From positions 602,995-666,994 of the forward strand of contig NZ_FNLC01000002.1 in NCBI RefSeq assembly GCF_900104065.1: a stretch of 64,000 nt of DNA, in the 5' to 3' direction. Position numbers and translations under genes: made by a program. Shown in pieces: positions 1 to 64,000 of the stretch. The notes under the pieces are model-generated. The model saw only the letters and a list, made by a program, of their open reading frames with translations, did not search any database and had not been told where the DNA came from. How positions within the stretch are numbered: position 1 is the first letter of the stretch; each line of letters opens with the position of its first letter. This DNA comes from Natronobacterium texcoconense. GTDB taxonomy: Archaea; Halobacteriota; Halobacteria; Halobacteriales; Natrialbaceae.

Positions 1-2
1 CT

Positions 3-428
3 GCGCTGGATACGGGTGTCGATTTCGAACGGTTCGATGTCTGCTTCCAGGGCTGCGGTCAAGCCCGGATCGTCGTCAGCGAAGACGACGTTGCGACTGC
101 CGACGACGAAGCCCCGACCGCACACGTTATCGTCGAATCCGACGGCGAGGCGGTGTGTGAAACCGTCGCGATCACCGAGGAGAATACGACCACGATCCCA
201 GGTCAGTTCGGTGACGCACCGGTAGTCACGTATACCGCCGACGGCAAGATCCTCGGCGTTGCGGCATCGCTCTCCTCGGGCGAGGTCGTCGTCGAAAACG
301 AGAACAACTGCGCGACGACACCGAACACGCCCGACGTACTGGAGGCCGACTGCCTCCCCGAAGGCGCGGCAGTCGACCCCGACGGGCCGGGCTGTGATGG
401 CGGTCGGGGAAACGGCAACGGTAACTGA
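3..428 (+). CDS. Hypothetical protein, C-terminal part (5' end outside window)
   Basis: An open frame enters from the left edge and runs for about 141 residues to a TGA. The protein is acidic, as usual for haloarchaea. It contains five or more cysteines and ends in a low-complexity Gly/Asn tail (GRGNGNGN), which is typical of exported haloarchaeal proteins whose N-terminus carries a signal peptide. The start, and so any signal peptide, is not visible. I do not recognise a family. The reading frame follows the strong GC bias at third codon positions, which supports coding. Confidence 0.6.
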   Translation, partial: ALDTGVDFERFDVCFQGCGQARIVVSEDDVATADDEAPTAHVIVESDGEAVCETVAITEENTTTIPGQFGDAPVVTYTADGKILGVAASLSSGEVVVENENNCATTPNTPDVLEADCLPEGAAVDPDGPGCDGGRGNGNGN

Positions 429-495
429 CGGCGGTCTCCATCTCGAGCCCGTTCCATCATACCCATTCAGGTGAAAGTAGCATCTACTGATATGT

Positions 496-633
496 ATGAG
501 AGGAACCGTTACCGACGGGACTGAAGCCATCAGGAAAGAATCCCGTGAGCACCCCGAACCCGACGACGGGGAAGCCCCTGTTCGGATTCGAGCCATCGGG
601 ATCTGTGGCATCGATGTCGGACTGAGACACTGA
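496..633 (+). pseudogene. N-terminal relic of a zinc alcohol/sugar dehydrogenase
   Basis: An ATG opens a 45-codon frame that closely matches the N-terminus of the intact dehydrogenase encoded convergently at 765-1784. Shared stretches include VTDG, PEPD-GEA, IRA-GICG-D-GL and H. The frame hits TGA where the intact protein continues with GEGPPW. The next codons (ESPPS...) still resemble the paralogue for a few residues and then similarity fades. The zinc-binding CGSD is CGID here. I read this as the remains of a tandem or inverted paralogue that lost everything after residue 45. Its expression cannot be judged. Confidence 0.7.
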
Positions 634-764
634 GAGAGCCCACCATCGACCGTCGCAGGTGACGACGCCTTCCAACTCCATGTGCCCCTCGACGACGAGG
701 CCGCGTACGTCGCAAGTAAGTCCGTAGTACCTGTAACGGCTCTCGGCAAGTTCCTGCTCGAGAG

Positions 765-1784
765 TCAGGGACGTAACACGGCCTTGATCACGCCGTCCTC
801 TCGGTTCATTACCGTCTCGAGGGCGGACTCGTACTCCTCGAGATCGAACTCGTGGGTGACGATTCCCTCGACCGACAGCGTGTCGCGCTGGAACAGTTCG
901 GCGACTTCGTCGACCGCGTGGGCTGCTGTGACGCCGCCGACTACTTTCAGTTCCTTCGCGACGATGTCGTTCGGATCGATCTCGCGCTTTCCGTCGAAGA
1001 CGCCGGTCAACACGACCGAACCGCGTTTTTTCGTCGCTTTCAGACACGTGTTCACCACGTCACCGGCACCGGCCGTCTCGACGCAGAGGTCGACTCCGTC
1101 GCCGTCGGTATACTCCCGGATCGCCTCGACCGGATCCTCCTCGTTGACGTTGATCGTTCGCGTTGCCCCGTACTGCTCGCCGACCTCGAGACGCTCCTGA
1201 CGTGTCCCCGTCAGCACGATATCTTCGACGCCCCGCGCCTTCAGTAACTGGACGCCGAAGAGACCGAGCGAGCCGGGGCCCAGCACGGCCGCCGTGTCGG
1301 TGAACGACGTCTCGACGCGCTGGAGTCCGTGGAGCGTACAGCCGGCCGAATCGATCTGCGTTGCCTCGAGATCGGTAATGTCGTCCTCGAGCGGACGAAG
1401 CGTCTCTTCGGGGAATGCGGCGTACTCGCGGTAGCCACCGTCGATCGTGAAGCCGATCTCTCGGAGGTCGTCACACTGGTAGTATCGGCCCTCGCGACAC
1501 GGCGTACACGTCCCACAGTAGACGAATCCGTGGAGCGAGACGCGGTCGCCGACCGACAGCGAGTCGACGCCGTCTCCCAGTTCGATCACTTCCGCACAGA
1601 TCTCGTGGCCCGGGACGAGCGGATACCGTGTCCACGGCGGCCCTTCGCCGTGAATCAAACCGATGTCGCTTCCGCAGATGCCGACCGCGCGGATCTTCAC
1701 CAGCGCCTCGCCGGAGTCCGGTTCGGGGCGCTCTCGCTGCTCTTCCCAGACGGAGTCCTCACCGTCGGTAACGATCGCTCGCAT
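765..1784 (-). CDS. Zinc-dependent alcohol/sugar dehydrogenase (MDR superfamily)
   Basis: 339 residues, the usual length for medium-chain dehydrogenases. Visible features are the catalytic-zinc region (GICGSD near residue 38 and GHE near 66), a structural-zinc lobe with four cysteines (YCGTCTPCREGRYYQC, about 88-103), and the nucleotide-binding Rossmann stretch VLGPGSLGLFGVQLLKARG. It should oxidise an alcohol, polyol or sugar with NAD(P)+ in the cytoplasm. The substrate cannot be fixed: threonine, sorbitol and glucose dehydrogenases share this layout. The ATG is followed by a typical MRAIVTDG N-terminus. The gene stands alone, converging on a broken paralogue at 496-633. Confidence 0.85.
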   Translation of the reverse strand: MRAIVTDGEDSVWEEQRERPEPDSGEALVKIRAVGICGSDIGLIHGEGPPWTRYPLVPGHEICAEVIELGDGVDSLSVGDRVSLHGFVYCGTCTPCREGRYYQCDDLREIGFTIDGGYREYAAFPEETLRPLEDDITDLEATQIDSAGCTLHGLQRVETSFTDTAAVLGPGSLGLFGVQLLKARGVEDIVLTGTRQERLEVGEQYGATRTINVNEEDPVEAIREYTDGDGVDLCVETAGAGDVVNTCLKATKKRGSVVLTGVFDGKREIDPNDIVAKELKVVGGVTAAHAVDEVAELFQRDTLSVEGIVTHEFDLEEYESALETVMNREDGVIKAVLRP

Positions 1785-2431
1785 AGGGAGTACTCTACCA
1801 CTGACGGGTTAAAAACCCCGATGCTATCGTTGGTCTTCTTCGTGACCGATTACCCGCCCGGTCGATTTCGGTCGCGGAAGTCGGAGGGAACGAGTCGAGA
1901 GAAGTCGACCGGCGAGTCGAACGTGCTCGAGGTAGCTAGCATCAATATACCAGATCTGAATACTGTTTTATTATTGGATAGTAGGCGTCAAGACAGACCG
2001 TTGTTCGGTGGTCCATCAAAGCAGACAGCCGGCAGTGACCGCCGACAAGACGCTCGTTCACGCTGAAGCCGGGAAGAGATGGCCGATTCGACGGATCTCA
2101 CACGAAACGAAAGGTTATCGACCAACGTAGGGATTCGAGGGGCCCGTAACAGCTTCATCGTGGCGTCTTCCGCCAGGTTCCTAGCTCGGACTGAAATAAC
2201 ATTCCACTACCGAAACACGATCTCGAGATTGGTTGAATGATTAGTTGTTTTCTTATGCTATTCCAAAAGTGACAGACCTATTATCTGTTGTGGGCGGGTA
2301 TCAAAACATCGTTCTGCACCTGCGTGTACTGCTGGGCCCGGCCGAACCCGAGGAGGTCTCGGAGTCGCCCTGATTCGATCATGTCCGCTGAACCGCCGGT
2401 TTTATGAGTTCTTTTACCAGTTACTGTCAGT
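1785..2431. other. Intergenic region, no convincing gene
   Basis: About 650 bases between the divergently transcribed dehydrogenase and MFS genes. It contains AT-rich patches (around 1945-1980 and 2225-2290) that could hold promoters. The minus strand has one 33-codon frame (2382 to 2281) with haloarchaeal-looking composition, but there is no support for it beyond that. I see no RNA gene or repeat. Confidence 0.4.
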
Positions 2432-3766
2432 ATGTCACAGAGACGAGCCGAAGTATCCGGGCCCGTCGACGCGTTCCGTCAGTTTTTCTCCTTGCAGCGG
2501 GACGTTCTGGTGCTCTCGCTGGCGATGTTCGCGTTCAGCCTCGGCTTCCAGATGACCAACCGGTTTCTCCCCGAGTATCTCGTCTACCTCGGGGCTGGCG
2601 GGTTCGTCGTCGGCCTGTTCGCCACGCTCGGAAACGTCATCGGGGCGGTCTACCCCTACTACGGCGGCGTCGTCTCCGACCGCGTTGGCTCGCGATACGC
2701 CCTGACCGTCTTCGGGTTCGTCTCGGCCTTTGGCTTCGCAATCTGGCTTGCCTCGGCGTACATTCCGGCGATCGATCTCGGTGTGGTCGTCTTAGAGCCG
2801 TGGGTCTGGGTGTTCGTCGGCCTGTTGCTGGCCCAGTGCTGGAAGTCCTTTGGAATCGGCGGCCACTACGCCATCGTCAAGCAGGCGACCGAACCGGAGC
2901 GGCTGGCTCGCGGGTTCGCGAGCACGGAGACGTTCCGGCGGACTGCCTTCCTGCTCGCGCCGCTGATCGTCGCCGTTCTCGTGGCCGACGAGTTGATGCC
3001 GGGCTTCCTCTGGGTGCTCGTGATCGGCATCGTCTTCGCTCTCTTCGGGACGATCGCCCAGCACTACCTCTACGAGGCCGACGAGGACACCGTCGGCAAG
3101 GAGTTCGAGGGATTCGGCCAGATCGTCGACGACCTTCGGGCACTGCCCGACGCACTGCGTCCACTGCTCGTGGCGGATACCTTCGTCCGATTCGCCAACG
3201 GAATGGTGTACGCCTTCTTCATCCTGGTTATCACCCAGCTCATGGAGATCGGGCTGACGACGACCGTTCCCGTGTACGGGACCGTCGATCTCTCGCCCGC
3301 CGCATTCTTCGGCGTCCTGCTGAGCGTCGAGATGCTAGTCGCGCTGCTTACGATGGCACCAGCCGCCAAGATCGCCGAACGGGTCGGTCTCAAACCGGTC
3401 GTCGGTCTCGGCTTCTTCGTGTACGCGATCTTCCCGGTCTTGCTGATCTTCGGTCCGGAGGCCGTCGGGGGGATCGACGAAACCTGGCTGCTCATCGCTC
3501 TCTTTGCCTTCTCCGGACTCCGATTCGCCGGACTGCCCGCACACAAGGCCCTGATCGTCGGCCCCGCAGAGCGTGGTGCAGGTGGCCGAGTCACCGGGTC
3601 GTACTACTTCGTCCGGGGAGCGATCGTAATCCCCAGCGGTGTACTCGGCGGGTTCCTCTGGGAGTTCGCCACTCCGGAACTCTCCTTTACGATCGCGACG
3701 ATGATCGGTCTGATCGGCGTCGCCTACTTCGTGGTCTTCGGCGAGGAGTTCGAGGCGTACAAGTAG
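2432..3766 (+). CDS. MFS transporter
   Basis: 444 residues with about twelve hydrophobic segments, a length and pattern typical of the Major Facilitator Superfamily. The loop after the second helix reads GGVVSDRVGSRYALT, the MFS signature loop (G-x-x-x-D-R-x-G-x-R). A central hydrophilic loop (about 205-245) separates the two six-helix halves. It would move a small solute across the cytoplasmic membrane; the substrate is unknown. The ATG at 2432 gives MSQRRAEVSG, with the first helix after residue 20. A longer open frame from 2404 is in a different phase and is a shadow. Confidence 0.85.
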   Translation: MSQRRAEVSGPVDAFRQFFSLQRDVLVLSLAMFAFSLGFQMTNRFLPEYLVYLGAGGFVVGLFATLGNVIGAVYPYYGGVVSDRVGSRYALTVFGFVSAFGFAIWLASAYIPAIDLGVVVLEPWVWVFVGLLLAQCWKSFGIGGHYAIVKQATEPERLARGFASTETFRRTAFLLAPLIVAVLVADELMPGFLWVLVIGIVFALFGTIAQHYLYEADEDTVGKEFEGFGQIVDDLRALPDALRPLLVADTFVRFANGMVYAFFILVITQLMEIGLTTTVPVYGTVDLSPAAFFGVLLSVEMLVALLTMAPAAKIAERVGLKPVVGLGFFVYAIFPVLLIFGPEAVGGIDETWLLIALFAFSGLRFAGLPAHKALIVGPAERGAGGRVTGSYYFVRGAIVIPSGVLGGFLWEFATPELSFTIATMIGLIGVAYFVVFGEEFEAYK

Positions 3767-3829
3767 TCGATCGCCTCGAGCCTCTCCGTGCCAGAACAGT
3801 CTTCCCGCGAGCGCGATAACGACGGGTAG

Positions 3830-4987
3830 ATGAGACGAGTTCTTCTGGTTCTGTTCGTGGCGAGTATGCTGGTTCTCGCGGGGTGTGTCGGTGGACCTGA
3901 CGGTGGCGATAACGCCACCGTCGAGGACGACCTCTCCGGAGAGGACGTCGACGAACCCGACGACGGCGAGAGCGACGAAGACGACGAAGCAGGCACTCAG
4001 GACGAACCAGACGAGGACACCGAAGACGAGGAGACGACGACCGATACCGAAGACGAAGAGACGACCGATGCCGCAACCGTCGACGGCGACCTCGAGATCC
4101 ATCACATCGACGTCGGTCAGGCCGATGCGACGCTGCTGATAACGCCGAGCGACGAGACGATTCTCGTGGACACCGGCGACTGGCGACAGGACGGGAGCGA
4201 TGTGATCGACTACCTCGAGTCCCACGATATCGACCGCATCGATCACCTGGTCGCGACTCACCCGCACGCTGATCACATCGGCGGCCACGCCGCGGTGATC
4301 GAGCACTTCGAGACCGACGGCGACGGGATCGGGGCTGCCTACGACTCCGGGATTCCGCACACCTCCCAGACCTACGAGAATTACCTCGACGCCGTCGAAG
4401 AGTACGACGTCGAACTGCTGCTCGTCGAGGAGGGCGACGAACTCCCGATCGACGACGAGTCTGTCTCGGCGCTCGTGACCAACCCACCCGCGGGAGAGTC
4501 TGGTGACGACCTCCACTACAACAGCGTCTCGCTCGCCCTCGAGTTCGGCGAGTTCCGGTACGTGACGACCGGCGACGCCGAGGAAGACGCCGAACAGCGG
4601 ATGGTCGAGGAGTGGGGCGACGACCTCGAGGGCGACGTCTACCAGGCCGGCCACCACGGGTCGTCGACGTCCTCGACGGAGCCGTTCGTCGACGCCGTCT
4701 CGCCGGAAATCGCGGTCATCTCGAGCGACTACGACTCCCAGTACGGCCATCCACACGACGAGGTGCTCGAGGAGTTCGCGGATCGCGGGATCGAGACCTA
4801 CTGGACCGGCGTCCACGGCGACGTCGTCGTGACGACGGACGGCAGCGAAATCGACGTCGAAGCGGAGACGACGTTCTCGACGGACGCCGAGGATCTTCTC
4901 GAGGAGAAACACGCGGAGGACGACGCCCACTCGAGTCTGCCGGCGATGGTTAATACGCCGGCAGGTCTTATTCCCCTCGTAGGATGA
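3830..4987 (+). CDS. Secreted lipoprotein with ComEC/Rec2-like metallo-beta-lactamase fold
   Basis: 385 residues. The N-terminus is a signal peptide with a lipobox (LVLAGC, Cys about 18), so the protein should be lipid-anchored outside the cell. A highly acidic low-complexity linker (about 25-85) leads to a metallo-beta-lactamase domain: HHIDVGQADATLL, DTGDW, the metal-binding HPHADHIGGH, then TGDAEEDAE and GHHGS. This matches the stand-alone version of the ComEC C-terminal hydrolase domain, thought to degrade a DNA strand or other phosphoester. The true substrate is unknown. The next gene overlaps its stop by 4 bases, so the two are probably co-translated. Confidence 0.85.
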   Translation: MRRVLLVLFVASMLVLAGCVGGPDGGDNATVEDDLSGEDVDEPDDGESDEDDEAGTQDEPDEDTEDEETTTDTEDEETTDAATVDGDLEIHHIDVGQADATLLITPSDETILVDTGDWRQDGSDVIDYLESHDIDRIDHLVATHPHADHIGGHAAVIEHFETDGDGIGAAYDSGIPHTSQTYENYLDAVEEYDVELLLVEEGDELPIDDESVSALVTNPPAGESGDDLHYNSVSLALEFGEFRYVTTGDAEEDAEQRMVEEWGDDLEGDVYQAGHHGSSTSSTEPFVDAVSPEIAVISSDYDSQYGHPHDEVLEEFADRGIETYWTGVHGDVVVTTDGSEIDVEAETTFSTDAEDLLEEKHAEDDAHSSLPAMVNTPAGLIPLVG

Positions 4988-5256
4988 ACGGGACCTTCAC
5001 CGGCGTCGTGGATCGCATCGTCGACGGCGAGACGGCCGTGATCTTGCTCGAAGAGGGCGGCGAGGCGGTCGACCAGCTGGACGTCCGCGTCGATCGGCTC
5101 CCGGAGCCGGCACGGGACGAGGGTGGCGTCCTGTCGGTCACCGTCTCGGACGGGAAGTTCGTCGACGCGGAGTACCGCCCCGAGGAGACGAGCAATAGAC
5201 GCGAATCCGCTCGAGAGCGACTCGAGCGGCTTTCGGACCGGCTCTCGGAGCGGTAG
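4984..5256 (+). CDS. DUF3006 family protein
   Basis: 90 residues beginning with MNGTFTGVVDRIVDGETAV, the opening of DUF3006 proteins: a small beta-rich fold that often lies beside secreted ComEC-like hydrolases. Its ATG overlaps the stop of the metallo-beta-lactamase lipoprotein by 4 bases, so the pair is one transcription unit. The C-terminal 30 residues are charged and helical. No catalytic residues are visible. Function is unknown; partnership with the upstream hydrolase is inferred from context. Confidence 0.8.
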   Translation: MNGTFTGVVDRIVDGETAVILLEEGGEAVDQLDVRVDRLPEPARDEGGVLSVTVSDGKFVDAEYRPEETSNRRESARERLERLSDRLSER

Positions 5257-5260
5257 CGGT

Positions 5261-6169
5261 TTACTCGTTTTCGACCGTCGACTCGTCGCGACACCGATCG
5301 TACAGGACGACGAGCGAAACGGCGTGGACCGTCCCCGCAATCGTCGTGCTGAGAAGCGTCCCGGCCGACGGGACGTGGGCGAGCCACCACGAGCCAAGGC
5401 CGACGACGAGAAGGACGCCGAACAGCGTGAATCCGTGGCCCCGCGAGTACCGCCAGCCTGCAGCGATCGGGCGCAGTATCCCGTCCTCGTACAGCACTGC
5501 CACCGGTGCCAGGAAGAGTCGGACGAGGACGAACAGCACGAGCCCCAGTAACGCCACGCCGACCAGGAGACTGCCGGTCGTGTACTCGAGTCCGACCGCG
5601 TCGCCGGTTTCGAAGAGCACGGTGACGAGGAAGACACCGCCGAAGTAGACGAGAAACCGGTTCCAGTGAACGGTCTCGTCGCTCGCTCGCATCATCGTCA
5701 TCCAGCCGGCGACGGCGATGACTGTGACTGCGAGAACCTCGAGTGCGAGCGCGTAGCCCAGCAACGGCAACTCGAGGTCGACGAGGGCGTTCAGCGATCG
5801 CTCCGTTACGGTCGTTCCGGTCGGATAGATCGAGTACGCGACGTGGAACGTCGAGTCGCCGACGCTCGAAGCGGTCGGCACGGCGTCGGTTTCTCGAAGC
5901 AGGTCGGCGACGAGGAGGACACAGCCTGCCACGAAAAACGGAACGAAGAGCCACGGATCGCTACGAAGTCGGGCCGCGACCGCAGTGAGAACGGGTTTCC
6001 GACGACGGTACGGTGGTGACTTCGGGTTCCCGTCGGTACCGCCGTCCTCACCCGCCATCGTCCCGGCACCGGCAGTCGGCTCCCCCTTCTCTCTCGGGGG
6101 AGAGTTTCCGTCGCCCGTCGATCCGTTTTCGTCGGCCGATACTGGGCCCGACTCGGTCTCGTCCGTCAT
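5261..6169 (-). CDS. Polytopic membrane protein, function unknown
   Basis: 302 residues. The first 70 are hydrophilic, rich in Asp/Glu/Gly/Pro and probably disordered. Six or so hydrophobic helices follow (about 75-290), with the motif YSRGHGFTLFG before the last pair. It resembles haloarchaeal DUF-type integral membrane proteins and I cannot name a function. Its start overlaps the stop of the PQQ-propeller gene by 4 bases (6166-6169), so the two form an operon transcribed leftwards. The pair may link an exported propeller protein to a membrane partner. Confidence 0.7.
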   Translation of the reverse strand: MTDETESGPVSADENGSTGDGNSPPREKGEPTAGAGTMAGEDGGTDGNPKSPPYRRRKPVLTAVAARLRSDPWLFVPFFVAGCVLLVADLLRETDAVPTASSVGDSTFHVAYSIYPTGTTVTERSLNALVDLELPLLGYALALEVLAVTVIAVAGWMTMMRASDETVHWNRFLVYFGGVFLVTVLFETGDAVGLEYTTGSLLVGVALLGLVLFVLVRLFLAPVAVLYEDGILRPIAAGWRYSRGHGFTLFGVLLVVGLGSWWLAHVPSAGTLLSTTIAGTVHAVSLVVLYDRCRDESTVENE

Positions 6170-7383
6170 GGTTCCTCCGCCAGTGCGACGATCCGTCCCC
6201 GGTTGACCGCGTACAGCCGTCCGTCACCGACGATCGGCGGCGACAGCGGGACCTCCGGCGGTTCGTACCTGAACTGCTCCTCTCCTGTGTCGGCCTCGAG
6301 AGCGACCAGTACCGCATCGTGCTCGACGGCGTAGACCATCCCGTCGGCGACGACCGGCGTCGTCTCTCGCTCGAACGGGACGGACCACAGCGACTCGCCC
6401 GTCTCGAGGTCGAGCGCGTGAAACCGGTCGTTTCCGTCGCTCAGGAAGACCGTCCCCTCGGCGACTGCAGCAGCCCCGTCGATCGCGTTGCCCTCGAGGT
6501 CGCGTCGCCAGATCGTGTTGCCCTCGTCCGAGTCCAGCAGCGTGACGCCGTTTCGCGACGTGACGACGACGCCTTCCTCAGTTGCCGGCGAGGAGAGTTG
6601 CATCTGGTCCTCGAGGTCCCGCTGCCAGCGTTCGGTGCCGTCCTCGCGGTCGTACGCACTCACTCGGTTGGGCCAGTTCGCGACGTAGACGGTGCCATCG
6701 CGGACTGTCGGCCGCCCGAACGAGGCGCTGACGATGTCGTCGTCCTCGACCGTGACGCGCCATCGCTCGGTGCCGTCGCTGGCGTCGACGGCGACGAGGT
6801 CGTTCGTTCCGGGAACCGTCGCGTACACCGTCTCGTCGACTGCGATCGGGTCCGTCGTCGGAGCGTGCTCGCTCGTCGGTCGGTACTGGCCGCTTCCCGG
6901 CCCCTCCCAGCGCTGGCTACCGAGTCCGCGCTCGAGTCCGGGGACATCGAGTCCGCCGCTGGCGTTCAGGCCGTAGACGCCGCCAGTCGACGTTACCGCC
7001 AGCGTCTCTGTCCGGTACGCCGACGCACGGGCGACAGCCGCGCTCGAGGTGTACGGGCCGTGTCGGGCGAACTGGCGCTCGCCGCTGTCGACCTCGAGTG
7101 CGACGAGTCCGTTTCCGACGGCGTAGAGCGTGTCGCCGAGTCGGATGGGTGCGCTCGCGCCTCGAAACCACTCCGTCGAATCGTGTTCCCAGGCGACCTG
7201 TACGTCGTCGGTCGGGCCCGACGCGTCGGGATTGTAGCCGGTTCCGGCGGGGTCGTACTGTGCCATCGGCCAGTCGAAAGGAGACGAGGACGGCGATTCC
7301 GGCCGGGAAGCCAACGCTGCGCCGGTGGTCCCGCCGGCCAGCGCGATCCCTACGCCTGCAAGGAGTGTCCGTCTGGAGGGCAT
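6166..7383 (-). CDS. Tat-exported PQQ-like beta-propeller repeat protein
   Basis: 405 residues from the ATG at 7383. The N-terminus MPSRRTLLAGVGIALAGG is a twin-arginine signal, which is why this start is preferred to the one eight codons upstream. The rest is built of repeated blades with W-x-x-D-LEG/LETG and V-D-G-x-VY-V signatures (GNTIWRRDLEGNAIDG, TGESLWSVPF, DGTERWQRDLEDQ), typical of PQQ-binding-like propellers and BamB relatives. Such haloarchaeal proteins act outside the membrane, probably as scaffolds; nothing shows that PQQ is bound. The membrane-protein gene follows with a 4-base overlap. Confidence 0.85.
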   Translation of the reverse strand: MPSRRTLLAGVGIALAGGTTGAALASRPESPSSSPFDWPMAQYDPAGTGYNPDASGPTDDVQVAWEHDSTEWFRGASAPIRLGDTLYAVGNGLVALEVDSGERQFARHGPYTSSAAVARASAYRTETLAVTSTGGVYGLNASGGLDVPGLERGLGSQRWEGPGSGQYRPTSEHAPTTDPIAVDETVYATVPGTNDLVAVDASDGTERWRVTVEDDDIVSASFGRPTVRDGTVYVANWPNRVSAYDREDGTERWQRDLEDQMQLSSPATEEGVVVTSRNGVTLLDSDEGNTIWRRDLEGNAIDGAAAVAEGTVFLSDGNDRFHALDLETGESLWSVPFERETTPVVADGMVYAVEHDAVLVALEADTGEEQFRYEPPEVPLSPPIVGDGRLYAVNRGRIVALAEEP

Positions 7384-7511
7384 TCGTATCGTACCCGTTC
7401 TTCTCACTTCTCCTAATTGTTTCTCCCGATACCTGTTCGTGGAACGCGTCTCGAGCGATAGATTCCAGTCGAACCGAACGTATTTTTACCGAGAACGGTT
7501 CAATCAGCTGT

Positions 7512-8027
7512 ATGGTCTCTCGCCGTTCCGTCCTCCTGGCTCTGGTCCTCCTCGGTGCAGTCCTCGTCGGCGTGGGGTTCGCTACTGGGACGCCCGAACC
7601 GGTCCTGACGATAGAGAACGACGACAACGTTTCCTACCAGGTGACGGCCTACACCGTCGAAGACCTGGACGCAGCGGGCTATCTCAACTTCGAGGTGACG
7701 ACCGACGACGGTGAACAACGACTCGTCACCTACAACGACCTCGTCTGGACGACCAGCTACCAGAACGTGACGCTAGTTGATGAGGGAGTCAACAGCCAGT
7801 CGTTTACCGTCGGCCCCAACGAAACAACCACCGGGGTCGTCGACGGCTGGTCCCACGGCGACGTAACGCTGTACATCGTCGAGAGCGACGACGACGAGAC
7901 CCGGACGTGGTCGCGAACGGTCACCTGCGACAGCCGTGGACAGGATCACGGGCTCAGAATGGCAGCGGACTCCGGTGGCGGCGGTTCGACACACTGTGGC
8001 GGTGGATTCGGCTGGATGATCAGGTAA
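7512..8027 (+). CDS. Exported hypothetical protein
   Basis: 171 residues. MVSRRSVLLALVLLGAVLVG is a signal peptide or N-terminal anchor with paired arginines. The body looks like a small beta-sandwich (alternating hydrophobic strands, several Asn-x-Ser/Thr sites) and ends with a Gly/Cys-rich tail (SGGGGSTHCGGGFG). I do not recognise a named family. The ATG lies about 25-30 bases downstream of a TATA-like ATTTTTACC stretch (7480-7490), consistent with a leaderless transcript. It is divergent from the propeller operon. Confidence 0.65.
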   Translation: MVSRRSVLLALVLLGAVLVGVGFATGTPEPVLTIENDDNVSYQVTAYTVEDLDAAGYLNFEVTTDDGEQRLVTYNDLVWTTSYQNVTLVDEGVNSQSFTVGPNETTTGVVDGWSHGDVTLYIVESDDDETRTWSRTVTCDSRGQDHGLRMAADSGGGGSTHCGGGFGWMIR

Positions 8028-8273
8028 CGACGTCCCGATCGGTCACTTCTGCGGTCGAACACTATCACGAGTAGTTGCCGGTCTCCATTCTCATCACGCT
8101 CGTCCAGCCCAACGCGCCGACCGTGACGGTACACGCAGCGTGAGCGAAGACGCACCAGGTACGGGTTTCCGAACTGGATCTCGCGCTCTCGGGGTACGCT
8201 CGAGTTTCGAGAAATCGATCGGTCGAGCGGAGTCAGCGACCGACGAAAATAGGTCGGACTCGGTCGACGGCGT

Positions 8274-8744
8274 TCACTCGGTCTGTCCGCCGATCGTGAG
8301 GACCGTGCTGTCGAACGGCATCAAGGTCTCGTCGAACGTCGCGGTCAGTTCGTCGTTCGGGAAGAATCCGATGATGCGTGCCGTCTCGTCGCCGTCGTTC
8401 CGTATGCCGTGGGGTTCCATCTCGGGAACGATCGCACACTGTCCGCTCGAGAGTTCGACCGTCTCCTCACCGACCGTCGCCGCCACCGTCCCGTCGGTGA
8501 CGAGGAGCAGTTCCTCGTTACTGTCGCGGTGAGTCGGGAGGTAGTTTCCGGGTTCGATCTCGATGGAGACGATCATCAACTCTTCGCCGGCTACCTCGCT
8601 CGCGTTCGGCATGCCCGGCGTCAACGGGAAGTACCCGCGGACCCGTGCGTGCTCGTCGCCCTCCTGCCAGACGTCCGTCCCCTCGAATCGATAGAGTTCG
8701 ACTGGCTGTACTCCGCCCTGTTTGACGTTGCCCTCTGTGGCCAT
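8274..8744 (-). CDS. Cupin-domain protein
   Basis: 156 residues from the ATG at 8744 (MATEGNVKQGG). A longer frame extends upstream but has no coding character, so the inner start is preferred. A single cupin barrel is visible: motif 1 around LPTHRDSNEELLLVTDGTV, and motif 2 around QCAIVPEMEPHGIRNDGDE. The His, Glu and second His expected to hold a metal are present. Cupins range from dioxygenases to sugar isomerases and sensors, so the role is open. The gene is monocistronic. Confidence 0.75.
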   Translation of the reverse strand: MATEGNVKQGGVQPVELYRFEGTDVWQEGDEHARVRGYFPLTPGMPNASEVAGEELMIVSIEIEPGNYLPTHRDSNEELLLVTDGTVAATVGEETVELSSGQCAIVPEMEPHGIRNDGDETARIIGFFPNDELTATFDETLMPFDSTVLTIGGQTE

Positions 8745-8965
8745 CTGTATCCCTCGTGATTCCTCGACTGCGAGCAGCGGGAGAAAGAAACGTCTCGAGC
8801 ACTCCGTCGTGAATCGGTACAGTATACGCTCGTTCAAAACATAACGATTGTGCACGGTCTGCTGATAGCTGTCTCCTGTGTCACGGAAACCGGTCGGATC
8901 GCAATACGGTCGTCGATAGCCGGGATACACCTCTTTACCCCTGGTTCGTGAGAGACCTCCTTGCT

Positions 8966-9865
8966 ATGGGCACAGTAGACGTTGCGATCGGCGTCGACGC
9001 GGACTGCGTCGCCGGCTGGCTCGGCTCCTACGGCGGCGAGGACTCCCCGGCCGACCTCTCGAGAGGGCTGGCCGCCGGAAGCGAAGGCATCCCGCGGATG
9101 CTCGCGCTCTTCGACGACCAGGATATCGAGACGTCGTGGTACGTTCCCGGCCACACGATCGAGACGTTCCGCAACGAGATCGAGGCCGTCGCTGCAGACG
9201 GTCACGAACTCGGCGTCCACGGCTACTCCCACGAGAACCCGACCGACCTCTCGCGAGAGCAGGAAGACGAGATCCTCGAGGTATCGATCGACCTCATCGA
9301 GGACGTCACGGGGTCGGAACCGGTCGGCCACCGCGCGAGCTGGTGGGAGTTCAGCGAGAACACGCCGGAACTCGTCCAGAAGCACGGCTTCGACTACGAC
9401 AGCAGCCTGATGGAACGCATGTTCGAACCGGGCTGGATGCGCGAGGGCGATAGCTGGGAGAAAATCGACTACGACAAGAACCCCGAGACGTGGATGGAGC
9501 CGTACCAGTACGGCGAGGAGACCGACGTCGTCGAGATTCCGATCAGCTGGTATCGCGACGACATCCCACCGATGCTGTTCATCAAACAGCCGATCTACCA
9601 CGCCGGGTACAAGGACCCCGAGATGATGTACGAGCAGTACTACAAGCGCCAGTTCGATTACCTCTACAATCGGCGCGGCGCGGGCGTCTACACGTTCACG
9701 ATCCACCCGGACATCCACGGACTCCCTCACATGATCCCGCTGTTCGAGGAGTTCATCCAGTACGTCCAAGGCCACGAGAACGCCCAGTTCGTCACGCTCG
9801 AGACGGTCGCCGAAAAGTACAGGGAGGATCCGTCGGTGTACGAGACCGAGAGCGACTACGTCTGA
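8966..9865 (+). CDS. Polysaccharide deacetylase (NodB-fold) family protein
   Basis: 299 residues from the ATG at 8966; six extra upstream codons in frame are less likely. NodB-homology motifs are visible: VDAD near the N-terminus (metal/catalytic Asp), HGYSHENP (two metal-binding His), then HRASWWEFS and a late FTIHPDIHG. The family removes N-acetyl groups from sugars, but this subfamily (PuuE/HpPgdA-like) also includes cyclic imide and allantoin hydrolases. With no signal peptide, a cytoplasmic amide hydrolase is at least as likely as a wall enzyme. Confidence 0.85.
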   Translation: MGTVDVAIGVDADCVAGWLGSYGGEDSPADLSRGLAAGSEGIPRMLALFDDQDIETSWYVPGHTIETFRNEIEAVAADGHELGVHGYSHENPTDLSREQEDEILEVSIDLIEDVTGSEPVGHRASWWEFSENTPELVQKHGFDYDSSLMERMFEPGWMREGDSWEKIDYDKNPETWMEPYQYGEETDVVEIPISWYRDDIPPMLFIKQPIYHAGYKDPEMMYEQYYKRQFDYLYNRRGAGVYTFTIHPDIHGLPHMIPLFEEFIQYVQGHENAQFVTLETVAEKYREDPSVYETESDYV

Positions 9866-10175
9866 TCGTCGATTCCCGGAAGTCAAACGCCTCGAGTGGG
9901 AGCGCGAGCCGGAATTTCGCTTTCTGTCCGGAGAGATCGCCGGCGAAGACGATCCGTGCTTGCGGAGCCGCTCCCCGCCGCCGTAGACCGGTATCAGAGA
10001 GTTAGTTGGGTCGTGCGGACTCACCTCGTCCAGTCGACGCTGGGCTCCGGTGAGGAAAATCGGCGTGACTGGCTGCGGTCACGTCGAGGGAGAAGGCCTC
10101 TTTTCTATCGTATCCGTCCCGTGAGTGGGCCGTGTCGATTCCCACGTCGACGCCCCGTTTACGCACTCGCTTTTC
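9866..10175. other. Intergenic region, nothing recognised
   Basis: About 310 bases between two converging genes. No gene, repeat or clear structured RNA was seen. The overlapping open frames here lack the composition of real haloarchaeal proteins. Confidence 0.4.
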
Positions 10176-10649
10176 TCACGTTGACTCGCTTTCCGCAGCC
10201 TGGATTGCTTCGATACCGAACTGTACTACGTCTGGGGAGAGGTCACTGTTCCGAAGCTCATCCGTTGTATACCACTGCCACGATTCCGCGCTTTCTTCAC
10301 CGTCTTCTGGTGAGATATCACGGCTCGGGACGGTTGCGTAGTAGATGTGGTCGATATGCTGGTGTCCAACGGTTCCGTCGTGGACGTTGATATCGTAGAG
10401 CATCTGATGGCGTGGTTGCGGAAGTGCTCTCCCAGCAGGTGCAGAAACGTCTCGAGTCTCATCGAGAAGGTTTGGCTCGAGCCCCGTCTCTTCCCGTACT
10501 TCTCGAAGGGCAGCCTCGTGCGGGAGTTCGTCCCGATCAACGTGACCGCCCGGTGGGATCGTGATTCCCAGGTGCTTGTGATCGTGCAATGCGGTTGCGC
10601 CGCGATTGACCACGTAAATCGTTCCAGTAAAATGACGAGTCGTCTCCAT
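10176..10649 (-). CDS. NUDIX hydrolase
   Basis: 157 residues from the ATG at 10649 (METTRHFTGTIYVVN), chosen because strand 1 of the fold starts there; an upstream ATG adds 15 residues. The NUDIX box is complete: GGHVDRDELPHEAALREV followed by REETGLE, matching G-x5-E-x7-R-E-U-x-E-E-x-G-U. The enzyme should hydrolyse a nucleoside diphosphate linked to another group, using Mg2+. The substrate cannot be told. A short hairpin with TCCCCGT/ACGGGGA arms lies about 90 bases upstream (around 10740-10758). Confidence 0.85.
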   Translation of the reverse strand: METTRHFTGTIYVVNRGATALHDHKHLGITIPPGGHVDRDELPHEAALREVREETGLEPNLLDETRDVSAPAGRALPQPRHQMLYDINVHDGTVGHQHIDHIYYATVPSRDISPEDGEESAESWQWYTTDELRNSDLSPDVVQFGIEAIQAAESEST

Positions 10650-10800
10650 ACCTCCGGTCTCTGAACACGCCCACATATCGATATCGACATCCACTCGTAG
10701 ATTGGTTCAGTCCTCCTGATCGGCCACGAGACGCTGTTTGTCCCCGTAGTAGACGGGGGACGCACGATGATTACAGAACCCCCGCCATGGAGACGACTAC

Positions 10801-10884
10801 TATAGTAGCCACTGAAAGCCAGTGCGCACCCGATCGCACGACAGCGGTGCGATCGGTGTGCAAACAGTTTCAGTTGTTACTATA
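10801..10884. mobile_element. 84-bp MITE-like element with long imperfect terminal inverted repeats
   Basis: The left arm starts TATAGTAGCCACTGAAAG and ends ...CGATCGCAC. The right arm, read on the other strand, starts TATAGTAACAACTGAAAC and ends ...CGATCGCAC. The two arms pair over nearly 38 bases with a short loop (GACAGC), so the whole unit folds into one hairpin. This size and TIR pattern fit a non-autonomous haloarchaeal IS derivative. No clear target duplication is seen. The right arm overlaps the 3' end of the CinA-like gene and supplies its last codons and stop. Confidence 0.75.
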
Positions 10885-11652
10885 ATTCGGCTCGTCGCCG
10901 TCGTCGCCATCGCCCCACTCGCGTGAGACCGGCGTCTCGCTCGCGTCGATCGTCTCGAGCAGCCAGTCGCTCGCCGCAGCCACCTCCCCGTCGTCCGTTC
11001 CAACGACCTTCAACCGGTTGTGTCCCGCCTCGCGGTCGGGGTAGCAGCCGACCGTGACCGCGAACCGGTCCATCGCCTCCTCGAGCGTCGGGACGATGTT
11101 CGCCTCCGGTTCGACCGTGTAGAGAAACCGGGAGCGTCGCTCGCCGTCGAACTCGTCCGCGACGGTCCCGAACATGGCCTCGAGTTCCTCGGGGATCCCC
11201 GGGAAGACGTAGACGTTCTCGATCACGCAGCCGGGTGCGAGTCCCGCCTCGTTGAGCAGCGGACGGCTCCCCTCGGGGAGTGCGGCCTCGGCTTCGGCGT
11301 CGACTGCGAGGTCGTGCTCGGGTAGCTTCTGCTGGATCTCGGCCAGCCGACGTTCGACGTCCGAGAGAGCCAGCTCCGTTACGGCCATGCCGCGGTCGAA
11401 CGCGTCCGCGACCGCGTCCATCGTCACGTCGTCGGGCGTGCCGCCGATGCCGCCGGTCACAACGACACCGTCGAACGACGCAGAGTAGTCGGCCACTCGA
11501 TTCGAGACGAGGTCTCGGTCGTCTGGCAGCGAGAGGAGCCGGGTGACGGTCACGCCGCGGTCGGAAAGCTGGGTCGCCAGCCAGTTCCCGTTCGTGTTTA
11601 CCGTATCGCCAGACAGCAGTTCGTCGCCGACCGTGATGATCGCTACCTCCAT
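10870..11652 (-). CDS. CinA N-terminal-like / molybdopterin-binding-fold protein
   Basis: 260 residues. The first 170 match the MoaB/MogA-like fold of the competence-damage protein CinA: IITVGDELLSGDTVNTNGNW at the start and VVVTGGIGGTPDD around residue 65. There is no NMN-amidase domain, as is usual for archaeal versions. The family has been linked to nucleotide or cofactor pyrophosphatase activity; the role here is inferred only. The ATG at 11652 is directly before the fold. The last residues (YSNN) and stop are encoded by the MITE arm, so the native C-terminus has been replaced. Confidence 0.8.
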   Translation of the reverse strand: MEVAIITVGDELLSGDTVNTNGNWLATQLSDRGVTVTRLLSLPDDRDLVSNRVADYSASFDGVVVTGGIGGTPDDVTMDAVADAFDRGMAVTELALSDVERRLAEIQQKLPEHDLAVDAEAEAALPEGSRPLLNEAGLAPGCVIENVYVFPGIPEELEAMFGTVADEFDGERRSRFLYTVEPEANIVPTLEEAMDRFAVTVGCYPDREAGHNRLKVVGTDDGEVAAASDWLLETIDASETPVSREWGDGDDGDEPNYSNN

Positions 11653-11727
11653 CGTCGTTCTACCGGGCAGTTAGCGGTTCGAACGCAAAAACCCAATCGC
11701 TGACGTCTCCGGCCAACTCGAGTCCGC

Positions 11728-12741
11728 CTATAACTCTTCGGGTAACGTCCCCGTCAACGCCTCGCTCGCCGGTGCGAACGAAATCGTCGAACCGAGATCC
11801 TGCTCCCGGGCACGCTCGTACAGCATGTGGGCCGCAGCGACCGTCTCGATTCCCGTCCCGCCGCTGTCGAACACCGTGATCTCGTCGTCGCTCGTCCGCC
11901 CAGGCGCGTTCCCGGCGACGACCTCGCCCAGTTCGGCGTGGACGTGCTCCTCCGTAATGGCACCCTCCTCGAGCGCCGCGAGGAAGGCTCCGGCGTCGAA
12001 CGTCGCCCGCTCGCGCAGGTCCGGAACGTACGTCGATCGCTCGACGGTCCGAACGTCGATTTCGTGACTTCCCTCCTCGTACTGGCCCATCGCCGTCACG
12101 TGGGTGCCGGAATCCAGGTTGTCGCCGTCGAAGACCGGCTCTTTGGACTTCGTCGCCGTGATAACGACGTCCGAACCCGAGATTGCGTCCGCGCTCGAGT
12201 CGACGGGGGTGACGGTCGCCTCGAGAAGTTGGTCGAACTCCTCGGCAAACGCCTCGCGGTTCTCGCGGGTCGGCGAGTAGACGCGGACCTCCTCGAACTC
12301 CCGGACGGTCGCGGTGGTGTGGAGTTGGCCACGAGCCTGTGATCCGCTACCGATGACGGCGAGGGTCGTTGCGTCCTCACTGGCAAGTTCGTCGACGGCG
12401 ACGGCACCGGCGGCACCCGTCTTGAACGGGTTCATGCTCGCGCCGTCGAGCAAGGCCAGCGGTTCGCCGCTCTCGGCGTCGAAAAGCGGCGTCACGAACC
12501 AGGCGTCTCCCGCGCCGAAGCCGGCGCCGTACATGTAGCCGCCCATCGCGCCGGTTTCGGGGAGTAAGGCCGCGTAACTGGTGAACATACCGTCGGGATC
12601 GGACCGACGGAACTTCTGGCGCGGGTGTGCCGGCGCGCCCTCGCCGACCTGCCGGTAGCCGTCCCTGACGGCCTCGACGTACGCTTCGGGCGTCGCGAGC
12701 CCGTCGATTTCGTCGCTCGAGAGAAACAGCGTCTCGGTCAT
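11728..12741 (-). CDS. Ornithine cyclodeaminase / alanine dehydrogenase family protein
   Basis: 337 residues from the ATG at 12741 (MTETLFLSSDEI); the upstream ATG at 12765 would add eight residues and is less likely. It has the mu-crystallin/OCD pattern: RQKFRRSDPDG for substrate binding, LLDGASMNPFKTGAAGAVAV, and the dinucleotide-binding LAVIGSGSQARGQL. Members deaminate L-ornithine to proline or act as alanine or ketimine reductases, all with NAD(P)H. Which reaction occurs here is open. It lies downstream of, and on the same strand as, no other close gene; the gap to the CinA-like gene is 75 bases. Confidence 0.85.
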   Translation of the reverse strand: MTETLFLSSDEIDGLATPEAYVEAVRDGYRQVGEGAPAHPRQKFRRSDPDGMFTSYAALLPETGAMGGYMYGAGFGAGDAWFVTPLFDAESGEPLALLDGASMNPFKTGAAGAVAVDELASEDATTLAVIGSGSQARGQLHTTATVREFEEVRVYSPTRENREAFAEEFDQLLEATVTPVDSSADAISGSDVVITATKSKEPVFDGDNLDSGTHVTAMGQYEEGSHEIDVRTVERSTYVPDLRERATFDAGAFLAALEEGAITEEHVHAELGEVVAGNAPGRTSDDEITVFDSGGTGIETVAAAHMLYERAREQDLGSTISFAPASEALTGTLPEEL

Positions 12742-12765
12742 GGAGACTAGAACCGAGGCGAGCAA

Positions 12766-13168
12766 GAAAAAGGCGGCGTGGTTCTCGAGCCGTGGTGCAG
12801 TCGGATGGAGAGCTTCACACGAGGAGGCCAGCGTTTTGTAGTCAAAGATGATAACATATTGGAATAAATATAACTAAGGGGGTTAATTCCCCGAACGCGA
12901 CTGTCGGGGTCAGGACCTCGGCTGTCTACGGCGACCGATAGAGCGATTGATAGACTGAACCCAATATAGAGTAGATTAAGTTGTTAGACTTATATAAGGA
13001 GATAGGTGTCGATCTAATCATCTATGTATCGTTCCATGCTCGCCAGGTGATCGACTGTCGATCACATGCGTCCATCCACCGTTTATTTATAGTCTCAGTG
13101 TCGCTATGTCAATATGAATAGCCGATCATCCCGATCGATTTCTCTCGCTCTGTCCGACCGAACCAAGT
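12766..13168. promoter_or_regulatory. AT-rich divergent intergenic region with TATA-like boxes
   Basis: About 400 bases, far more AT-rich than its neighbours. Rightward TATA-like candidates are TTATATAAGG near 12990 and GTTTATTTATAG at about 13081-13092, the latter some 80 bases before the next ATG. A further AT-rich run (12850-12880) could serve the leftward gene. No RNA gene or repeat recognised. Confidence 0.35.
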
Positions 13169-14470
13169 ATGACTGAAACCGACAAACTCGCCGCGTTGTT
13201 CGTCGAATCGTCTCGAAATACGGTCCTCTCGTGGCTCCTCGTTCTCGTCCTCGGAGGGAGTCTTTTTGGCGGGATACTTCTCGAGCAGTACGAATCCGTC
13301 CTGTTCAGCGCGGTCGCGATCGCTATCATCGTCGCGCCGGCGATCGCGTTTCGCGATCCGACGGTGCTTCCGCCGTGGTATTTCGTCGGGCTAATCTGTC
13401 TGCCCGTCCTGTGGGATGCGTTCGGTCCCCAGATGGCGACGGCCATCGTCCCGAGCCTCGCACTCGCCACGCTCGGCCTATTGATGGCGGTCGAACTCCA
13501 CCGGTTCACGCCGCTTCGTCTGGTCCCGTGGTTCACCGTCGTTCTCACCGTCCTGTTCACCCTCGCGATGGGTGGGCTGTTGAACATCCTCCGCTGGTCG
13601 TCCGACGTCCTGTTCGGAACAGCGTTCTTACTCGACGGGCGAACACAGGATGCGATCAACGCGGCGGTGATGATCGAACTCATCTACGTGACCCTGGCCG
13701 GGCTTCTCGCTGGTGCAATCTTTTACGCCTATTTCCACACGATATCCGGCCAAACCGACTCCAGAACGGCCGTTCCCTCGGCACGTCAGTCAGCCGAGGA
13801 AGACGTCGAAAGTGTCGCTCTCAGCGAACGACTGGGCATCTCGACGAGACGGCAGCGACAACTGGTCCGTGCGATGCAGATCGCTCTCGTCGTCGTCCTC
13901 GCCTATGGTCTCTGGACGCTCCAACTCCCCGTCATCACCAACGCCATACTCGCTCTCGTCATTACGTTCATCCCCGCTGTACTAAACCGGGACTTCAACA
14001 TTACAGTCGAACCCGGACTCGCACTCTGGGTGACGAGTGCCGTATTCTTGCACGCAATCGGGACCGCCGGACTGTACGACGCCATCGCGACCTGGGACCA
14101 CCTCACGCATACACTCTCGGCCACGGTCGTCGCCGCCGCCGGATACGCCACGCTTCAGGCGCTTCACATCCACGGCGAATCGATCCACCTCCCACGGTGG
14201 GCGATGTTCGCGTTCACCCTGGTGTTCATACTTGCCATGGGAGTCATCTGGGAAATCCTCGAGTTCTTCGTCGATCAGGGTGCACTCGTTCTCGGCATCG
14301 ATCCCGTCCTAGCCCAACACGGCATCGACGACACCATCGTCGACATGATGTTCAACGTCCTGGGCGCGATTATCGTCGCAACATGGGGAACGGTGTACCT
14401 CACCGAATTCTCCGACAGTCTCGCAACCCAGCTCGAGGAGCGGTTCGACGCTCGAGAATCGGATTCGTAA
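13169..14470 (+). CDS. Multi-pass membrane protein with C-terminal DUF2238/YjdF-like region
   Basis: 433 residues with about eleven hydrophobic helices in two halves split by a charged loop (about 195-230). The second half carries the signature DHLTHTLSATVVAAAG, VIWEILEFFVDQGAL and DTIVDMMFNVLGA, matching the DUF2238 (YjdF-type) pattern of D-x-x-H, W-E-x-x-E and D-M-x-x-N. Function is unknown for the family. The ATG at 13169 (MTETDKLAAL) precedes the first helix by about 20 residues. Monocistronic, converging on the DedA-like gene. Confidence 0.75.
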   Translation: MTETDKLAALFVESSRNTVLSWLLVLVLGGSLFGGILLEQYESVLFSAVAIAIIVAPAIAFRDPTVLPPWYFVGLICLPVLWDAFGPQMATAIVPSLALATLGLLMAVELHRFTPLRLVPWFTVVLTVLFTLAMGGLLNILRWSSDVLFGTAFLLDGRTQDAINAAVMIELIYVTLAGLLAGAIFYAYFHTISGQTDSRTAVPSARQSAEEDVESVALSERLGISTRRQRQLVRAMQIALVVVLAYGLWTLQLPVITNAILALVITFIPAVLNRDFNITVEPGLALWVTSAVFLHAIGTAGLYDAIATWDHLTHTLSATVVAAAGYATLQALHIHGESIHLPRWAMFAFTLVFILAMGVIWEILEFFVDQGALVLGIDPVLAQHGIDDTIVDMMFNVLGAIIVATWGTVYLTEFSDSLATQLEERFDARESDS

Positions 14471-14490
14471 GCGACTCCACCTGTTTCAGT

Positions 14491-15057
14491 TCACGAGGGG
14501 ACGACATCCCACTCGGGGAGGAACTGGATCGCTTCCAGCAGGCCGTTCGCCACGGCGAGCAGGATCACCATGTAGATCGCGTTCCCGAGTGCCGACAGGA
14601 GGACGAACTCACGTCGTGGATACCCGTTCAACCCCGCAACGACGGTCATTAGTCCCCGGAGTCCGGGCGTCGCGTTGGAGAGACAGATCGCTTTCCCGCC
14701 GAACCGATCGAACTGACGGTTGATGAACTGCATCCGATCGGGACCGATACGACGTTTGACGATGGCTGGAATGCGATCGAAATACGGGACGGCTCGACCG
14801 ATTCGCGTGTCCTCGTCGAAGTCGTCGTTGAATCCGTAGTATAGCACCAGTTGTCCCGCCGTCGCAGCCAGCGCACAAATACCGGGGACGAGTAGCATTA
14901 CCACCACGCCAGGTTCCGTCACGACGATGTACAGGATGAGCAACATCGACGGGTGGAGGAGCTTCCCGATAAACAATCCCTCCAGAAAGTACAGGATCGC
15001 GAGCACCGGGACCCCGACCGTGAGGACCAGTTCGGCCAGCGTCGTCTCGAGTTCCAT
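14491..15057 (-). CDS. DedA / VTT-domain membrane protein
   Basis: 188 residues from the ATG at 15057 (MELETTLAEL); a longer frame overlaps the opposite gene and adds 38 hydrophilic residues without family similarity. The protein has DedA features: an N-terminal re-entrant-like hydrophobic stretch with YFLEGLFIGKLLHPS, then FGGKAICLSNATPGLRGLM, where bacterial DedA proteins have F/Y-R-x3-G-R-x3-P. VTT proteins are lipid scramblase/transport proteins of the cytoplasmic membrane. The expected second arginine is absent from the motif, so the activity may differ. Confidence 0.75.
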   Translation of the reverse strand: MELETTLAELVLTVGVPVLAILYFLEGLFIGKLLHPSMLLILYIVVTEPGVVVMLLVPGICALAATAGQLVLYYGFNDDFDEDTRIGRAVPYFDRIPAIVKRRIGPDRMQFINRQFDRFGGKAICLSNATPGLRGLMTVVAGLNGYPRREFVLLSALGNAIYMVILLAVANGLLEAIQFLPEWDVVPS

Positions 15058-15153
15058 GCGATAGTTCCTCTTCAGTTCATCGTCAGTTAGCTGTTTTGAG
15101 ACGACGCGTTCGTCGATACGTTGAAGGGGATGTGTCCCTTCTAGAAGGACACG

Positions 15154-15795
15154 ATGATGCTTCCGACCCACGCCCTCGGCGGGATGGCCCTCGCGTTACC
15201 GCTGGTAGCCGTGGCGCCGGAACTCGCACCGATCGCACTCGCGGCGGGCTTACTCGGCGGGATCTTCCCCGACCTGGATATGTACACCGGCCACCGCAAG
15301 ACCCTCCACTTCCCGGTGTACTACAGCCTCCTGGCCGCCGGCGCGACGGTCGTCGCCGTCCTCGTCCCGACGACGATGACCGTCGCCGTCGCCCTCTTCC
15401 TGCTCGGGGCCGCTCTTCACTGTGTGACCGACGTCTTCGGGAGCGGACTCGAGTTGCGGCCGTGGGAAGGCAACTCCGAGCGAGCGGTGTACGATCACTA
15501 CCGTGGGACCTGGATCGCCCCCCGACAACTGGTCCGGTACGACGGTTCGCCGGGAGATCTGCTGCTGTCGGTTACGCTCGCAGTCCCACTGCTGTACGCA
15601 CTCGAGGGCGTCCTGCAGTGGGTGGTGATCGCGGCGATCGTCGTCGCGGCCGTCTACACCGCATTCAGGCGCATCCTCGCCGAACTCGCTCCCGTCGTCG
15701 TCCGGCGGCTGCCGGCGAGCGTACTCCCGTACGTGCCGGATCGGTACCTCGAGGACGTCGGCTCCGATCGGTCCTGGCAGACGGCGGGACGGTAG
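15154..15795 (+). CDS. YdjM/DUF457-like membrane-bound metal-dependent hydrolase
   Basis: 213 residues with four to five hydrophobic helices. Family residues are visible: MLPTHALGGMAL (His near the start), GGIFPDLDMYTGHRKTLHF (D-x-D plus H-R-x-x-x-H) and ALHCVTDVFGSGLELRPW, where a His, Asp and Asp would complete the metal site. YdjM-type proteins are predicted inner-membrane metallohydrolases; the substrate is unknown. Translation could start at either of two adjacent ATGs. It diverges from the DedA-like gene. Confidence 0.8.
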   Translation: MMLPTHALGGMALALPLVAVAPELAPIALAAGLLGGIFPDLDMYTGHRKTLHFPVYYSLLAAGATVVAVLVPTTMTVAVALFLLGAALHCVTDVFGSGLELRPWEGNSERAVYDHYRGTWIAPRQLVRYDGSPGDLLLSVTLAVPLLYALEGVLQWVVIAAIVVAAVYTAFRRILAELAPVVVRRLPASVLPYVPDRYLEDVGSDRSWQTAGR

Positions 15796-15830
15796 GATCG
15801 GCGAGCGGACGGTACTCGCGTGCCTGTCGT

Positions 15831-16799
15831 CTACGCGTCGTCGCGTTCCGCGACCGCTGATGTCGGGAGGTCGAACGCGACCCCCGTCTGCTCCGCCGAG
15901 ACCTGCCACAGTTTTCTGGCAGTTTCACGGTCGTGTGACTGTGCCGCGGATTCCTGGCGGTCGGGCGCACCGCGAACGTTGAGGAAGCCGCCGGGACCGT
16001 AGTACTCGCCGCCGTCGACGTCGGATGCCGTTGCAGCGTATACCGTCGGCAGCGCGCCGCTGGCAGCCGACTGTGCGAAGAGGGCGTTGACGATGCGCAT
16101 GAACGCGAGTCGAACCGTCGAACCGGCCATTTTCGGGCCACGAGCCTGCAGGTTCGTCGCGGAGAGTCCGGGATGGACGGCGACGCTCGTGACGTTACGG
16201 TCGGACGCCTCGAGGCGGCGATCCAGTTCGTAGGCGAAGAGGAGGTTCGCGAGTTTCGACTGCCCGTAGGCGGTCCACTTGCCGTACTCCTCGCCGTGCA
16301 GGTCGTCGAAGTCGATCTCGCCGCCCTCGTGTGCCATACTCGAGACGGTCACGACGCGGGCGGCGGCGGCGAGGGAGTCGAGAAGCGTTCCGGTGAGCGC
16401 GAAGTGGCCGAGGTGGTTGACGCCGAACTGCATCTCGAAGCCGTCCACGGTCTCCCGGCGAGGGATCGCCATCACGCCTGCGTTGTTGATCAGGACGTCG
16501 ACGTCCGGCACGGTTCCATCCCCGCCGATTTCGGACCTGGCGAGTCGATCCGGGAACGTTCGGACGGACTCGAGGTTCGCGAGGTCGAGTTCGACGACGA
16601 CGAGCGTTCCGGCGTCGGTTTTCGATTTGATCGCCATCGCCGCGTCCCTGCCGCGGTCGACGCTGCGACACGCCATGACGACGGTTGCACCCTGCTCGGC
16701 GAGCATTCGCGTCGCTTCGTACCCGATACCGCTGTTGGCACCGGTGACGACGACGGTCTGTCCGCGCTGGTTCGGAACGTCCGCTTCGGTCCAGCCCAT
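15831..16799 (-). CDS. Short-chain dehydrogenase/reductase, retinol-dehydrogenase-like
   Basis: 322 residues. Classical SDR motifs are all present: cofactor-binding TGANSGIG (about 19-26), NNAG near 110, a catalytic Ser in VVTVSSMAHEGG, and the Y-x-x-x-K pair in YGQSKLANLLFAYEL. Length and the C-terminal YYGPGGF region resemble the retinol dehydrogenase/WW-oxidoreductase branch common in haloarchaea. It should reduce or oxidise a carbonyl/alcohol with NADP(H); the substrate is unknown. The TnpB element begins just upstream of its start codon (from 16,828), so its promoter may have been altered. Confidence 0.85.
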   Translation of the reverse strand: MGWTEADVPNQRGQTVVVTGANSGIGYEATRMLAEQGATVVMACRSVDRGRDAAMAIKSKTDAGTLVVVELDLANLESVRTFPDRLARSEIGGDGTVPDVDVLINNAGVMAIPRRETVDGFEMQFGVNHLGHFALTGTLLDSLAAAARVVTVSSMAHEGGEIDFDDLHGEEYGKWTAYGQSKLANLLFAYELDRRLEASDRNVTSVAVHPGLSATNLQARGPKMAGSTVRLAFMRIVNALFAQSAASGALPTVYAATASDVDGGEYYGPGGFLNVRGAPDRQESAAQSHDRETARKLWQVSAEQTGVAFDLPTSAVAERDDA

Positions 16800-16962
16800 G
16801 TACCGATTTGCGAGAGAAGCGGTTTAGGAGTGGCGCTAAGCCCCCTTCCTCAGCGAGCGCCGGAGGCGCAAGCAGGGAGGGGATACAGCGCCGCAAGAGT
16901 TTCTTGGACTGTACTACAGCAGGCCCACAGGCTCACGTAATCGTTAATACTTTACGCATGTC

Positions 16963-17100
16963 ATGCATGGTGTGCATACGGTGAAACGGAAGACCATCAC
17001 CATTCGGGAGGACCAAGACGAGTGGATTGAGGACCAGCACCTCAACCTCTCGTCGTTTGTCCGCGAAAAACTGGACGAACTAATCGAGGAACGCGAGTAG
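16963..17100 (+). CDS. Small ribbon-helix-helix-like protein upstream of TnpB
   Basis: 45 residues (MHGVHTVKRKTITIREDQDE...). The pattern of a beta strand KRKTITIRE followed by two helices (EWIEDQ and LSSFVREKLDELIEERE) is that of a CopG/Arc-type ribbon-helix-helix DNA-binding protein. Two bases separate its TAG from the tnpB ATG, so the two are likely co-expressed. In-frame starts are ATG 16963 and GTG 16972 or 16981. An AT-rich TAATACTTTA lies 15 bases upstream of the first. It may repress its own element; this is inference from position. Confidence 0.65.
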   Translation: MHGVHTVKRKTITIREDQDEWIEDQHLNLSSFVREKLDELIEERE

Positions 17101-17101
17101 A

Positions 17102-18466
17102 ATGTACTACTCCTACAAGTATCGCCTCGAGCCGTCCGACGCCCAACGCGAGGAGTTGGACCGCCACCGCGATATCTGTAGGCAACTATACAATCACACT
17201 CGCTACCGCCTCAACGAGTACCGAGAGGACCACGGCGAACTACCGTCCATGACCACGCTTCGGTCGGAGCTACCTGCCCTCAAAAAGTGGTGGGATGATC
17301 TCTCGGACGTGTACTCGAAAGTTCTTCAGACCGTCGTCGAACGACTGTTCGACAACCTCAGTAGCCTTTCTGCGCTCAAGCAGAACGGCTACGGAGTCGG
17401 CCAACTCAAGTGGAAGCCACCACGCGAGTTCCGCAGTTTCACGTACAACCAGTCTGGCTTCAAGCTCGACGAGAAGGGCGGTCAGACTGTCCTGTCGCTC
17501 TCGAAACTCGCGGACATACCGATCAGACTCCACCGAGAGATCCCCGACGTTCACAAGAGCGACAGCTCTTGTGCAGCCCATCAGAAATCGGAGATTTCTG
17601 AGGACGACGCCGCACTCAAACAGGTCACGCTCAAGAAAGAACCGACGGGCGAGTGGTTCGCCGCCTTCGGTGTCGAAGTCGATCGAGAGCCACCGGAGAA
17701 ACCCGACCGGCTGAAGAACGTTGTCGGGATCGACGTGGGCATCCTCAAGTACGCACACGACACCGATGGTCACGCGGTCGAATCTGTTGACCTCTCGGAC
17801 GAACGCGAACGGCTCGAGCGCGAGCAACGAAAACTCTCGCGCAAAGAGCACGGCTCGAACAACTACGAGAAGCAACGCCGTCGCGTGGCTGAGTGTCACG
17901 CCGACCTGAAGAACAAGCGCCGAGACTTCCTTCACAAACTCTCGAACTACTACGCTCAAGAGTACGATCTCGTGGCCGTCGAAGACCTTGATGCGAAAGG
18001 ATTGGTCGAACTCGACGGCAACTCTCGGAACCGTGCCGGAGCGGCGTGGGGAACGTTCCTTCAGATGCTCGAGTACAAGTGCGAACGCGAAGGCACGCAC
18101 TTCGTCGCCGTCAATCCACGAGGGACAACCAAAGAGTGTGCAGCCTGCGGTGTCTCGACCAAGAAACCGCTGTGGGTACGCGAACACGCCTGTCCGTCGT
18201 GCGGGTTCACAGCGGACAGGGATTGGAATGCGGCGTGGAACATTCTTTCTCGCGGTATCAAGCAGGTAGGAGCGGGACGCTCCGAATCAACGTCCTCAGA
18301 ATCGCCGTGCGATTCTGATGGGCTGCGAAAATCGCTGTGCGATTTTCGAACGCCTGTGGAGAGTGCGCTCCCTACGGGAACCACTTCGGTTCCTGCAAAG
18401 CGCGTCGTCGAAGCAGGAAGCCCCATCTGCTCACGGGCGCGAAGCGCCCGTTCGCATGGTCCGTGA
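17102..18466 (+). CDS. tnpB: RNA-guided nuclease TnpB (IS1341-type)
   Basis: 454 residues, longer than the usual 400-430 because of hairpin-derived inserts. The N-terminus (YSYKYRLEPSDAQREELDRH) is the TnpB helix-turn-helix. RuvC residues are intact: Asp in VGIDVG (about 211), Glu in VAVEDLDAKG (about 294) and Asp in TADRDWNAAWNI (about 372). The zinc finger CAAC...CPSC lies between the last two. TnpB cuts DNA next to a short motif using an RNA made from the element's right end. Perfect inverted repeats in the coding DNA (17552-17573, 17582-17600) encode the odd segment SSCAAHQKSEISED. Two more (18296-18319, 18326-18348) lie past the nuclease core. Confidence 0.9.
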   Translation: MYYSYKYRLEPSDAQREELDRHRDICRQLYNHTRYRLNEYREDHGELPSMTTLRSELPALKKWWDDLSDVYSKVLQTVVERLFDNLSSLSALKQNGYGVGQLKWKPPREFRSFTYNQSGFKLDEKGGQTVLSLSKLADIPIRLHREIPDVHKSDSSCAAHQKSEISEDDAALKQVTLKKEPTGEWFAAFGVEVDREPPEKPDRLKNVVGIDVGILKYAHDTDGHAVESVDLSDERERLEREQRKLSRKEHGSNNYEKQRRRVAECHADLKNKRRDFLHKLSNYYAQEYDLVAVEDLDAKGLVELDGNSRNRAGAAWGTFLQMLEYKCEREGTHFVAVNPRGTTKECAACGVSTKKPLWVREHACPSCGFTADRDWNAAWNILSRGIKQVGAGRSESTSSESPCDSDGLRKSLCDFRTPVESALPTGTTSVPAKRVVEAGSPICSRARSARSHGP

Positions 18467-18548
18467 GACCTTCGGTCTCACGCCACCCTCAAGGAGCGAA
18501 CGGCGTCAGCCGTGAGCGAGTAGGGTGGGGTAGTTCACGAGTGGCGCT
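18262..18548 (+). ncRNA. Probable TnpB guide (omega/reRNA) region, hairpin-rich 3' end
   Basis: The end of tnpB and the right end of the element contain a run of perfect short hairpins: GGAGCG/CGCTCC (18269-18283), TCAGAATCG/CGATTCTGA (18296-18319), CGAAAATCG/CGATTTTCG (18326-18348), CGGGCGC/GCGCCCG (18434-18450), CGTGAGACC/GGTCTCACG (18462-18482) and a nested stem at 18484-18527. TnpB guide RNAs, known in haloarchaea as sense overlapping transcripts, come from exactly this place and end at the right boundary. The guide would be the bases just after about 18548. RNA boundaries are inferred. Confidence 0.6.
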
Positions 18549-18689
18549 GCAGATCAGACCGTCTCGACGCGTTCGAACAGCGACGCGCCGAGTGCGACCA
18601 TCGCGACCGACGAGAGTATAAGGACGATACCGACGTCTCGATTTTCGAAAGGAAATCGAAAACAACGACTGGAACGGCGCTCGAGAGGG

Positions 18690-20822
18690 TTACTGCGGGC
18701 TCGGACTCGATCCGCTCGCGGAGCCGACGGTGTTCTGGCCCTGTTCGAAGGCCGTGTCCGTGATCGACCTGAGTCGGTCGACAAGCGAGTCTTTCTTCGG
18801 TTCGCCCATCAGGGCGACATCGAGTACTTCGCTGATGTTCGAACACGGGATGATCTCGATCATTTCCTCGTACTCGTCTTCGATCATCACGTCCTGTTCG
18901 TTGGCTTCCGGGATGATGACCGTGTTACAGCCGGCTTTCGCGGCTGCTTCGATTTTGTGGGTGACGCCACCAACCGGGAGCACGTCTCCTCGGACGGAAA
19001 GCGACCCGGTCATCGCGACCGACTGGTCGATCGGGATATCCTCGAGGGCGGAGATAACGGCGGCCGCCACGGTGATGGAGGCGGAGTCGCCGTCGACGCC
19101 TTGCTGTCCGGCCTGGACGAACTGGATGTGGATGTCTTTCTCCGAGAGGTCGACGTCGGAGAACTTCTTGATGATCGCCGAGACGTTCTGGACCGACTCT
19201 TCGGCCATCTCTTTGAGTTGGCCGGTGGCGATCACCTTTCCGCCACCCTGGGTGGGCGCGATTTCGGCCATCACGGGCAGCATGATCCCGCTATCTTCGC
19301 CCATGACCGCGAGGCCGTTGACGCGGCCTTCGACAGCGTTTTCGGTGACCTGTAGCTCGTAGTCCTTGCGGCGTTCGATGTAGTCGTCTGCGAGTTGCTG
19401 TTCGATCGACCGCGAGCGCTGTTTGGCCTGAAGGACGTCTTCGCGGGTCGTGTACTCCCGGTCCTCGGCACGGGCGATGTCGCCAGCGACCCGAACCATT
19501 CCACCGAGGCTGCGGAAGTGCAGCGTCAGGTGGTTCTTCCGGCCCGAACGTCGCTTCGCCTCGAGGATGAGTTCCTCGACGGCGTCGGCGGCGAAGTGTG
19601 GCAGGCGACCGTCGCGTTCGACCTCCTGGGCGACGAACCGGGCGTACTTCCGGCGCATCTCGGGGGTGTCCTCGATAGTATCCTCCATGTACACCTCGTA
19701 TCCGTATCCCTTGACGCGGTTGCGCAGCGCGGGGTGCATGTTTTCCATCGCGTCCAGATTCCCTGCCGCGATCATCACGAAGTCACAGGGGACGGGTTCG
19801 GTCTGGACCATCGCACCCGAGGAACGCTCGCTCTGTCCGGTGATGGAGAACTCGCCTTCCTGGATCGCCGTCATCAGCTTCTGCTGGGTGCGGATATCGA
19901 GCGTGTTGATCTCGTCGAGGAACAGCACGCCCTTGTTGGACTTGTGGATCGAACCCGGCTCGACGCGCTCGTGGCTCGGCGTTCCCATGCCGCCGGACTG
20001 GAACGGGTCGTGGCGGACGTCGCCCAGCAGGGCACCCGCGTGGGCACCCGTCGCATCCTCGAACGGCGCCTGTCGCTGGTCGCTGTTGTCGACGAGCAGG
20101 TTCGGTACGATCGTGTCCGTCCCCTGTTTCATCTGTCGGAAGATAAACCAGATAATCCCTGCCGCGAAGATACCCAGCAGGAGCGGCCCCACGATGATGG
20201 CGTAGACGAGGATCGCTGCGATGATGATCCACATCAGGATCGAGCGCACCCGGTTTCGCTTGTTGGCCTCTTCCCGGTGGGCCTCGACGATCTGTTCGCC
20301 CTTGCCGGCAGGGACGGTCCGGATCCTCGGCTCGTTGTCGTCGCCCGGGTTGTGATAGACCAGAACGTCCTGCAAGTCCTCCTCCGGGAGCAGCTGGCTC
20401 ATCGCCTTCGCAAGCATCGACTTGCCGGTCCCCGGTGAACCGATCATCATCACGTGGCGACGCTGTCTGGCCGCCTTGATGATGATGTCTCGCGCCTCGG
20501 CCTGGCCGATGACCTGATCGACGAGCCGATCGGGAACCTCGATGTCTTCGGTCGTATCGATCTGGAGACCACCGAGCAGGTCGTCTTCGGCGTTCTCCTC
20601 GTCGATTTCCACCCCCGGATCGACGTCGACCGAACTACCGAGGTCGTCGACGGTTTCGGGACCGTCGTCCGTCTCCTCCTCGGGATCGGTAGACGCGCCC
20701 GCGCTCTCGTTCGGGGGGTCTTCGTCGTTCGATGGGGATGCCGACTGATCGTCCCGACGCTCAGGCTGGTCCCTGAGACGTTCTTCCTCGGGAGAATCGT
20801 CGACGTTCGTATCGTCACTCAT
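18690..20822 (-). CDS. lonB: Membrane-bound archaeal Lon protease (LonB type)
   Basis: 710 residues from the ATG at 20822 (MSDDTNVDDSPEEER); a longer frame upstream is unlikely to be translated. Order of parts: an acidic disordered N-terminus (1-90), an AAA+ module with Walker A GSPGTGKSMLAK (about 127) and Walker B VLFLDEINTLDI, two transmembrane helices inserted in the AAA+ domain (ILMWIIIAAILVYAIIVG and the next, about 205-245), and the Lon protease domain with catalytic Ser in DGDSASITVAA (about 578) and Lys in THKIEAAAKAG (about 622). It is the ATP-dependent housekeeping protease facing the cytoplasm, essential in Haloferax. An AT-rich stretch precedes the start. Confidence 0.95.
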   Translation of the reverse strand: MSDDTNVDDSPEEERLRDQPERRDDQSASPSNDEDPPNESAGASTDPEEETDDGPETVDDLGSSVDVDPGVEIDEENAEDDLLGGLQIDTTEDIEVPDRLVDQVIGQAEARDIIIKAARQRRHVMMIGSPGTGKSMLAKAMSQLLPEEDLQDVLVYHNPGDDNEPRIRTVPAGKGEQIVEAHREEANKRNRVRSILMWIIIAAILVYAIIVGPLLLGIFAAGIIWFIFRQMKQGTDTIVPNLLVDNSDQRQAPFEDATGAHAGALLGDVRHDPFQSGGMGTPSHERVEPGSIHKSNKGVLFLDEINTLDIRTQQKLMTAIQEGEFSITGQSERSSGAMVQTEPVPCDFVMIAAGNLDAMENMHPALRNRVKGYGYEVYMEDTIEDTPEMRRKYARFVAQEVERDGRLPHFAADAVEELILEAKRRSGRKNHLTLHFRSLGGMVRVAGDIARAEDREYTTREDVLQAKQRSRSIEQQLADDYIERRKDYELQVTENAVEGRVNGLAVMGEDSGIMLPVMAEIAPTQGGGKVIATGQLKEMAEESVQNVSAIIKKFSDVDLSEKDIHIQFVQAGQQGVDGDSASITVAAAVISALEDIPIDQSVAMTGSLSVRGDVLPVGGVTHKIEAAAKAGCNTVIIPEANEQDVMIEDEYEEMIEIIPCSNISEVLDVALMGEPKKDSLVDRLRSITDTAFEQGQNTVGSASGSSPSPQ

Positions 20823-21490
20823 AGAGATATATGGTGCCTGATACAAGGGGACTGGGCCGGATATACTTTCTCCATGTGAGCAGGCATCGGGAACCGAAGT
20901 CGAGTATCGGAATTTCGAATTCCTGGAACCGATACCCGGCGTTTGGACGGGCAAGAGTCGTCGACAGAAAACAGATCGAGTGCCTCGAGGTCGTTCGGAA
21001 GAGCAACCCTCTTCCGCGAGTCAGGGACCTCTCGAACCACGTGCCCCCGAAGGGTCACGCTCCAGTTCGTCCGAACGGCGGATAGTGGGAGCCGTTTGGC
21101 GATACCGACCGCCGGTGACTGGCCAGTCAGCAATTTTTATATAGGCAACTGACTAACTGTTCAGTAAGCAGAGCAGTCAGTTTGTTACGTATGTACAGCT
21201 GTAAATATCTCCCGCATTGAACTGATCGATACGGGAACCGCGAGGAGACGGGACACCTCGAGGTCGAGCGGCGAATCGCCTGGCTGGCGGTTCACGAGTC
21301 ACGAGGTATCGGCTCGAGCGTCGCCAGAAACCGTTCGAGAGTACCGCTGGGTTCGGCGTCCCTCGGTTCGGAATCGACGGCACACAGTCGTCGTTCACGG
21401 TCCGGGCCGGGACGACCGTCGGGCGTCGAATAGGGGCCAGCAAGCGATATCATGCCGATGGTTGACGACCGAACGTGACGACCCTCACGT
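20823..21490. other. Intergenic region with an orphan promoter/operator
   Basis: About 670 bases between lonB and the DHH gene, which diverge. It contains a TATA-like TTTTTATATAGG (21133-21144) followed by a 20-base inverted repeat (21149-21168) that matches two other sites in the window. No convincing gene follows this promoter; the frames downstream are short or have poor composition. It may be the remnant of a deleted gene or the promoter of an untranslated RNA. Confidence 0.4.
21149..21168. promoter_or_regulatory. TetR-type operator, site 1
   Basis: Imperfect 20-base inverted repeat CTGACTAACTGTTCAGTAAG. It matches sites at 23336-23355 and 25416-25435 at most positions. It lies 5 bases downstream of a TATA-like box, where a bound repressor would block transcription to the right. 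No clear gene follows it. Confidence 0.5.
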
Positions 21491-22507
21491 ATGTCTCCGG
21501 TTGACGCGGTATTGGGCCGGTTACGTACTGCGTCATCGCTCACGATCGTCTGTCACGACGATCCGGACCCCGACGCGCTCTCGGCAGCTATCGCACTCGA
21601 ACTACTCGCGAGAGAGTCGGGCGTCGAAACCGTCGATATCCTGTACAGCGGGACGATAGCCCACCAGCAAAACCGCGCGTTCGTCGACCTGTTCGACGTC
21701 GAACTCGAGCACTACTCGCAGGATCGCTTCGAGACGAACGACCTCGTCGCCTTCGTCGATCACTCCTATCCTGGCCGAAACAACTCGGTCCCGAGAGAGA
21801 CAGATCTCGATCTCGTCTTCGACCATCACCCGCCGGATCGACCCATCCCGGCGGACGTCGTCGACGTCCGCGAGGAGTACGGGACGACGGCGACGATCCT
21901 CGCCGAGTACTTCCGTCGCTCCCGTATCGAGATCACGCCACGCATCGCCTCCGCGCTCCTGTTTGGCATCCATCGGGAGCGACTCGATTTCTACAACCGG
22001 CCAACCGATCTCGAGTACGAAATCGGGACCTACCTCCACGGTCGTGCCGATTCGGACCTCCTTCGTGAACTGTACGGTGCGTCGTTCCTGCCGAGTAGCG
22101 TGGACGCGTTCGCGAACGTCCTCCACAACCGGGTGCGACGCGGCCCCTGTCTCGTCTCCTGTATCGGCCGGCTAGAGAATCGAGTCGCGCTGGCGCAAGC
22201 GGCGGACTTCCTGCTGGTCATCGACGGGATCGAGACCGTCCTCGTCTGTGGGATCGTTCGCGATCAGGTCTTCCTGAGCGCTCGAACGATCAGAACGGAT
22301 CTCGATCTGAGCGATCTTCTCGAGCGGCTGTTCGGGGACGTCGGGAGCGCCGGCGGCCACGAGGATATGGCCGGCGGACAGCTTCCGCTGGCGGTGATCG
22401 ACGACGGTGCGACCACCGACGTCGAACTCGTCGCTTCGATGCGGCGGTACGTCGAAGATCGTTTTTTCGGAGCACTGGAGCACTCTACCGGGAAAATCGA
22501 CGCCTGA
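21491..22507 (+). CDS. DHH-family phosphoesterase (RecJ/NrnA-like)
   Basis: 338 residues. DHH-domain motifs appear in order: CHDDPDPDALS (about 20), AFVDHSYPGRNN (about 85) and the name-giving VFDHHPPDRP (about 110). The DHHA1 signature GSAGGHEDMAGGQL is near 295. This two-domain layout matches nanoRNase/pAp-phosphatase and archaeal RecJ-like nucleases that degrade short oligonucleotides or cyclic dinucleotide products, using Mn2+. The ATG at 21491 gives MSPVDAVLGRL just before the first strand. It is followed 130 bases later by the TetR gene on the same strand. Confidence 0.85.
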   Translation: MSPVDAVLGRLRTASSLTIVCHDDPDPDALSAAIALELLARESGVETVDILYSGTIAHQQNRAFVDLFDVELEHYSQDRFETNDLVAFVDHSYPGRNNSVPRETDLDLVFDHHPPDRPIPADVVDVREEYGTTATILAEYFRRSRIEITPRIASALLFGIHRERLDFYNRPTDLEYEIGTYLHGRADSDLLRELYGASFLPSSVDAFANVLHNRVRRGPCLVSCIGRLENRVALAQAADFLLVIDGIETVLVCGIVRDQVFLSARTIRTDLDLSDLLERLFGDVGSAGGHEDMAGGQLPLAVIDDGATTDVELVASMRRYVEDRFFGALEHSTGKIDA

Positions 22508-22639
22508 TAATCGAGTAGTCAGCGAGCGATCCGTGGCGATTGTGGAACGTCACTTCTGGTACTCGTTGGCTCTGTCGTGTCGGTACACCCAGGCGTCCGG
22601 ATCCTGAACTATTTATGAGTCACCACGGATGGGAGTACT

Positions 22640-23269
22640 ATGGGGGATTCTCCGAAACTGAACCGGTCGGGACCGTCAGGTGACGAACCCGACGATACCA
22701 CCGAGGAGATCATGCGGGCAGTGTATCGGGCACTCTCGAAGAACGGCTATCCGGAAACGACGATGTCTCAGATCGCATCGGAGTTCGAAAAGAGCAAAGC
22801 ACTCCTGTACTATCACTACGACGGCAAAGAGGAGATTCTGAACGACTTCTTCGGCTATCTCTGTGAACGACTCGAGACGTCGCTCGTCGAGGAGGAGTAC
22901 GACGACCCGTACGACCAGCTACTCGCGGTCATCGAACGGGTTCTTCCGGCGGAGATGGACGACGAACAACTCGAGTTTCGGCAGGCGTTTTTCGAGGTTC
23001 GCTCCCAGGCACCGCACAATCGATCGTACCACGAACGGATTCAACACACCGATCAGGTCGTCCTCGAGACGTTGACGGAGACGATCGAGTGGGGAGTCGA
23101 AACGGGGCGGTTCGTGGACGTCAATCCGGAGCGAGAGGCGGAACTGCTGTTTTCGACGCTCTATGGTGTGATGGAGCGCGCCACCGCGCTCGAGGATCGC
23201 GACATCGTCAACCGAAACCGAGAGGCGCTACAGCAGCAACTGGAGCGAACGCTGCTCGAGTCGCGCTGA
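22640..23269 (+). CDS. TetR/AcrR family transcriptional regulator
   Basis: 209 residues. After a hydrophilic leader, residues 20-75 form the TetR helix-turn-helix: EIMRAVYRALSKNGYPETTM, then QIASEFEKSKALLYYHYDGK. The rest is the all-helical ligand-binding domain that dimerises. The following gene is preceded by a 20-base inverted repeat that recurs upstream of the neighbouring MATE exporter, so this protein probably represses both, released by a drug or metabolite. A TATA-like AACTATTTATGAG (22607-22619) sits about 25 bases before the ATG, consistent with a leaderless transcript; no operator copy was seen there. Confidence 0.9.
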   Translation: MGDSPKLNRSGPSGDEPDDTTEEIMRAVYRALSKNGYPETTMSQIASEFEKSKALLYYHYDGKEEILNDFFGYLCERLETSLVEEEYDDPYDQLLAVIERVLPAEMDDEQLEFRQAFFEVRSQAPHNRSYHERIQHTDQVVLETLTETIEWGVETGRFVDVNPEREAELLFSTLYGVMERATALEDRDIVNRNREALQQQLERTLLESR

Positions 23270-23335
23270 CGGCGGCGGATCGATCGATATCTCCGGATCG
23301 AACGCGCGCCGTCGCCTCCAACGGAAGACTTACGG

Positions 23336-23355
23336 CTGACTAACCATTCAGTCAA
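23336..23355. promoter_or_regulatory. TetR-type operator, site 2
   Basis: Imperfect inverted repeat CTGACTAACCATTCAGTCAA ending 3 bases before the ATG of the zinc-ribbon membrane protein. It shares most positions with sites 1 and 3. Bound repressor would cover the expected start of a leaderless transcript. The TetR gene ends 66 bases upstream. Confidence 0.6.
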
Positions 23356-23358
23356 CCC

Positions 23359-23778
23359 ATGGGTCAGCAGTCGTCACCGAAACGGCCGTGGCTCGCAGCC
23401 GGACTGACCCTGCTCGTGACGGGACTCGGGCAGGTGTATCTCCGTCGCTGGTTGCGTGCGCTCGGGTGGGTCGGTCTCGCGATACTCGTGGGGACCGTCG
23501 TCGTCCCGGAACCGGCACTCGCCGATCCGAGTTCGGCGACGGTCAGGGAGGTTGTACCGCTTGCCGGCGTCGCACTACTGAGCAGCCTCGACGCGTACGT
23601 CCTCGCCCGACAGCACAACTATCGGCTCGAGGCCGAGAGCGTCGACCGATGTCCTGACTGTTATCGAGAACTCGAGAGGGAACTGTCGTTCTGTCCGTGG
23701 TGTGCAACCGAACTATCGGGGTCGGCCGAGACTGACAGACAGCGGTCACCGGAGCGGTCCGACGACGGCCGCCCCTGA
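23359..23778 (+). CDS. Small membrane protein with C-terminal zinc ribbon
   Basis: 139 residues. Two or three hydrophobic helices (WLAAGLTLLVTGLGQVYL, ALGWVGLAILVGTVVV and VVPLAGVALLSSLDAYVLA) are followed by a zinc-ribbon-type CPDC...CPWC pair (about 95-115) and an acidic/basic tail. The first helix with GLGQVYLRRWLRALGW resembles the small TM2/DUF families of haloarchaea. Function is unknown. Its start lies directly after a TetR-type operator, so it is likely controlled by the regulator upstream and linked to the MATE pump. Confidence 0.7.
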   Translation: MGQQSSPKRPWLAAGLTLLVTGLGQVYLRRWLRALGWVGLAILVGTVVVPEPALADPSSATVREVVPLAGVALLSSLDAYVLARQHNYRLEAESVDRCPDCYRELERELSFCPWCATELSGSAETDRQRSPERSDDGRP

Positions 23779-23855
23779 GGATAGGCGGAAACAGCTGTCC
23801 TGGGGCGTGTCACCTCGAAAACTTCGATCGACTGGCTCCGGAACGGGACGCCCGG

Positions 23856-25301
23856 TCAGTCGTCTGCAATCGCCGCATCGGGCCGGTACGACTGGCTGAC
23901 CGTTTTCCACTTGTCGGTGCGGAACCGCCAGTAGTTGATGGCCGCCGGGACGGTCGTCTCCGCGAGGAAGGCCAGATACAGCCCCCAGTATCCGAGCGCG
24001 GTGGTCGCGCCAAGATACGCAAGCGGAATTGAGACGCAGAACATGCCGAGAAACTGGCTCACGAAGGGGACCTGCGTATCACCGCTGGCGTCGAGCGGCC
24101 CCGCTGCTGCGCCGGCGACGCCCTGGAAGACGACTGCAGCACAGGCAGCGTACACTAGATTGACTGCGATCGGAATCGCCGGACTCGCCGGGTCGTCCGC
24201 GAAGAGGACGACGATCTGCTCGGCAAAAACCGCGATGAGGATCGCCGAGACGATGTACGTCGCGACGGCAAACCGGATAATATCGCGACCATACGCCTCG
24301 GCCGTCCTCTCGTCGTTCTGCCCCAGCGCCTGCCCGACCAGACTCGAGGACGCGAGTCCGAAGCCCCAGCCGGGGGTGTTCATCAGCCCCCAGATCCGGC
24401 GGGCGATGACGAAGGCGGCGACCGTGTTCTCGCCGAAGATATCGAGGATGCCGAGCATCGGAAACTCGGCGGCGATCCAGACGAGATTCCGACCGCCGAC
24501 CGGCAGGCCGATCGTCACGAGATCGCGAATCGTCTCCGCATCGAAGTACGCCGCCAGCGGATCGATGCGAACCGGGAACTCGCCGACACCAGGGAATCGA
24601 CCGGCACAGAGACCTACGGCAAACGTCGCGGAGACGGCGACGTTCGACAGCACCGTTCCGAGGGCTGCACCGGCGACACCCCAGTCGAGACCGAAGATGA
24701 ACACCGCGTTCAGCCCGATGTTGGCGAGTGCGCCGCCGGCCCGGACTTGCATCGCCGTGTACGAATCGTCCGCACCGACGAGGACGCGACTGCCGACGAG
24801 GTTCAGTCCCGCGAACGGAATCCCGAGCGAGACGACCTGGAGGTACGTCGCACCGTGATCGATCGCCCGTTCGTTGCTGCTGAGCAGGGAGATGAATTCG
24901 TACGGAAACAGCCAGAAGACGGCAACGACCGGTGCGCTGACGATGAGAACGAGGACCGTGCTCGAGCGAACGGCCAGTCCGAGTTCGTCGTACGCGTCGG
25001 CTCCGTATCGCTGCGAGACGAGCGCGATGGTGCCGCCAGCGACACCACCGCCGATCGCGAAGGCAAGTCCCCAGAATGGTCCCGCGAACCCGACACCGGC
25101 GACGGCGGAGATACCGACCGCGACGCCGACCATCGCGACGTCGACGGCACTTTTCGACATTCTCGCGATGCCGGTGACGATTCGCGGCCACGCGAGAATC
25201 GTCGTCTGGATCGCACGTTCTCGATCGATCAGTCCAATACGCGCCAGCCCGAGACCTATATAGAGGATCAGCAGACGCAACGGATTCGGAACACGGCTCA
25301 C
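23856..25301 (-). CDS. MATE family efflux transporter
   Basis: 481 residues with twelve predicted helices, the size and layout of MATE (multidrug and toxic compound extrusion) carriers. Family-like stretches include VDVAMVGVAVGISAVAGVGF, SQRYGADAYDELGLAV and ASSSLVGQALGQNDERTAEA, where a Q-x-x-G-Q/A pattern recurs in both halves. It would export cationic drugs or metabolites using a Na+ or H+ gradient. The most likely start is a GTG at 25301 (MSRVPNPLRLL). A matching TetR-type operator and a TATA-like AATATATG lie about 110-135 bases upstream. Confidence 0.85.
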   Translation of the reverse strand: MSRVPNPLRLLILYIGLGLARIGLIDRERAIQTTILAWPRIVTGIARMSKSAVDVAMVGVAVGISAVAGVGFAGPFWGLAFAIGGGVAGGTIALVSQRYGADAYDELGLAVRSSTVLVLIVSAPVVAVFWLFPYEFISLLSSNERAIDHGATYLQVVSLGIPFAGLNLVGSRVLVGADDSYTAMQVRAGGALANIGLNAVFIFGLDWGVAGAALGTVLSNVAVSATFAVGLCAGRFPGVGEFPVRIDPLAAYFDAETIRDLVTIGLPVGGRNLVWIAAEFPMLGILDIFGENTVAAFVIARRIWGLMNTPGWGFGLASSSLVGQALGQNDERTAEAYGRDIIRFAVATYIVSAILIAVFAEQIVVLFADDPASPAIPIAVNLVYAACAAVVFQGVAGAAAGPLDASGDTQVPFVSQFLGMFCVSIPLAYLGATTALGYWGLYLAFLAETTVPAAINYWRFRTDKWKTVSQSYRPDAAIADD

Positions 25302-26119
25302 GGGTACCGACTGTCGATTGACAGTGGGACAGTAAGGAACTTTGTTACTCGGCAGCCTGTGCAGTCGGCCCGATATGTGAGAGCAGCGAGTGCGACTCTA
25401 TGCAACAGGCATATATTGAATGAACGGTTAGTAAGCTACGCTGGGTTCGCCAGCTAACCTCACTGCGACGGAGTGATTGCCCCCGCTATAGTCGTAGTGT
25501 GGTTAGACGATCGGACGCTATCCGGGACTTCGCCACTCCCGACGCGTTTCGATTTCTCCTCTCCTCTCCTCTCTCCCTGCTGACGTTGCTGGAGTGTGTT
25601 TCTGAAGTTTCGATCGATCGTTCCGATGGACTCCGGTAGCGTTCAACGAGGCACACGAACCGATATCGAGCCCCAGTACATGTTCATTATAGAGATTAAT
25701 ATTTAAATAGAGAGTTCAATACCAAGATAGCGATCGACGGTCGGTCGTCGGGAGACAGTCACGTCCGTCAGAACGGCAGTATCACGCTTCGCTTCGAAAG
25801 CAGTGCTATCGAGTTTCTCGACGTTTCTCTCGGGTCTTTCGATCCTCTCGGCAGCAGGCCTTTTCTGGGACGGTTCGACTTGGATAGTTTCGGGAGATCT
25901 ATGGGGAGATAGACGCCGATTCCGGCTTTTCTCCCTGTTGATATAACTGTTGGCTCGAGGCCCCGATCACGGGTTCTGGTTTCGGCAGAAAGCAGACGAA
26001 AGTCGGCCTCCCTAAACCAGTAAAATATAGAACAATACGTTAAACCACTCTGGAAGAGTATCATAGAAGAGATGAGCAAGTGACTGCAGAAAATGCGTAG
26101 AGCGACGCGGAGTCTCCGA
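25302..26119. other. Intergenic region, contains one operator, otherwise no gene seen
   Basis: About 820 bases. The left part is the MATE promoter with the TetR-type site. An AT-rich patch around 25678-25725 (TTAATATTTAAATAG) looks like promoter DNA without a clear gene. The open frames between 25760 and 26080 have codon use unlike the neighbours and are not called. Confidence 0.4.
25416..25435. promoter_or_regulatory. TetR-type operator, site 3, upstream of the MATE gene
   Basis: TTGAATGAACGGTTAGTAAG; on the minus strand CTTACTAACCGTTCATTCAA, which aligns with sites 1 and 2. On the minus strand it is directly followed by TATA-like AATATATG, so a bound protein would contact the core promoter of the MATE gene. 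Confidence 0.55.
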
Positions 26120-26962
26120 TCAACTGATATCGAACTCGAGCACTGTCGACCGGGTAACCTCGAGATCGTTCACGCCAGGAAGGTGGCTTCGCGGATCGGG
26201 GATCGAGCATTCGGCGACGTCGAACGTGATCGTTCCCGCTGACTGCCGACAGCGGAGGTAGACCGGGACGATCGAAATCTCGGACGGAATGCCGTCGGCG
26301 ATGGCGAGAATCGGGTAGACGAGTTTGTGCTTTGCGAGGGATGCTCGCTGGCCGGTTTTGGCTTCGATGACGAACAGTATCCGCTCACCGTCTCGACGTT
26401 CGGCGAACAACGTGTCGATCTCGACCTGGCCGCTACGGTGAGTGACGGGCGACTCGAGGCCGCTATGCGGATAGAAATCGAACGTAAACGTGGACCGCCC
26501 AGTCGCGGGTGGGGCCAGCGCCCCCGTCGTATCGAGCTCGAGGGCGTGTGAAAGGACGCCGGAAGCGAGTCCGAGATTGACCAGCGACGTTTCGGAGAGC
26601 GTCGGGAGGACCGTGAAACTCAGGAGTTGCTCCTGCTCGACGAAACGCGGCACCGTTTCGGTGGCCTGGCCCTCGAAGATCTCGTCATCTTGCAGGAAGA
26701 AATCGGAGACGCCGTTCGGTCCGTCGACGAGGAGAAACGCTGTTCCGGTTCCCTCAGGTGCGGAGCCGGTTCGAAGCACCATGACACCTGCATCGCGCAG
26801 GTCTGGGGTGAGATCGTCGAGGGAATTCACCGAAATATGTCGCGCTGTGCGGGTGGCCTCGAGGTCGTGCGTAGAGACGTAGTCACGAAACGACATCGGA
26901 CCGAACACCCGCTTCTCTGAAGCCGCTAACTCTCCCAATGCAGGTTCGAAGACCGAGTCCAT
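26120..26962 (-). CDS. PD-(D/E)XK nuclease-like protein (DUF6997-like)
   Basis: 280 residues. The second half has the PD-(D/E)XK pattern: GQVEIDTLFAERRDGERI, then LFVIEAKTGQRASLAKHK, that is an Asp on one strand and E-A-K on the next, followed by a Lys-rich helix. The N-terminal 110 residues contain an HTH-like stretch (MSFRDYVSTHDLEATRT). Similar haloarchaeal proteins are annotated as restriction-endonuclease-like orphans. It could be a solitary restriction or repair nuclease; no methylase is adjacent. A promoter is shared with the UspA gene that diverges from it. Confidence 0.65.
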   Translation of the reverse strand: MDSVFEPALGELAASEKRVFGPMSFRDYVSTHDLEATRTARHISVNSLDDLTPDLRDAGVMVLRTGSAPEGTGTAFLLVDGPNGVSDFFLQDDEIFEGQATETVPRFVEQEQLLSFTVLPTLSETSLVNLGLASGVLSHALELDTTGALAPPATGRSTFTFDFYPHSGLESPVTHRSGQVEIDTLFAERRDGERILFVIEAKTGQRASLAKHKLVYPILAIADGIPSEISIVPVYLRCRQSAGTITFDVAECSIPDPRSHLPGVNDLEVTRSTVLEFDIS

Positions 26963-27091
26963 CGTCCAGAGAAGGTTGCCGACCGTACTTGTTGGTTGAT
27001 ATTATCGAAGCGATCGAACGTAGTGAACCAGACCAGTCATCGACACGTAGCTGCCCTCACTACTTTATTCGTGCTCGTCGATTGGAGGCGC

Positions 27092-27541
27092 ATGACTCAT
27101 CGAGTCCTCGTCGCGTTCGACGAATCGCCCCAGTCGACGGTCGCGCTCCGTCACGCCCTGTCGACGTACGACGATTCGGAGATTCACATGCTTCACGTGA
27201 CCGACCTTCGAGAGTGGCCCCGTTCGGACGGGAACGGCGGTCTCAGTCGGGAAGAGATACACGAACTGTCCCAGGACGCCGCCGAACGACTCCTCGAGGA
27301 GGCGACCGAAATCGCACGGGAATACGACGCCGACGTAACGACCGAGACGGCGACCGGGAAGGCGGCACCCACGATCGTCGAATACGCGGAGGAGAACGAC
27401 GTCGATCACATCGTGCTCGGGAGCCACGGTCGACGTGGCCTGCGGCGATTCTTGCTGGGGAGCGTCGCGGAACAGGTCGCACGTCGCTCGCCGGGTACCG
27501 TGACGATCGTTCGGCAGGAGCAGGGGGACGAAGAGACGTAG
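27092..27541 (+). CDS. Universal stress protein (UspA family)
   Basis: 149 residues from the ATG at 27092 (MTHRVLVAFDESPQS); upstream codons in the same frame are not part of the fold. Usp features are VLVAFDESPQSTVALRHAL at the start and the nucleotide-binding loop VLGSHGRRGLRRFLLGSVAE, then RRSPGTVTIVR at the C-terminus. The G-x2-G-x9-G-S/T pattern (here in GSHGRRGLRRFLLGSV) marks the ATP-binding subfamily. It is a cytoplasmic stress or survival factor. Confidence 0.9.
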   Translation: MTHRVLVAFDESPQSTVALRHALSTYDDSEIHMLHVTDLREWPRSDGNGGLSREEIHELSQDAAERLLEEATEIAREYDADVTTETATGKAAPTIVEYAEENDVDHIVLGSHGRRGLRRFLLGSVAEQVARRSPGTVTIVRQEQGDEET

Positions 27542-27709
27542 GTTTCGTCGCTTCCCGGTCGGAACGACATCCGGAATCGGACTCTCGAGTCTCTCGCCGC
27601 GGTCTCGGGGTAGCCGTCAGTTCGATATATCCGCTCGAGAGCCACACCGATCCAGACGTGAGGCAGCGTTAACTGCCTCTGACCCGGAGATGGGATACTG
27701 GATTCTAGA

Positions 27710-28327
27710 ATGATGCTCACGCCACAACTCGTCTCCGAGTACGATTCGAACGCACCCGACGAGACGGAGACGGCGACGTTCGGACTCGGCTGTTTCTGGG
27801 GCCCCGACGCAGCAGCCGGCGCGATCGACGGCGTCGTTCGCACTCGAGTCGGCTACGCAGGCGGCACGAAACCCGACCCCTCCTACGACGTCATCGGTGA
27901 TCACACCGAGGTCGTCCAGGCGGCGTACGATCCCGACCGGATCTCGTTCCGGAAGTTGCTCGAGTGGGCGTTCTCGGAACAGCAGCCCTACCGCCAACCG
28001 AGGAAACGCCAGTACCACAATATCGTCTTCACCGAAACAGCCGACCAGCACGAACAGCTACAGGCGTTTCTGGACGACAGCGATTTCGATCGGGACCGCC
28101 TCGAGACGCGGTTCGAAGAACTGGACGAGTGCTACGTCGCCGAGGACTACCATCAGAAGTTCCAGCTTCGGGGGAAACGCTGGATCACCGACGTCTTCGA
28201 CGAGGCGAACTACGACGCCGAGGACGTCAGGGAGTCACCGGCGGCGGCGAAGTTGAACGCTCACGCTGCAGGTCACGAGGTAGACGTTCCCTTTCTCGAG
28301 CAGTCCTACGATCGACGGTCGAAATGA
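27710..28327 (+). CDS. msrA: Peptide-methionine (S)-S-oxide reductase
   Basis: 205 residues. The catalytic motif GLGCFWGPDAAAG (Cys about 26) and downstream GYAGGTKPDPSYDVIGDHTE, VVQAAYDPDRISF and RQYHNIVF match MsrA. It reduces S-methionine sulfoxide in proteins with thiol reductants, protecting against oxidation. The C-terminal part (YCVAEDYHQKF-like, here CYVAEDYHQKFQLRGKRW) contains the conserved Y-H-Q-K segment. Two adjacent ATGs are possible starts. A MsrB partner is not seen nearby. Confidence 0.9.
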   Translation: MMLTPQLVSEYDSNAPDETETATFGLGCFWGPDAAAGAIDGVVRTRVGYAGGTKPDPSYDVIGDHTEVVQAAYDPDRISFRKLLEWAFSEQQPYRQPRKRQYHNIVFTETADQHEQLQAFLDDSDFDRDRLETRFEELDECYVAEDYHQKFQLRGKRWITDVFDEANYDAEDVRESPAAAKLNAHAAGHEVDVPFLEQSYDRRSK

Positions 28328-28465
28328 CGTGTTGCAGAGTCCTCGCTCTCCAGTTCTGCTCTCGAGAGTGACTCGATTGCATTCGATGGATTTGCACGCT
28401 AGAAGAGAGGGGCTCGACCGGAGATCCATCCCAAGATTTTAGCCGCTATTGGAAGTGTGTCCGGC

Positions 28466-28819
28466 ATGGCTCGGGGGCTGGATCCGACGGAGGAGTACGA
28501 CGGGTCGATAACCGTCCGACTTCTGGACGACGAAACTGGAACGGAGGACATCAGCTGTCCGTCCTACGAAGACGCGATCGAAGTCGTCAAAGAGAACCGG
28601 TATTCGGTCACGGCAGCGAAGATAATAGACCGGGACAGTAACGTCGTCTTCACGTCCGCCGAGATGGAGATCGACGACTGGGAAGCTGCCTGGCGGCGGG
28701 AAAAACGCCGCCAGTCCGTCCAGGTGGAGGAATACGACTGCCCCTACGACAGCGTCTCCTGTTTCGCCGACGATCTGTGCGTACAGTGCAAAATCGACAC
28801 GGTCCAGGAGCAGTACTGA
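28466..28819 (+). CDS. Hypothetical protein with Cys-rich C-terminus
   Basis: 117 residues from the ATG at 28466 (MARGLDPTEEYDG); a GTG nine bases earlier is possible. It is acidic, with mixed alpha/beta character and a C-terminal cluster of four cysteines (DCPYDSVSCF...CVQC) that could bind zinc. I do not recognise a family. It lies between msrA and the DUF429 gene on the same strand, with 55 bases to the latter. Confidence 0.55.
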   Translation: MARGLDPTEEYDGSITVRLLDDETGTEDISCPSYEDAIEVVKENRYSVTAAKIIDRDSNVVFTSAEMEIDDWEAAWRREKRRQSVQVEEYDCPYDSVSCFADDLCVQCKIDTVQEQY

Positions 28820-28873
28820 GGGGCTTCCGCCGTAGTCGAACGATTGGTATTTCGCCTCTCTCGAGTCTCCAGT

Positions 28874-29611
28874 ATGAATTCGTACGTCGGCGTCGACTGG
28901 GCGTCGCGGGGCTGGCTCGCCGTCGAAACGAACAGTCGAGAGTGGACCGCGAGCATGCATCCGTCGATCCACAGCGTCTGGTTCACGCATCGTGACGCGG
29001 ACTCGATTCTGGTCGACGTTCCGATCGGACTCCCCGAGGATCGGCGACGGGAGTGCGATCGACAGGCGAAGGAGTTCCTCGGTCCGGAGCGTGCCAGCAG
29101 CGTATTCTGGACGCCCTGTCGGGACGCCGTCGAAGCAGACACCTACGAGCAGGCAGCCGACGCGAACGAGGCGTGTCGCGGTGACGGCCTCTCGAGTCAG
29201 GCGTGGGGTCTCATCCCGCGAATTCGAGAGGTCGATCGACTCCTCCGGGACGACGAGCAAGCCAGGGAGACGATACTGGAGTCCCATCCAGAGGTTTGCT
29301 TCGCGGCTTTCAGCGAGGACGGACTTCTGGACTCCAAACACGGCAGTGTCGGTGAAGACGAACGTGTCGCCTGCCTCGAGCGGGTGAACAACTCGGTATG
29401 CGGTGTCTTCGAGGACTTCGTCGCCACGCACATCGAGAGTCAGGAACCCTGGGCTCGACGAATCGGGAGTTCGAATCGAGACGATCTGCTGGACGCGATG
29501 GCACTCACACTGACTGCAAAATTCGGCGACGGGGAGTTCGACACGTTCCCGGCGGACCCGCCGACGGATCGAGAAGACCTGCCGATGCAGATCGTCTACG
29601 CCGACGTCTAG
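28874..29611 (+). CDS. DUF429 family protein (RNase H-fold predicted nuclease)
   Basis: 245 residues from the ATG at 28874 (MNSYVGVDWASRGWLAVE). It has DUF429 features: a first strand with VGVDWASRGW, then ILVDVPIGLP, CDRQAKEFLGPERASSVFWT, the ESHPEVCFAAF stretch and a C-terminal DDLLDAMALTLTA. The acidic residues sit where RNase H-like nucleases bind metal, so a nuclease role is predicted, not shown. It is the last clearly chromosomal gene before the attachment site. Confidence 0.8.
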   Translation: MNSYVGVDWASRGWLAVETNSREWTASMHPSIHSVWFTHRDADSILVDVPIGLPEDRRRECDRQAKEFLGPERASSVFWTPCRDAVEADTYEQAADANEACRGDGLSSQAWGLIPRIREVDRLLRDDEQARETILESHPEVCFAAFSEDGLLDSKHGSVGEDERVACLERVNNSVCGVFEDFVATHIESQEPWARRIGSSNRDDLLDAMALTLTAKFGDGEFDTFPADPPTDREDLPMQIVYADV

Positions 29612-30084
29612 TTCGGCGTGGAACTCGGGCTACGTCGCCACCACGTTGCAGGCGGGCCCGTATCACGGGATAACTGACGGGACAGCCGAAGACGCAATCG
29701 TCGACGCGGTGATGATGGGGGATACGGACCACGATCAGGGCCGTCGCCGGCGCCGTTGCGAGTGCTCGGTTCGGAGCGAGTGGGCTTCCCGAACGAGGAG
29801 GCGCCCGAATCGACGAGACAGCGGAACCGCGTCTGCTGGCGGCCGAGTTGTTCCACGGGGACGGTGCTAACCAGCTTGATACCGTCGTACTCGCTATTGT
29901 CTGGGACGTCGATTCGACTCATTTCCTCACTTCGGATTAAAGCGAACGTGGGATACCCCGCCAATTCGAAAATCGCAAGAACGCGGCACGATTCGGGATT
30001 CCGTTTTACGAAGTTCCCGTGCACGTTCCGTTTACCTCGGGTCAATGCACGAAGGAGAATCGTCAGGCAGCGTCGGGAAAAGGA
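29612..30084. other. Region downstream of the tRNA fragment, possible decayed gene on the minus strand
   Basis: About 470 bases. On the minus strand a frame reads ...FELAGYPTFALIRSEE then MSRIDVPDNSEYDGIKLVST before turning into low-quality Arg/Pro/Ser-rich sequence. A second frame further on (starting MVRIPHHHRVDDCVFGCP) looks better there, as if one small gene had been frameshifted. I cannot name it and call no CDS. Confidence 0.3.
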
Positions 30085-30128
30085 TGCTCCGACGGGGATT
30101 TGAACCCCGGTCATTGCCTCGAGAGGGC
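30085..30128 (-). other. 3' half of tRNA-Glu(CTC): attachment site (att) of the integrated element
   Basis: On the minus strand the sequence runs from the 5' side of the anticodon stem (GCC, loop CTCTCGA, anticodon CTC, stem GGC), through a perfect T-arm (CGGGG TTCAAAT CCCCG), to the acceptor 3' strand TCGGAGC plus A. The D-arm and the 5' acceptor strand (expected GCTCCGA) are missing; unrelated DNA takes their place. This is the footprint of integrase-driven insertion into a tRNA 3' end. The lost 5' part means that the intact tRNA lies at the other end of the element, at higher coordinates. Confidence 0.75.
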
Positions 30129-30201
30129 GACTCTCTTCGCCGGTGATATGTCCACCGTTGAGCACTCCGATTATCCGCGAATTGGTGTATCACGTCCGCG
30201 T

Positions 30202-30544
30202 CACCCATGATTGATGGGTGCCTAGTATATAAAATGGCGTTGCGTTGCCCTCCAGGCAAGTTTCATTCGCCGGAATCAGTTTCCGGGCTGGCTTTTTACC
30301 AGTCTCCAGCACGTGGTCTTTAGATTGTCTTGGATTCCCTATAAGAAAGCTGCCTCAATAGCTCTCAAACTCGCACTATGAGCGATGAACGGTTCTGTGT
30401 GGTTGCTGGTGTCCCAGGTCATGACAGAACACGTAGCCCCGGTTCAGGGAGTCGGACCGGCTGATGAGATGCAATCTGTATGAGGTGACGTTATAAGGCC
30501 TAGTCTATCGACTTTGAACCGACTTCGTTCCGAACTCAGGGTAG
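30202..30544. other. Element left-end region, no gene called
   Basis: About 340 bases inside the att site. It starts with a perfect 7-bp hairpin (CACCCAT/ATGGGTG, near 30201-30219) followed by an AT-rich TAGTATATAAAATGG. One 28-codon frame (30378-30464) cannot be supported. Confidence 0.35.
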
Positions 30545-30778
30545 CTATGCATCCTCAATCGGCGGCCGCAAATCCCGCCAGCGAAAATCGACTTGTTCAC
30601 CAGTCTCTAACTCAACCCGATAGAGGTGGTTGTCCCGCATATCACCAGTAACTGCATCCGCATCATCAGTCAATAGCGCAGTAACACGGCCGTGCTTACC
30701 ATGATACTCTTCATGATCTGGATCAGTCTCGTCAGGAATATCGATCCGGACACGGTCACCCGTCGAGAACCGCTGCAT
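30545..30778 (-). CDS. Hypothetical small SH3/KOW-like protein
   Basis: 77 residues from the ATG at 30778 (MQRFSTGDRVRIDIPDE). The pattern FSTGDRVRIDIP...HGKHGRVTALL...LYRVELETGEQVDFRWRDLRPP is that of a small beta-barrel: a charged G-D-R-V-R start, a central H-G-x-x-G-x-V turn, and a closing W-R-D-L-R-P. Such SH3-like barrels occur widely in haloarchaea with unknown function. It lies 91 bases downstream of the HNH gene on the same strand and may be in its operon. Confidence 0.65.
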   Translation of the reverse strand: MQRFSTGDRVRIDIPDETDPDHEEYHGKHGRVTALLTDDADAVTGDMRDNHLYRVELETGEQVDFRWRDLRPPIEDA

Positions 30779-30869
30779 TACCGAAGCAAACGATACCGAA
30801 GACAATCAGAATTCTGGAATCACTACCACGCTGCCGAACACCACGTCACCCCATCGTTTCGACCGATAT

Positions 30870-31856
30870 CTACACCCACGCAAGTTCCGCGTTATGCTGT
30901 GCGAGGTACTCCGGGTTCAGACTCTCATCTGCCATTGGGATTCGCTCACCGTCTTGTTCGATGATAGTTCGCTGTAACAGCTCGCTTTGCGTCTCGAACG
31001 ACGGGTTCACTTGCAAACGGTAGTCTCGGTCAATTGTGAACACTCCGCGGTCAAACGCCGCGTGATGCGTCTTACTAAGCGGTAGCACGTTCGCCAAATC
31101 CGCCCGGTATTCCGGGAACTCATTCCGTGCCAACATGTGCGCGATGTCCAGCAGGCCAGGACGATCAACACCCGAGACCGGGAACTCTCCGTCATGCCGC
31201 AAAATCACCGTCGCACGGAACTCAGGATCAACTTCACGAGCGTGAATCGTCGTCGCGCACGTCCCAGCACTCATGCCGTCGTCGGTCATCGCTGGGGTCC
31301 ATTCCGAGTCACTCCACTCCGCAACAGCATCTTCGACGAAGGACCGACCCTCGCCTGTCAACACATATGCGTCACCTCGTTCCTTAACGAGCCCCATACT
31401 TCGCAACCAATTCACTCGCTGACGCGCCATGTCCGTCTCCCCACGACTCCATCCCAACTCCGGGTGCGTGTCTAACTGCTGCTCACTCACCTCCTCGAGC
31501 GTCATCGGCCCGGCAGACAACGCATATAGAAGACTCCGAAGCCCGACATTGCGATCACACATGATCCAAAGCAATGTTCCCACATCACCCTGTTGAACGG
31601 ACTCCCAGCCAGCGTCACCGATCCGCCACCGCTCATCCGCCTGCTGCAAGAAGCCGACCTGCCTAAGATAACTCACTCGGCGCATAATCGAATCCCGACT
31701 CGTCACATTCGAAAACGACCCGCGATGCCACCCAACGAGCTCATCTATCGTTGGCTGATGTGCCTCCACGAACTCAAGAACCGCATCCAATGTCTCAACA
31801 TATCGCGTTCCACCACCAAACATCGGGACAATACTACGCAGACGATCCGGAGCCAT
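30870..31856 (-). CDS. HNH endonuclease with N-terminal winged-helix domains
   Basis: 328 residues. Residues 1-190 hold two winged-helix-like units (IMRRVSYLRQVGFLQQ near 60 and RQRVNWLRSMGLVKERGDAY near 145). Residues 210-280 form an HNH nuclease: RATVILRHDGEFPVSGV, then LLDIAHMLARNEFP and LANVLPLSKTHHAAFDRGVF, with the catalytic His in DIAHM, the central N, and the H in HHAAFD. The fold resembles restriction-type HNH_2 proteins found in defence islands. It lies next to the attachment site. The promoter is AT-rich (TAATAAATTCTGATAAG, just upstream of the ATG). Confidence 0.8.
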   Translation of the reverse strand: MAPDRLRSIVPMFGGGTRYVETLDAVLEFVEAHQPTIDELVGWHRGSFSNVTSRDSIMRRVSYLRQVGFLQQADERWRIGDAGWESVQQGDVGTLLWIMCDRNVGLRSLLYALSAGPMTLEEVSEQQLDTHPELGWSRGETDMARQRVNWLRSMGLVKERGDAYVLTGEGRSFVEDAVAEWSDSEWTPAMTDDGMSAGTCATTIHAREVDPEFRATVILRHDGEFPVSGVDRPGLLDIAHMLARNEFPEYRADLANVLPLSKTHHAAFDRGVFTIDRDYRLQVNPSFETQSELLQRTIIEQDGERIPMADESLNPEYLAQHNAELAWV

Positions 31857-32177
31857 ACAGAAACAGTGGCAATGCCAGATGATGGTCCTTTTCTTATCAG
31901 AATTTATTACACTCCAACGGAACGACCCCCGGTTTCCTCGATCAAATTTACGAACGGTTGGAGCAAGACCTTCCCGTTCGCCGTCGTTGTCGTTGGCTGG
32001 TTATTTCCCATCAGTGTATTCCATTAACTGCATGATAGTGCAAGAAGGACAAATGACACATAGCACGACTAACTCGGAGATCTTCAGTTGACCACCAACA
32101 ACTAGTCAACTGGGAGTCAATGATAGCGTTCACTCACGAGAAAGGCTGATTTTCTGTGGGGTCTTCGCCATAACCGT
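31857..32177. promoter_or_regulatory. AT-rich intergenic region, HNH gene promoter and end of the defence cluster
   Basis: About 320 bases. The half next to the HNH gene contains its AT-rich core promoter. The rest has repeated AACTAGT/ACTAG-type motifs around 32085-32115 (GTTGACCACCAACAACTAGTCAAC) that can fold back, which might end transcription of the methylase gene. No CDS supported. Confidence 0.35.
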
Positions 32178-34556
32178 TCAATCCTCGACGGCGGACGCAT
32201 CCGACTCAACTGAGAAATCGAGGATATCTCTCAGCGTATCGTCGATGTCCTCTCTGATGCCCTCGACATCCCCGTCGGAGCGCTCTCTTTTCTCGAGTTT
32301 ATCGAAAAGTGCCGCCAGCCGATCAACGACTGATACCTCAAGTTCACGAGGGTCGATCACTGGTGCACTTTTCAGTGCGCCAAGCTCGATCTTCTCGAGA
32401 CCGGAGTAAGATCGACTTACCTTACTAATCTCTTTCCGGACAATATTGCTGTTGAGATAGGCTAAGAGTGCCTTAACCGACTGTTCATCGGGCTCAAAAT
32501 TGGGGTCGATGTTGTGGAAGTTATTGAGCGTCCGAACATTTGCCCCATTATATATGAATTGTGAGCCCGTTCGGCTCATGTATTTCGCGAGTATCGGGGC
32601 AGGATCGCGCTGGTCTACGCAGTACCACGGATTTCGACGATCGAAGAGTTCTCGATCTGTGTCGAACGCTTCCTCAGCGTACGAGAGGTACTCGTCAAGG
32701 AGATCCCTATCAACGAGCTTTTTTCCGTTTTCGTACGCATATAGGAGCCAGACATCTTTTCCCTTTGCTCGCCACTCTTCCCAGTCCTGCTTCGTGATTT
32801 CATAGCCAGGAATGTCTTGGGCGCTCTTGATGATTGGCTGGAGGAAACGGTCGGGTATGTTGTGCTCTTCCAAGTCGGCTTCATTCAGGCAAAAGAGATC
32901 ATTGTTTCCTGTCGCGATACCGCGTTTGATCTGTGCGATGTCGCGGAACTCGCCCAGCCCTTTGATCTCGTCCATCTCGGTCGGGGAGAAATAGTGCTGC
33001 CAGTCGTCCTCCGGAGACAGAAGACGTTGGAGCAGGTCGACACGATAGCCATCTTCTTCCGGATCGTCTGGGAAATCGATATTAAGTAGTTCATTGATAT
33101 TATCGATGTCCGGCCACTTTGGGAGGTTGATGAATGTTGTCTCGTGGTCTTCTGGCGCCTGCTTGTACTCTAAGAACACGAGGGTCGCTGTAGTCCGAAC
33201 TCCACGGAAAGTGTTTTCATCCTCATCGAGTTGAACAATCGCATCGATCTGGAACCGATTGAGGAGATATTGCTTAAACGGAACACCAAATTCTGTTTTC
33301 ATGAATCCGGACGGAATGATGAAGGCTAACCGTCCTCCTTCGGCGACGAATTGGGCAGCATGAGCGATGAAATATACATATAGCGGAGATTTGCCGTGGA
33401 AGTCAATCCCTGTCTCTCTAGAGACCGTTTGATTGGCGTTCGCTTTGAGGTCTGGCTCCAGCGCCTGCGATCGCGAATACGGTGGGTTTGCTACGACAGC
33501 GTCGACGGTCTCTGTTTGAACTCGACCACTCTCGGTCCAATCATGCGCCGTGAAATCCAGGAAATTCCCTTTCTCGAGCACTGGGCTTCCCGGCCCGTCG
33601 ACGAGTTTGAGCGACACTGCCGCCATTGACACTGACAGCTCATCGATATCGTTTGCCCTGATGTCTTGGAGTGGTTTGTTCGCTCCCTGACGGAGTTTCT
33701 CAGATATGGCCGCAGACGAGAGCATGCCGGCGCCAACACCCGGGTCAAGCACGATGTCGTCTGCGTCGTCGATTGCCCACTTAGCTAGTATGTTGCTGAT
33801 GTAGTTCGGGGTGGCAAATTGCCCCAAATCGCGTCGGTCTTCTTGTACAAACAGTCGTTCATACACCATACTGAGACTCTCTGCCGGATGTGATACCGCG
33901 CCGAGCGCGCTCCGGAGGGCTAGGACGGTTTGGATCTCCGTTTCAGTAAGTTCGACGATCAGGTTTGCTGGGACACTGAGTTCAAAACCTTTGTCCTGGG
34001 TGATCCGTTCGGCCTCAGCAAAGCGGGCTTGAAAGTCCGAATCTACAGATAGTTCCTCGAGTTCCTCGTGTTCTGGCTTGTGCAGCGAATAGAGAGCGCT
34101 CTTGAGATAGAAGTCGAAGATACATGTTCGGGACAGGATTTCCTTGGAGCGTTGGGAGTCGTCCATGTTCCGATCAGATAGCCACTGTTGGTGTCGGGTA
34201 GGAATCTCACCGGTGAGCGACGTCCGTTGACACAGGTCGGACGCAATGCCGTCGATCGTCTCGATAAGTAGACATACGACTTCCTGTTGGTCGACGTCCA
34301 CTTCCCCGGAAGAGTTATGATCGATTGCCAATTGGTCTAACTTCCATTGGTAGGCAGGCCCAACTCGAGAACTTTTGATGATTCCGAGCGATCGGAGCGT
34401 TTTGAGCTTTTTAATTGTTAATTCGTAGGAGCAATCAACTATCGATTCGATATCAGTCGTATCCGCAGGTGCTGTCTCGGCGACAGCCGCGAGAAAATCG
34501 TGGAGGGGATACTTCAGTTGTGGCTGGTCTTCCCTTAGATCCCGACAAAGCGACAT
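32178..34556 (-). CDS. N6-adenine DNA methyltransferase with N-terminal winged helix and specificity domain
   Basis: 792 residues. The N-terminal 80 residues look like a winged helix (LTIKKLKTLRSLGIIKSSRV). The methylase core has a Q-F-A-T-P lead (DLGQFATPNYISN), SAM motif DPGVGAGML (about 270) and catalytic NPPY (about 354), then motif VIII-like LAFIIPSGFM. Residues 510-740 resemble the TaqI/Eco57I-type target-recognition domain (IAQIKRGIATGNNDLF). It would methylate adenine in a specific site, protecting host DNA. It ends the minus-strand defence cluster, 150 bases after the DUF1998 gene, and is unlike the other methylase (51.5 kb) in size and motifs. Confidence 0.85.
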   Translation of the reverse strand: MSLCRDLREDQPQLKYPLHDFLAAVAETAPADTTDIESIVDCSYELTIKKLKTLRSLGIIKSSRVGPAYQWKLDQLAIDHNSSGEVDVDQQEVVCLLIETIDGIASDLCQRTSLTGEIPTRHQQWLSDRNMDDSQRSKEILSRTCIFDFYLKSALYSLHKPEHEELEELSVDSDFQARFAEAERITQDKGFELSVPANLIVELTETEIQTVLALRSALGAVSHPAESLSMVYERLFVQEDRRDLGQFATPNYISNILAKWAIDDADDIVLDPGVGAGMLSSAAISEKLRQGANKPLQDIRANDIDELSVSMAAVSLKLVDGPGSPVLEKGNFLDFTAHDWTESGRVQTETVDAVVANPPYSRSQALEPDLKANANQTVSRETGIDFHGKSPLYVYFIAHAAQFVAEGGRLAFIIPSGFMKTEFGVPFKQYLLNRFQIDAIVQLDEDENTFRGVRTTATLVFLEYKQAPEDHETTFINLPKWPDIDNINELLNIDFPDDPEEDGYRVDLLQRLLSPEDDWQHYFSPTEMDEIKGLGEFRDIAQIKRGIATGNNDLFCLNEADLEEHNIPDRFLQPIIKSAQDIPGYEITKQDWEEWRAKGKDVWLLYAYENGKKLVDRDLLDEYLSYAEEAFDTDRELFDRRNPWYCVDQRDPAPILAKYMSRTGSQFIYNGANVRTLNNFHNIDPNFEPDEQSVKALLAYLNSNIVRKEISKVSRSYSGLEKIELGALKSAPVIDPRELEVSVVDRLAALFDKLEKRERSDGDVEGIREDIDDTLRDILDFSVESDASAVED

Positions 34557-34706
34557 GCTTGTGAAAATACAGTCATCTGTAATGGTACTTTTGATCGGCG
34601 ATGAATACCTTTGGAGAAGATCAGTCCTCAGGTAAGACTCACAAACATCTATGACTGATCGATGGCGCAGTAGTCACTCGGTTGCGGTGACCAAAGGTCC
34701 TAAATC

Positions 34707-36800
34707 CTAGATTCGACTCCGGAACTCGTCTTCGAAGGCACTGCAGGAATCGGGTTGGAAGTCGACTTCGATGGTTGCGTTGAAGGAGGCCGTAGTACTC
34801 GGCTTAAGATCACCTCGAACGAGGCAGACGCCGTCGATGGAGAGAACATTCTCGGTTATCTCGTCGGTGGTCACCAACGTAAGAGATGTCGTCTCCTGAA
34901 GATTTTCGCAGGTTTGAACGGCATTAGAGTGGTCAGCTGTCTCCGAGTCGGATTCGATCGTGAGTATCGTAACGTCGATATCGAGTTCCAGAAGATTGGA
35001 TTCGATCTTCTCGACAAAGCGTGGGGTAAGTTCTGTACTCTGAATAAGCACCTCTTCACGGGCAAACGATAGGTAATCATGCAGCAGCCCTTCAGTATTG
35101 AAGCTACTCGAGAAGGTGTCTTTAGGAGTATCGACTGCTTGGAGAATTTCACTCAACGCACCGCGTCCCAGCGATCGACTACTGACGAAGGGGCGATCGA
35201 ACGTAAGGAAGGAGCACTCCTGTGTTTCCTCGACACAATGTTGGCATCCATCCCAGCACAGCGGTGCATCGCGCAAGATGTCTCGAATTGAGTTTCGCGA
35301 TTCGTCGTCCGCCACTTCAGCGGCGTCGACGTCACCCGAGAGCTCATCCAACACGTTTTCGGATGCGTCCTCATTTTCTTTCTCCTCTGTGAGATATTCG
35401 TACACCGCTCGACGGACTGATTTTGCATGTGGGTAGATGTGGTCTGAATCGAGTCCTGTAAAGGCTCGAGCCATCAGTTCGGCGTGCGCATGCTCTTCCT
35501 CGAAGTTTCTCGACTGCAACGAACTGTATTTACCTTGGACGTCTTTCTCGTGTGCGGTGAGGAACTCTACAACGGGCGTGATTAGATCGGCGACTGTCTC
35601 AAGCCCATTATCAGCAAGTTGGCCGGCAAATTCGGAGAGATATCCAAATCCACCAACTGCTGTTTCGAATACGACGATCCGGGTCTTATTTGACGTTGAG
35701 GTCTGAACGTCTGAGGCCGGATGCTCGAAATAGTATCCGAGATGGTCTTTCTCGGCGCCAAACCGCATGCACAATCGGTCCCGTAGAAGGTGCGAAAGCG
35801 TGTGCAAGAGAGTAACTTCGGCAAAATCACGTGCATCTTCATTCTCTTCGAAATCGACACGTCGTGCCTGCTCGCCAAGATTGGGGTCACCTTTGAGGCC
35901 AGCAGCAGCGCCCATTTTCATTTTGTCAAAGGCGTTGAATCCGTTCTTACGATCAACTTGATCTTTATCTTCATGATAGAGTAGATACTTCAGCCCAAGC
36001 CACTCCTCAATACGAGTCGAGGAGTCAATCACATCCAGAACAAGGTCTGTCAACACCTCCTCCTGGAAGTCAAGTTCGAGTGCGCTCACCTGCCGCATTC
36101 GGAACCCAATTCCTTCTTGGAGGAATACACTCCCACTCCACATATAGCTCGGCTGCGAGTTGAACGATACTTCATCAATGAAGGCGCGAAACTCGCCTTT
36201 GTCGGCTAACCCCAGCGAAAATAGCGGGCGATCGTGATATCGTACAGCTCCAATACGCTCAGGTTCACCGCCGGATGAATCCGCGTAGTGTTGAAGGACG
36301 GTTGGATATACCTTGTAGAGCCGATCGTATCGTCCGTCATGTCGATATTCGCTACAGCCACCCTCAGATTGTGGATTCTTTTGATGGGGACACTGGTGAC
36401 GAACAGGACATTTATGCTTGCTTGAGGCGACGACAAAGGCTTTCCGACAGTGATTGGTGTGTGAGAGTGAATCGTGGCTATACTCCATATGGACTGGTGG
36501 GTACTGCCACGCATTCCTTGAATCGAGTGAGTCCTTCTCATAGATGACCTTACTCTCTGAACCTGATTCAAACTGTGAAAAATTCAACACCATTGGCTGT
36601 ACGATGGTCTTATCGAATTCATCCAATGGGACTTCGTACTCATCTCGAGTCCCATGGCTGCGATAGCTCGAACTACCATACAGCCGATGGTCCTCTGCTT
36701 TTAGATAGCTTATCGGCGGAAGCAAGAGTTCGTACGGCTCTGTATTGCGCAGCTGGAATGGCGTATACCCGTAGAGTGCGCTAATACCTTTCTTACTCAT
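34707..36800 (-). CDS. drmB: DUF1998 protein, DrmB-like, with degenerate PLD-like C-terminus
   Basis: 697 residues, the usual DrmB size. Visible parts: a Cys/His cluster (NHCRKAFVVASSKHKCPVRH, about 115-150), a DUF1998 core with LLHTLSHLLRDRL and VFETAVGGFGYLSE (about 375-390), and the zinc-type CWDGCQHC (about 513). The last 120 residues follow the phospholipase-D fold (VLIQSTELTPRFVEKIESNL, VTILTIES, then LSIDGVCLVRGDLKPST), but the HxK of the HKD motif is absent. DISARM systems have a separate PLD protein, DrmC. The start overlaps the stop of the helicase gene by 4 bases, as expected for a DrmA/DrmB pair. Symbol given by family inference. Confidence 0.7.
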   Translation of the reverse strand: MSKKGISALYGYTPFQLRNTEPYELLLPPISYLKAEDHRLYGSSSYRSHGTRDEYEVPLDEFDKTIVQPMVLNFSQFESGSESKVIYEKDSLDSRNAWQYPPVHMEYSHDSLSHTNHCRKAFVVASSKHKCPVRHQCPHQKNPQSEGGCSEYRHDGRYDRLYKVYPTVLQHYADSSGGEPERIGAVRYHDRPLFSLGLADKGEFRAFIDEVSFNSQPSYMWSGSVFLQEGIGFRMRQVSALELDFQEEVLTDLVLDVIDSSTRIEEWLGLKYLLYHEDKDQVDRKNGFNAFDKMKMGAAAGLKGDPNLGEQARRVDFEENEDARDFAEVTLLHTLSHLLRDRLCMRFGAEKDHLGYYFEHPASDVQTSTSNKTRIVVFETAVGGFGYLSEFAGQLADNGLETVADLITPVVEFLTAHEKDVQGKYSSLQSRNFEEEHAHAELMARAFTGLDSDHIYPHAKSVRRAVYEYLTEEKENEDASENVLDELSGDVDAAEVADDESRNSIRDILRDAPLCWDGCQHCVEETQECSFLTFDRPFVSSRSLGRGALSEILQAVDTPKDTFSSSFNTEGLLHDYLSFAREEVLIQSTELTPRFVEKIESNLLELDIDVTILTIESDSETADHSNAVQTCENLQETTSLTLVTTDEITENVLSIDGVCLVRGDLKPSTTASFNATIEVDFQPDSCSAFEDEFRSRI

Positions 36801-39715
36801 ACTGTATCTCCCTCCATCTCAAACTCAGGCTGCGGCGCTTCAAATGTTCCTGTGAAGTGGATTGAATTCTGAAGAATGGTATTCAGAACGGGGAAGAGAT
36901 GTGCCCCTCTAGCACGCTGATACTCAGATACTAGTTCTTCGAACCGACTCAGAACGTGAGTTGCAGCTAAGACTTCCAGGTTCTGTCTCTGCAGTTCTTT
37001 CACTTCGTCGAGGAGTGACTCGATTTCGGACTTAAAGTTGTCCTCTCGTTTCGGTTCGAATCGCTGTACAGAGTTTGTCAGGTTTTCTGTAATCTGGTCC
37101 ATGTGAAGATTATATTTCTCCTCAAGTTCTGCTGTTGATCCGTATTCCCCGCTCACCCAAACCATCAAATCCATGAATAATAGATCATGCATTTCGGATC
37201 GTTCGGGTACTTGTTCGATAGCTTCCCGGAGATCTTCCTCGTTCTCTGCAACCCACTGCTGCAACTGCCCTGGATCTCGCGTATACCACGCATGTCGGAC
37301 TGTTTCTTCCAAATCATTCACAAGGTGTGTGATAGTCCGAAGAGATTCGGCAGTTCCCTTGATTGGTTCCATGTATTCATCCGGGAGTTCTGGGAGTGCT
37401 TCCAAATCTCGTCGAACAGATTCGAGTTTTCGACGGACCTGCCGAAGTTCATCGTAGTAGCGCTGGGATTTTGTGAGAATACGCTCAGGATCGATATCTG
37501 ATGCATCTTCGGTGGTCTCATAACCCGAGATGATTGTGCGGAGTTGCGCTAGGAATTCCTCTCGCTGTCGTTCGAATGTTTCTCGGCGTGTGCTCTCGGG
37601 GTCGACAAACGATGCCGGAAGTTCGGTCGCCTCAACATAATCGACCAGCTGTTTTAAAAACTCGATCAGTTCATCCTTTGATTGGAGCCCATCGATCCCA
37701 TCAGCATACGTTTCGTGGCCCTCTCGAGCCATCCGATGGAGCGCTCTCGAAAGAACATGTTGCACTTGGATTGATGCACTATTCCCAATTTGTGAGGGCG
37801 AGAGATTCGACACGTTCTCGAGTTCCTGTCGGAGTTCCTCGTCAAACATGTACATCATGCTCGAGGGAGACGATGAGAACTCGATAATCCCTAACCCAAC
37901 TCGATAAGTATCGGGATTGCGACCTGCTCGACCGATCCGCTGGATTACGCCTTCGTTTTTCCCCGGTGGAAGTTTGTACTGGAGAACTGCCGCGACGCTA
38001 TTCAGATCGACGCCCATTTCGAGCGTTGATGTCGACAGGAGGAGTCGTTTCCCACCATCAGCAGCATTAAATGAGTCTTCAATTTGGTTCCGTTCCAAGT
38101 CATGAAGTTCGCTGGTGTGGGTTCCGATGCTGTCCGCAAACGCGTTCATCGTATAATCCTGGAACTCACCGCGGTTCGACTCTTCCCATTCTGTAGGTAA
38201 GAGGGGCTCCCATGAGAACGGATCATCTTGATCGTACTCCGAATGCGTATGTCGGATGACCTCTTCCCCTCGGTTCCCGCTCGGCGACAAAATGTACTTT
38301 GCAATGTAACTGTACTGTCGGTTGATCTCGGCGATGCTATCGATAAAGTTCAGTGCCCGATAATTCCTTTTGGTACACCAGAGGTTCAGACACTGGACCA
38401 TCGCTTCATTTAGCGTCTCTACACTCCGGTTCGGTGGTGGGAGGACGTAGTAGTGAACTAGGTGGCGTTCATCTTCAACGCCAGCTGCTTCAAGAACCTC
38501 TGAATAGTCGACGTGAGCGACTTTTCCCCTATCCAGTGTTGTGAGATTCTTCGCGAATTCAACTGGGTTTGAGAGTGTCGCTGATGAGAGAACGAACTGG
38601 GGAATTTCGCCTTCAGAGCCTGCCTCCTTCAACAATTGGAGAATATATTGGACATGCCCCCCTACATAGTTTGTGTAAATATGCGCTTCGTCCAGTACGA
38701 TGTATTCTAAATCGTCGTATCGGGTTGCATTATCTCCTCGTGAACTACGAAGGCGGTGATACACCGACCAGACAGTACTCAACAAAATTGTCGGAGGCTC
38801 CTCTGCTATCGATCTCTTGGTTGGGAGGATATATTCGAATGTCTCCTCACAGGCAGGACATCGTACTTGTGGGACCCCTGTGACGGCATCAATGATGAGG
38901 TCATTATCATCACTCTCTTGATCGCATCTTGGACAAGTGATCCCAAAGAAGCTCTCTTCCTCCTCATCTGAGCTGAGGTCTTTTGGCGTATCACCATGAT
39001 CGACGCCGACCGATATCGGTGGGTCTCCTGCTTCTTCGAGACGGTTATTCAGACGATCGAGTCGCGGCAGTAGCGTTGACAGCTGATCTCGGATTAATGC
39101 TTGTCGAGGATACAGCAGAAGCGATGATGTCTGTGTTCTTCCTTCCTGGTCGAGTGAATCAAGAGCGTGTTTAAATGAGGGAATCGAGAATGTAAGTGAC
39201 TTCCCAGATGCAGTTGGCCCATCAAGTGTGAGGCATTCGTTCCTCTCATCAAGGATCTTTTTGATGGCCGCTGCCTGATGGCTCGATAGTCCATCGATCT
39301 CTGCGTCGCCCCCCTCAACAGCATAGGTAATGAGATCGGCCTTTTCATTGCTCACCCCTGCACCACAGAGCAAGTCGTGGAGATCTCGCTCTCCAAAGTC
39401 AGGAACTTTCTCGGTCTCGATAGAGATGTCGGACTCGAAGACTAGTGGATCGTTTTCGTGTTGATTCCGGATGTTCGAGAGTCTGTGTAAGAGGTCGAAG
39501 TGGCTCGATCGGTATCCAGCATCGAACTTCAGGAGCATATCGTCGTCAAGTAAATCAGCTGGCGAAGTTGCCCCCACAAGGCAGTCGGTGAGCTCTTCCT
39601 CGGTAAGATATGTTTCCTCTGGGGATAGCGATTCTCCGTGATTTCGATATAGTGACTCCTCATATTGGAGGATAGCTTGGTAACTCTTGATCGTCTCGGA
39701 ATTTGGTGTTGTCAT
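36797..39715 (-). CDS. drmA: DEAD/DEAH-box helicase, DrmA-like
   Basis: 972 residues. Superfamily-2 motifs: Walker A LDGPTASGKSLTF (about 166), DEAH in YIVLDEAHIYTN (about 340), SAT in VLSSATLSNP, and motifs V/VI in LEMGVDLNSV and VIQRIGRAGRN (about 590). An inserted zinc module CPRCDQ...CPACEET follows the Walker A region (about 265-290). The last 300 residues are charged coiled coil. In DISARM the DrmA-DrmB complex binds DNA with single-stranded ends and translocates on it. The 4-base overlap with the DUF1998 gene supports this pairing; 11 bases separate it from the membrane-protein gene upstream. Confidence 0.75.
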   Translation of the reverse strand: MTTPNSETIKSYQAILQYEESLYRNHGESLSPEETYLTEEELTDCLVGATSPADLLDDDMLLKFDAGYRSSHFDLLHRLSNIRNQHENDPLVFESDISIETEKVPDFGERDLHDLLCGAGVSNEKADLITYAVEGGDAEIDGLSSHQAAAIKKILDERNECLTLDGPTASGKSLTFSIPSFKHALDSLDQEGRTQTSSLLLYPRQALIRDQLSTLLPRLDRLNNRLEEAGDPPISVGVDHGDTPKDLSSDEEEESFFGITCPRCDQESDDNDLIIDAVTGVPQVRCPACEETFEYILPTKRSIAEEPPTILLSTVWSVYHRLRSSRGDNATRYDDLEYIVLDEAHIYTNYVGGHVQYILQLLKEAGSEGEIPQFVLSSATLSNPVEFAKNLTTLDRGKVAHVDYSEVLEAAGVEDERHLVHYYVLPPPNRSVETLNEAMVQCLNLWCTKRNYRALNFIDSIAEINRQYSYIAKYILSPSGNRGEEVIRHTHSEYDQDDPFSWEPLLPTEWEESNRGEFQDYTMNAFADSIGTHTSELHDLERNQIEDSFNAADGGKRLLLSTSTLEMGVDLNSVAAVLQYKLPPGKNEGVIQRIGRAGRNPDTYRVGLGIIEFSSSPSSMMYMFDEELRQELENVSNLSPSQIGNSASIQVQHVLSRALHRMAREGHETYADGIDGLQSKDELIEFLKQLVDYVEATELPASFVDPESTRRETFERQREEFLAQLRTIISGYETTEDASDIDPERILTKSQRYYDELRQVRRKLESVRRDLEALPELPDEYMEPIKGTAESLRTITHLVNDLEETVRHAWYTRDPGQLQQWVAENEEDLREAIEQVPERSEMHDLLFMDLMVWVSGEYGSTAELEEKYNLHMDQITENLTNSVQRFEPKREDNFKSEIESLLDEVKELQRQNLEVLAATHVLSRFEELVSEYQRARGAHLFPVLNTILQNSIHFTGTFEAPQPEFEMEGDTV

Positions 39716-39726
39716 GTTAGAAATGG

Positions 39727-41550
39727 TTATCGTGTGTGTTGGGGGTCCTGTGGCTGTGCTGTCGGATCGAGTTCCGGTAGGATTCGATCTGCATCTTTAT
39801 GCTCTCGGATAGGTTTAAATTCCGCGAGTCGGAGAAGAGGTTGTGGTAGCGTTGCTGTCCGACGTCGGCCAGTTCCTTTCTGCGGGTACACTTGCTTGAA
39901 AGCCTCTTCGACAGCGGCTGGAGAGTCATTATGTACGCGTGTGATGGTTTTTTGCCATCTCTTCACTTGGTCTGTTGAGCGGTCACCGTCTGTCCTGACC
40001 GAAATCACGAAGCCAGCTTCGATTAGTCCTCTGTAGAACGGGACTGCGGGTACGGCGTCCAGTCGACTCGCTGCTTGGGCGACACTCGACCAGGCTCGAT
40101 GGAGGGTGTCGGGCGACACGTACATATTCTGTTCTCCGGTGTCCATGACCGCAAGTTCTGTGAGGGAGCACAGTAGCCGGAACGTAGCAATAATCAGCGC
40201 TGTTCGGGCACTATATGAATCTAAATCCAAGTTCCAGAGATCACGGATCTCCGCATTGAGGTTATCGTCCCCGGAATCGATCGCAATGCTCAAAATTCGA
40301 TTCGTAGTCGTAAAGGCACCTTCGAAGACGGAATAATCGGCGTAAAACTCTGCTCTCCTCTCGTTTTCAAGGAGATCACGGTAAAATTCAATCTCAGTTG
40401 CGAGGAAGCGATAGTGGTCTTTTGACTCAATCTTTGCAGTTTCTCGGAGCTCCACAAGCGCGAAGTACCAGCTCATCAGTGCGAGTTCCGCAGACACTGA
40501 TGTTTCCGGATCATCCGTAAGTATCGTCCGGAACCCTTCGTGACAAAGCTGGACGACCTCTTTCGACCCATATTCCAGCCCGTGTTCGTGAGTTACTCTA
40601 AGCTGCTTGAGACACATTAGTGCCGCATCTTCTTCATCCGATTCATGTGCCTTGCAAGCGAGTTCCGGAATAAATTCCACTAGTAGTGGACGGAAAAGCG
40701 ATTCTCCCGATAGGTTCGTTTCATCGGGTAGTTCAACCAGTTCGTTGTTGCACTCTACGACGTCATCTTCTCGAACATCGCTTGCCTGAGTCGTGTCCAC
40801 CTCTCGAATCAGGGGAAGGTTCGCGGTCTGAGTCCGATCAATAGTCTGGGTACTGGACGGCTTCCCGAGCTTAGTATCAAGGACTGACCGAGTGATCTCT
40901 TCGGCTTTCGTCGTCATTACTTCGACTCCGTTCGACCAGGTCGAATTCGAGCCGTCATCAATCTGGGAACACAGAAACTCGTGAAATCCCCGTAGTGGGT
41001 TCTCATCAATACGTCGGGACTCTCTCGTATTCCGTATTTCACTGAGATATTTGTCCGTAGTAATCCTGGTTTTGTAGGCAGCGATGACTCCTGACGGTGT
41101 CGCAAGCGTCAGGGAACGTATGGCGTACTCTGCAACAGCAGCAAAGCTCACGCCTGCTAGGACGATCATTGAGGCGGCTGTCGCAAGCCGTAGCGTTGGG
41201 GGGACTAGATCTGATACGACGAGTACTACTGCATTAATAAAGAGCGAAATACCGACTACGATCAGTGTCAGTTGGAGGTGGCGGTTTTCCGTGAATAGCC
41301 AGGTGAGTCTCGGTGAGTATTGGGGACTCGTCAACTGCACGCCGACATATGTGAGTGAAAATACAATCGCAACAACACTCGCCTGACTTGTGAACAGTAC
41401 ATCTGCGAGTGTCCCGGGAGCGTTTGCCGAGATAATCGGCCCATTGTACTTTGCAACCTTCCAACCGACCAGCGAGACCAACGCAAGGAGAGCCGCACCT
41501 ATCCCGAAAATAGGGCTTATCTCACCAATCCGCTCATTCCAACCCGTCAC
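39727..41550 (-). CDS. DUF2254-like membrane protein within the defence cluster
   Basis: 607 residues. Four hydrophobic helices fill the first 165 residues (IGAALLALVSLVGWKVA, VVAIVFSLTYVGVQLTSP, LTLIVVGISLFINAVVLVV, MIVLAGVSFAAVAEYAI). The segment TSQASVVAIVFSLTYVGVQL then SPQYSPRL matches the start of DUF2254 proteins. The remaining 440 residues are soluble, mostly helical and cytoplasmic. It lies 11 bases upstream of the DrmA-like helicase gene and has its own TATA-like ATATTTATTAACG about 35 bases before the ATG. It is not a known DISARM component; an anchoring or abortive-infection role is only a guess. Confidence 0.75.
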   Translation of the reverse strand: MTGWNERIGEISPIFGIGAALLALVSLVGWKVAKYNGPIISANAPGTLADVLFTSQASVVAIVFSLTYVGVQLTSPQYSPRLTWLFTENRHLQLTLIVVGISLFINAVVLVVSDLVPPTLRLATAASMIVLAGVSFAAVAEYAIRSLTLATPSGVIAAYKTRITTDKYLSEIRNTRESRRIDENPLRGFHEFLCSQIDDGSNSTWSNGVEVMTTKAEEITRSVLDTKLGKPSSTQTIDRTQTANLPLIREVDTTQASDVREDDVVECNNELVELPDETNLSGESLFRPLLVEFIPELACKAHESDEEDAALMCLKQLRVTHEHGLEYGSKEVVQLCHEGFRTILTDDPETSVSAELALMSWYFALVELRETAKIESKDHYRFLATEIEFYRDLLENERRAEFYADYSVFEGAFTTTNRILSIAIDSGDDNLNAEIRDLWNLDLDSYSARTALIIATFRLLCSLTELAVMDTGEQNMYVSPDTLHRAWSSVAQAASRLDAVPAVPFYRGLIEAGFVISVRTDGDRSTDQVKRWQKTITRVHNDSPAAVEEAFKQVYPQKGTGRRRTATLPQPLLRLAEFKPIREHKDADRILPELDPTAQPQDPQHTR

Positions 41551-41701
41551 CGAGATATAGCACCGTTTGAAATACTCGTTAATAAATATTGGAGTGATCC
41601 CGATGATTGAGTGCAGGCGTACTGCTTGCTAGCGAATTTATAATCAAAATTCGGTCGGATCTGAATCGGATCAACGCAGTAATTTTCGAGGCTTTACCTC
41701 G
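41551..41701 (-). promoter_or_regulatory. Internal promoter region of the defence cluster
   Basis: About 150 AT-rich bases between the 1763-aa gene and the DUF2254-like gene. On the minus strand it carries ATTATAAATTC and, nearer the ATG, ATATTTATTAACG, both good haloarchaeal TATA boxes. The second part of the cluster can therefore be transcribed separately. Confidence 0.5.
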
Positions 41702-44700
41702 TTAGATTGTCCGGAGCTTCTCAGCTACTTCTGTCGGCGACTCGATACTGAAGTAGCGATACCCCAACCGCAGCAGCCGCTGCCGTTTCTCTTCGTCCTG
41801 CTGGGCGACGTGCTCTTTGTCGTGGTCCGGGCCGTCGACGAAAACTACGACCGGCTGTGGACGGGAGTCATCATCGTAGTAAAAGTCAGCTTGGACCACT
41901 GGCTCATCGCCGTCATAGATCGTCTCCTGTGCACGATCCGGTAGCGGGTAGCCTTCGTCTCGGATCGCCGCCAGAACCTTCCGTTCCAGTTCGGATTCAC
42001 AGGCCTGTTGTAGGGCCCCAAAGCGATCTTCGTCACCACCATCAGTGAGTGGCACTAGCGTCATGTCGCTCGCACCATACAGCCAGGGCATGACGAGTTC
42101 CCGATCGAACAGGGGGTGCTCCCGCTGATTGTAGAACGACATCAAACACTCGTAACAGGCTCGCTCACACCCATCAGGATCGTTCGCGTGTAGGACGTCG
42201 AGGGACTCCCGGATTGAGCGTGCGAATCGATCCTTTTCAGGGTTAGTCAATTCATGCAGGGCACCGGCCCCACCCTCGCTGGTTTCGTGCATGACGATGG
42301 TCATCGCCCGCTCTGATTCTGGAGCGGGCTTGATGAATGTCGCGAGCTCTTCCTCATCGAGGTCAAACTCGACGAGTACCCCCTGATAGAGTGTTTCCTT
42401 GAGGGTTCGGAAGAATGACTCTGCCTGATCATTATCAATGTCGCCAGGGAGGGGCGTAGTCAGAGTAACCGTATCGTGATTTCCATCCGTGTACAACTCA
42501 ATTCCCTCACGAATCGCCTCCATATCGGCGTTTGCGTAGCACTTCCCGTCGACGTGTTCTTCGATTTGATGATGACTTGTGAGCCAGCGCTTACACTCGG
42601 TACATAGGGCAAATCCTTGGAGTTCGTCATCGTCGCGGCCTCTGATGCCACTATTAACTGTGACGATCCGTGCATTTGGCTCGTAGGTTACCTGGGCTGA
42701 GACGCCATCGCCGTCGAGCTCGTAGATATGGGGCTGCCGCTGTTCGTAGTAGCGAGAGATCTCATATCCTTCGCGGCGGCGCTCTTCGTCATCACTGGTG
42801 ATGTTCTCCTCTGGTTGGGCGCGCATATCCGGCAACGCCATCGTACTCGGGTTGGTGTGAATACCGCTGAATGACTCACCACAGGTAGGGCACCCGGCGG
42901 CCTCCTGGGCGTCGTCGCCCATCAGAATCGTCTCACAGGCCGGACAGACGATTTTGTGCCGGGTGACAGGCTCGGAGTCGCGGGTCTTCGGGCGGGCGTA
43001 TTTGATGCCGTGGCGCTCGCCACGATAGTAGACGCTATTTCCAGGGGCGAACTCACGAATGGCCCGGGTCTCGTCGCGCTGGATATCGTCCTCCATTGTA
43101 GTGAATCCGAGCGTACAACTCGATCGTGGGAATCCGTAATTGGGAAGGAAGCCCTGTGAGCGGAGATACTGGTAGGAGTAGAATCGACGGCCACCATCTC
43201 GCATATCTTCGAGTCGGCGCTCGATCGCATCGCGCTCGCGGCGTTCAAGATACTCACCACTCTGGGCCTCGAGTTTCTTATTCAGTCGGCGGAGTTCACG
43301 CGTAAGACGTGTGTATTCGATGCGCCAGGCCTCGAAGGCGTCATCGAGGGCGTCAACGAATCCGTCAACCTGAGACTCGATGAACTCGTCGGTAAACCAC
43401 TCCTGGTAGTCCTCGCGTTCTCGTTCTCGCGCAAAGGAACTCTTAACGGCCGCAATGATCTCGCCCCGATGGGACCGGACTGCCTCCCTGAGGTCCTTTC
43501 GGTAGCTCTCGATGATCTCGTAGTCACCGTTGGACTCGATATCTAGGATCTGCTTGATCTTCCCATAGAACTTGAAGTCGATAACCTCGAGGACGAGTGC
43601 GTTGATGTGGGCCTCGATCAGATCACGGTTGTTGAGCAGGAACGTCGGTGGCGATATCTCCCCAGCGATGATCCGCTGTGGTCGCTGATAGAAATACTGG
43701 TCATGGGATGCGCGCCCGAACCCGCTGCCACAGAACGTCGTCACCAGCGAGGGTTGGTCCTGTCGACCGGCTCGGCCCGACCGCTGGGCGTAGTTGCTCG
43801 GGTTCGGTGGGACGTTGCGCATGAACACGTTTGAGAGATCACCGATGTCGATCCCGAGTTCCATTGTGGGCGTACAGACGATTGTATTGAGGTCGTCTCC
43901 CTCGCGGAACCGAGTCTCGAGCTCTTTGCGGATATCACCCTCAATCTGGCCACTGTGTTCCGCTGCGAAGATGTCGACCGCTCGGTCGAAGGACTTCGTG
44001 TATAGGTCGTGGAAGTAGGAATCCTGCAGATCAGTGTCTTCGGGCGTGACGTTGCCACAGCTACTGTTCAGACACATCTTCAGGTTCTTCCGAGTGACGA
44101 CCGTCTTGCATTTTGGACAGACGGAGACATCGCTCGCGTCGTGCGCCACCAGCCGGACGAAACTCGGATTAAGCATATACGCCTGTCGCCCCCGATAGAC
44201 GTTATCTTCGACTAAAAGTGGGAGTTTGTCGGGGTCCTTCAGGAGATCACGGACCGCTTCGACGATCTCGATGGCGCGATCGACATCGACGTCAAATGCG
44301 CGTGTGGTCCATTTAACGTGACGAGACCGGCGGTTGGTGAAGCGATGAATTTGTTGGGTGTTACTAGTGTTGGCGGTGTCGCTGAATCCCTCGGGGAAGC
44401 GGAAGTACTGCTGCTTGTGGAACATTGCTTCATCATCGAGGGTGTTGATCGTGTTCCGACGGAAATCCCCGAAGTTGGTGAAGATCTCGTGATTAATCGC
44501 CCCCGTGCGACGGAACAGGTCGAGATAGCCTTTGCAATACTCATGTCGAACCGCTGGATCTGCATCGGCAAGCTCAGGAATGTCCTCCCACTGCTCGTCT
44601 AGTTCGGCGAGTTGATCGAGGTTTTCGTACTCGACATCGAGCAAACCGACATCTTCGAGGCTCTGTTGTCCACGCTGTTGGCTCTTCTGCAGCTCCAAGA

Positions 44701-46993
44701 GGACGTGGAACTGCAGATACTCACTGAAGCGGGCCTTTTCGTCATCTGGGACCCCGAACATCGTCGTCTGGAGGGCGTCGGGAAGTACGTCCTGTTCGTC
44801 GAGCACGTCGAAGGTCCGATTTCCGATATTCGAGAGACTAATTCTATCACTACCGGTGAGAGCGTTGTACAGCGCACGTCGGAACTTAACTCGCTGGTAG
44901 AGGTTATTGACGTGGGCTGCCTGCAAGGCAGTGTCCTGCCGGTTGTCGCTGAAGGCGATCGTCTTCTGTTGGTCATCGGGGAGCTCCTGCATCGTCGATC
45001 CGATCAGGACGTCTGTCGCTGTCGACCGTCCGACCGTACCGAACTTGAACAGCTTCGAGAGCTCCATTGCCCGTCCCAATCGGGTGTGGCTCACCCCGCA
45101 GTTGCCACAGAAGAGGAACTCCGCTTGGCTCCACATTACCTCGAGGCCTTGACTCGCAAAGCAGCCACACGCCAGTTGGCCGCTCTCCCGGTGGCCGTCA
45201 GTCAGTCGGTTGTGTTCGGGACAGTACGTGGCCGGTTCTGGGACAGCATCTTCCCAAGTATCTCGGAGCTGGCCTTGGTCGTTGAACCAGTCGGCAGGTA
45301 GTGAGACTTCCTCGCGGTCCCAGTTGCCCCGCATAATGTAACCAGCAGTTTCACCATCGTCGACGCTGAGGTCGTCGACTTCTCGTTGTGTGAGATGACC
45401 TTCTTTGGACCGTGTTACCGTATAGTATTCCTGACCACAGGCCCGACAGAACGTCAGCGGGAACGCCTTGCGGCTACGGTCATACTCGTCGGCACAGTGT
45501 CGGCACTCGATGTCACCCGCGTCGCTGAGGTGTGGATTATCTTCATCGAATGCTTCTGGTGTGAGACAGGCAACGAGCCCAGAACCCTGTGAGAAGAACG
45601 AGTGTAATTTTGGAACGAAGATTGGCTGTTGTTCGCCTTGAACTTCCGTCGTCGCGACGGTACCGGCCAGCAGCGCTGCTTGAAGTTCCCGTTGTGCTTC
45701 GGCAGCGCTTACATCGGGGCGGTACTCATCCTGATAGTGTTCGACGAGAGTCAGTTCTTCGGCGGTATCGAGGTCGCCAGAGGGTTGGATCTGCTGGCTT
45801 TCGGCGCTCAGTTGCTCATCAAGGAATGAAACCGTGGGGTGGCTGAGAAGTACCTCGCCCAGTGCAGCCGCTGATTCCGTCTCCTCCCTGTGGAGAGAGC
45901 GGGCAGTGAGTCGCTCCGCGAGTTTCGTCGCTTCGTCGGCCGTACCGTCGAACCGGCGGATATCGTCTTCGGTGACTTCGACGGTATCAGGGAGGGATTC
46001 GCCACCGGTGAAGTGAATCGGGTAGTAAGTCTCTTCGATGACTCTTTCTGGTGGGACTTCAGAACCGAAGATTCGACCGGAGAACTCGGCAATCTCTTCT
46101 TCAGCTTCTCGGCCTTCCTCGTTTTGGACCGTAGCGGATGTCCCGATGCAGGTAAGCGAGTCGCCAGCATCCGTGTGTTCTCGGAGCCGGCGGATCAATG
46201 CGGCGACGTCGGCACCCTGATGGCCGGTGTAGGTGTGAATCTCGTCTAGAACGAGATACTCGAGTGCGCCAGCATGCTCTGGCGGGAAGAGGTCTTTGTC
46301 CTCGTGACGGGTGAGGATATAGTCAAGCATGACGTAGTTCGTCATCAGGATGTCCGGCGGGTCATCCTGCATCTCTTCGCGGGAGATCACTTCGCAGTCG
46401 TAAGGCTCCTTTCGGCCGAATTGCTGGAGGAATTCTGCCTCACTATCGGGGTTCGAGGGCGTGTCGCCCGTATAGAGGCCGAGTCGAAGTCCTGATTCGT
46501 CCAGACGCTCAGCAAACTCCTCGTACTGGGAGTTCGCCAGCGCGTTCATCGGGTAGACGATCACTGCCTTGACGCCCTCTTCGCCGCGGGCTTTGGCGTC
46601 GAGGCAATGGGAAACGATCGGAATCCCGAAGGCGAAGCTCTTCCCGGAGCCTGTCCCCGTCGAGACGATCGTGTTGCCCTCTTCGATTGCGTCGATCGCT
46701 TGGGACTGGTGTTTGTACGGCTCGATCGGATTGCCGTCATCGTCGTCGAAGACACTGAGAACGCCAGGGTGGAGACGTTCGTCTTCGACGAATTCGGTAA
46801 GAGGACGTCCGTACTCGAAACGCTGATTCAGTTCGACGAAGGGTTCCTTCCAAAGGACTTTGCCGTCCTGAATACGCGAATCTATCCAGGACTCGATGGT
46901 CTCATCTTCGACGTTTTGGAACGTTTCGACGTAGTTTCGGTATGAATCCTGAACCGTGTCCAATGAATCGAAGGGGTTAAGGGATGAGGACAT
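41702..46993 (-). CDS. Giant helicase-DUF1998-nuclease-like fusion protein (MrfA/DrmAB type)
   Basis: 1763 residues. An SF2 helicase with Walker A STGTGSGKSFAFG (about 109), DEIH in LVLDEIHTYTGHQG (about 247), SAT in CIGTSATVQ, and QRSGRAGRQ (about 1067). Between and after these are at least five Cys-rich zinc modules (CRHC...CRAC, CGNCG, CPKC, CPAC...CPTCG, CTEC). A DUF1998/MZB region near 1570-1625 ends in ERACYECLMSF. The last 95 residues match a Vsr/DUF559-like nuclease fold (VQADFYYDDD, VVVFVDGPDHDKEH, QRLLRLGYRYFSI), although the usual Glu before V-D-G is Phe. It would unwind and possibly cut foreign DNA. It starts 9 bases after the TBP-like gene. Confidence 0.8.
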   Translation of the reverse strand: MSSSLNPFDSLDTVQDSYRNYVETFQNVEDETIESWIDSRIQDGKVLWKEPFVELNQRFEYGRPLTEFVEDERLHPGVLSVFDDDDGNPIEPYKHQSQAIDAIEEGNTIVSTGTGSGKSFAFGIPIVSHCLDAKARGEEGVKAVIVYPMNALANSQYEEFAERLDESGLRLGLYTGDTPSNPDSEAEFLQQFGRKEPYDCEVISREEMQDDPPDILMTNYVMLDYILTRHEDKDLFPPEHAGALEYLVLDEIHTYTGHQGADVAALIRRLREHTDAGDSLTCIGTSATVQNEEGREAEEEIAEFSGRIFGSEVPPERVIEETYYPIHFTGGESLPDTVEVTEDDIRRFDGTADEATKLAERLTARSLHREETESAAALGEVLLSHPTVSFLDEQLSAESQQIQPSGDLDTAEELTLVEHYQDEYRPDVSAAEAQRELQAALLAGTVATTEVQGEQQPIFVPKLHSFFSQGSGLVACLTPEAFDEDNPHLSDAGDIECRHCADEYDRSRKAFPLTFCRACGQEYYTVTRSKEGHLTQREVDDLSVDDGETAGYIMRGNWDREEVSLPADWFNDQGQLRDTWEDAVPEPATYCPEHNRLTDGHRESGQLACGCFASQGLEVMWSQAEFLFCGNCGVSHTRLGRAMELSKLFKFGTVGRSTATDVLIGSTMQELPDDQQKTIAFSDNRQDTALQAAHVNNLYQRVKFRRALYNALTGSDRISLSNIGNRTFDVLDEQDVLPDALQTTMFGVPDDEKARFSEYLQFHVLLELQKSQQRGQQSLEDVGLLDVEYENLDQLAELDEQWEDIPELADADPAVRHEYCKGYLDLFRRTGAINHEIFTNFGDFRRNTINTLDDEAMFHKQQYFRFPEGFSDTANTSNTQQIHRFTNRRSRHVKWTTRAFDVDVDRAIEIVEAVRDLLKDPDKLPLLVEDNVYRGRQAYMLNPSFVRLVAHDASDVSVCPKCKTVVTRKNLKMCLNSSCGNVTPEDTDLQDSYFHDLYTKSFDRAVDIFAAEHSGQIEGDIRKELETRFREGDDLNTIVCTPTMELGIDIGDLSNVFMRNVPPNPSNYAQRSGRAGRQDQPSLVTTFCGSGFGRASHDQYFYQRPQRIIAGEISPPTFLLNNRDLIEAHINALVLEVIDFKFYGKIKQILDIESNGDYEIIESYRKDLREAVRSHRGEIIAAVKSSFAREREREDYQEWFTDEFIESQVDGFVDALDDAFEAWRIEYTRLTRELRRLNKKLEAQSGEYLERRERDAIERRLEDMRDGGRRFYSYQYLRSQGFLPNYGFPRSSCTLGFTTMEDDIQRDETRAIREFAPGNSVYYRGERHGIKYARPKTRDSEPVTRHKIVCPACETILMGDDAQEAAGCPTCGESFSGIHTNPSTMALPDMRAQPEENITSDDEERRREGYEISRYYEQRQPHIYELDGDGVSAQVTYEPNARIVTVNSGIRGRDDDELQGFALCTECKRWLTSHHQIEEHVDGKCYANADMEAIREGIELYTDGNHDTVTLTTPLPGDIDNDQAESFFRTLKETLYQGVLVEFDLDEEELATFIKPAPESERAMTIVMHETSEGGAGALHELTNPEKDRFARSIRESLDVLHANDPDGCERACYECLMSFYNQREHPLFDRELVMPWLYGASDMTLVPLTDGGDEDRFGALQQACESELERKVLAAIRDEGYPLPDRAQETIYDGDEPVVQADFYYDDDSRPQPVVVFVDGPDHDKEHVAQQDEEKRQRLLRLGYRYFSIESPTEVAEKLRTI

Positions 46994-47002
46994 TTGACTG
47001 TA

Positions 47003-47548
47003 TTAATTCGATATGTCTCTGCTAATACTCTCTACTTCTGAGAGAATTTCCTCAATATCAGGGAATAAGTCTGTCGTCTTAATTCCCTGTATCATCACCG
47101 TACCGCTGTTGAATATCGTGCATGTGCATTCCACGTCTTCAACCCTCAATATAATGGCAGGAAATTGTTCCGGTTCGTACTCTACGTTATGTCCCTGTTC
47201 CTGGAGGAATTCAAAGAGATCTTCCAGCGAGGAATATAAGTCAATGTTTGCTCTCGCAGCAATGTTAATCGTAGAAGGAGATTCTACAACTATAGAACTT
47301 ATCCCACTCTGGGAGAGTCGTTCTCTTAATCTATTGAGTATTTCATCCGCCTCTTCCGTTGATTTGCATCCGAAGAGTTGTATCATTCGCTCTTTATTGT
47401 CACCGATGATGTTCAGCTTGATATTTGAATTCGGGACAGAATATGATAGACCGCTTGTGTTTGGTGAAAACATTTCGAGCTGTCTCAAACTCAGTGTGTC
47501 CACTCTGATGGTGGCCTGATGCACCATAGACTGGACCACGATGTTCAT
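47003..47548 (-). CDS. TATA-binding-protein-fold protein within the defence operon
   Basis: 181 residues, the length of an archaeal TBP. The second half matches TBP repeat 2: NIAARANIDLYSSLEDL, then NVEYEPEQFPAIILRVED (about 121-138) and CTIFNSGTVMIQGIK (143-157). VEYEPEQFP is identical, from memory, to the haloarchaeal TBP motif. The two phenylalanines that TBP uses to kink DNA (FP and IF positions, F129 and F146) are kept. Repeat 1 is worn (NIKLNIIGDNKERMIQLFGCKS then ADEILNRLRERL), without the E-P-E-Q-F-P. Its ATG overlaps the methylase TGA (ATGA) and the giant helicase starts 9 bases after it. A role in self-recognition or operon control is inferred. Confidence 0.75.
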   Translation of the reverse strand: MNIVVQSMVHQATIRVDTLSLRQLEMFSPNTSGLSYSVPNSNIKLNIIGDNKERMIQLFGCKSTEEADEILNRLRERLSQSGISSIVVESPSTINIAARANIDLYSSLEDLFEFLQEQGHNVEYEPEQFPAIILRVEDVECTCTIFNSGTVMIQGIKTTDLFPDIEEILSEVESISRDISN

Positions 47549-50500
47549 ACCATACTCATACGATCAAATTTGTCCAGAGCTTTCTCCATCGAGTGGTACC
47601 GCCCCAACTCGTTGATCTCTCTTTCCTTGAGGATATCAAACTCTTCCATAATGAAGGAGAATTCGTTCTTGCTTATCCCATAAATCTTTGCGACTATTGC
47701 CTCTATGGTGGCTCTATTCTCAAATCTCTCATCTTCATTCCACTCATATACCGAATCACTGAAGTCAAATTCCTCTCCGAAGGCATTGAGGGAGTGTGAT
47801 GTCCAAATCAGAGGCACCACATTTTCTACAAGTAATTGATATGCCGATTTTGACTTGCCATCTATTTTGATAGTCGACTTTTTCAATACTTCCGGCGTGG
47901 GCATTGGTAATTGCTTTACAACGTACTTCGTTACATTTGCACCACTCAATGACGAGCGCAATGCAAAGTCAAATACGAAACTAGTAAATATCGACGTGAA
48001 TACGGCTGCATGCTCGTGAGTTGGGTCATCGGGATCAAAGGTCAAAACCGGTACGCTATGTCCATGCGGTTCTTGCGGAGTTATCGTTCCAATCGTTGTC
48101 CGGAAGTCGGTGTGTGATCTAGCTACGTTACGGAACGCAAATACCCATCCCTGATCATGGTCTAGGTAGCTAGTTTCCTCTTTGAAGTCTTTCTCTTGAA
48201 CCCAATATCGAGGTAATACTTCCTTTTTTGGGTCTTTCTTTTCGGTTCCAGACAGCTTGTACGTCTCAGCTTTCCGACCGTACTTAGTTTCCTCACTTAC
48301 GTTTTCAAATGTTCCAAACCGGTGGTCCAGCTGACTAATAAACTTCCCTTCATATAATGGTCTGTATATTGTCTCGTCACCCACAAACCGGTTCCGGTCG
48401 TCTAACTCAAGTCCTTGTTCGCGAAGAGACACTATTGTATTGTCTGCAAACAAATCATCATCATTCGACATATGGAACATCGTGTGGTATTCTATATCCC
48501 AGGTGTTCCGGCCACTGTCTTCGTCTATTAGAATTGGGTGGGATCGATAAATCTGCATAGCGATATCCCGCGTTCTTTCATCTTTGAAGGTTGGACACGT
48601 CAATGTATTTGGATTGACTGTTTTGAAGTCCTCTGACGTTAGTCGGAAGTGTCCTTTGCCTGAACGGAGCTCTTCAACAGTTTGATTATGGAAGGAGAAG
48701 TCACCGACTGCTTCCAATTGAACTCCACAAATTGTGAGTAGACAGAATCGTTCGTTCTTTTCCACATCCTCGAAGAAACCGTCTGTGTTTTCAAAGTCAT
48801 AGAGCCTATCAATGCGCCCTTTGGAAGCATATTCTCCAAACAGGTGACGTGTATGGTAGTCCGTCGCGATCCCAGTTTTGACAAGCAGTCCACTTCGTCC
48901 TTTGGTGCTAGAGAGGTAATCCGCACCTAGTTCAGTAAAGATGGGGTAGGTGTTCAGATCGCCGACTGCTGAGAGATTGAATCTCCCCGAGTTCCTGAGG
49001 AAGGAGGTCATATTATCCGCTCGCTCCGTTGCATCTTGCCATGCTTTGTATAGCTCCGGCTCCGACTCAGATAGCTCCTTAATCAGCTTGTTTCGTTTTG
49101 TCGTCGACTCCTCGGTGGCAATTTCATTATTCCTTCCCAAGAACCACTCCCGCTGTGATATCTTCGGTTTTTCCCAAGGTGGATTGCCGATAATACAGTC
49201 AAAACCACGATCCCCTGTCAAGAAAACAGACGGGAACTCTAGTTCCCAATGGAAGAATTTCTCCTGGGCGGCAATTTCACTAGAGTACTCTCTGAGGGCA
49301 CTAAGTTCATCACTGTCCGGATTCCGTTGTAGCTTTTCTAGCGAAGAGGGGGTTGGATATTCTGGAATAGACCCGTCCATAGGCCAATAGAACGCTGCTG
49401 CCCAGGTATCATATAACAATTTCTTATTTTGGAACCAATCAGTTTCCCGAATCTCATTGAATTGTTCTTGTTTCTGTTCCACCCCTGCAGCGGTGGATTC
49501 TGCCATCTTATCTAGCTCTTCTGCCAAGTCAATGATCGAATCTCCCGCTGCCGAAAACCCACTTAAGGAACGATCATTCTCCCCCCTATTTCTATCCTTA
49601 TTCTCATTTCGCACTCGCTTACGAACCTCGTTCCCGTCATGCCAGTCGCGTCCACCTGAGGTATCATAAGCATCGACAGGGAAATCTCCTTCAAACATCT
49701 CTTCATTCACTCCTATCAATGCATTGCCACACCGGATATGATGATCGAGAAAGTTGAGAGGCTTATCTCTTACAGCAGAGTTGATCCAGAGGCTGACTTT
49801 GGCCAGTTCGACGGCCATCGGATTGAGATCGACCCCATAAATACAGTGCTGAAGAACATCCCTGCGTGCCTCTCGTATCTCCTCTGACGGTGGATATTCA
49901 TCGCCGGTGCGAATCGTAGCGAGCCGGTCTGCTAGCGCATTGTTAGCTGCTACTAAAAACGCGGCGCTACCACATGCCGGATCACACACATCGAGGTTTA
50001 GAAGTGCGTGCTCTTTCTCTTCGGGAGAGGTTGCTTCTTTTAGGCGTTCATCTAGGACCGGTAGCAATGTTCCCTCAATAAGCTCGTTTACTAGCCCCGG
50101 ATCGGTATAGTAACTCCCTGTTTCTTTCCTCTCCGTGCTAACAGAGGAAAGATAAAATTCTCCTTGCTGAACCTGTTTGCCATCCTCGTTCGTGAAGGGC
50201 GCTTCCGCCACTTCTGGCTGGAATTCGAGTAGACTCTCGTATACCGATCCAATCTCCTCGACTCCTAGGTCTGCATATGAAATCCGCTGGGGGACACCCT
50301 CTCTATGGACGATTGTCAGTAGCTCGACCGCTTCCAATAGCGCGTCATTAGTGCAAACTTGTTCGTCCAGAAATGAGAATTCTTCATCGTCGAATAGCAC
50401 TCCGTTGTAACACGGAACATTCAGCTCTTTGTTACCTTTCTCAACCAGGTCGAAGGTTGCTTCCAACCCTCGCCATAAGTCCGTGTTGTGGTCCGTGCTT

Positions 50501-51555
50501 TTCCGCCGAGTTGTGGCACGCTCTCGGAGACGAGAGATGGAGTATTCCTCCGAATAGAGCGTGTCCCGTCCAGCAAGCATGCCACGCTGTTCGGCATATA
50601 GCAAGAAGAGTAGTCGGTATACGACGAAGAGCAGATCTTCATAATATTTCTCCTGGGCCTGGGTGCTATCCAGTTTCCCGCGAAGATCGTCACTGGACTC
50701 GATAAATCCATTGCCGAGAACTTCGATGGCGTCTATAACGTTCTGCTGCAGGTCCTGGCCAATTTTGACCCCACTTGCGATAGCGACTTGGTATAGCTGT
50801 TCCAGCAAAATTCCTTCCTGTTCACCACCTCTCCTAGACTCAAAGCGAGAGACATGGCAGAGGCGATAGAGTGCTCTAAAGTCACCATAGTTCCGATTGG
50901 TGAAGATATTTTCGAGGTCAAATTCGATGTACCCTCGGGTGTATGTGTGGTAATACGTCCGGAGGAGCCGAAGTTTCAAGCCATCGGTGACCAATCCCCA
51001 CTCCGTATCTGCGGCATTCAAATACCGCTGCAGCTCATCATGCGGACTTCGTCCGCTTGCACGAGTCCCATCGTGGTTCCCACTGTCTAGAGGCTCGTCT
51101 TTGTCGGGACGAACGAGATGCGTTACTGGGGGGTGGTTATCATCCCGGGTGCGACCTAGTTGCGAAGATGGACTCCAACCTAGGTGAGATAGATTCGCTT
51201 CAATTCCATCCGCACTCAGGTTCTGTTGCTGATAAACCGGGTCGAACCCGAGGGTCTCTAATAGAGGGAGAATCCACTCTTTGCGGGCCTCAGTCGTATC
51301 GAGCGAATAGACCTCATTGCTGCCTGAAATCGAATCCCATTGCTCCTTGAGGTTTTCCCAAGCCTGGCTAATCTCTGTTTCCAGTTCCGTAGCTGATGAC
51401 GGGCCTTCACCATCGTATGAGAATGTATTCGGCTGGACGGCATCTTCGCTTGTCCGTTCTTTGCGAAGCTTCCGAATTAGCTGATCGGTAAGGATACCTC
51501 CACTTGTTTCGATAAAGCTCGTTTCGTCCCTGATCCGCTGTAGTTGCTGGCTCAT
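47545..51555 (-). CDS. drmMI: Large Eco57I/PglX-type adenine methyltransferase with restriction-like N-terminus (DrmMI-like)
   Basis: 1336 residues. Residues 1-40 hold a motif shared with the neighbouring 112-aa protein (DETSFIETSGGILTDQLIRK). Residues 100-250 resemble the N-terminal region of type IIG enzymes (RSPHDELQRYLNAADTEWGL, TDGLKLRLLRTYYHT). The methylase core has YYTDPGLVNELIEGTLLP, SAM motif DPACGSAAFLVAAN (about 525) and catalytic NPPWEKPKIS (about 788). The C-terminal 350 residues are the likely target-recognition domain. It would mark host adenines; DISARM class 1 has such an enzyme. Codon use here is strikingly AT-rich. It overlaps both neighbours by 4 bases. PglX of BREX is an alternative family, but no PglZ is present. 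Confidence 0.8.
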   Translation of the reverse strand: MSQQLQRIRDETSFIETSGGILTDQLIRKLRKERTSEDAVQPNTFSYDGEGPSSATELETEISQAWENLKEQWDSISGSNEVYSLDTTEARKEWILPLLETLGFDPVYQQQNLSADGIEANLSHLGWSPSSQLGRTRDDNHPPVTHLVRPDKDEPLDSGNHDGTRASGRSPHDELQRYLNAADTEWGLVTDGLKLRLLRTYYHTYTRGYIEFDLENIFTNRNYGDFRALYRLCHVSRFESRRGGEQEGILLEQLYQVAIASGVKIGQDLQQNVIDAIEVLGNGFIESSDDLRGKLDSTQAQEKYYEDLLFVVYRLLFLLYAEQRGMLAGRDTLYSEEYSISRLRERATTRRKSTDHNTDLWRGLEATFDLVEKGNKELNVPCYNGVLFDDEEFSFLDEQVCTNDALLEAVELLTIVHREGVPQRISYADLGVEEIGSVYESLLEFQPEVAEAPFTNEDGKQVQQGEFYLSSVSTERKETGSYYTDPGLVNELIEGTLLPVLDERLKEATSPEEKEHALLNLDVCDPACGSAAFLVAANNALADRLATIRTGDEYPPSEEIREARRDVLQHCIYGVDLNPMAVELAKVSLWINSAVRDKPLNFLDHHIRCGNALIGVNEEMFEGDFPVDAYDTSGGRDWHDGNEVRKRVRNENKDRNRGENDRSLSGFSAAGDSIIDLAEELDKMAESTAAGVEQKQEQFNEIRETDWFQNKKLLYDTWAAAFYWPMDGSIPEYPTPSSLEKLQRNPDSDELSALREYSSEIAAQEKFFHWELEFPSVFLTGDRGFDCIIGNPPWEKPKISQREWFLGRNNEIATEESTTKRNKLIKELSESEPELYKAWQDATERADNMTSFLRNSGRFNLSAVGDLNTYPIFTELGADYLSSTKGRSGLLVKTGIATDYHTRHLFGEYASKGRIDRLYDFENTDGFFEDVEKNERFCLLTICGVQLEAVGDFSFHNQTVEELRSGKGHFRLTSEDFKTVNPNTLTCPTFKDERTRDIAMQIYRSHPILIDEDSGRNTWDIEYHTMFHMSNDDDLFADNTIVSLREQGLELDDRNRFVGDETIYRPLYEGKFISQLDHRFGTFENVSEETKYGRKAETYKLSGTEKKDPKKEVLPRYWVQEKDFKEETSYLDHDQGWVFAFRNVARSHTDFRTTIGTITPQEPHGHSVPVLTFDPDDPTHEHAAVFTSIFTSFVFDFALRSSLSGANVTKYVVKQLPMPTPEVLKKSTIKIDGKSKSAYQLLVENVVPLIWTSHSLNAFGEEFDFSDSVYEWNEDERFENRATIEAIVAKIYGISKNEFSFIMEEFDILKEREINELGRYHSMEKALDKFDRMSMV

Positions 51556-51890
51556 TTCTGAATCACCTCGGTCGCTGTCGTGATGTCGTCTTCCATTGTT
51601 TCGAATCGTCCCTTAATCTCATCGAGCGTTCGATAGTGGCTGTACTTCTCGAGTTCCTCATCCCGGATCTGTTCGAAAGAGTCAAACAGCCGCTCGAAGT
51701 CATCGGCGTCGATGCCGTCGACATGCGCCATGAGGGCCTCCAGTTCGGAGGTACTCAGTTTAACGGCGTCTTCGCTGCAGCCTTCCTCTCTGAGCTTATA
51801 GATGAGCTGCTCGGTCAGCAGGCCGACGCTGGTTTCGATGAAACTCGTCTCTCTCTGTTGAGGCCGTCCCGCAGTGGATTCCGTACTCAT
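51552..51890 (-). CDS. Small helical protein sharing its N-terminal motif with the adjacent methylase
   Basis: 112 residues, all helical, acidic. Residues 13-42 (QRETSFIETSVGLLTEQLIY and KLREEGCSEDAV) repeat the N-terminus of the next gene's product (DETSFIETSGGILTDQLIRK and KLRKERTSEDAV) at about 60% identity. After this, LSTSELEALMAHVDG...FERLFDSFEQIRDEELEKY continues as coiled helices. Four-base overlaps with the SNF2 gene upstream and the methylase gene downstream imply tight co-translation. No known function; a docking or adaptor role for a common partner is inferred. Confidence 0.75.
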   Translation of the reverse strand: MSTESTAGRPQQRETSFIETSVGLLTEQLIYKLREEGCSEDAVKLSTSELEALMAHVDGIDADDFERLFDSFEQIRDEELEKYSHYRTLDEIKGRFETMEDDITTATEVIQK

Positions 51891-54736
51891 TGTGAAGGGT
51901 AGTTGAGTCCGATCGTCAGCAGGTCTCGACTCGCCACAGAGAGGTTATCGATACCGGTCATCGACTCTCCATAGCCGGCCTCTTGAAGCGACTCACGCAT
52001 CTCTCTCCGTTCGGCTTCGATCTCGCTGCGCCGCTGATCAGCTTGGTCACGAATAGCATCCTCGAGTGAGTCGTGATTGACAGCTTGCTCGAGGTCTCGC
52101 CGCCACTCCTCTTCAGTCCGGTTCGCAGCGGTACTCTCGGCGTCTTGGAGTGTCTCTAGTTCCTCAGCGGAGAGGGGCTTGTCGCCGTATAGCGGGAGTC
52201 CCAACTGGACGAGTTCCTCCATGACGGTGGGTTCGTCTCCTGTATGGGCGAAATAACGGATTTTGTACGTGTACACTGCCGTCGGCGCGTCGACGGCGTC
52301 GGTTCCACGCATCGCGGTGCGGCCGTACCGATCATCGCTAGTGAGGGCGACCTCTTTGACCGACTCGATCAGGCGCTGGACGAGTGGGTGGGCGATGTCC
52401 AGCATCTCGGCGTCATCGTCTTCCGCTGCTCGGTTGGGTTCAAAGGTCACTCGTTCGTAGTGATCTTCGACGTCTCGACCCCGGAGTTCGTCTGTGGTGA
52501 TCTCGATCTCGTAGGTGCCGTCGGCGTTCATGGAGCGATCGCAGTCGAACAAATCAAGTCCGCTGTTGACGAACTCCTTGAGGGCATCAGGTCCGCCCAG
52601 CATTTTCTGTGTCTTGTCCCGCCGCTCCTTGACCTCCGAGAGGTCGACCTCTGTGTGGTTGTAGAAGGACTCGTCTTTGATCCGATCAAGGAGCTCGTCG
52701 TCGAACGCGCTCTCCTCAACGACATCCTGCCCATCGTCAGTGAAGTCCTGGAGCGTGTACTGGGGCATGATGTGCTGGATTTCGTCGTCGTCCAGCAACT
52801 GAAGGACCCCTTCATCGTCGCCGAGATACGGCGGCGAGAATCCGTACTCGCTCCGGATCTCCTGGGCCTTCTTGATCAACTTGGTAAGGACGGTCCGGTC
52901 CATCGGATCGTTGACAACCATTGTCCGGATATAGACGGTCTCCGCCTTCTGGCCGTAGCGGTCAACACGACCGTTGCGCTGTTCCAGCCGGTTCGGATTC
53001 CACGGGAGTTCGTAGTGGATGACCTGGTTTGCGGCGTATTGGAGGTTCATCCCCTCGCTGATAACATCTGTTGCAATGAGCACGCCACGCTCGGCATCGG
53101 CGAACTCCTGAAACCGTTCGTTACGTTCGGCCTCGCCAAGTTCGCCGTAGAGCGTATGGACGCTGACCCGATCGCCGAACTCGTCACGGACGTGTTCTTC
53201 GAGGTACTCCAGTGTGTCCACGTATTTCGTGAAGATGATCGTCCCGCCGCTGTTGAATCGGGCCGGGAGGGTCTGGTCGAGCAGCTGCTGGAGTTTGCTG
53301 TCACGGGTTTTCGTGATGCGTTCGGCTGCCTCGAGGGTTTCCTCGAGTGTTTCCAGCTCGATTTCAATCGCATGTCGGTCTCCAGTGACGACCCGTTCGA
53401 CACGTTCCCCAAGTTCAGTTTCAGAGTATTCCTCACCAGGGTCACTGTCCAATGCGTTCGCCTGGGCCATCTCTTCGGAGATTCCAGCAGTCTCCTCAAT
53501 CACATCGTCATCGGACTCGAGTTCATTGAGACGATCGGTGAGCTTGTCCTTCCGGTTGCGTAGCGACCGGCGCAGTGCTTCGGGACTTGAAAGGGCTCGC
53601 TTGAGGAAGTGGATGACGGTCCACTGGGCGAGTGTGCGGTTATCGGAGTGCTTGGCTGCTTCGACCAGTGCATCCCCGTAGTCTCGGACAGCGTCGTATG
53701 TGGTCGTCTCGTAGTCGGTTGGGTCTACATCGACCGTTTGCTGATCACGGTCCGGGAACGGGTTTTCGTCGTCGTCACCGAACCACTCTTCAACGTCTTC
53801 CCGTCGCCGCTGGACGACGTGGCGCTTTGCGATCTCGCGGTTGATCTGTGGGTCATGCAGGTCCCCTGAGACGATGTCTGGGTTGACCATATTCAGCAGG
53901 CTCGCGTAGCTGTCGGTGTACCCGTTATGCGGCGTCGCGGTCAGCAGGAGAGCATGCGTTGACGCGTCCGTGATATCTTGGGCGAACTCCCACCGCTGTT
54001 TCGAGGGGCTCACAGTCGCGGACACCGTGTGCGGACGGGCCGCCTGGTGGGCTTCGTCGATGATAACCATGTCCCAGTCCTGGCTCAGGATCTGGTTCCG
54101 GATGTGAGACTGCTTAGCGTAGTCGATCGAGACGATATGCTTCGAGTAGTAATCCCAGACACTGGTTCCCGGCGGAACATCTTTTTCCATTGCTTTCCGA
54201 CTCCGGCGGTCGGTGATCTGGGCGTTGATGTGGAAGAAATGTTCAAAGGTCTCTCGCCACTGGTCACGTAGGTTCGCCGGTGTGACGATCAGGATGCGGT
54301 CGGCCCGATTCCGTGCCAGCAACTCGCTGGTGATCAGCCCTGCTTCGATCGTCTTCCCAAGCCCAACGTCGTCAGCCAGTAGCAGGCGTACCTCGGGCAT
54401 GTCTAGGGCCATGACGACCGGTGTCAGCTGGTACTCGGTGGGAATCACTCGCGAGCGCTGGAGGCTCATCAGTGGAGCTGTCCCATGCAGCATCGACAGC
54501 CGGTTAGACTGAATTAGGAGATCCTGGAACTGCGGGTTCCCCATGCGGTCGATACCCGGTGCGGGTAGGCTGCCCTTCTCGATATTTTCAATGGGGGCGT
54601 AGAAACGGTGGGTCGTGGTCGGGCCGTCAAGTGCCGTCGCAGCGACTACCTGCCCGTCGACGCCGTCGACACGCCAGAGACGATTCCGGTTCCGGATGAC
54701 CTCGCCCGGCAGGAGATTGCTCGTGTCCACACTCAT
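51887..54736 (-). CDS. drmD: SNF2-family helicase, DrmD-like
   Basis: 949 residues. Motifs of SNF2/RapA-like translocases: LLADDVGLGKTIEAGLI (Walker A about 121), VIIDEAHQAARP (DEAH about 225), LLTATPHNGYTDS, then in lobe 2 IIFTKYVDTLEYLEEHV, GVLIATDVISEGMNLQYA and LEQRNGRVDRYGQKAET (motif VI about 584). A long helical C-terminus (700-949) follows. A preceding SH3-like segment (PGEVIRNRNRLWRVDGV) starts the protein. DISARM class 1 begins with such a gene, and here it is the first gene of the cluster. TATA-like TTTATAAG lies about 80 bases upstream. Confidence 0.85.
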   Translation of the reverse strand: MSVDTSNLLPGEVIRNRNRLWRVDGVDGQVVAATALDGPTTTHRFYAPIENIEKGSLPAPGIDRMGNPQFQDLLIQSNRLSMLHGTAPLMSLQRSRVIPTEYQLTPVVMALDMPEVRLLLADDVGLGKTIEAGLITSELLARNRADRILIVTPANLRDQWRETFEHFFHINAQITDRRSRKAMEKDVPPGTSVWDYYSKHIVSIDYAKQSHIRNQILSQDWDMVIIDEAHQAARPHTVSATVSPSKQRWEFAQDITDASTHALLLTATPHNGYTDSYASLLNMVNPDIVSGDLHDPQINREIAKRHVVQRRREDVEEWFGDDDENPFPDRDQQTVDVDPTDYETTTYDAVRDYGDALVEAAKHSDNRTLAQWTVIHFLKRALSSPEALRRSLRNRKDKLTDRLNELESDDDVIEETAGISEEMAQANALDSDPGEEYSETELGERVERVVTGDRHAIEIELETLEETLEAAERITKTRDSKLQQLLDQTLPARFNSGGTIIFTKYVDTLEYLEEHVRDEFGDRVSVHTLYGELGEAERNERFQEFADAERGVLIATDVISEGMNLQYAANQVIHYELPWNPNRLEQRNGRVDRYGQKAETVYIRTMVVNDPMDRTVLTKLIKKAQEIRSEYGFSPPYLGDDEGVLQLLDDDEIQHIMPQYTLQDFTDDGQDVVEESAFDDELLDRIKDESFYNHTEVDLSEVKERRDKTQKMLGGPDALKEFVNSGLDLFDCDRSMNADGTYEIEITTDELRGRDVEDHYERVTFEPNRAAEDDDAEMLDIAHPLVQRLIESVKEVALTSDDRYGRTAMRGTDAVDAPTAVYTYKIRYFAHTGDEPTVMEELVQLGLPLYGDKPLSAEELETLQDAESTAANRTEEEWRRDLEQAVNHDSLEDAIRDQADQRRSEIEAERREMRESLQEAGYGESMTGIDNLSVASRDLLTIGLNYPSQ

Positions 54737-54916
54737 ACTGTGTCACGCTCAGCAGTGGTGAGAGAATTCTGGAGCATCTGTGGGATTAGAGGGAAATGTA
54801 AACGCAAGTACTTATAAATTGTCCTGTTCCTACACGATAACCTGGAGACGGGATCGTGGGTAATCGTCTAGTCAGCAGAGGTGAATTTATAAGCCTTGAC
54901 ACCACCTCTGTATGCA
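54737..54916. promoter_or_regulatory. Divergent promoter between the DISARM-like cluster and mcrBC
   Basis: 180 bases. Leftward: CAATTTATAAGTAC on the minus strand (54809-54822), about 75 bases before the SNF2 ATG. Rightward: GAATTTATAAGCC (54882-54894), with its TATA core about 26-30 bases before the ATG at 54917, so the mcrB transcript is probably leaderless. The two boxes share the ATTTATAAG core. Confidence 0.6.
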
Positions 54917-57442
54917 ATGGCGCCTGGTATCGTCCTCGCTTCTGCGACTAGTCCGACAGAACAGGCCGTTTTTGACGAACTCGTCTATCAGGGTGTCGAA
55001 CGCGCTCGACTCAGTTCGTATCGCCCCCCGGGAAACGATCAAATCGTTCACTCGTGGCCGCTGCCACTCGCCGATCATGTTGATACATCTGGCCTCACTG
55101 CCGGTGATTACGTTCTCTTCTATCGCGGTCGTAATCGTTACAGCTGGGCGGCCAAAGTCAAAACAGTCGAGAACGATACCAACGAGATCGGCGATGTTCT
55201 CACAGGACTCGTTTCTAATCAAGGATCAGAGAAAATCAAGCCCAGTGACGAGTTTAGCGATGCTGTTCTGTTCCTAGATATTCCAGTCCCGATCGAACTC
55301 GAGAGCTACCGGTTGCATGATCTCCTCGGAATCGACCAAGAGGCACTGACGCGAACTGTTATTCCGAATGACGACGCTGTCAAAAACCTTCGAGACGAGT
55401 TCGGCTCCCTCGAAGAGATGATCCGGACCACTCGAGAGACTCCCTCGGTTTTCATCGAGGTCACATCAGTCAATGATAAACCGTACAAAAAGCCAAACGG
55501 GGAGTTCCCCCTGGGATCGGCAGTGTTCTCTCGTAGTGAGGATTCTGACGGTCGCCAGATCTATGAAACCCTTCGTGATCCAGAAGTAGGAGACCTCGTT
55601 CTCCATGTCCGAAAAGACAGCCGGGAGCTTGCTGGGGTGTCGACAGTCGCGTCGACGCTACAGGAGGACTTCGAGGGCCCGCCGGATGATTCTTGGCCAC
55701 AGGAAGTGCGTGGCGAGGGGTATTTCCGCCCGCTTGGGAACTACGACCCCTTTGATGACCCTCCGGACATCGATCAAGACCTGCTTCAGAACGCAGATTA
55801 CCGCGATCGACTCCAACGGATCTACGACTCGACTGAGAACCTCTTCTACGATAGGAATTTCGAGCTCGCACACGGCGCCTATTTCACTGAATCCCCGCTT
55901 GAGTTTCTGTATCTCTGTATCGCGGAGCAGCCAGCACTCGTAGATCTCGCCGAAGAGCGGTATTGGTCGATCCCGCAGCCGGACGCAGTCGAGCGGTACG
56001 ACACAGTGACGGATGCAGTCGTCGACGTGAGAACGAAGTTGCCGTTTGATGAACGAGACCGGAACTGGTTTCTCGACGCCTTCACCGAGGTCGTTGTCCA
56101 GGGCTTTACGGATACTCTCTCTATGGTCGAACCCGATGCCGTGTTAACGGAACGTGAAGCTGCATATATCTCGATGATCAAAGACGTATACGAGAGTCGT
56201 GCAGATGAATTCGAACAGGCGGCTGATCGGCTCGGTATCGGTCGTACCAAACAAGTGTCTCCGTCAGAGACGCTGTTTTTCGTTCTGTTTCGGGGACTGC
56301 AGTCACATGTCGGCTTGTCTCCAAACATGGACCAGGTAAAGACAAAGGTGATTATTAACGACGAGTACGACGTCGAAATTCCGACACCGAAGTTCGATCC
56401 GGACGACAAGACTGAGCCACTGACGGATCGGCCAATGCCCGACCGGGGGGAGGATATCGCACGCCAGCTCATCGACGTCGGGCAAATGGTGTTTTATGGG
56501 CCGCCCGGAACTGGGAAAACGTATACTGCAGAGCAGTTCGCTCGCTGGTGGCTGAATCAACAACCCCACGTCGATCCTACGACAGGCCAGCTCGAGACGG
56601 TGACGTTCCATCCTTCGTTTACCTACGAGGACTTCATCGAAGGCCTGAGCGTCGACACAACCGAGGAAGGGCAGGTACGGTATGACGAACAGCCCGGTGT
56701 TTTCCTTGAGTTCGCGGAACGGGCTCGCCAAGCCTACTACGCGTCTGAGGATTCTGAGCCGGCGCCCCGGTACGTCATGATCATCGACGAGATCAACCGC
56801 GGGAATCTCGCCCAGATCTTCGGTGAGATGATCACCGCCTTAGAGGTAGACAAACGGCTTGACGGTAAGAACGAGGTCGCGATTTCGCTGGCTCACTCTG
56901 GGAATTCGTTCTCGATTCCGCCGAACCTCTACCTGATCGGGACGATGAACACCGCCGACCGATCGATCGCACTCGTTGATGCCGCCTTGCGGCGTCGCTT
57001 CCGGTTTCTGTCGTTCCCCCCGAATCTCGACAATGGCCGGGAAGCCAACGGCTTCGACAGTTGGGGCGCCGTCGAGGACGCTGCACGGACGACGGGCGAT
57101 AATCGACTGATCGCCCAGTCACTAATTGCGGTTAAGATGCTGAATGATCGAATTCGCGATCAGCCTGATCTCGGTCGGGGCAAGCAGATCGGTCATTCAT
57201 TCTTTTACGGGCTGTCGGACAATCAGGACGTCGTCGACATGTGGCGGTTCGAAATCCTACCCCTGCTCGAAGAGTACTTTTTCGGACAGTACGAGCGGAT
57301 TCGTGATGCCCTGTTCTCCGGCAATGGCGAGCAGTTGTTCGACTGGAAGCACCAGCAGATCAAAGCGTTCGACGCCGCTGCCCTGGAGTCGGAACTGGGT
57401 TCGTTCGTCAGGGAATACGTCGAGGATACGGAGGCTGAATAG
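54917..57442 (+). CDS. mcrB: McrB-type restriction GTPase with N-terminal EVE-like domains
   Basis: 841 residues from the ATG at 54917 (MAPGIVLASATS); a TTG seven codons earlier is weaker. Residues 1-115 and 170-260 both look like EVE/PUA-type modified-base readers (TAGDYVLFYRGRNRYSWAAK; GSAVFSRSEDSDGRQIYETL and VGDLVLHV). The AAA+ part has Walker A YGPPGTGKTYTAE (about 529), MIIDEINRGN (Walker B) and the McrB signature MNTADRSIALVDAALRRRF (about 676). With McrC it cuts DNA carrying modified cytosines or other modified bases, so it would complement a methylation-based system by attacking modified phage DNA. mcrC follows after 7 bases. Confidence 0.85.
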   Translation: MAPGIVLASATSPTEQAVFDELVYQGVERARLSSYRPPGNDQIVHSWPLPLADHVDTSGLTAGDYVLFYRGRNRYSWAAKVKTVENDTNEIGDVLTGLVSNQGSEKIKPSDEFSDAVLFLDIPVPIELESYRLHDLLGIDQEALTRTVIPNDDAVKNLRDEFGSLEEMIRTTRETPSVFIEVTSVNDKPYKKPNGEFPLGSAVFSRSEDSDGRQIYETLRDPEVGDLVLHVRKDSRELAGVSTVASTLQEDFEGPPDDSWPQEVRGEGYFRPLGNYDPFDDPPDIDQDLLQNADYRDRLQRIYDSTENLFYDRNFELAHGAYFTESPLEFLYLCIAEQPALVDLAEERYWSIPQPDAVERYDTVTDAVVDVRTKLPFDERDRNWFLDAFTEVVVQGFTDTLSMVEPDAVLTEREAAYISMIKDVYESRADEFEQAADRLGIGRTKQVSPSETLFFVLFRGLQSHVGLSPNMDQVKTKVIINDEYDVEIPTPKFDPDDKTEPLTDRPMPDRGEDIARQLIDVGQMVFYGPPGTGKTYTAEQFARWWLNQQPHVDPTTGQLETVTFHPSFTYEDFIEGLSVDTTEEGQVRYDEQPGVFLEFAERARQAYYASEDSEPAPRYVMIIDEINRGNLAQIFGEMITALEVDKRLDGKNEVAISLAHSGNSFSIPPNLYLIGTMNTADRSIALVDAALRRRFRFLSFPPNLDNGREANGFDSWGAVEDAARTTGDNRLIAQSLIAVKMLNDRIRDQPDLGRGKQIGHSFFYGLSDNQDVVDMWRFEILPLLEEYFFGQYERIRDALFSGNGEQLFDWKHQQIKAFDAAALESELGSFVREYVEDTEAE

Positions 57443-57449
57443 CGGTCCC

Positions 57450-58712
57450 ATGTCGATCCCTGTTCCGCGCGACGAGACCGAGATCGCCGCCGATATTGAG
57501 CTCGGAGAGTACGAGGAATCCGATCCAATCGAGCTGGGCGAGCAGGCCGCGCGGATGCTGACCCATGATGTCAACGGAGGGTCAGATCGAGATGGAGATC
57601 GTATCAAGCTGTGGTATACCCGGGATGGAAAAGCAGTCCTCAAAGCGACCCAGTACGTCGGCATCGTCTCACTTCCGGATGGTCCAGTTATCCAGGTTCG
57701 TCCGAAAGCTGCGGGAACGAACCTGTTGTATTTGCTCCAGTATGCACAGGATACGACGCCGACGACCTTTGCGTCAGAGACGCCATTCCAGCGAGGACCA
57801 ACGTTTCTCGACGCGTTTGGGGCGTTGTTCGAGGCCGAACTCCGGGACGTATTAAATCGGGGTCTGCGGACCGATTATCGGCGTGTTGATAATACAGAAT
57901 CCCATCTTCGTGGACAGTTGAACGTCCAGCAGCAGCTCCAGCGGCATCCTCCAACCCCGACGAAGTTCGAGTGTACTTACGACGAACTCACGCACGACAC
58001 AACAGCCAATCAGGCCATTCTTTACGCGACGTCGGTGTTGCTCGGGATCGTATCCGATCAATCGATCACTCAGGCTCTTCGACAGCACCAACAATTGCTT
58101 CGGCGACGAGTTGAACTGATACCCGTCACGAGTGCCGAGCTCGATGGAATTCAATTAACGCGGCTTTCTGAACACTATGAGGATATCCTCCGGTTATCTC
58201 GGTTGGTGATCAAGAATGCGTTTGTCTCGGAGTTGACTACTGGGAGTAGCACGTCCTTCTCGTTGCTGGTAAACATGAATACCGTATTCGAAAACGCTAT
58301 CGAGCGAGCTGTCACCACCGTTGCGGAGCAGCGGGGATGGACGGTCAAACCGCAGGAGAAGACCCAATCCCTGTTGACTCGCGGCAAGCACAATGTGACG
58401 CTTAAACCCGACGTGACCATCTATGAAGGTGAACGGCCGCTTATCGTCGGTGATGCAAAATGGAAGACCGACACGCCCTCAAATAGTGATTACTACCAGC
58501 TCACGTCATACATGCTAGGGCGAGATACTCCGGGAATACTGTTCTACCCCAATTGTGACGGGAAGAATACGACGACAGCAGAGGTCGCTAGGCAGTTCCC
58601 GCTCGAAATCGTTGAATTGCCGACGGCCGCTGCCGTCGACGGATTCGACGAGTTCGTTGAGCAGTTCGAGGATGCTGTTGGAATGGCAATTGATTCTATC
58701 CTTGAATATTAG
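57450..58712 (+). CDS. mcrC: McrC-type nuclease subunit
   Basis: 420 residues from the ATG at 57450 (MSIPVPRDETEI). Its middle is helical with the N-terminal McrC pattern (GPVIQVRPKAAGTNLLYLL, FEAELRDVLNRGL, SHLRGQLNVQQQL). The C-terminal domain carries the PD-(D/E)XK site: LKPDVTIYEGERPLIVGDAK (about 318-337) followed by YYQLTSYML. McrC supplies nuclease activity to the McrB hexamer. The start codon is 7 bases after the mcrB stop. The longer upstream frame runs through mcrB out of phase and is not used. Confidence 0.85.
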   Translation: MSIPVPRDETEIAADIELGEYEESDPIELGEQAARMLTHDVNGGSDRDGDRIKLWYTRDGKAVLKATQYVGIVSLPDGPVIQVRPKAAGTNLLYLLQYAQDTTPTTFASETPFQRGPTFLDAFGALFEAELRDVLNRGLRTDYRRVDNTESHLRGQLNVQQQLQRHPPTPTKFECTYDELTHDTTANQAILYATSVLLGIVSDQSITQALRQHQQLLRRRVELIPVTSAELDGIQLTRLSEHYEDILRLSRLVIKNAFVSELTTGSSTSFSLLVNMNTVFENAIERAVTTVAEQRGWTVKPQEKTQSLLTRGKHNVTLKPDVTIYEGERPLIVGDAKWKTDTPSNSDYYQLTSYMLGRDTPGILFYPNCDGKNTTTAEVARQFPLEIVELPTAAAVDGFDEFVEQFEDAVGMAIDSILEY

Positions 58713-58839
58713 GCGAGCAGTCCGCCTGTCGACTTTTTCGTGCAGTTCCCCTGGCCGATCAGCTTGTAGTACTAGCTGATGGTGAAATCGCCGAGGACGA
58801 TACCTAATCACCGATAGTCTAACGACAATTGGGACCACG
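58713..58839 (+). terminator. Hairpin downstream of mcrC
   Basis: A perfect 7-bp inverted repeat, ATCAGCT/AGCTGAT (58758-58780, nine-base loop), lies about 50 bases after the mcrC stop. It could end the transcript. No T-run follows directly, so this is only a candidate. Confidence 0.35.
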
Positions 58840-59149
58840 GTGGCACCTCAAGGGACGTGGCGACTCGCACTTCGCGAGCTGAAACCGGAGTACATCGGGC
58901 TGCTTGTCGATGCAATCGACTACCTGCACATACACAACGACAACTACGACTTACAGTTTGGTGGTGCGCGCAACTTCGGTGCGGATATAGTCGATACACA
59001 CGTCATCAACCTGCTCTATACGGATAAGGATCTGTCGCGGGTACAATCGCGCGCAAAAGTTCACGAGCGCCATGGAGGAGAAAGACGAGCGCTTGGAAGC
59101 AGAGTACCGCCAGGATCACGAGCATGGCCCAAGTTTGGTTCGAAGATAA
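58840..59149 (+). pseudogene. Frameshifted fragment with a RAMP-like glycine loop
   Basis: A frame from GTG 58840 reads WRLALRELKPEYIGLLVDAI ... LQFGGARNFGADIVDTHVIN ... LYTDKDLSRVQSRAK. It then turns to nonsense, while the next frame continues sensibly from about 59060 (FTSAMEEKDERLEAEYRQD, stop at 59149). One frameshift would restore a protein of about 103 residues. The GGARNFGADIV loop recalls the Gly-rich loop of RAMP-superfamily (CRISPR) proteins, but I cannot confirm this. It is probably a truncated and shifted remnant of a longer gene, left beside the defence cluster. Confidence 0.5.
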
Positions 59150-59280
59150 CAACTAGACTGCCACGGAGTCACAGAACAGGTCTGGAATTTCGGATCTGGT
59201 TTTGAACTCAAAAACAGATCGGTAATCGAAAAGAATATCTGACAAAGATTTATACATTACTGGTTCAGAATGTGTTATGT

Positions 59281-59508
59281 ATGTCTTCGAATAACCCTGA
59301 GCGGTCCCCCCATAATTCTCCGAAGGACTGTGAACGCGCAAATACCGTCTTTTTCGACTATGACTACATAATGCAAGGTGGTAAGATTGCAGTTCTCGGA
59401 GAATGTTCTGAATGTGGACGAAAGTTCGAACGTGTCTGGCTTTACAGTCACGATCAGTGTTATGAACCAGAGAATCAAGAAGTAGTGATTTCCCCACAAC
59501 CATATTAA
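59281..59508 (+). CDS. Hypothetical zinc-knuckle protein
   Basis: 75 residues from the ATG at 59281; an upstream GTG is possible. It contains a C-x2-C...C pattern (ECSECGRKFERVWLYSHDQC), probably a zinc site, and a Tyr/Phe-rich region before it. AT-rich DNA (GATTTATACATTACTGG) 25 bases upstream is a good TATA. It is followed 25 bases later by the next small gene, so both are likely in one transcript. Such small proteins are frequent in haloarchaeal integrated elements; function unknown. Confidence 0.6.
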   Translation: MSSNNPERSPHNSPKDCERANTVFFDYDYIMQGGKIAVLGECSECGRKFERVWLYSHDQCYEPENQEVVISPQPY

Positions 59509-59533
59509 TAGAATATCGAGGTGTCAAGAAACA

Positions 59534-59743
59534 ATGACAAATCCAAAATATATTGCTCGGTTTGATGAGGAAGTAACTATCGAGACAGAAGACGGTCCAA
59601 CGACCGCGAAGAGAGTCGCATTTTGGTCATATGGGTATAGTGAAGACGGTGACCTTCTCGAAGTAAACACCGGATCTGGCGAGATGTGGATTCCAACTAA
59701 ACACGTACTCGAAATCACAAATCTTTACGAAGAAGCCGAATAG
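59534..59743 (+). CDS. Hypothetical small protein
   Basis: 69 residues, acidic, predicted all-beta at the start (MTNPKYIARFDEEVTIETED) and then WSYGYSEDGDLLEVNTGSGE. Not recognised. It follows the zinc-knuckle gene by 25 bases, and a 12-bp perfect hairpin lies 25 bases after its stop, giving a neat two-gene unit. Confidence 0.6.
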   Translation: MTNPKYIARFDEEVTIETEDGPTTAKRVAFWSYGYSEDGDLLEVNTGSGEMWIPTKHVLEITNLYEEAE

Positions 59744-59768
59744 TTCGTTTCAACAAAATCATCTCAAT

Positions 59769-59805
59769 ATCACGACTGAATTGCGTCTCTGGTTTCAGTC
59801 GTGAT
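59769..59805 (+). terminator. Perfect 12-bp hairpin after the two-gene unit
   Basis: ATCACGACTGAA (59769-59780) pairs with TTCAGTCGTGAT (59794-59805) over a 13-base loop. It begins 25 bases after the preceding stop codon, so it fits a terminator or 3'-end stabiliser. It has no T-tract, so termination is uncertain. Confidence 0.5.
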
Positions 59806-59967
59806 GCTCGCAGATACCAGCTATCTGGTGAGTAAACGAGTATAGTGTAACCAACTATCGCAGAGAGAGTCACTGTGGGATAATCGGTAGTTCCCATCGG
59901 CCCCTGTTCGGTCAAATTCTTGGCTGTACAGTCAATTTTATCATACTTTACCTGAGATTACAGTCCG

Positions 59968-61887
59968 ATGGGGTGTTGTACCGATGGCGACCTCTCGCAT
60001 GATTCGGCGCGGGAAGCATGTTCACGGGCGATCCACGACGCTATCAAGACAGCGCTGAAAGACGATGTCTTCGGCGTTCTCGTTGACGCCCTTCCGACAC
60101 TCGGCAAGTCACGCACGGTCGCTACCATCGCCGATGACCTCTCACATTTGTCTGCCGAGGAGGAAGTGGATATTACCGTCCTTACCTACCGGAAAGAGAC
60201 ACGAAATCAGATAGAAGAGTGGGCCGAACAAGCTGGACTGGATTCTCATCAACTTCCGATATTTGACGACGACTGTCCAACCGCGGACGGCGCGTTCGGC
60301 GAGGATTGGGAGGACCGCGTTCACGACTTTCGCGACCGAGGTATCCCTCCAGGGCGACTCCACGCCGATCCAACGTACAACCTCCCCTGCTCGGAGGATC
60401 AGACATGTCCCTACGTGGAGGGGTGGGAAGAGTGCCGGAAACACCGGGTACTCGTGGGTCACCCTACTCACGCATACGTTCCGGAGGTGATCCGTGACCG
60501 GATCGTGGTCTTCGACGAGGACCCCGGCGAAGCATTCCGAACGGACTTCGATGCCAACGATATTCATCGGATCATCAGCGAGTATCTCTCCGATACGGAC
60601 GAGATAACGTGGGAGACTGACGAAGGTGAGAAGCCGGTTGAATCAGTGGACCAGCTCAAGAGTTTCCGCACGTTTGGACCGAAAGAGCAGGTAGAAGAGA
60701 CGATAGAGAATCTCCGTACAGCAGAACTGTTCGGCGATCCCACGCTTGTCGGACGTATAGGCGGGCACGGACTTGCGCGCACAGTTACACTATCTGTACT
60801 GGAGACGGAGCGTCAGGAAATGGGGAGCGGGGCCGAACGAATCGAACTCCCCGACGGGGCGGTCGCAGTCTACGACAGCGTAGACGGACGGCTATACGTC
60901 AGACGCCCACCCGACCTTTCGACAGCGGCGGCCGTTATCGGTCTCGATGGCACCCCGATAGATCGTATCTGGGAAGGTCGTCTCGGATGTCCAGCAGACC
61001 AGCGCCTTCGACACGAACGAGTCCTCTGCGACGACTGCCGAAGCCGATATCTTCGCGACGTGCTCGGCTATCGCGTCTACCAAACTACCACGCATGTCAA
61101 ACCGTACGCTAGTGGGAGAAACGTCCACTCCGAGAAGGATCTCGCGCTGATCAAGGCCGTTTACCGGGAGACGGGGCAGGAACCAGCGGTCATCACCACG
61201 CAGGCTGCGGAACGGGTACTCTCTCAAGAATGGACTCACGTTCAGGAGTCGGCCCATTACGGCAATATCAAGGGAACGAACCGATTCGAGGGAGATGCGG
61301 TCCGAATTGGTATGGTAATCGGGAGTCAACACCCGGGCGACCACGAGATCAAGCGCCTCGCAGCGTTGAATGGAGACACCCTTGACCTGCCCGAGAAGAG
61401 ACGAGACCGGGGAAAGAATCTAACCTACGCCGTCGAATCTCGTCCTGACGAAGCCGAAGATCCCTATCTCACCCACTTTCGCGAACACCAGGTCGTCCAG
61501 GGGATTTTCCGGTTCGGACGTCGTGACGGAGCAACCGTGTTCGTCCACACGGGGGCTGTTCCCGACTGGATTCTCACCGAAGGCCCGCTCGACTCTGAGA
61601 ACGAGGTGTTCCGACGAGTTCGGAGCGCGGGCGAACGCGAGGTTATCGACGTACTAGAGCAAGGTGATGCTCTCACGGCAAAAGAAGTTGTTGAGCGCGT
61701 CGACATCGCCAAGCGAACGGTTTACGATCGGCTCGAGGACCTCCGTGACGACGGACTGGTAGAGAAACTCGACGAGAATCGACCCTATCGGTGGCGCCTC
61801 ACCGACACCAACCCCGATCAGGGTCACGTTATCGACGACCGCTGGTATGTCGACCTCCCTGGCAAGCAGGCCTCGTCGGCTGACTGA
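59968..61887 (+). CDS. Helicase-like ATPase with C-terminal winged helix (integrated-element replication-type protein)
   Basis: 639 residues. An N-terminal ATPase has an unusual Walker A (VDALPTLGKSRTVATIA, about 35-50) and a DEAD-like Walker B RIVVFDEDPGEAF (about 175). A Cys cluster CSEDQTCPYVEGWEEC (about 138-153) and CDDC lie between and after. The C-terminal 90 residues are a winged helix (LTAKEVVERVDIAKRTVYDR, then LEDLRDDGLVEKL). This layout occurs in haloarchaeal plasmids and proviruses, where it may act in replication or transfer; no experimental role is known to me. It probably starts at the ATG after TTTATCATACTTTACC, a TATA candidate. Confidence 0.65.
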   Translation: MGCCTDGDLSHDSAREACSRAIHDAIKTALKDDVFGVLVDALPTLGKSRTVATIADDLSHLSAEEEVDITVLTYRKETRNQIEEWAEQAGLDSHQLPIFDDDCPTADGAFGEDWEDRVHDFRDRGIPPGRLHADPTYNLPCSEDQTCPYVEGWEECRKHRVLVGHPTHAYVPEVIRDRIVVFDEDPGEAFRTDFDANDIHRIISEYLSDTDEITWETDEGEKPVESVDQLKSFRTFGPKEQVEETIENLRTAELFGDPTLVGRIGGHGLARTVTLSVLETERQEMGSGAERIELPDGAVAVYDSVDGRLYVRRPPDLSTAAAVIGLDGTPIDRIWEGRLGCPADQRLRHERVLCDDCRSRYLRDVLGYRVYQTTTHVKPYASGRNVHSEKDLALIKAVYRETGQEPAVITTQAAERVLSQEWTHVQESAHYGNIKGTNRFEGDAVRIGMVIGSQHPGDHEIKRLAALNGDTLDLPEKRRDRGKNLTYAVESRPDEAEDPYLTHFREHQVVQGIFRFGRRDGATVFVHTGAVPDWILTEGPLDSENEVFRRVRSAGEREVIDVLEQGDALTAKEVVERVDIAKRTVYDRLEDLRDDGLVEKLDENRPYRWRLTDTNPDQGHVIDDRWYVDLPGKQASSAD

Positions 61888-62107
61888 TTGCTCTTCCTCT
61901 TGCGGCGGGACGTACTAGACTTCATACGTCCGACTGCAAATTGCGACTCTCCGAATGCGCCGATTCGAGAGTCGTCCCGCCGCCGCCCGGCGGGAACGCG
62001 CCGGCCATGGTGGGGGCGAGCGCGTGACCCGCCGAGATGAGCAGCCACGGTGCGTAGCAGCACAGAACGACGTCGAGTCCTCGACGGTCGCGCGCTCGGA
62101 GAACAAA
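61888..62107. repeat. Compound inverted repeat between the helicase-like gene and the integrase
   Basis: A perfect 11-bp inverted repeat, GCGGCGGGACG (61902-61912) with CGTCCCGCCGC (61973-61983), encloses a hairpin GGACGTA/TACGTCC (61908-61931, sharing bases with the outer arm) and a second stem GACTCT-CGAAT/ATTCG-AGAGTC (about 61945-61972). A four-base-step palindrome GCAAATTGC lies between them. The rest of the gap is GC-rich with no start codon in good context until the integrase ATG. Confidence 0.65.
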
Positions 62108-63286
62108 ATGTCAACTCCCAATTCCAACAATTCTGAATCACATCAGCCGAACAGCTCCAAAGAGAAGCCCCACACCGACACGCCACACGTGCCTGAGCCT
62201 ACACAGGAGTACCTCGGCGAGCGCCAGGCAATGCTCTACGAGAAGCAGCGTGAGCGCTTCATTGAGTGGCTCGCGACCGAGGACGCTTGCGAGGGCGACG
62301 GGACGCTCTCTGAGCAGAGTCGGTCGAACTACGCTAGCCGGTTGGACCAGATCCACCGCTGGGTCTGGCGGCACGAGACCGATGGGTTTGTCTCCACGCT
62401 CACGACCGACCACGCTGACGCGTTCGTCGAGGCACTTGATGAGGACAAATTCACGAAACGTACCGGAGAACCATACGCTGCTGACAGCAAGAAGAAGTTC
62501 GTGAACGCACTCAAAAAGCTGTTCCAGTGGCAGTCCGACGGTGAGGACGAACCGTGGGAACCGGAAACCAAGTTCTCGCAGAATGAGTACGACCAATTCG
62601 ACCCCCTCACCCGCGAGGAGCGCGGTCGGCTCCGCGAGGCTGCCACGACCTTCGGTAGCATGCCGGTCTACAACGATCTCTCTCCAGAAGAACGGAGCCG
62701 TAAAAAAGCATTGCTCGCGCAGCGGCTCGGCAAGCCCAAGGACGAGGTCACCATGGACGATTGGAAGCGCCAGAACCAGACGTGGAAGTTCGCGTCCCTC
62801 GTGATGGTCGCACTCGACGCCGGACTTCGCCCTTGCGAAGTCGAGCGTGCGCGGACATCTTGGTACCAGCCGGGTGCCAAGATCCTCTCCATTCCCAAGG
62901 AAGACGCCGCGAAGAACCGGAAATACTGGGAGGTCGCGTTACGAGACGAAACTACTGACGCGCTCGACCTCTGGCTCGACGAGCGGGACGCCTGTCCGAA
63001 ATACGATGATACAGATAAACTCTGGCTCAATCGGAAGAGCAACCCGTACAACTCGAAGACGCTGAATCATTTGTTCCGGCAGCTCTTGGAGGAAGCGGGG
63101 ATTGACGACACGAACCGGAAGCTTACGTGGTACTCTATTCGCCACTCACTCGGTACTTATATGACCCAGGAGGGGGACCTCGAGCAGGCACGGGAGCAGA
63201 TGCGTCATAAGTCGGCCGAATCCACCCAGCGCTACGTCCACGCCCCACCCGAAACTCGTCGGAACACCCTCGATCGGATGGAGTAA
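62108..63286 (+). CDS. int: Tyrosine recombinase / integrase
   Basis: 392 residues from the ATG at 62108 (MSTPNSNNSESHQPN); a longer frame runs upstream through the inverted repeat and is unlikely. A SAM-like DNA-binding domain (LSEQSRSNYASRLDQIHRWV) precedes the catalytic domain. Active-site residues: Arg in DAGLRPCEVERAR (about 242), Lys near IPKEDAAKNRKYWEV, the RH pair in YSIRHSLGTYM (about 344; the first His is replaced by Tyr), His in MRHKSAEST and the nucleophile Tyr in RYVHAPPETRRN (about 375). It catalyses insertion at a tRNA 3' end, matching the tRNA-Glu fragment at 30.1 kb. Confidence 0.9.
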   Translation: MSTPNSNNSESHQPNSSKEKPHTDTPHVPEPTQEYLGERQAMLYEKQRERFIEWLATEDACEGDGTLSEQSRSNYASRLDQIHRWVWRHETDGFVSTLTTDHADAFVEALDEDKFTKRTGEPYAADSKKKFVNALKKLFQWQSDGEDEPWEPETKFSQNEYDQFDPLTREERGRLREAATTFGSMPVYNDLSPEERSRKKALLAQRLGKPKDEVTMDDWKRQNQTWKFASLVMVALDAGLRPCEVERARTSWYQPGAKILSIPKEDAAKNRKYWEVALRDETTDALDLWLDERDACPKYDDTDKLWLNRKSNPYNSKTLNHLFRQLLEEAGIDDTNRKLTWYSIRHSLGTYMTQEGDLEQAREQMRHKSAESTQRYVHAPPETRRNTLDRME

Positions 63287-63316
63287 CCCGACAGACTACT
63301 ATCTAAAAAAGCACCT

Positions 63317-63403
63317 ATGAAGATACGCACGAATCCTAACGAACCAGATCACTCCTCAAACGATCAGTATTACAAATCTCGGACAGTGGAGGGCGATAAC
63401 TAA
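63317..63403 (+). CDS. Mini-ORF coupled to the next gene
   Basis: 28 codons (MKIRTNPNEPDHSSNDQYYK...) ending TAATG, so its stop shares a base with the ATG of the zinc-finger gene. The start is 30 bases after the integrase stop. The overlap suggests translational coupling, but there is no homology to support the peptide. Confidence 0.4.
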   Translation: MKIRTNPNEPDHSSNDQYYKSRTVEGDN

Positions 63404-63735
63404 TGACGTCCAGAGTGCTGGCCAATTCCGAGATCAAACTATGTATCGGCTGTGACCGTTCCGTCGTCGATGAAGATACTGTAATTTTGTACCAGTGCTG
63501 GGATAACCGCGAAACGGATCTCCAGTCGGGATATCTGTGTGCGGACTGCCGACAGCATATTGAAGCTATTCTCGGGCGCGGGCCTGTTCGCGAGTGTGAC
63601 AGTCTTGACTGTGCTAATCCGTTTCCCGAGTCGGGTCGGGTTGACGTGAGAGAGTACGACGACGACGGATACCTCCAAGATATCTCGAGCATTTGTCGCG
63701 ACTGTCTGCGCAGAAGGTACTGCAGTAACAACTGA
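63403..63735 (+). CDS. Hypothetical multi-CxxC zinc-finger protein
   Basis: 110 residues with four cysteine pairs: CIGC (about 14), CADC (about 46), CDSLDC (about 65) and CRDC (about 98). This is a double zinc-ribbon-like layout, probably binding two zinc ions. Sequence between them is charged and short. Proteins of this kind follow integrase genes in haloarchaeal elements and are thought to be DNA-binding or anti-defence factors, but none is characterised to my knowledge. Its ATG overlaps the mini-ORF stop. Confidence 0.6.
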   Translation: MTSRVLANSEIKLCIGCDRSVVDEDTVILYQCWDNRETDLQSGYLCADCRQHIEAILGRGPVRECDSLDCANPFPESGRVDVREYDDDGYLQDISSICRDCLRRRYCSNN

Positions 63736-63870
63736 CGGAGGGTCCAAGGCGGACACCCGTCCTGCCCTATAATCTACCCTTGGGACAATGACTTTTGGGG
63801 ACAGGAGGGGATGAACACTCTTCCAGTCCTCGTTCCGTCGACAGTCGTAGGGAGGAAAATGAGACGGAGC

Positions 63871-64000
63871 CTACGTACTCGTTTCAGACTCGTCCAGTTG
63901 GCGTTCGATCGATGCGACTCGACGGGCGATATCGCTTAGATCTGGTTCACTTCCAGATATAGGTGGAACTGGCGGGTCGAACGCCCGTGCACGATTTGCT
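63871..64000 (-). CDS. C-terminal end of a gene entering from the right edge
   Basis: On the minus strand the last 42 codons read ...ANRARAFDPPVPPISGSEPD, then LSDIARRVASIERQLDESET, and stop at TAG (63871-63873). The last 25 residues form a charged amphipathic helix, probably coiled coil. The rest lies outside the window, so no family can be named. Its stop is 135 bases from the end of the convergent zinc-finger gene. Confidence 0.5.
   Translation of the reverse strand, partial: ANRARAFDPPVPPISGSEPDLSDIARRVASIERQLDESETST

Follow-up and report, generated by a model that had tools for sequence, protein, structure and literature searches.

A TATA-binding-protein paralogue linked to DNA-modification defence genes in haloarchaea is a candidate dedicated transcription factor

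A gene inside a defence operon of Natronobacterium texcoconense encodes a protein with the fold of the TATA-binding protein (TBP), and its relatives, a family that we call TBPd, adjoin DNA-modification genes of several otherwise different systems. On balance we lean towards the view that TBPd is a specialised TBP paralogue which serves as a dedicated transcription factor of the linked DNA-modification defence module, and not as a nuclease subunit. In the 64,000-nucleotide stretch of DNA analysed here (the window), the gene is probably a private switch for its defence genes, drawn from the most altered TBP branch.

Results

A TBP-fold gene inside a defence operon

The plus-strand frame from position 47003 is full of stop codons, and the open reading frame 47003-47548 is real on the minus strand only (Table 1). 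The first-pass annotation had assigned a TBP fold to its product and listed the motifs NVEYEPEQFP and TIFNSGTVMIQGIKT, both of which are present. The fold was borne out by Pfam, by Foldseek and by an AlphaFold2 model, which gave the two-repeat saddle. The Pfam TBP model (PF00352) matched residues 95-160, that is repeat 2 only, with 58.4 bits (cut-off 22.9), and TBP chains from the PDB matched the protein in phmmer at E 2e-18. In the AlphaFold2 model (11-row alignment; pLDDT 90.7, pTM 0.76) the order of strands and helices was the repeated TBP order. All 44 of the 44 Foldseek matches at E <= 0.001 were TBPs or TBP-containing fusions, and VIA-align paired 169 residues with the M. jannaschii TBP (2z8u) at Z 18.1 and 2.3 A, the first non-TBP chain following at Z 6.7. 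The best score against the NCBIfam TATA-box-binding-protein equivalogs was 64.7 bits, below the cut-off of 181. Since a separate canonical TBP is encoded in the same genome (C3:443445-443966), the window gene is an extra paralogue.

In the alignment, both DNA-kinking phenylalanines of repeat 2 are retained, as had been proposed. Repeat 1, which had been described as eroded, is indeed degenerate, and the change is stronger than that word implies: its stirrup is deleted together with the phenylalanine. The close packing of the gene in a defence operon was also correctly read, with an overlap of 4 nt with the methylase gene and a distance of 9 nt to the helicase gene, a placement suited to co-expression. 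The window gene is apparently co-expressed with the rest of the operon, from a promoter that seems to carry an ordinary TATA-like box.

Table 1. Features of the window operon and its exchanged segment (positions in the window).
Feature	Position	Strand	Remarks and basis
DruE/YprA-like giant helicase, 1763 aa, MZB (MrfA Zn-binding) domain	41702..46993	minus	ARMADA ArmC position; PADLOC, Pfam
Exchanged cassette, methylase + TBPd	46995..51549		Breaks colinearity with sister locus L190; identity of flanks 83-85%; G+C down to 42%
TBPd gene, 181 aa, TBP fold	47003..47548	minus	Start codon overlaps methylase stop; repeat 1 without stirrup, repeat 2 with intact YEPEQFP stirrup
PglX/DrmMI-like adenine DNA methyltransferase, 1336 aa	47545..51555	minus	ARMADA ArmB position; PADLOC, Pfam
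112-aa remnant of previous methylase, start joined to end	51552..51890	minus	Comparison with L190
SNF2/RapA-like helicase, DrmD/BrxHII-like, 949 aa	51887..54736	minus	ARMADA ArmA position; PADLOC, NCBIfam
Candidate TATA-like element AATTTATAAG, operon promoter	54811..54820	minus	About 75 nt before SNF2 start; by eye only

The host operon resembles ARMADA type I

Read from its 5' end, the operon consists of the SNF2 helicase, the remnant ORF, the methylase, TBPd and the giant helicase. It had been called DISARM-like in the first-pass annotation, and this label had to be replaced. The best PADLOC matches of the SNF2 helicase, the methylase and the giant helicase were DrmD, DrmMI and DruE, respectively. 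Matches of the giant helicase to DrmA were far below those to DruE, neither DrmB nor DrmC turned up when the eight operon proteins were compared with PADLOC, and the NCBIfam DrmD model scored 449 bits against the SNF2 helicase, below its cut-off of 610. A DISARM identity was rejected on these grounds. Archaeal ARMADA type I has been described as, in this order, a BrxHII/RapA-like helicase, a PglX-like methylase and a YprA-like helicase (Bell et al. 2025, PMC12458937), and by predicted gene set and order the window operon matches it, with TBP as an optional extra gene. TBPd occurs in 3 of 14 loci of this kind, and a fourth holds a different TBP; across the 13 genomes examined with this methylase family, the operons of the remaining nine are without any TBP. 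At the C-terminus of the giant helicase a DF..VVVFVDG..H..D..K..L..GYR pattern is visible by eye, and no sequence match to a Vsr-type nuclease was found there in the PDB or Pfam.

Comparison with the sister locus L190 revealed an exchange at the site of the TBPd gene. The DNA of the two loci is 83% identical over 37767-46994 and 85% identical over 51762-58000, and the intervening span is replaced. In this cassette the G+C content drops to 42%, from 56-58% in the surrounding DNA. The L190 methylase is 45% identical (protein) to that of the window, and its operon holds no TBP gene. As the span was replaced between conserved flanks, methylase and TBPd arrived as one unit. In the 112-aa ORF, positions 51550-51747 match the end of the old methylase and those from 51762 onward its start; judged by this alignment, the ORF is what remained of that enzyme when the cassette exchange removed its middle.

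Further defence-related genes surround the operon. Divergent from the SNF2 gene lies a gene for an McrB-like protein of 848 aa (54896-57442, plus strand; NCBIfam McrB 133 bits, under the cut-off). ORFs of 843-868 aa are divergent at the same place in the sister loci L183-L185, L187, L188 and L190, so that ARMADA operons of this type may move together with an McrBC-like unit. Downstream, at 30870-41550 (minus strand), lies what looks like a further modification-based defence module. Its genes encode an HNH protein, another methylase of 792 aa, a protein of 697 aa that matches no family, a DpdJ-like DEAD helicase of 972 aa and a DUF2254 membrane protein; this helicase and the DUF2254 protein are also found beside L190.

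TBPd is a rare family that adjoins DNA-modification genes

The family comprises the window protein and 10 relatives, that is 11 copies in about 440 haloarchaeal genomes. In a search of 391 genomes of the class, the 10 relatives matched near full length at E 1e-28 to 1e-20; other TBPs began at about 1e-11 and matched over partial length only, with the exception of TBP-like genes adjoining one of these relatives. In an 11-member profile search TBPd copies scored at least 246 bits and the next protein 83. By these scores, TBPd is a rare family separated from ordinary TBPs by a wide gap. Genus-wide searches around two carriers gave no further TBPd (2/32 and 3/52 genomes), and a scan of named genomes gave a single one, in Salinarchaeum laminariae R26, the remainder being ordinary TBPs. 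No clear TBPd was found on viral contigs and none in plasmid records.

DNA-modification genes adjoin all 11 copies. Two relatives are part of BREX loci, between pglX and pglZ (L036, L039), four are at type I restriction-modification (R-M) loci (L038, L040, L041 and L043, of which L041 was assigned by its L038-like gene layout), one is next to a type IIG enzyme (L035), one next to a lone methylase (L034), and two are in the same ARMADA-like operon as in the window (L037, L042). Against the reservation that homologues might never be next to defence genes, 10 out of 10 adjoin them. At 8 of the 11 loci TBPd is antisense to the modification gene or operon next to it, in a tail-to-tail arrangement; it is co-directional in the window, L040 and L043.

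Most haloarchaeal BREX loci are without TBPd, and the slot between pglX and pglZ may hold a protein of 172 or 353 aa or an SMC/RecF-like ATPase, or may be empty. The smaller of the two proteins is conserved at 172-176 aa (L219:4173-4691, L220:4014-4544, L223:3999-4517), has no Pfam match and by eye looks like an EVE/PUA-type reader of modified DNA; brxU of pEFER is located between brxC and pglX (PMC8565348). Some defence loci have two or three different TBP-fold genes close together (L042:8986-10953, L037:9484-10470, L288:5940-10511), including a half-length, single-repeat TBP of 101 aa (L037:10165-10470).

A second TBP clade is also linked to methylases

Other TBPs beside these systems (at L034, L042 with two copies, L182, L217, L218 and L227) grouped together in the tree with a support of 98/98, apart from the housekeeping TBPs. 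From this grouping it was predicted blindly that an unexamined clade member in genome G185 should adjoin a methylase, and the genes around it, retrieved only then, formed a type IIG-like methylase operon. A clade profile was searched against 292 genomes, from which 20 new matches and 20 canonical TBP loci were taken, and later 20 loci of further paralogues. Of the 20 new matches, 18 had a DNA methylase at a distance of up to about 6 kb, as had all four paralogue loci that fell inside the clade. The total is 22 of 24 loci that had not been used for clade definition, against 0 of 37 canonical or other TBPs (Fisher p about 1e-14, a value that overstates the case because some loci are related). 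According to PADLOC the less obvious clade neighbours were methylases as well, including two MADS-like mad2 genes. The two exceptions were L274, next to a BrxHII-like helicase, and L285, and in a 104-row tree no methylase-linked locus fell in the housekeeping branch.

A divergent placement relative to a methylase or R-M gene, which is a usual layout for a regulator, is seen for 6-7 of the second-clade genes. Named examples of the clade are found with BREX in Haloarcula halophila and with type I in Halobacterium sp. DL1. On pNRC100 of Halobacterium NRC-1, a methylase gene (interrupted by an insertion sequence), a SNF2-like helicase gene and a TBP gene lie in a row as an operon, and this TBP (VNG_RS12735) is of the methylase-linked type by similarity. 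An IMG/VR contig carries a second-clade-like TBP, 53% identical to that of L227, directly after a IIG-like methylase (L130:4701-8004), so that viruses or proviruses may carry such a pair as well.

The TFB-contacting surface is kept and the DNA face is changed

Residue positions are given here in yeast TBP numbers, which we take to be those of the published TBP-DNA and TBP-TFIIB structures, and the repeat-2 stirrup is presumably the TFB-contacting surface. Its residues E186, P187, E188, Q189 and F190 are kept in 11/11 TBPd proteins, in 33-35 of 35 second-clade proteins and in 39/39 housekeeping TBPs. The repeat-1 stirrup is deleted in every one of the 11 TBPd proteins, and the canonical kinking phenylalanine is thus absent there. 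On the DNA face of repeat 2, V203 is replaced by T and T215 by Q in 11/11 TBPd proteins and V161 by A in 10/11, with N159 and F207 (F or Y) being kept. Housekeeping TBPs are invariant at these positions, and the second clade has V161 in 34/35 proteins and retains V203 and T215 in roughly two thirds of them. A low dN together with saturated dS points to purifying selection.

Most TBPd genes have a private promoter box

At the TATA position of their own promoter, 7 of the 8 antisense TBPd genes have a GCAAAAGASTCAGGT-like box, with a form like (G)CAAAAGASTCAGGT; two copies begin CGCAAGA. Relative to the probable start codon, the 13-bp core of this box spans -40 to -28 in 3 loci and is within 4 nt of that in 4, which corresponds roughly to the BRE/TATA slot of leaderless haloarchaeal genes. 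The core was 92% conserved, versus 50% and 54% in the flanks and 45% expected at random. With two pattern forms searched in 15 genomes, there was one match per carrier (7/7, at the TBPd gene) and one elsewhere, in G285. A genome-wide box regulon was rejected, the box having one copy per genome. It is absent from the 3 co-directional TBPd copies, including that of the window. A locus scan with up to 2 mismatches did not find it at methylase or effector promoters and lends no support to a role as an element of these promoters. Second-clade genes with their own promoter often have TATA-like sequences, such as ATTATATAG, as judged by eye. The presence of a TATA-less box upstream of the only TBPs that have a uniformly changed DNA floor is consistent with an altered specificity, in which TBPd would bind the box.

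Another sequence, AATGYACTATAGA, is common to two different methylase promoters (L034:6698-6710, L035:13587-13599), and both methylases have a TBPd neighbour. It is positioned 9-23 nt before the start codon, occurs nowhere else in 334 loci, and is possibly an operator.

Discussion

In the mechanism that we favour, TBPd retains the surface by which TBP recruits TFB and has changed residues facing the DNA, and because that surface is kept it could still nucleate or block an initiation complex. Most relatives are single genes antisense to the modification genes, with a promoter in which the private GCAAAAGASTCAGGT-like box takes the place of BRE and TATA. The simplest model is one of self-regulation at the box, through which TBPd might dose the modification and effector genes linked to it. 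As the box is missing at methylase promoters, this control could run via antisense transcription into the methylase, via competition for TFB, or via an unrecognised site. In this view the window copy has lost its own promoter, and its translation is coupled to that of the methylase, its companion in the exchanged cassette. The idea of operon control by a TBP-fold protein, raised in the first-pass annotation, thereby gains support as a possibility. Several observations count against a regulator: the box is missing at methylase and effector promoters and in the window copy, TBPd is dispensable (9 genomes have the same operon type without a TBP, as most BREX loci are without TBPd), and the tail-to-tail placement is less typical of regulators than a divergent one. 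We also considered, as a tentative and rather doubtful extension, that TBPd is a TBP dedicated to immunity whose core-promoter specificity has changed. Together with TFB it would build an alternative initiation complex on the non-TATA element CAAAAGASTCAGG, found once per genome and upstream of the TBPd gene itself, and archaeal R-M, BREX and ARMADA modules would thereby have a private transcription switch.

The overlap of the TBPd and methylase genes in the window, their joint movement, and the fact that TBPd tracks methylases and not nucleases would be expected if TBPd were a structural subunit of a methylase or effector complex, in which the TBP saddle bends DNA or tells self from non-self. 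However, the partners are unrelated enzymes (HsdM, PglX, IIG and DrmMI-like), and we lowered our estimate for this reason. In addition, the majority of copies are antisense and have a promoter of their own, closely related operons function without TBPd, and an invariant TFB stirrup would have no reason in a subunit, so that we regard this explanation as unlikely. The narrower earlier proposal of a subunit of one DISARM-like system does not hold, as the relatives are spread over BREX, type I, type IIG and ARMADA loci, where most of them are encoded opposite to their neighbours and have a promoter of their own. The combination of a TFB surface, a changed DNA surface, a private promoter and a tie to modification genes whatever the nuclease is better fitted by a local transcription factor than by a complex subunit.

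The deletion of the repeat-1 stirrup next to a preserved TFB stirrup also suits a protein that has lost half of its DNA saddle and sequesters TFB, halting transcription as an infection response or as an addiction module. Yet the second clade retains most of its DNA-binding residues, an unsystematic look identified no candidate antidote gene, and a stable private promoter suggests regulated constitutive use; we think that such a trap is quite improbable. Least probable in our estimate, if narrowly so, is that methylase-adjacent slots are merely insertion hot spots, where TBP genes drift in and out with no functional tie to their neighbours. The changing contents of the BREX pglX-pglZ slot described above would agree with this, but two separate TBP clades share the same kind of neighbour across many system types while the 37 other TBPs never have it, the proteins are conserved, and the private box is kept.

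Haloarchaea are already known to have TBP paralogues that can steer subsets of genes: Halobacterium NRC-1 has tbpA-F, and deletion of tbpD changes hundreds of transcripts (PMC2121645). Like these haloarchaeal paralogues, TBPd has the TBP fold and the TFB stirrup and occurs as an extra copy beside a housekeeping TBP. Unlike TBPd, which is without the repeat-1 stirrup and has altered DNA-floor residues, the housekeeping and other haloarchaeal TBPs keep both stirrups and had no DNA methylase nearby in any of 37 cases. The first-pass annotation held that a TBP fold had not been described as a defence subunit. The TOTE and TALON conflict systems already carry TBP genes (PMC12458937, citing Aravind et al. 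2022), so the TBP fold as such is not new to defence. These systems resemble the window in having a TBP-fold gene inside an antiviral cluster, and TALON in addition has an ARMADA-like YprA helicase. As described there, their TBPs are bacterial and accompanied by a TPR-CSD protein (in TALON also by a NERD nuclease), whereas the haloarchaeal TBPs here track DNA methylases of many systems. A Pfam scan found neither a TPR-CSD protein nor a NERD nuclease among the eight operon proteins.

A further likeness is to the controller (C) proteins of restriction systems and to BrxR, and lies in the proposed job, that of a small regulator gene beside a modification gene, acting at its own promoter. Their folds (HTH, WYL) are unrelated to that of TBPd, for which autoregulation is the predicted behaviour, and the window protein is not a small helix-turn-helix C protein, its fold by Pfam and Foldseek being that of TBP. 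A literature search confined to freely accessible papers, on TBP together with DISARM, BREX or restriction-modification in haloarchaea, gave no report of the methylase link and does not prove priority.

To our knowledge, the timing of modification versus attack arms in archaeal R-M, BREX and ARMADA systems is largely unexplored, and we know of no archaeal counterpart of the bacterial C proteins and BrxR. The methylase-linked TBP clade (22 of the 24 tested loci) is a concrete candidate regulator in many haloarchaea, and it offers a reason why there are many TBP genes per haloarchaeon. TBPd itself would be a TBP in which a new DNA code could be put to the test, and the same arrangement is present on pNRC100 of the genetically tractable Halobacterium NRC-1.
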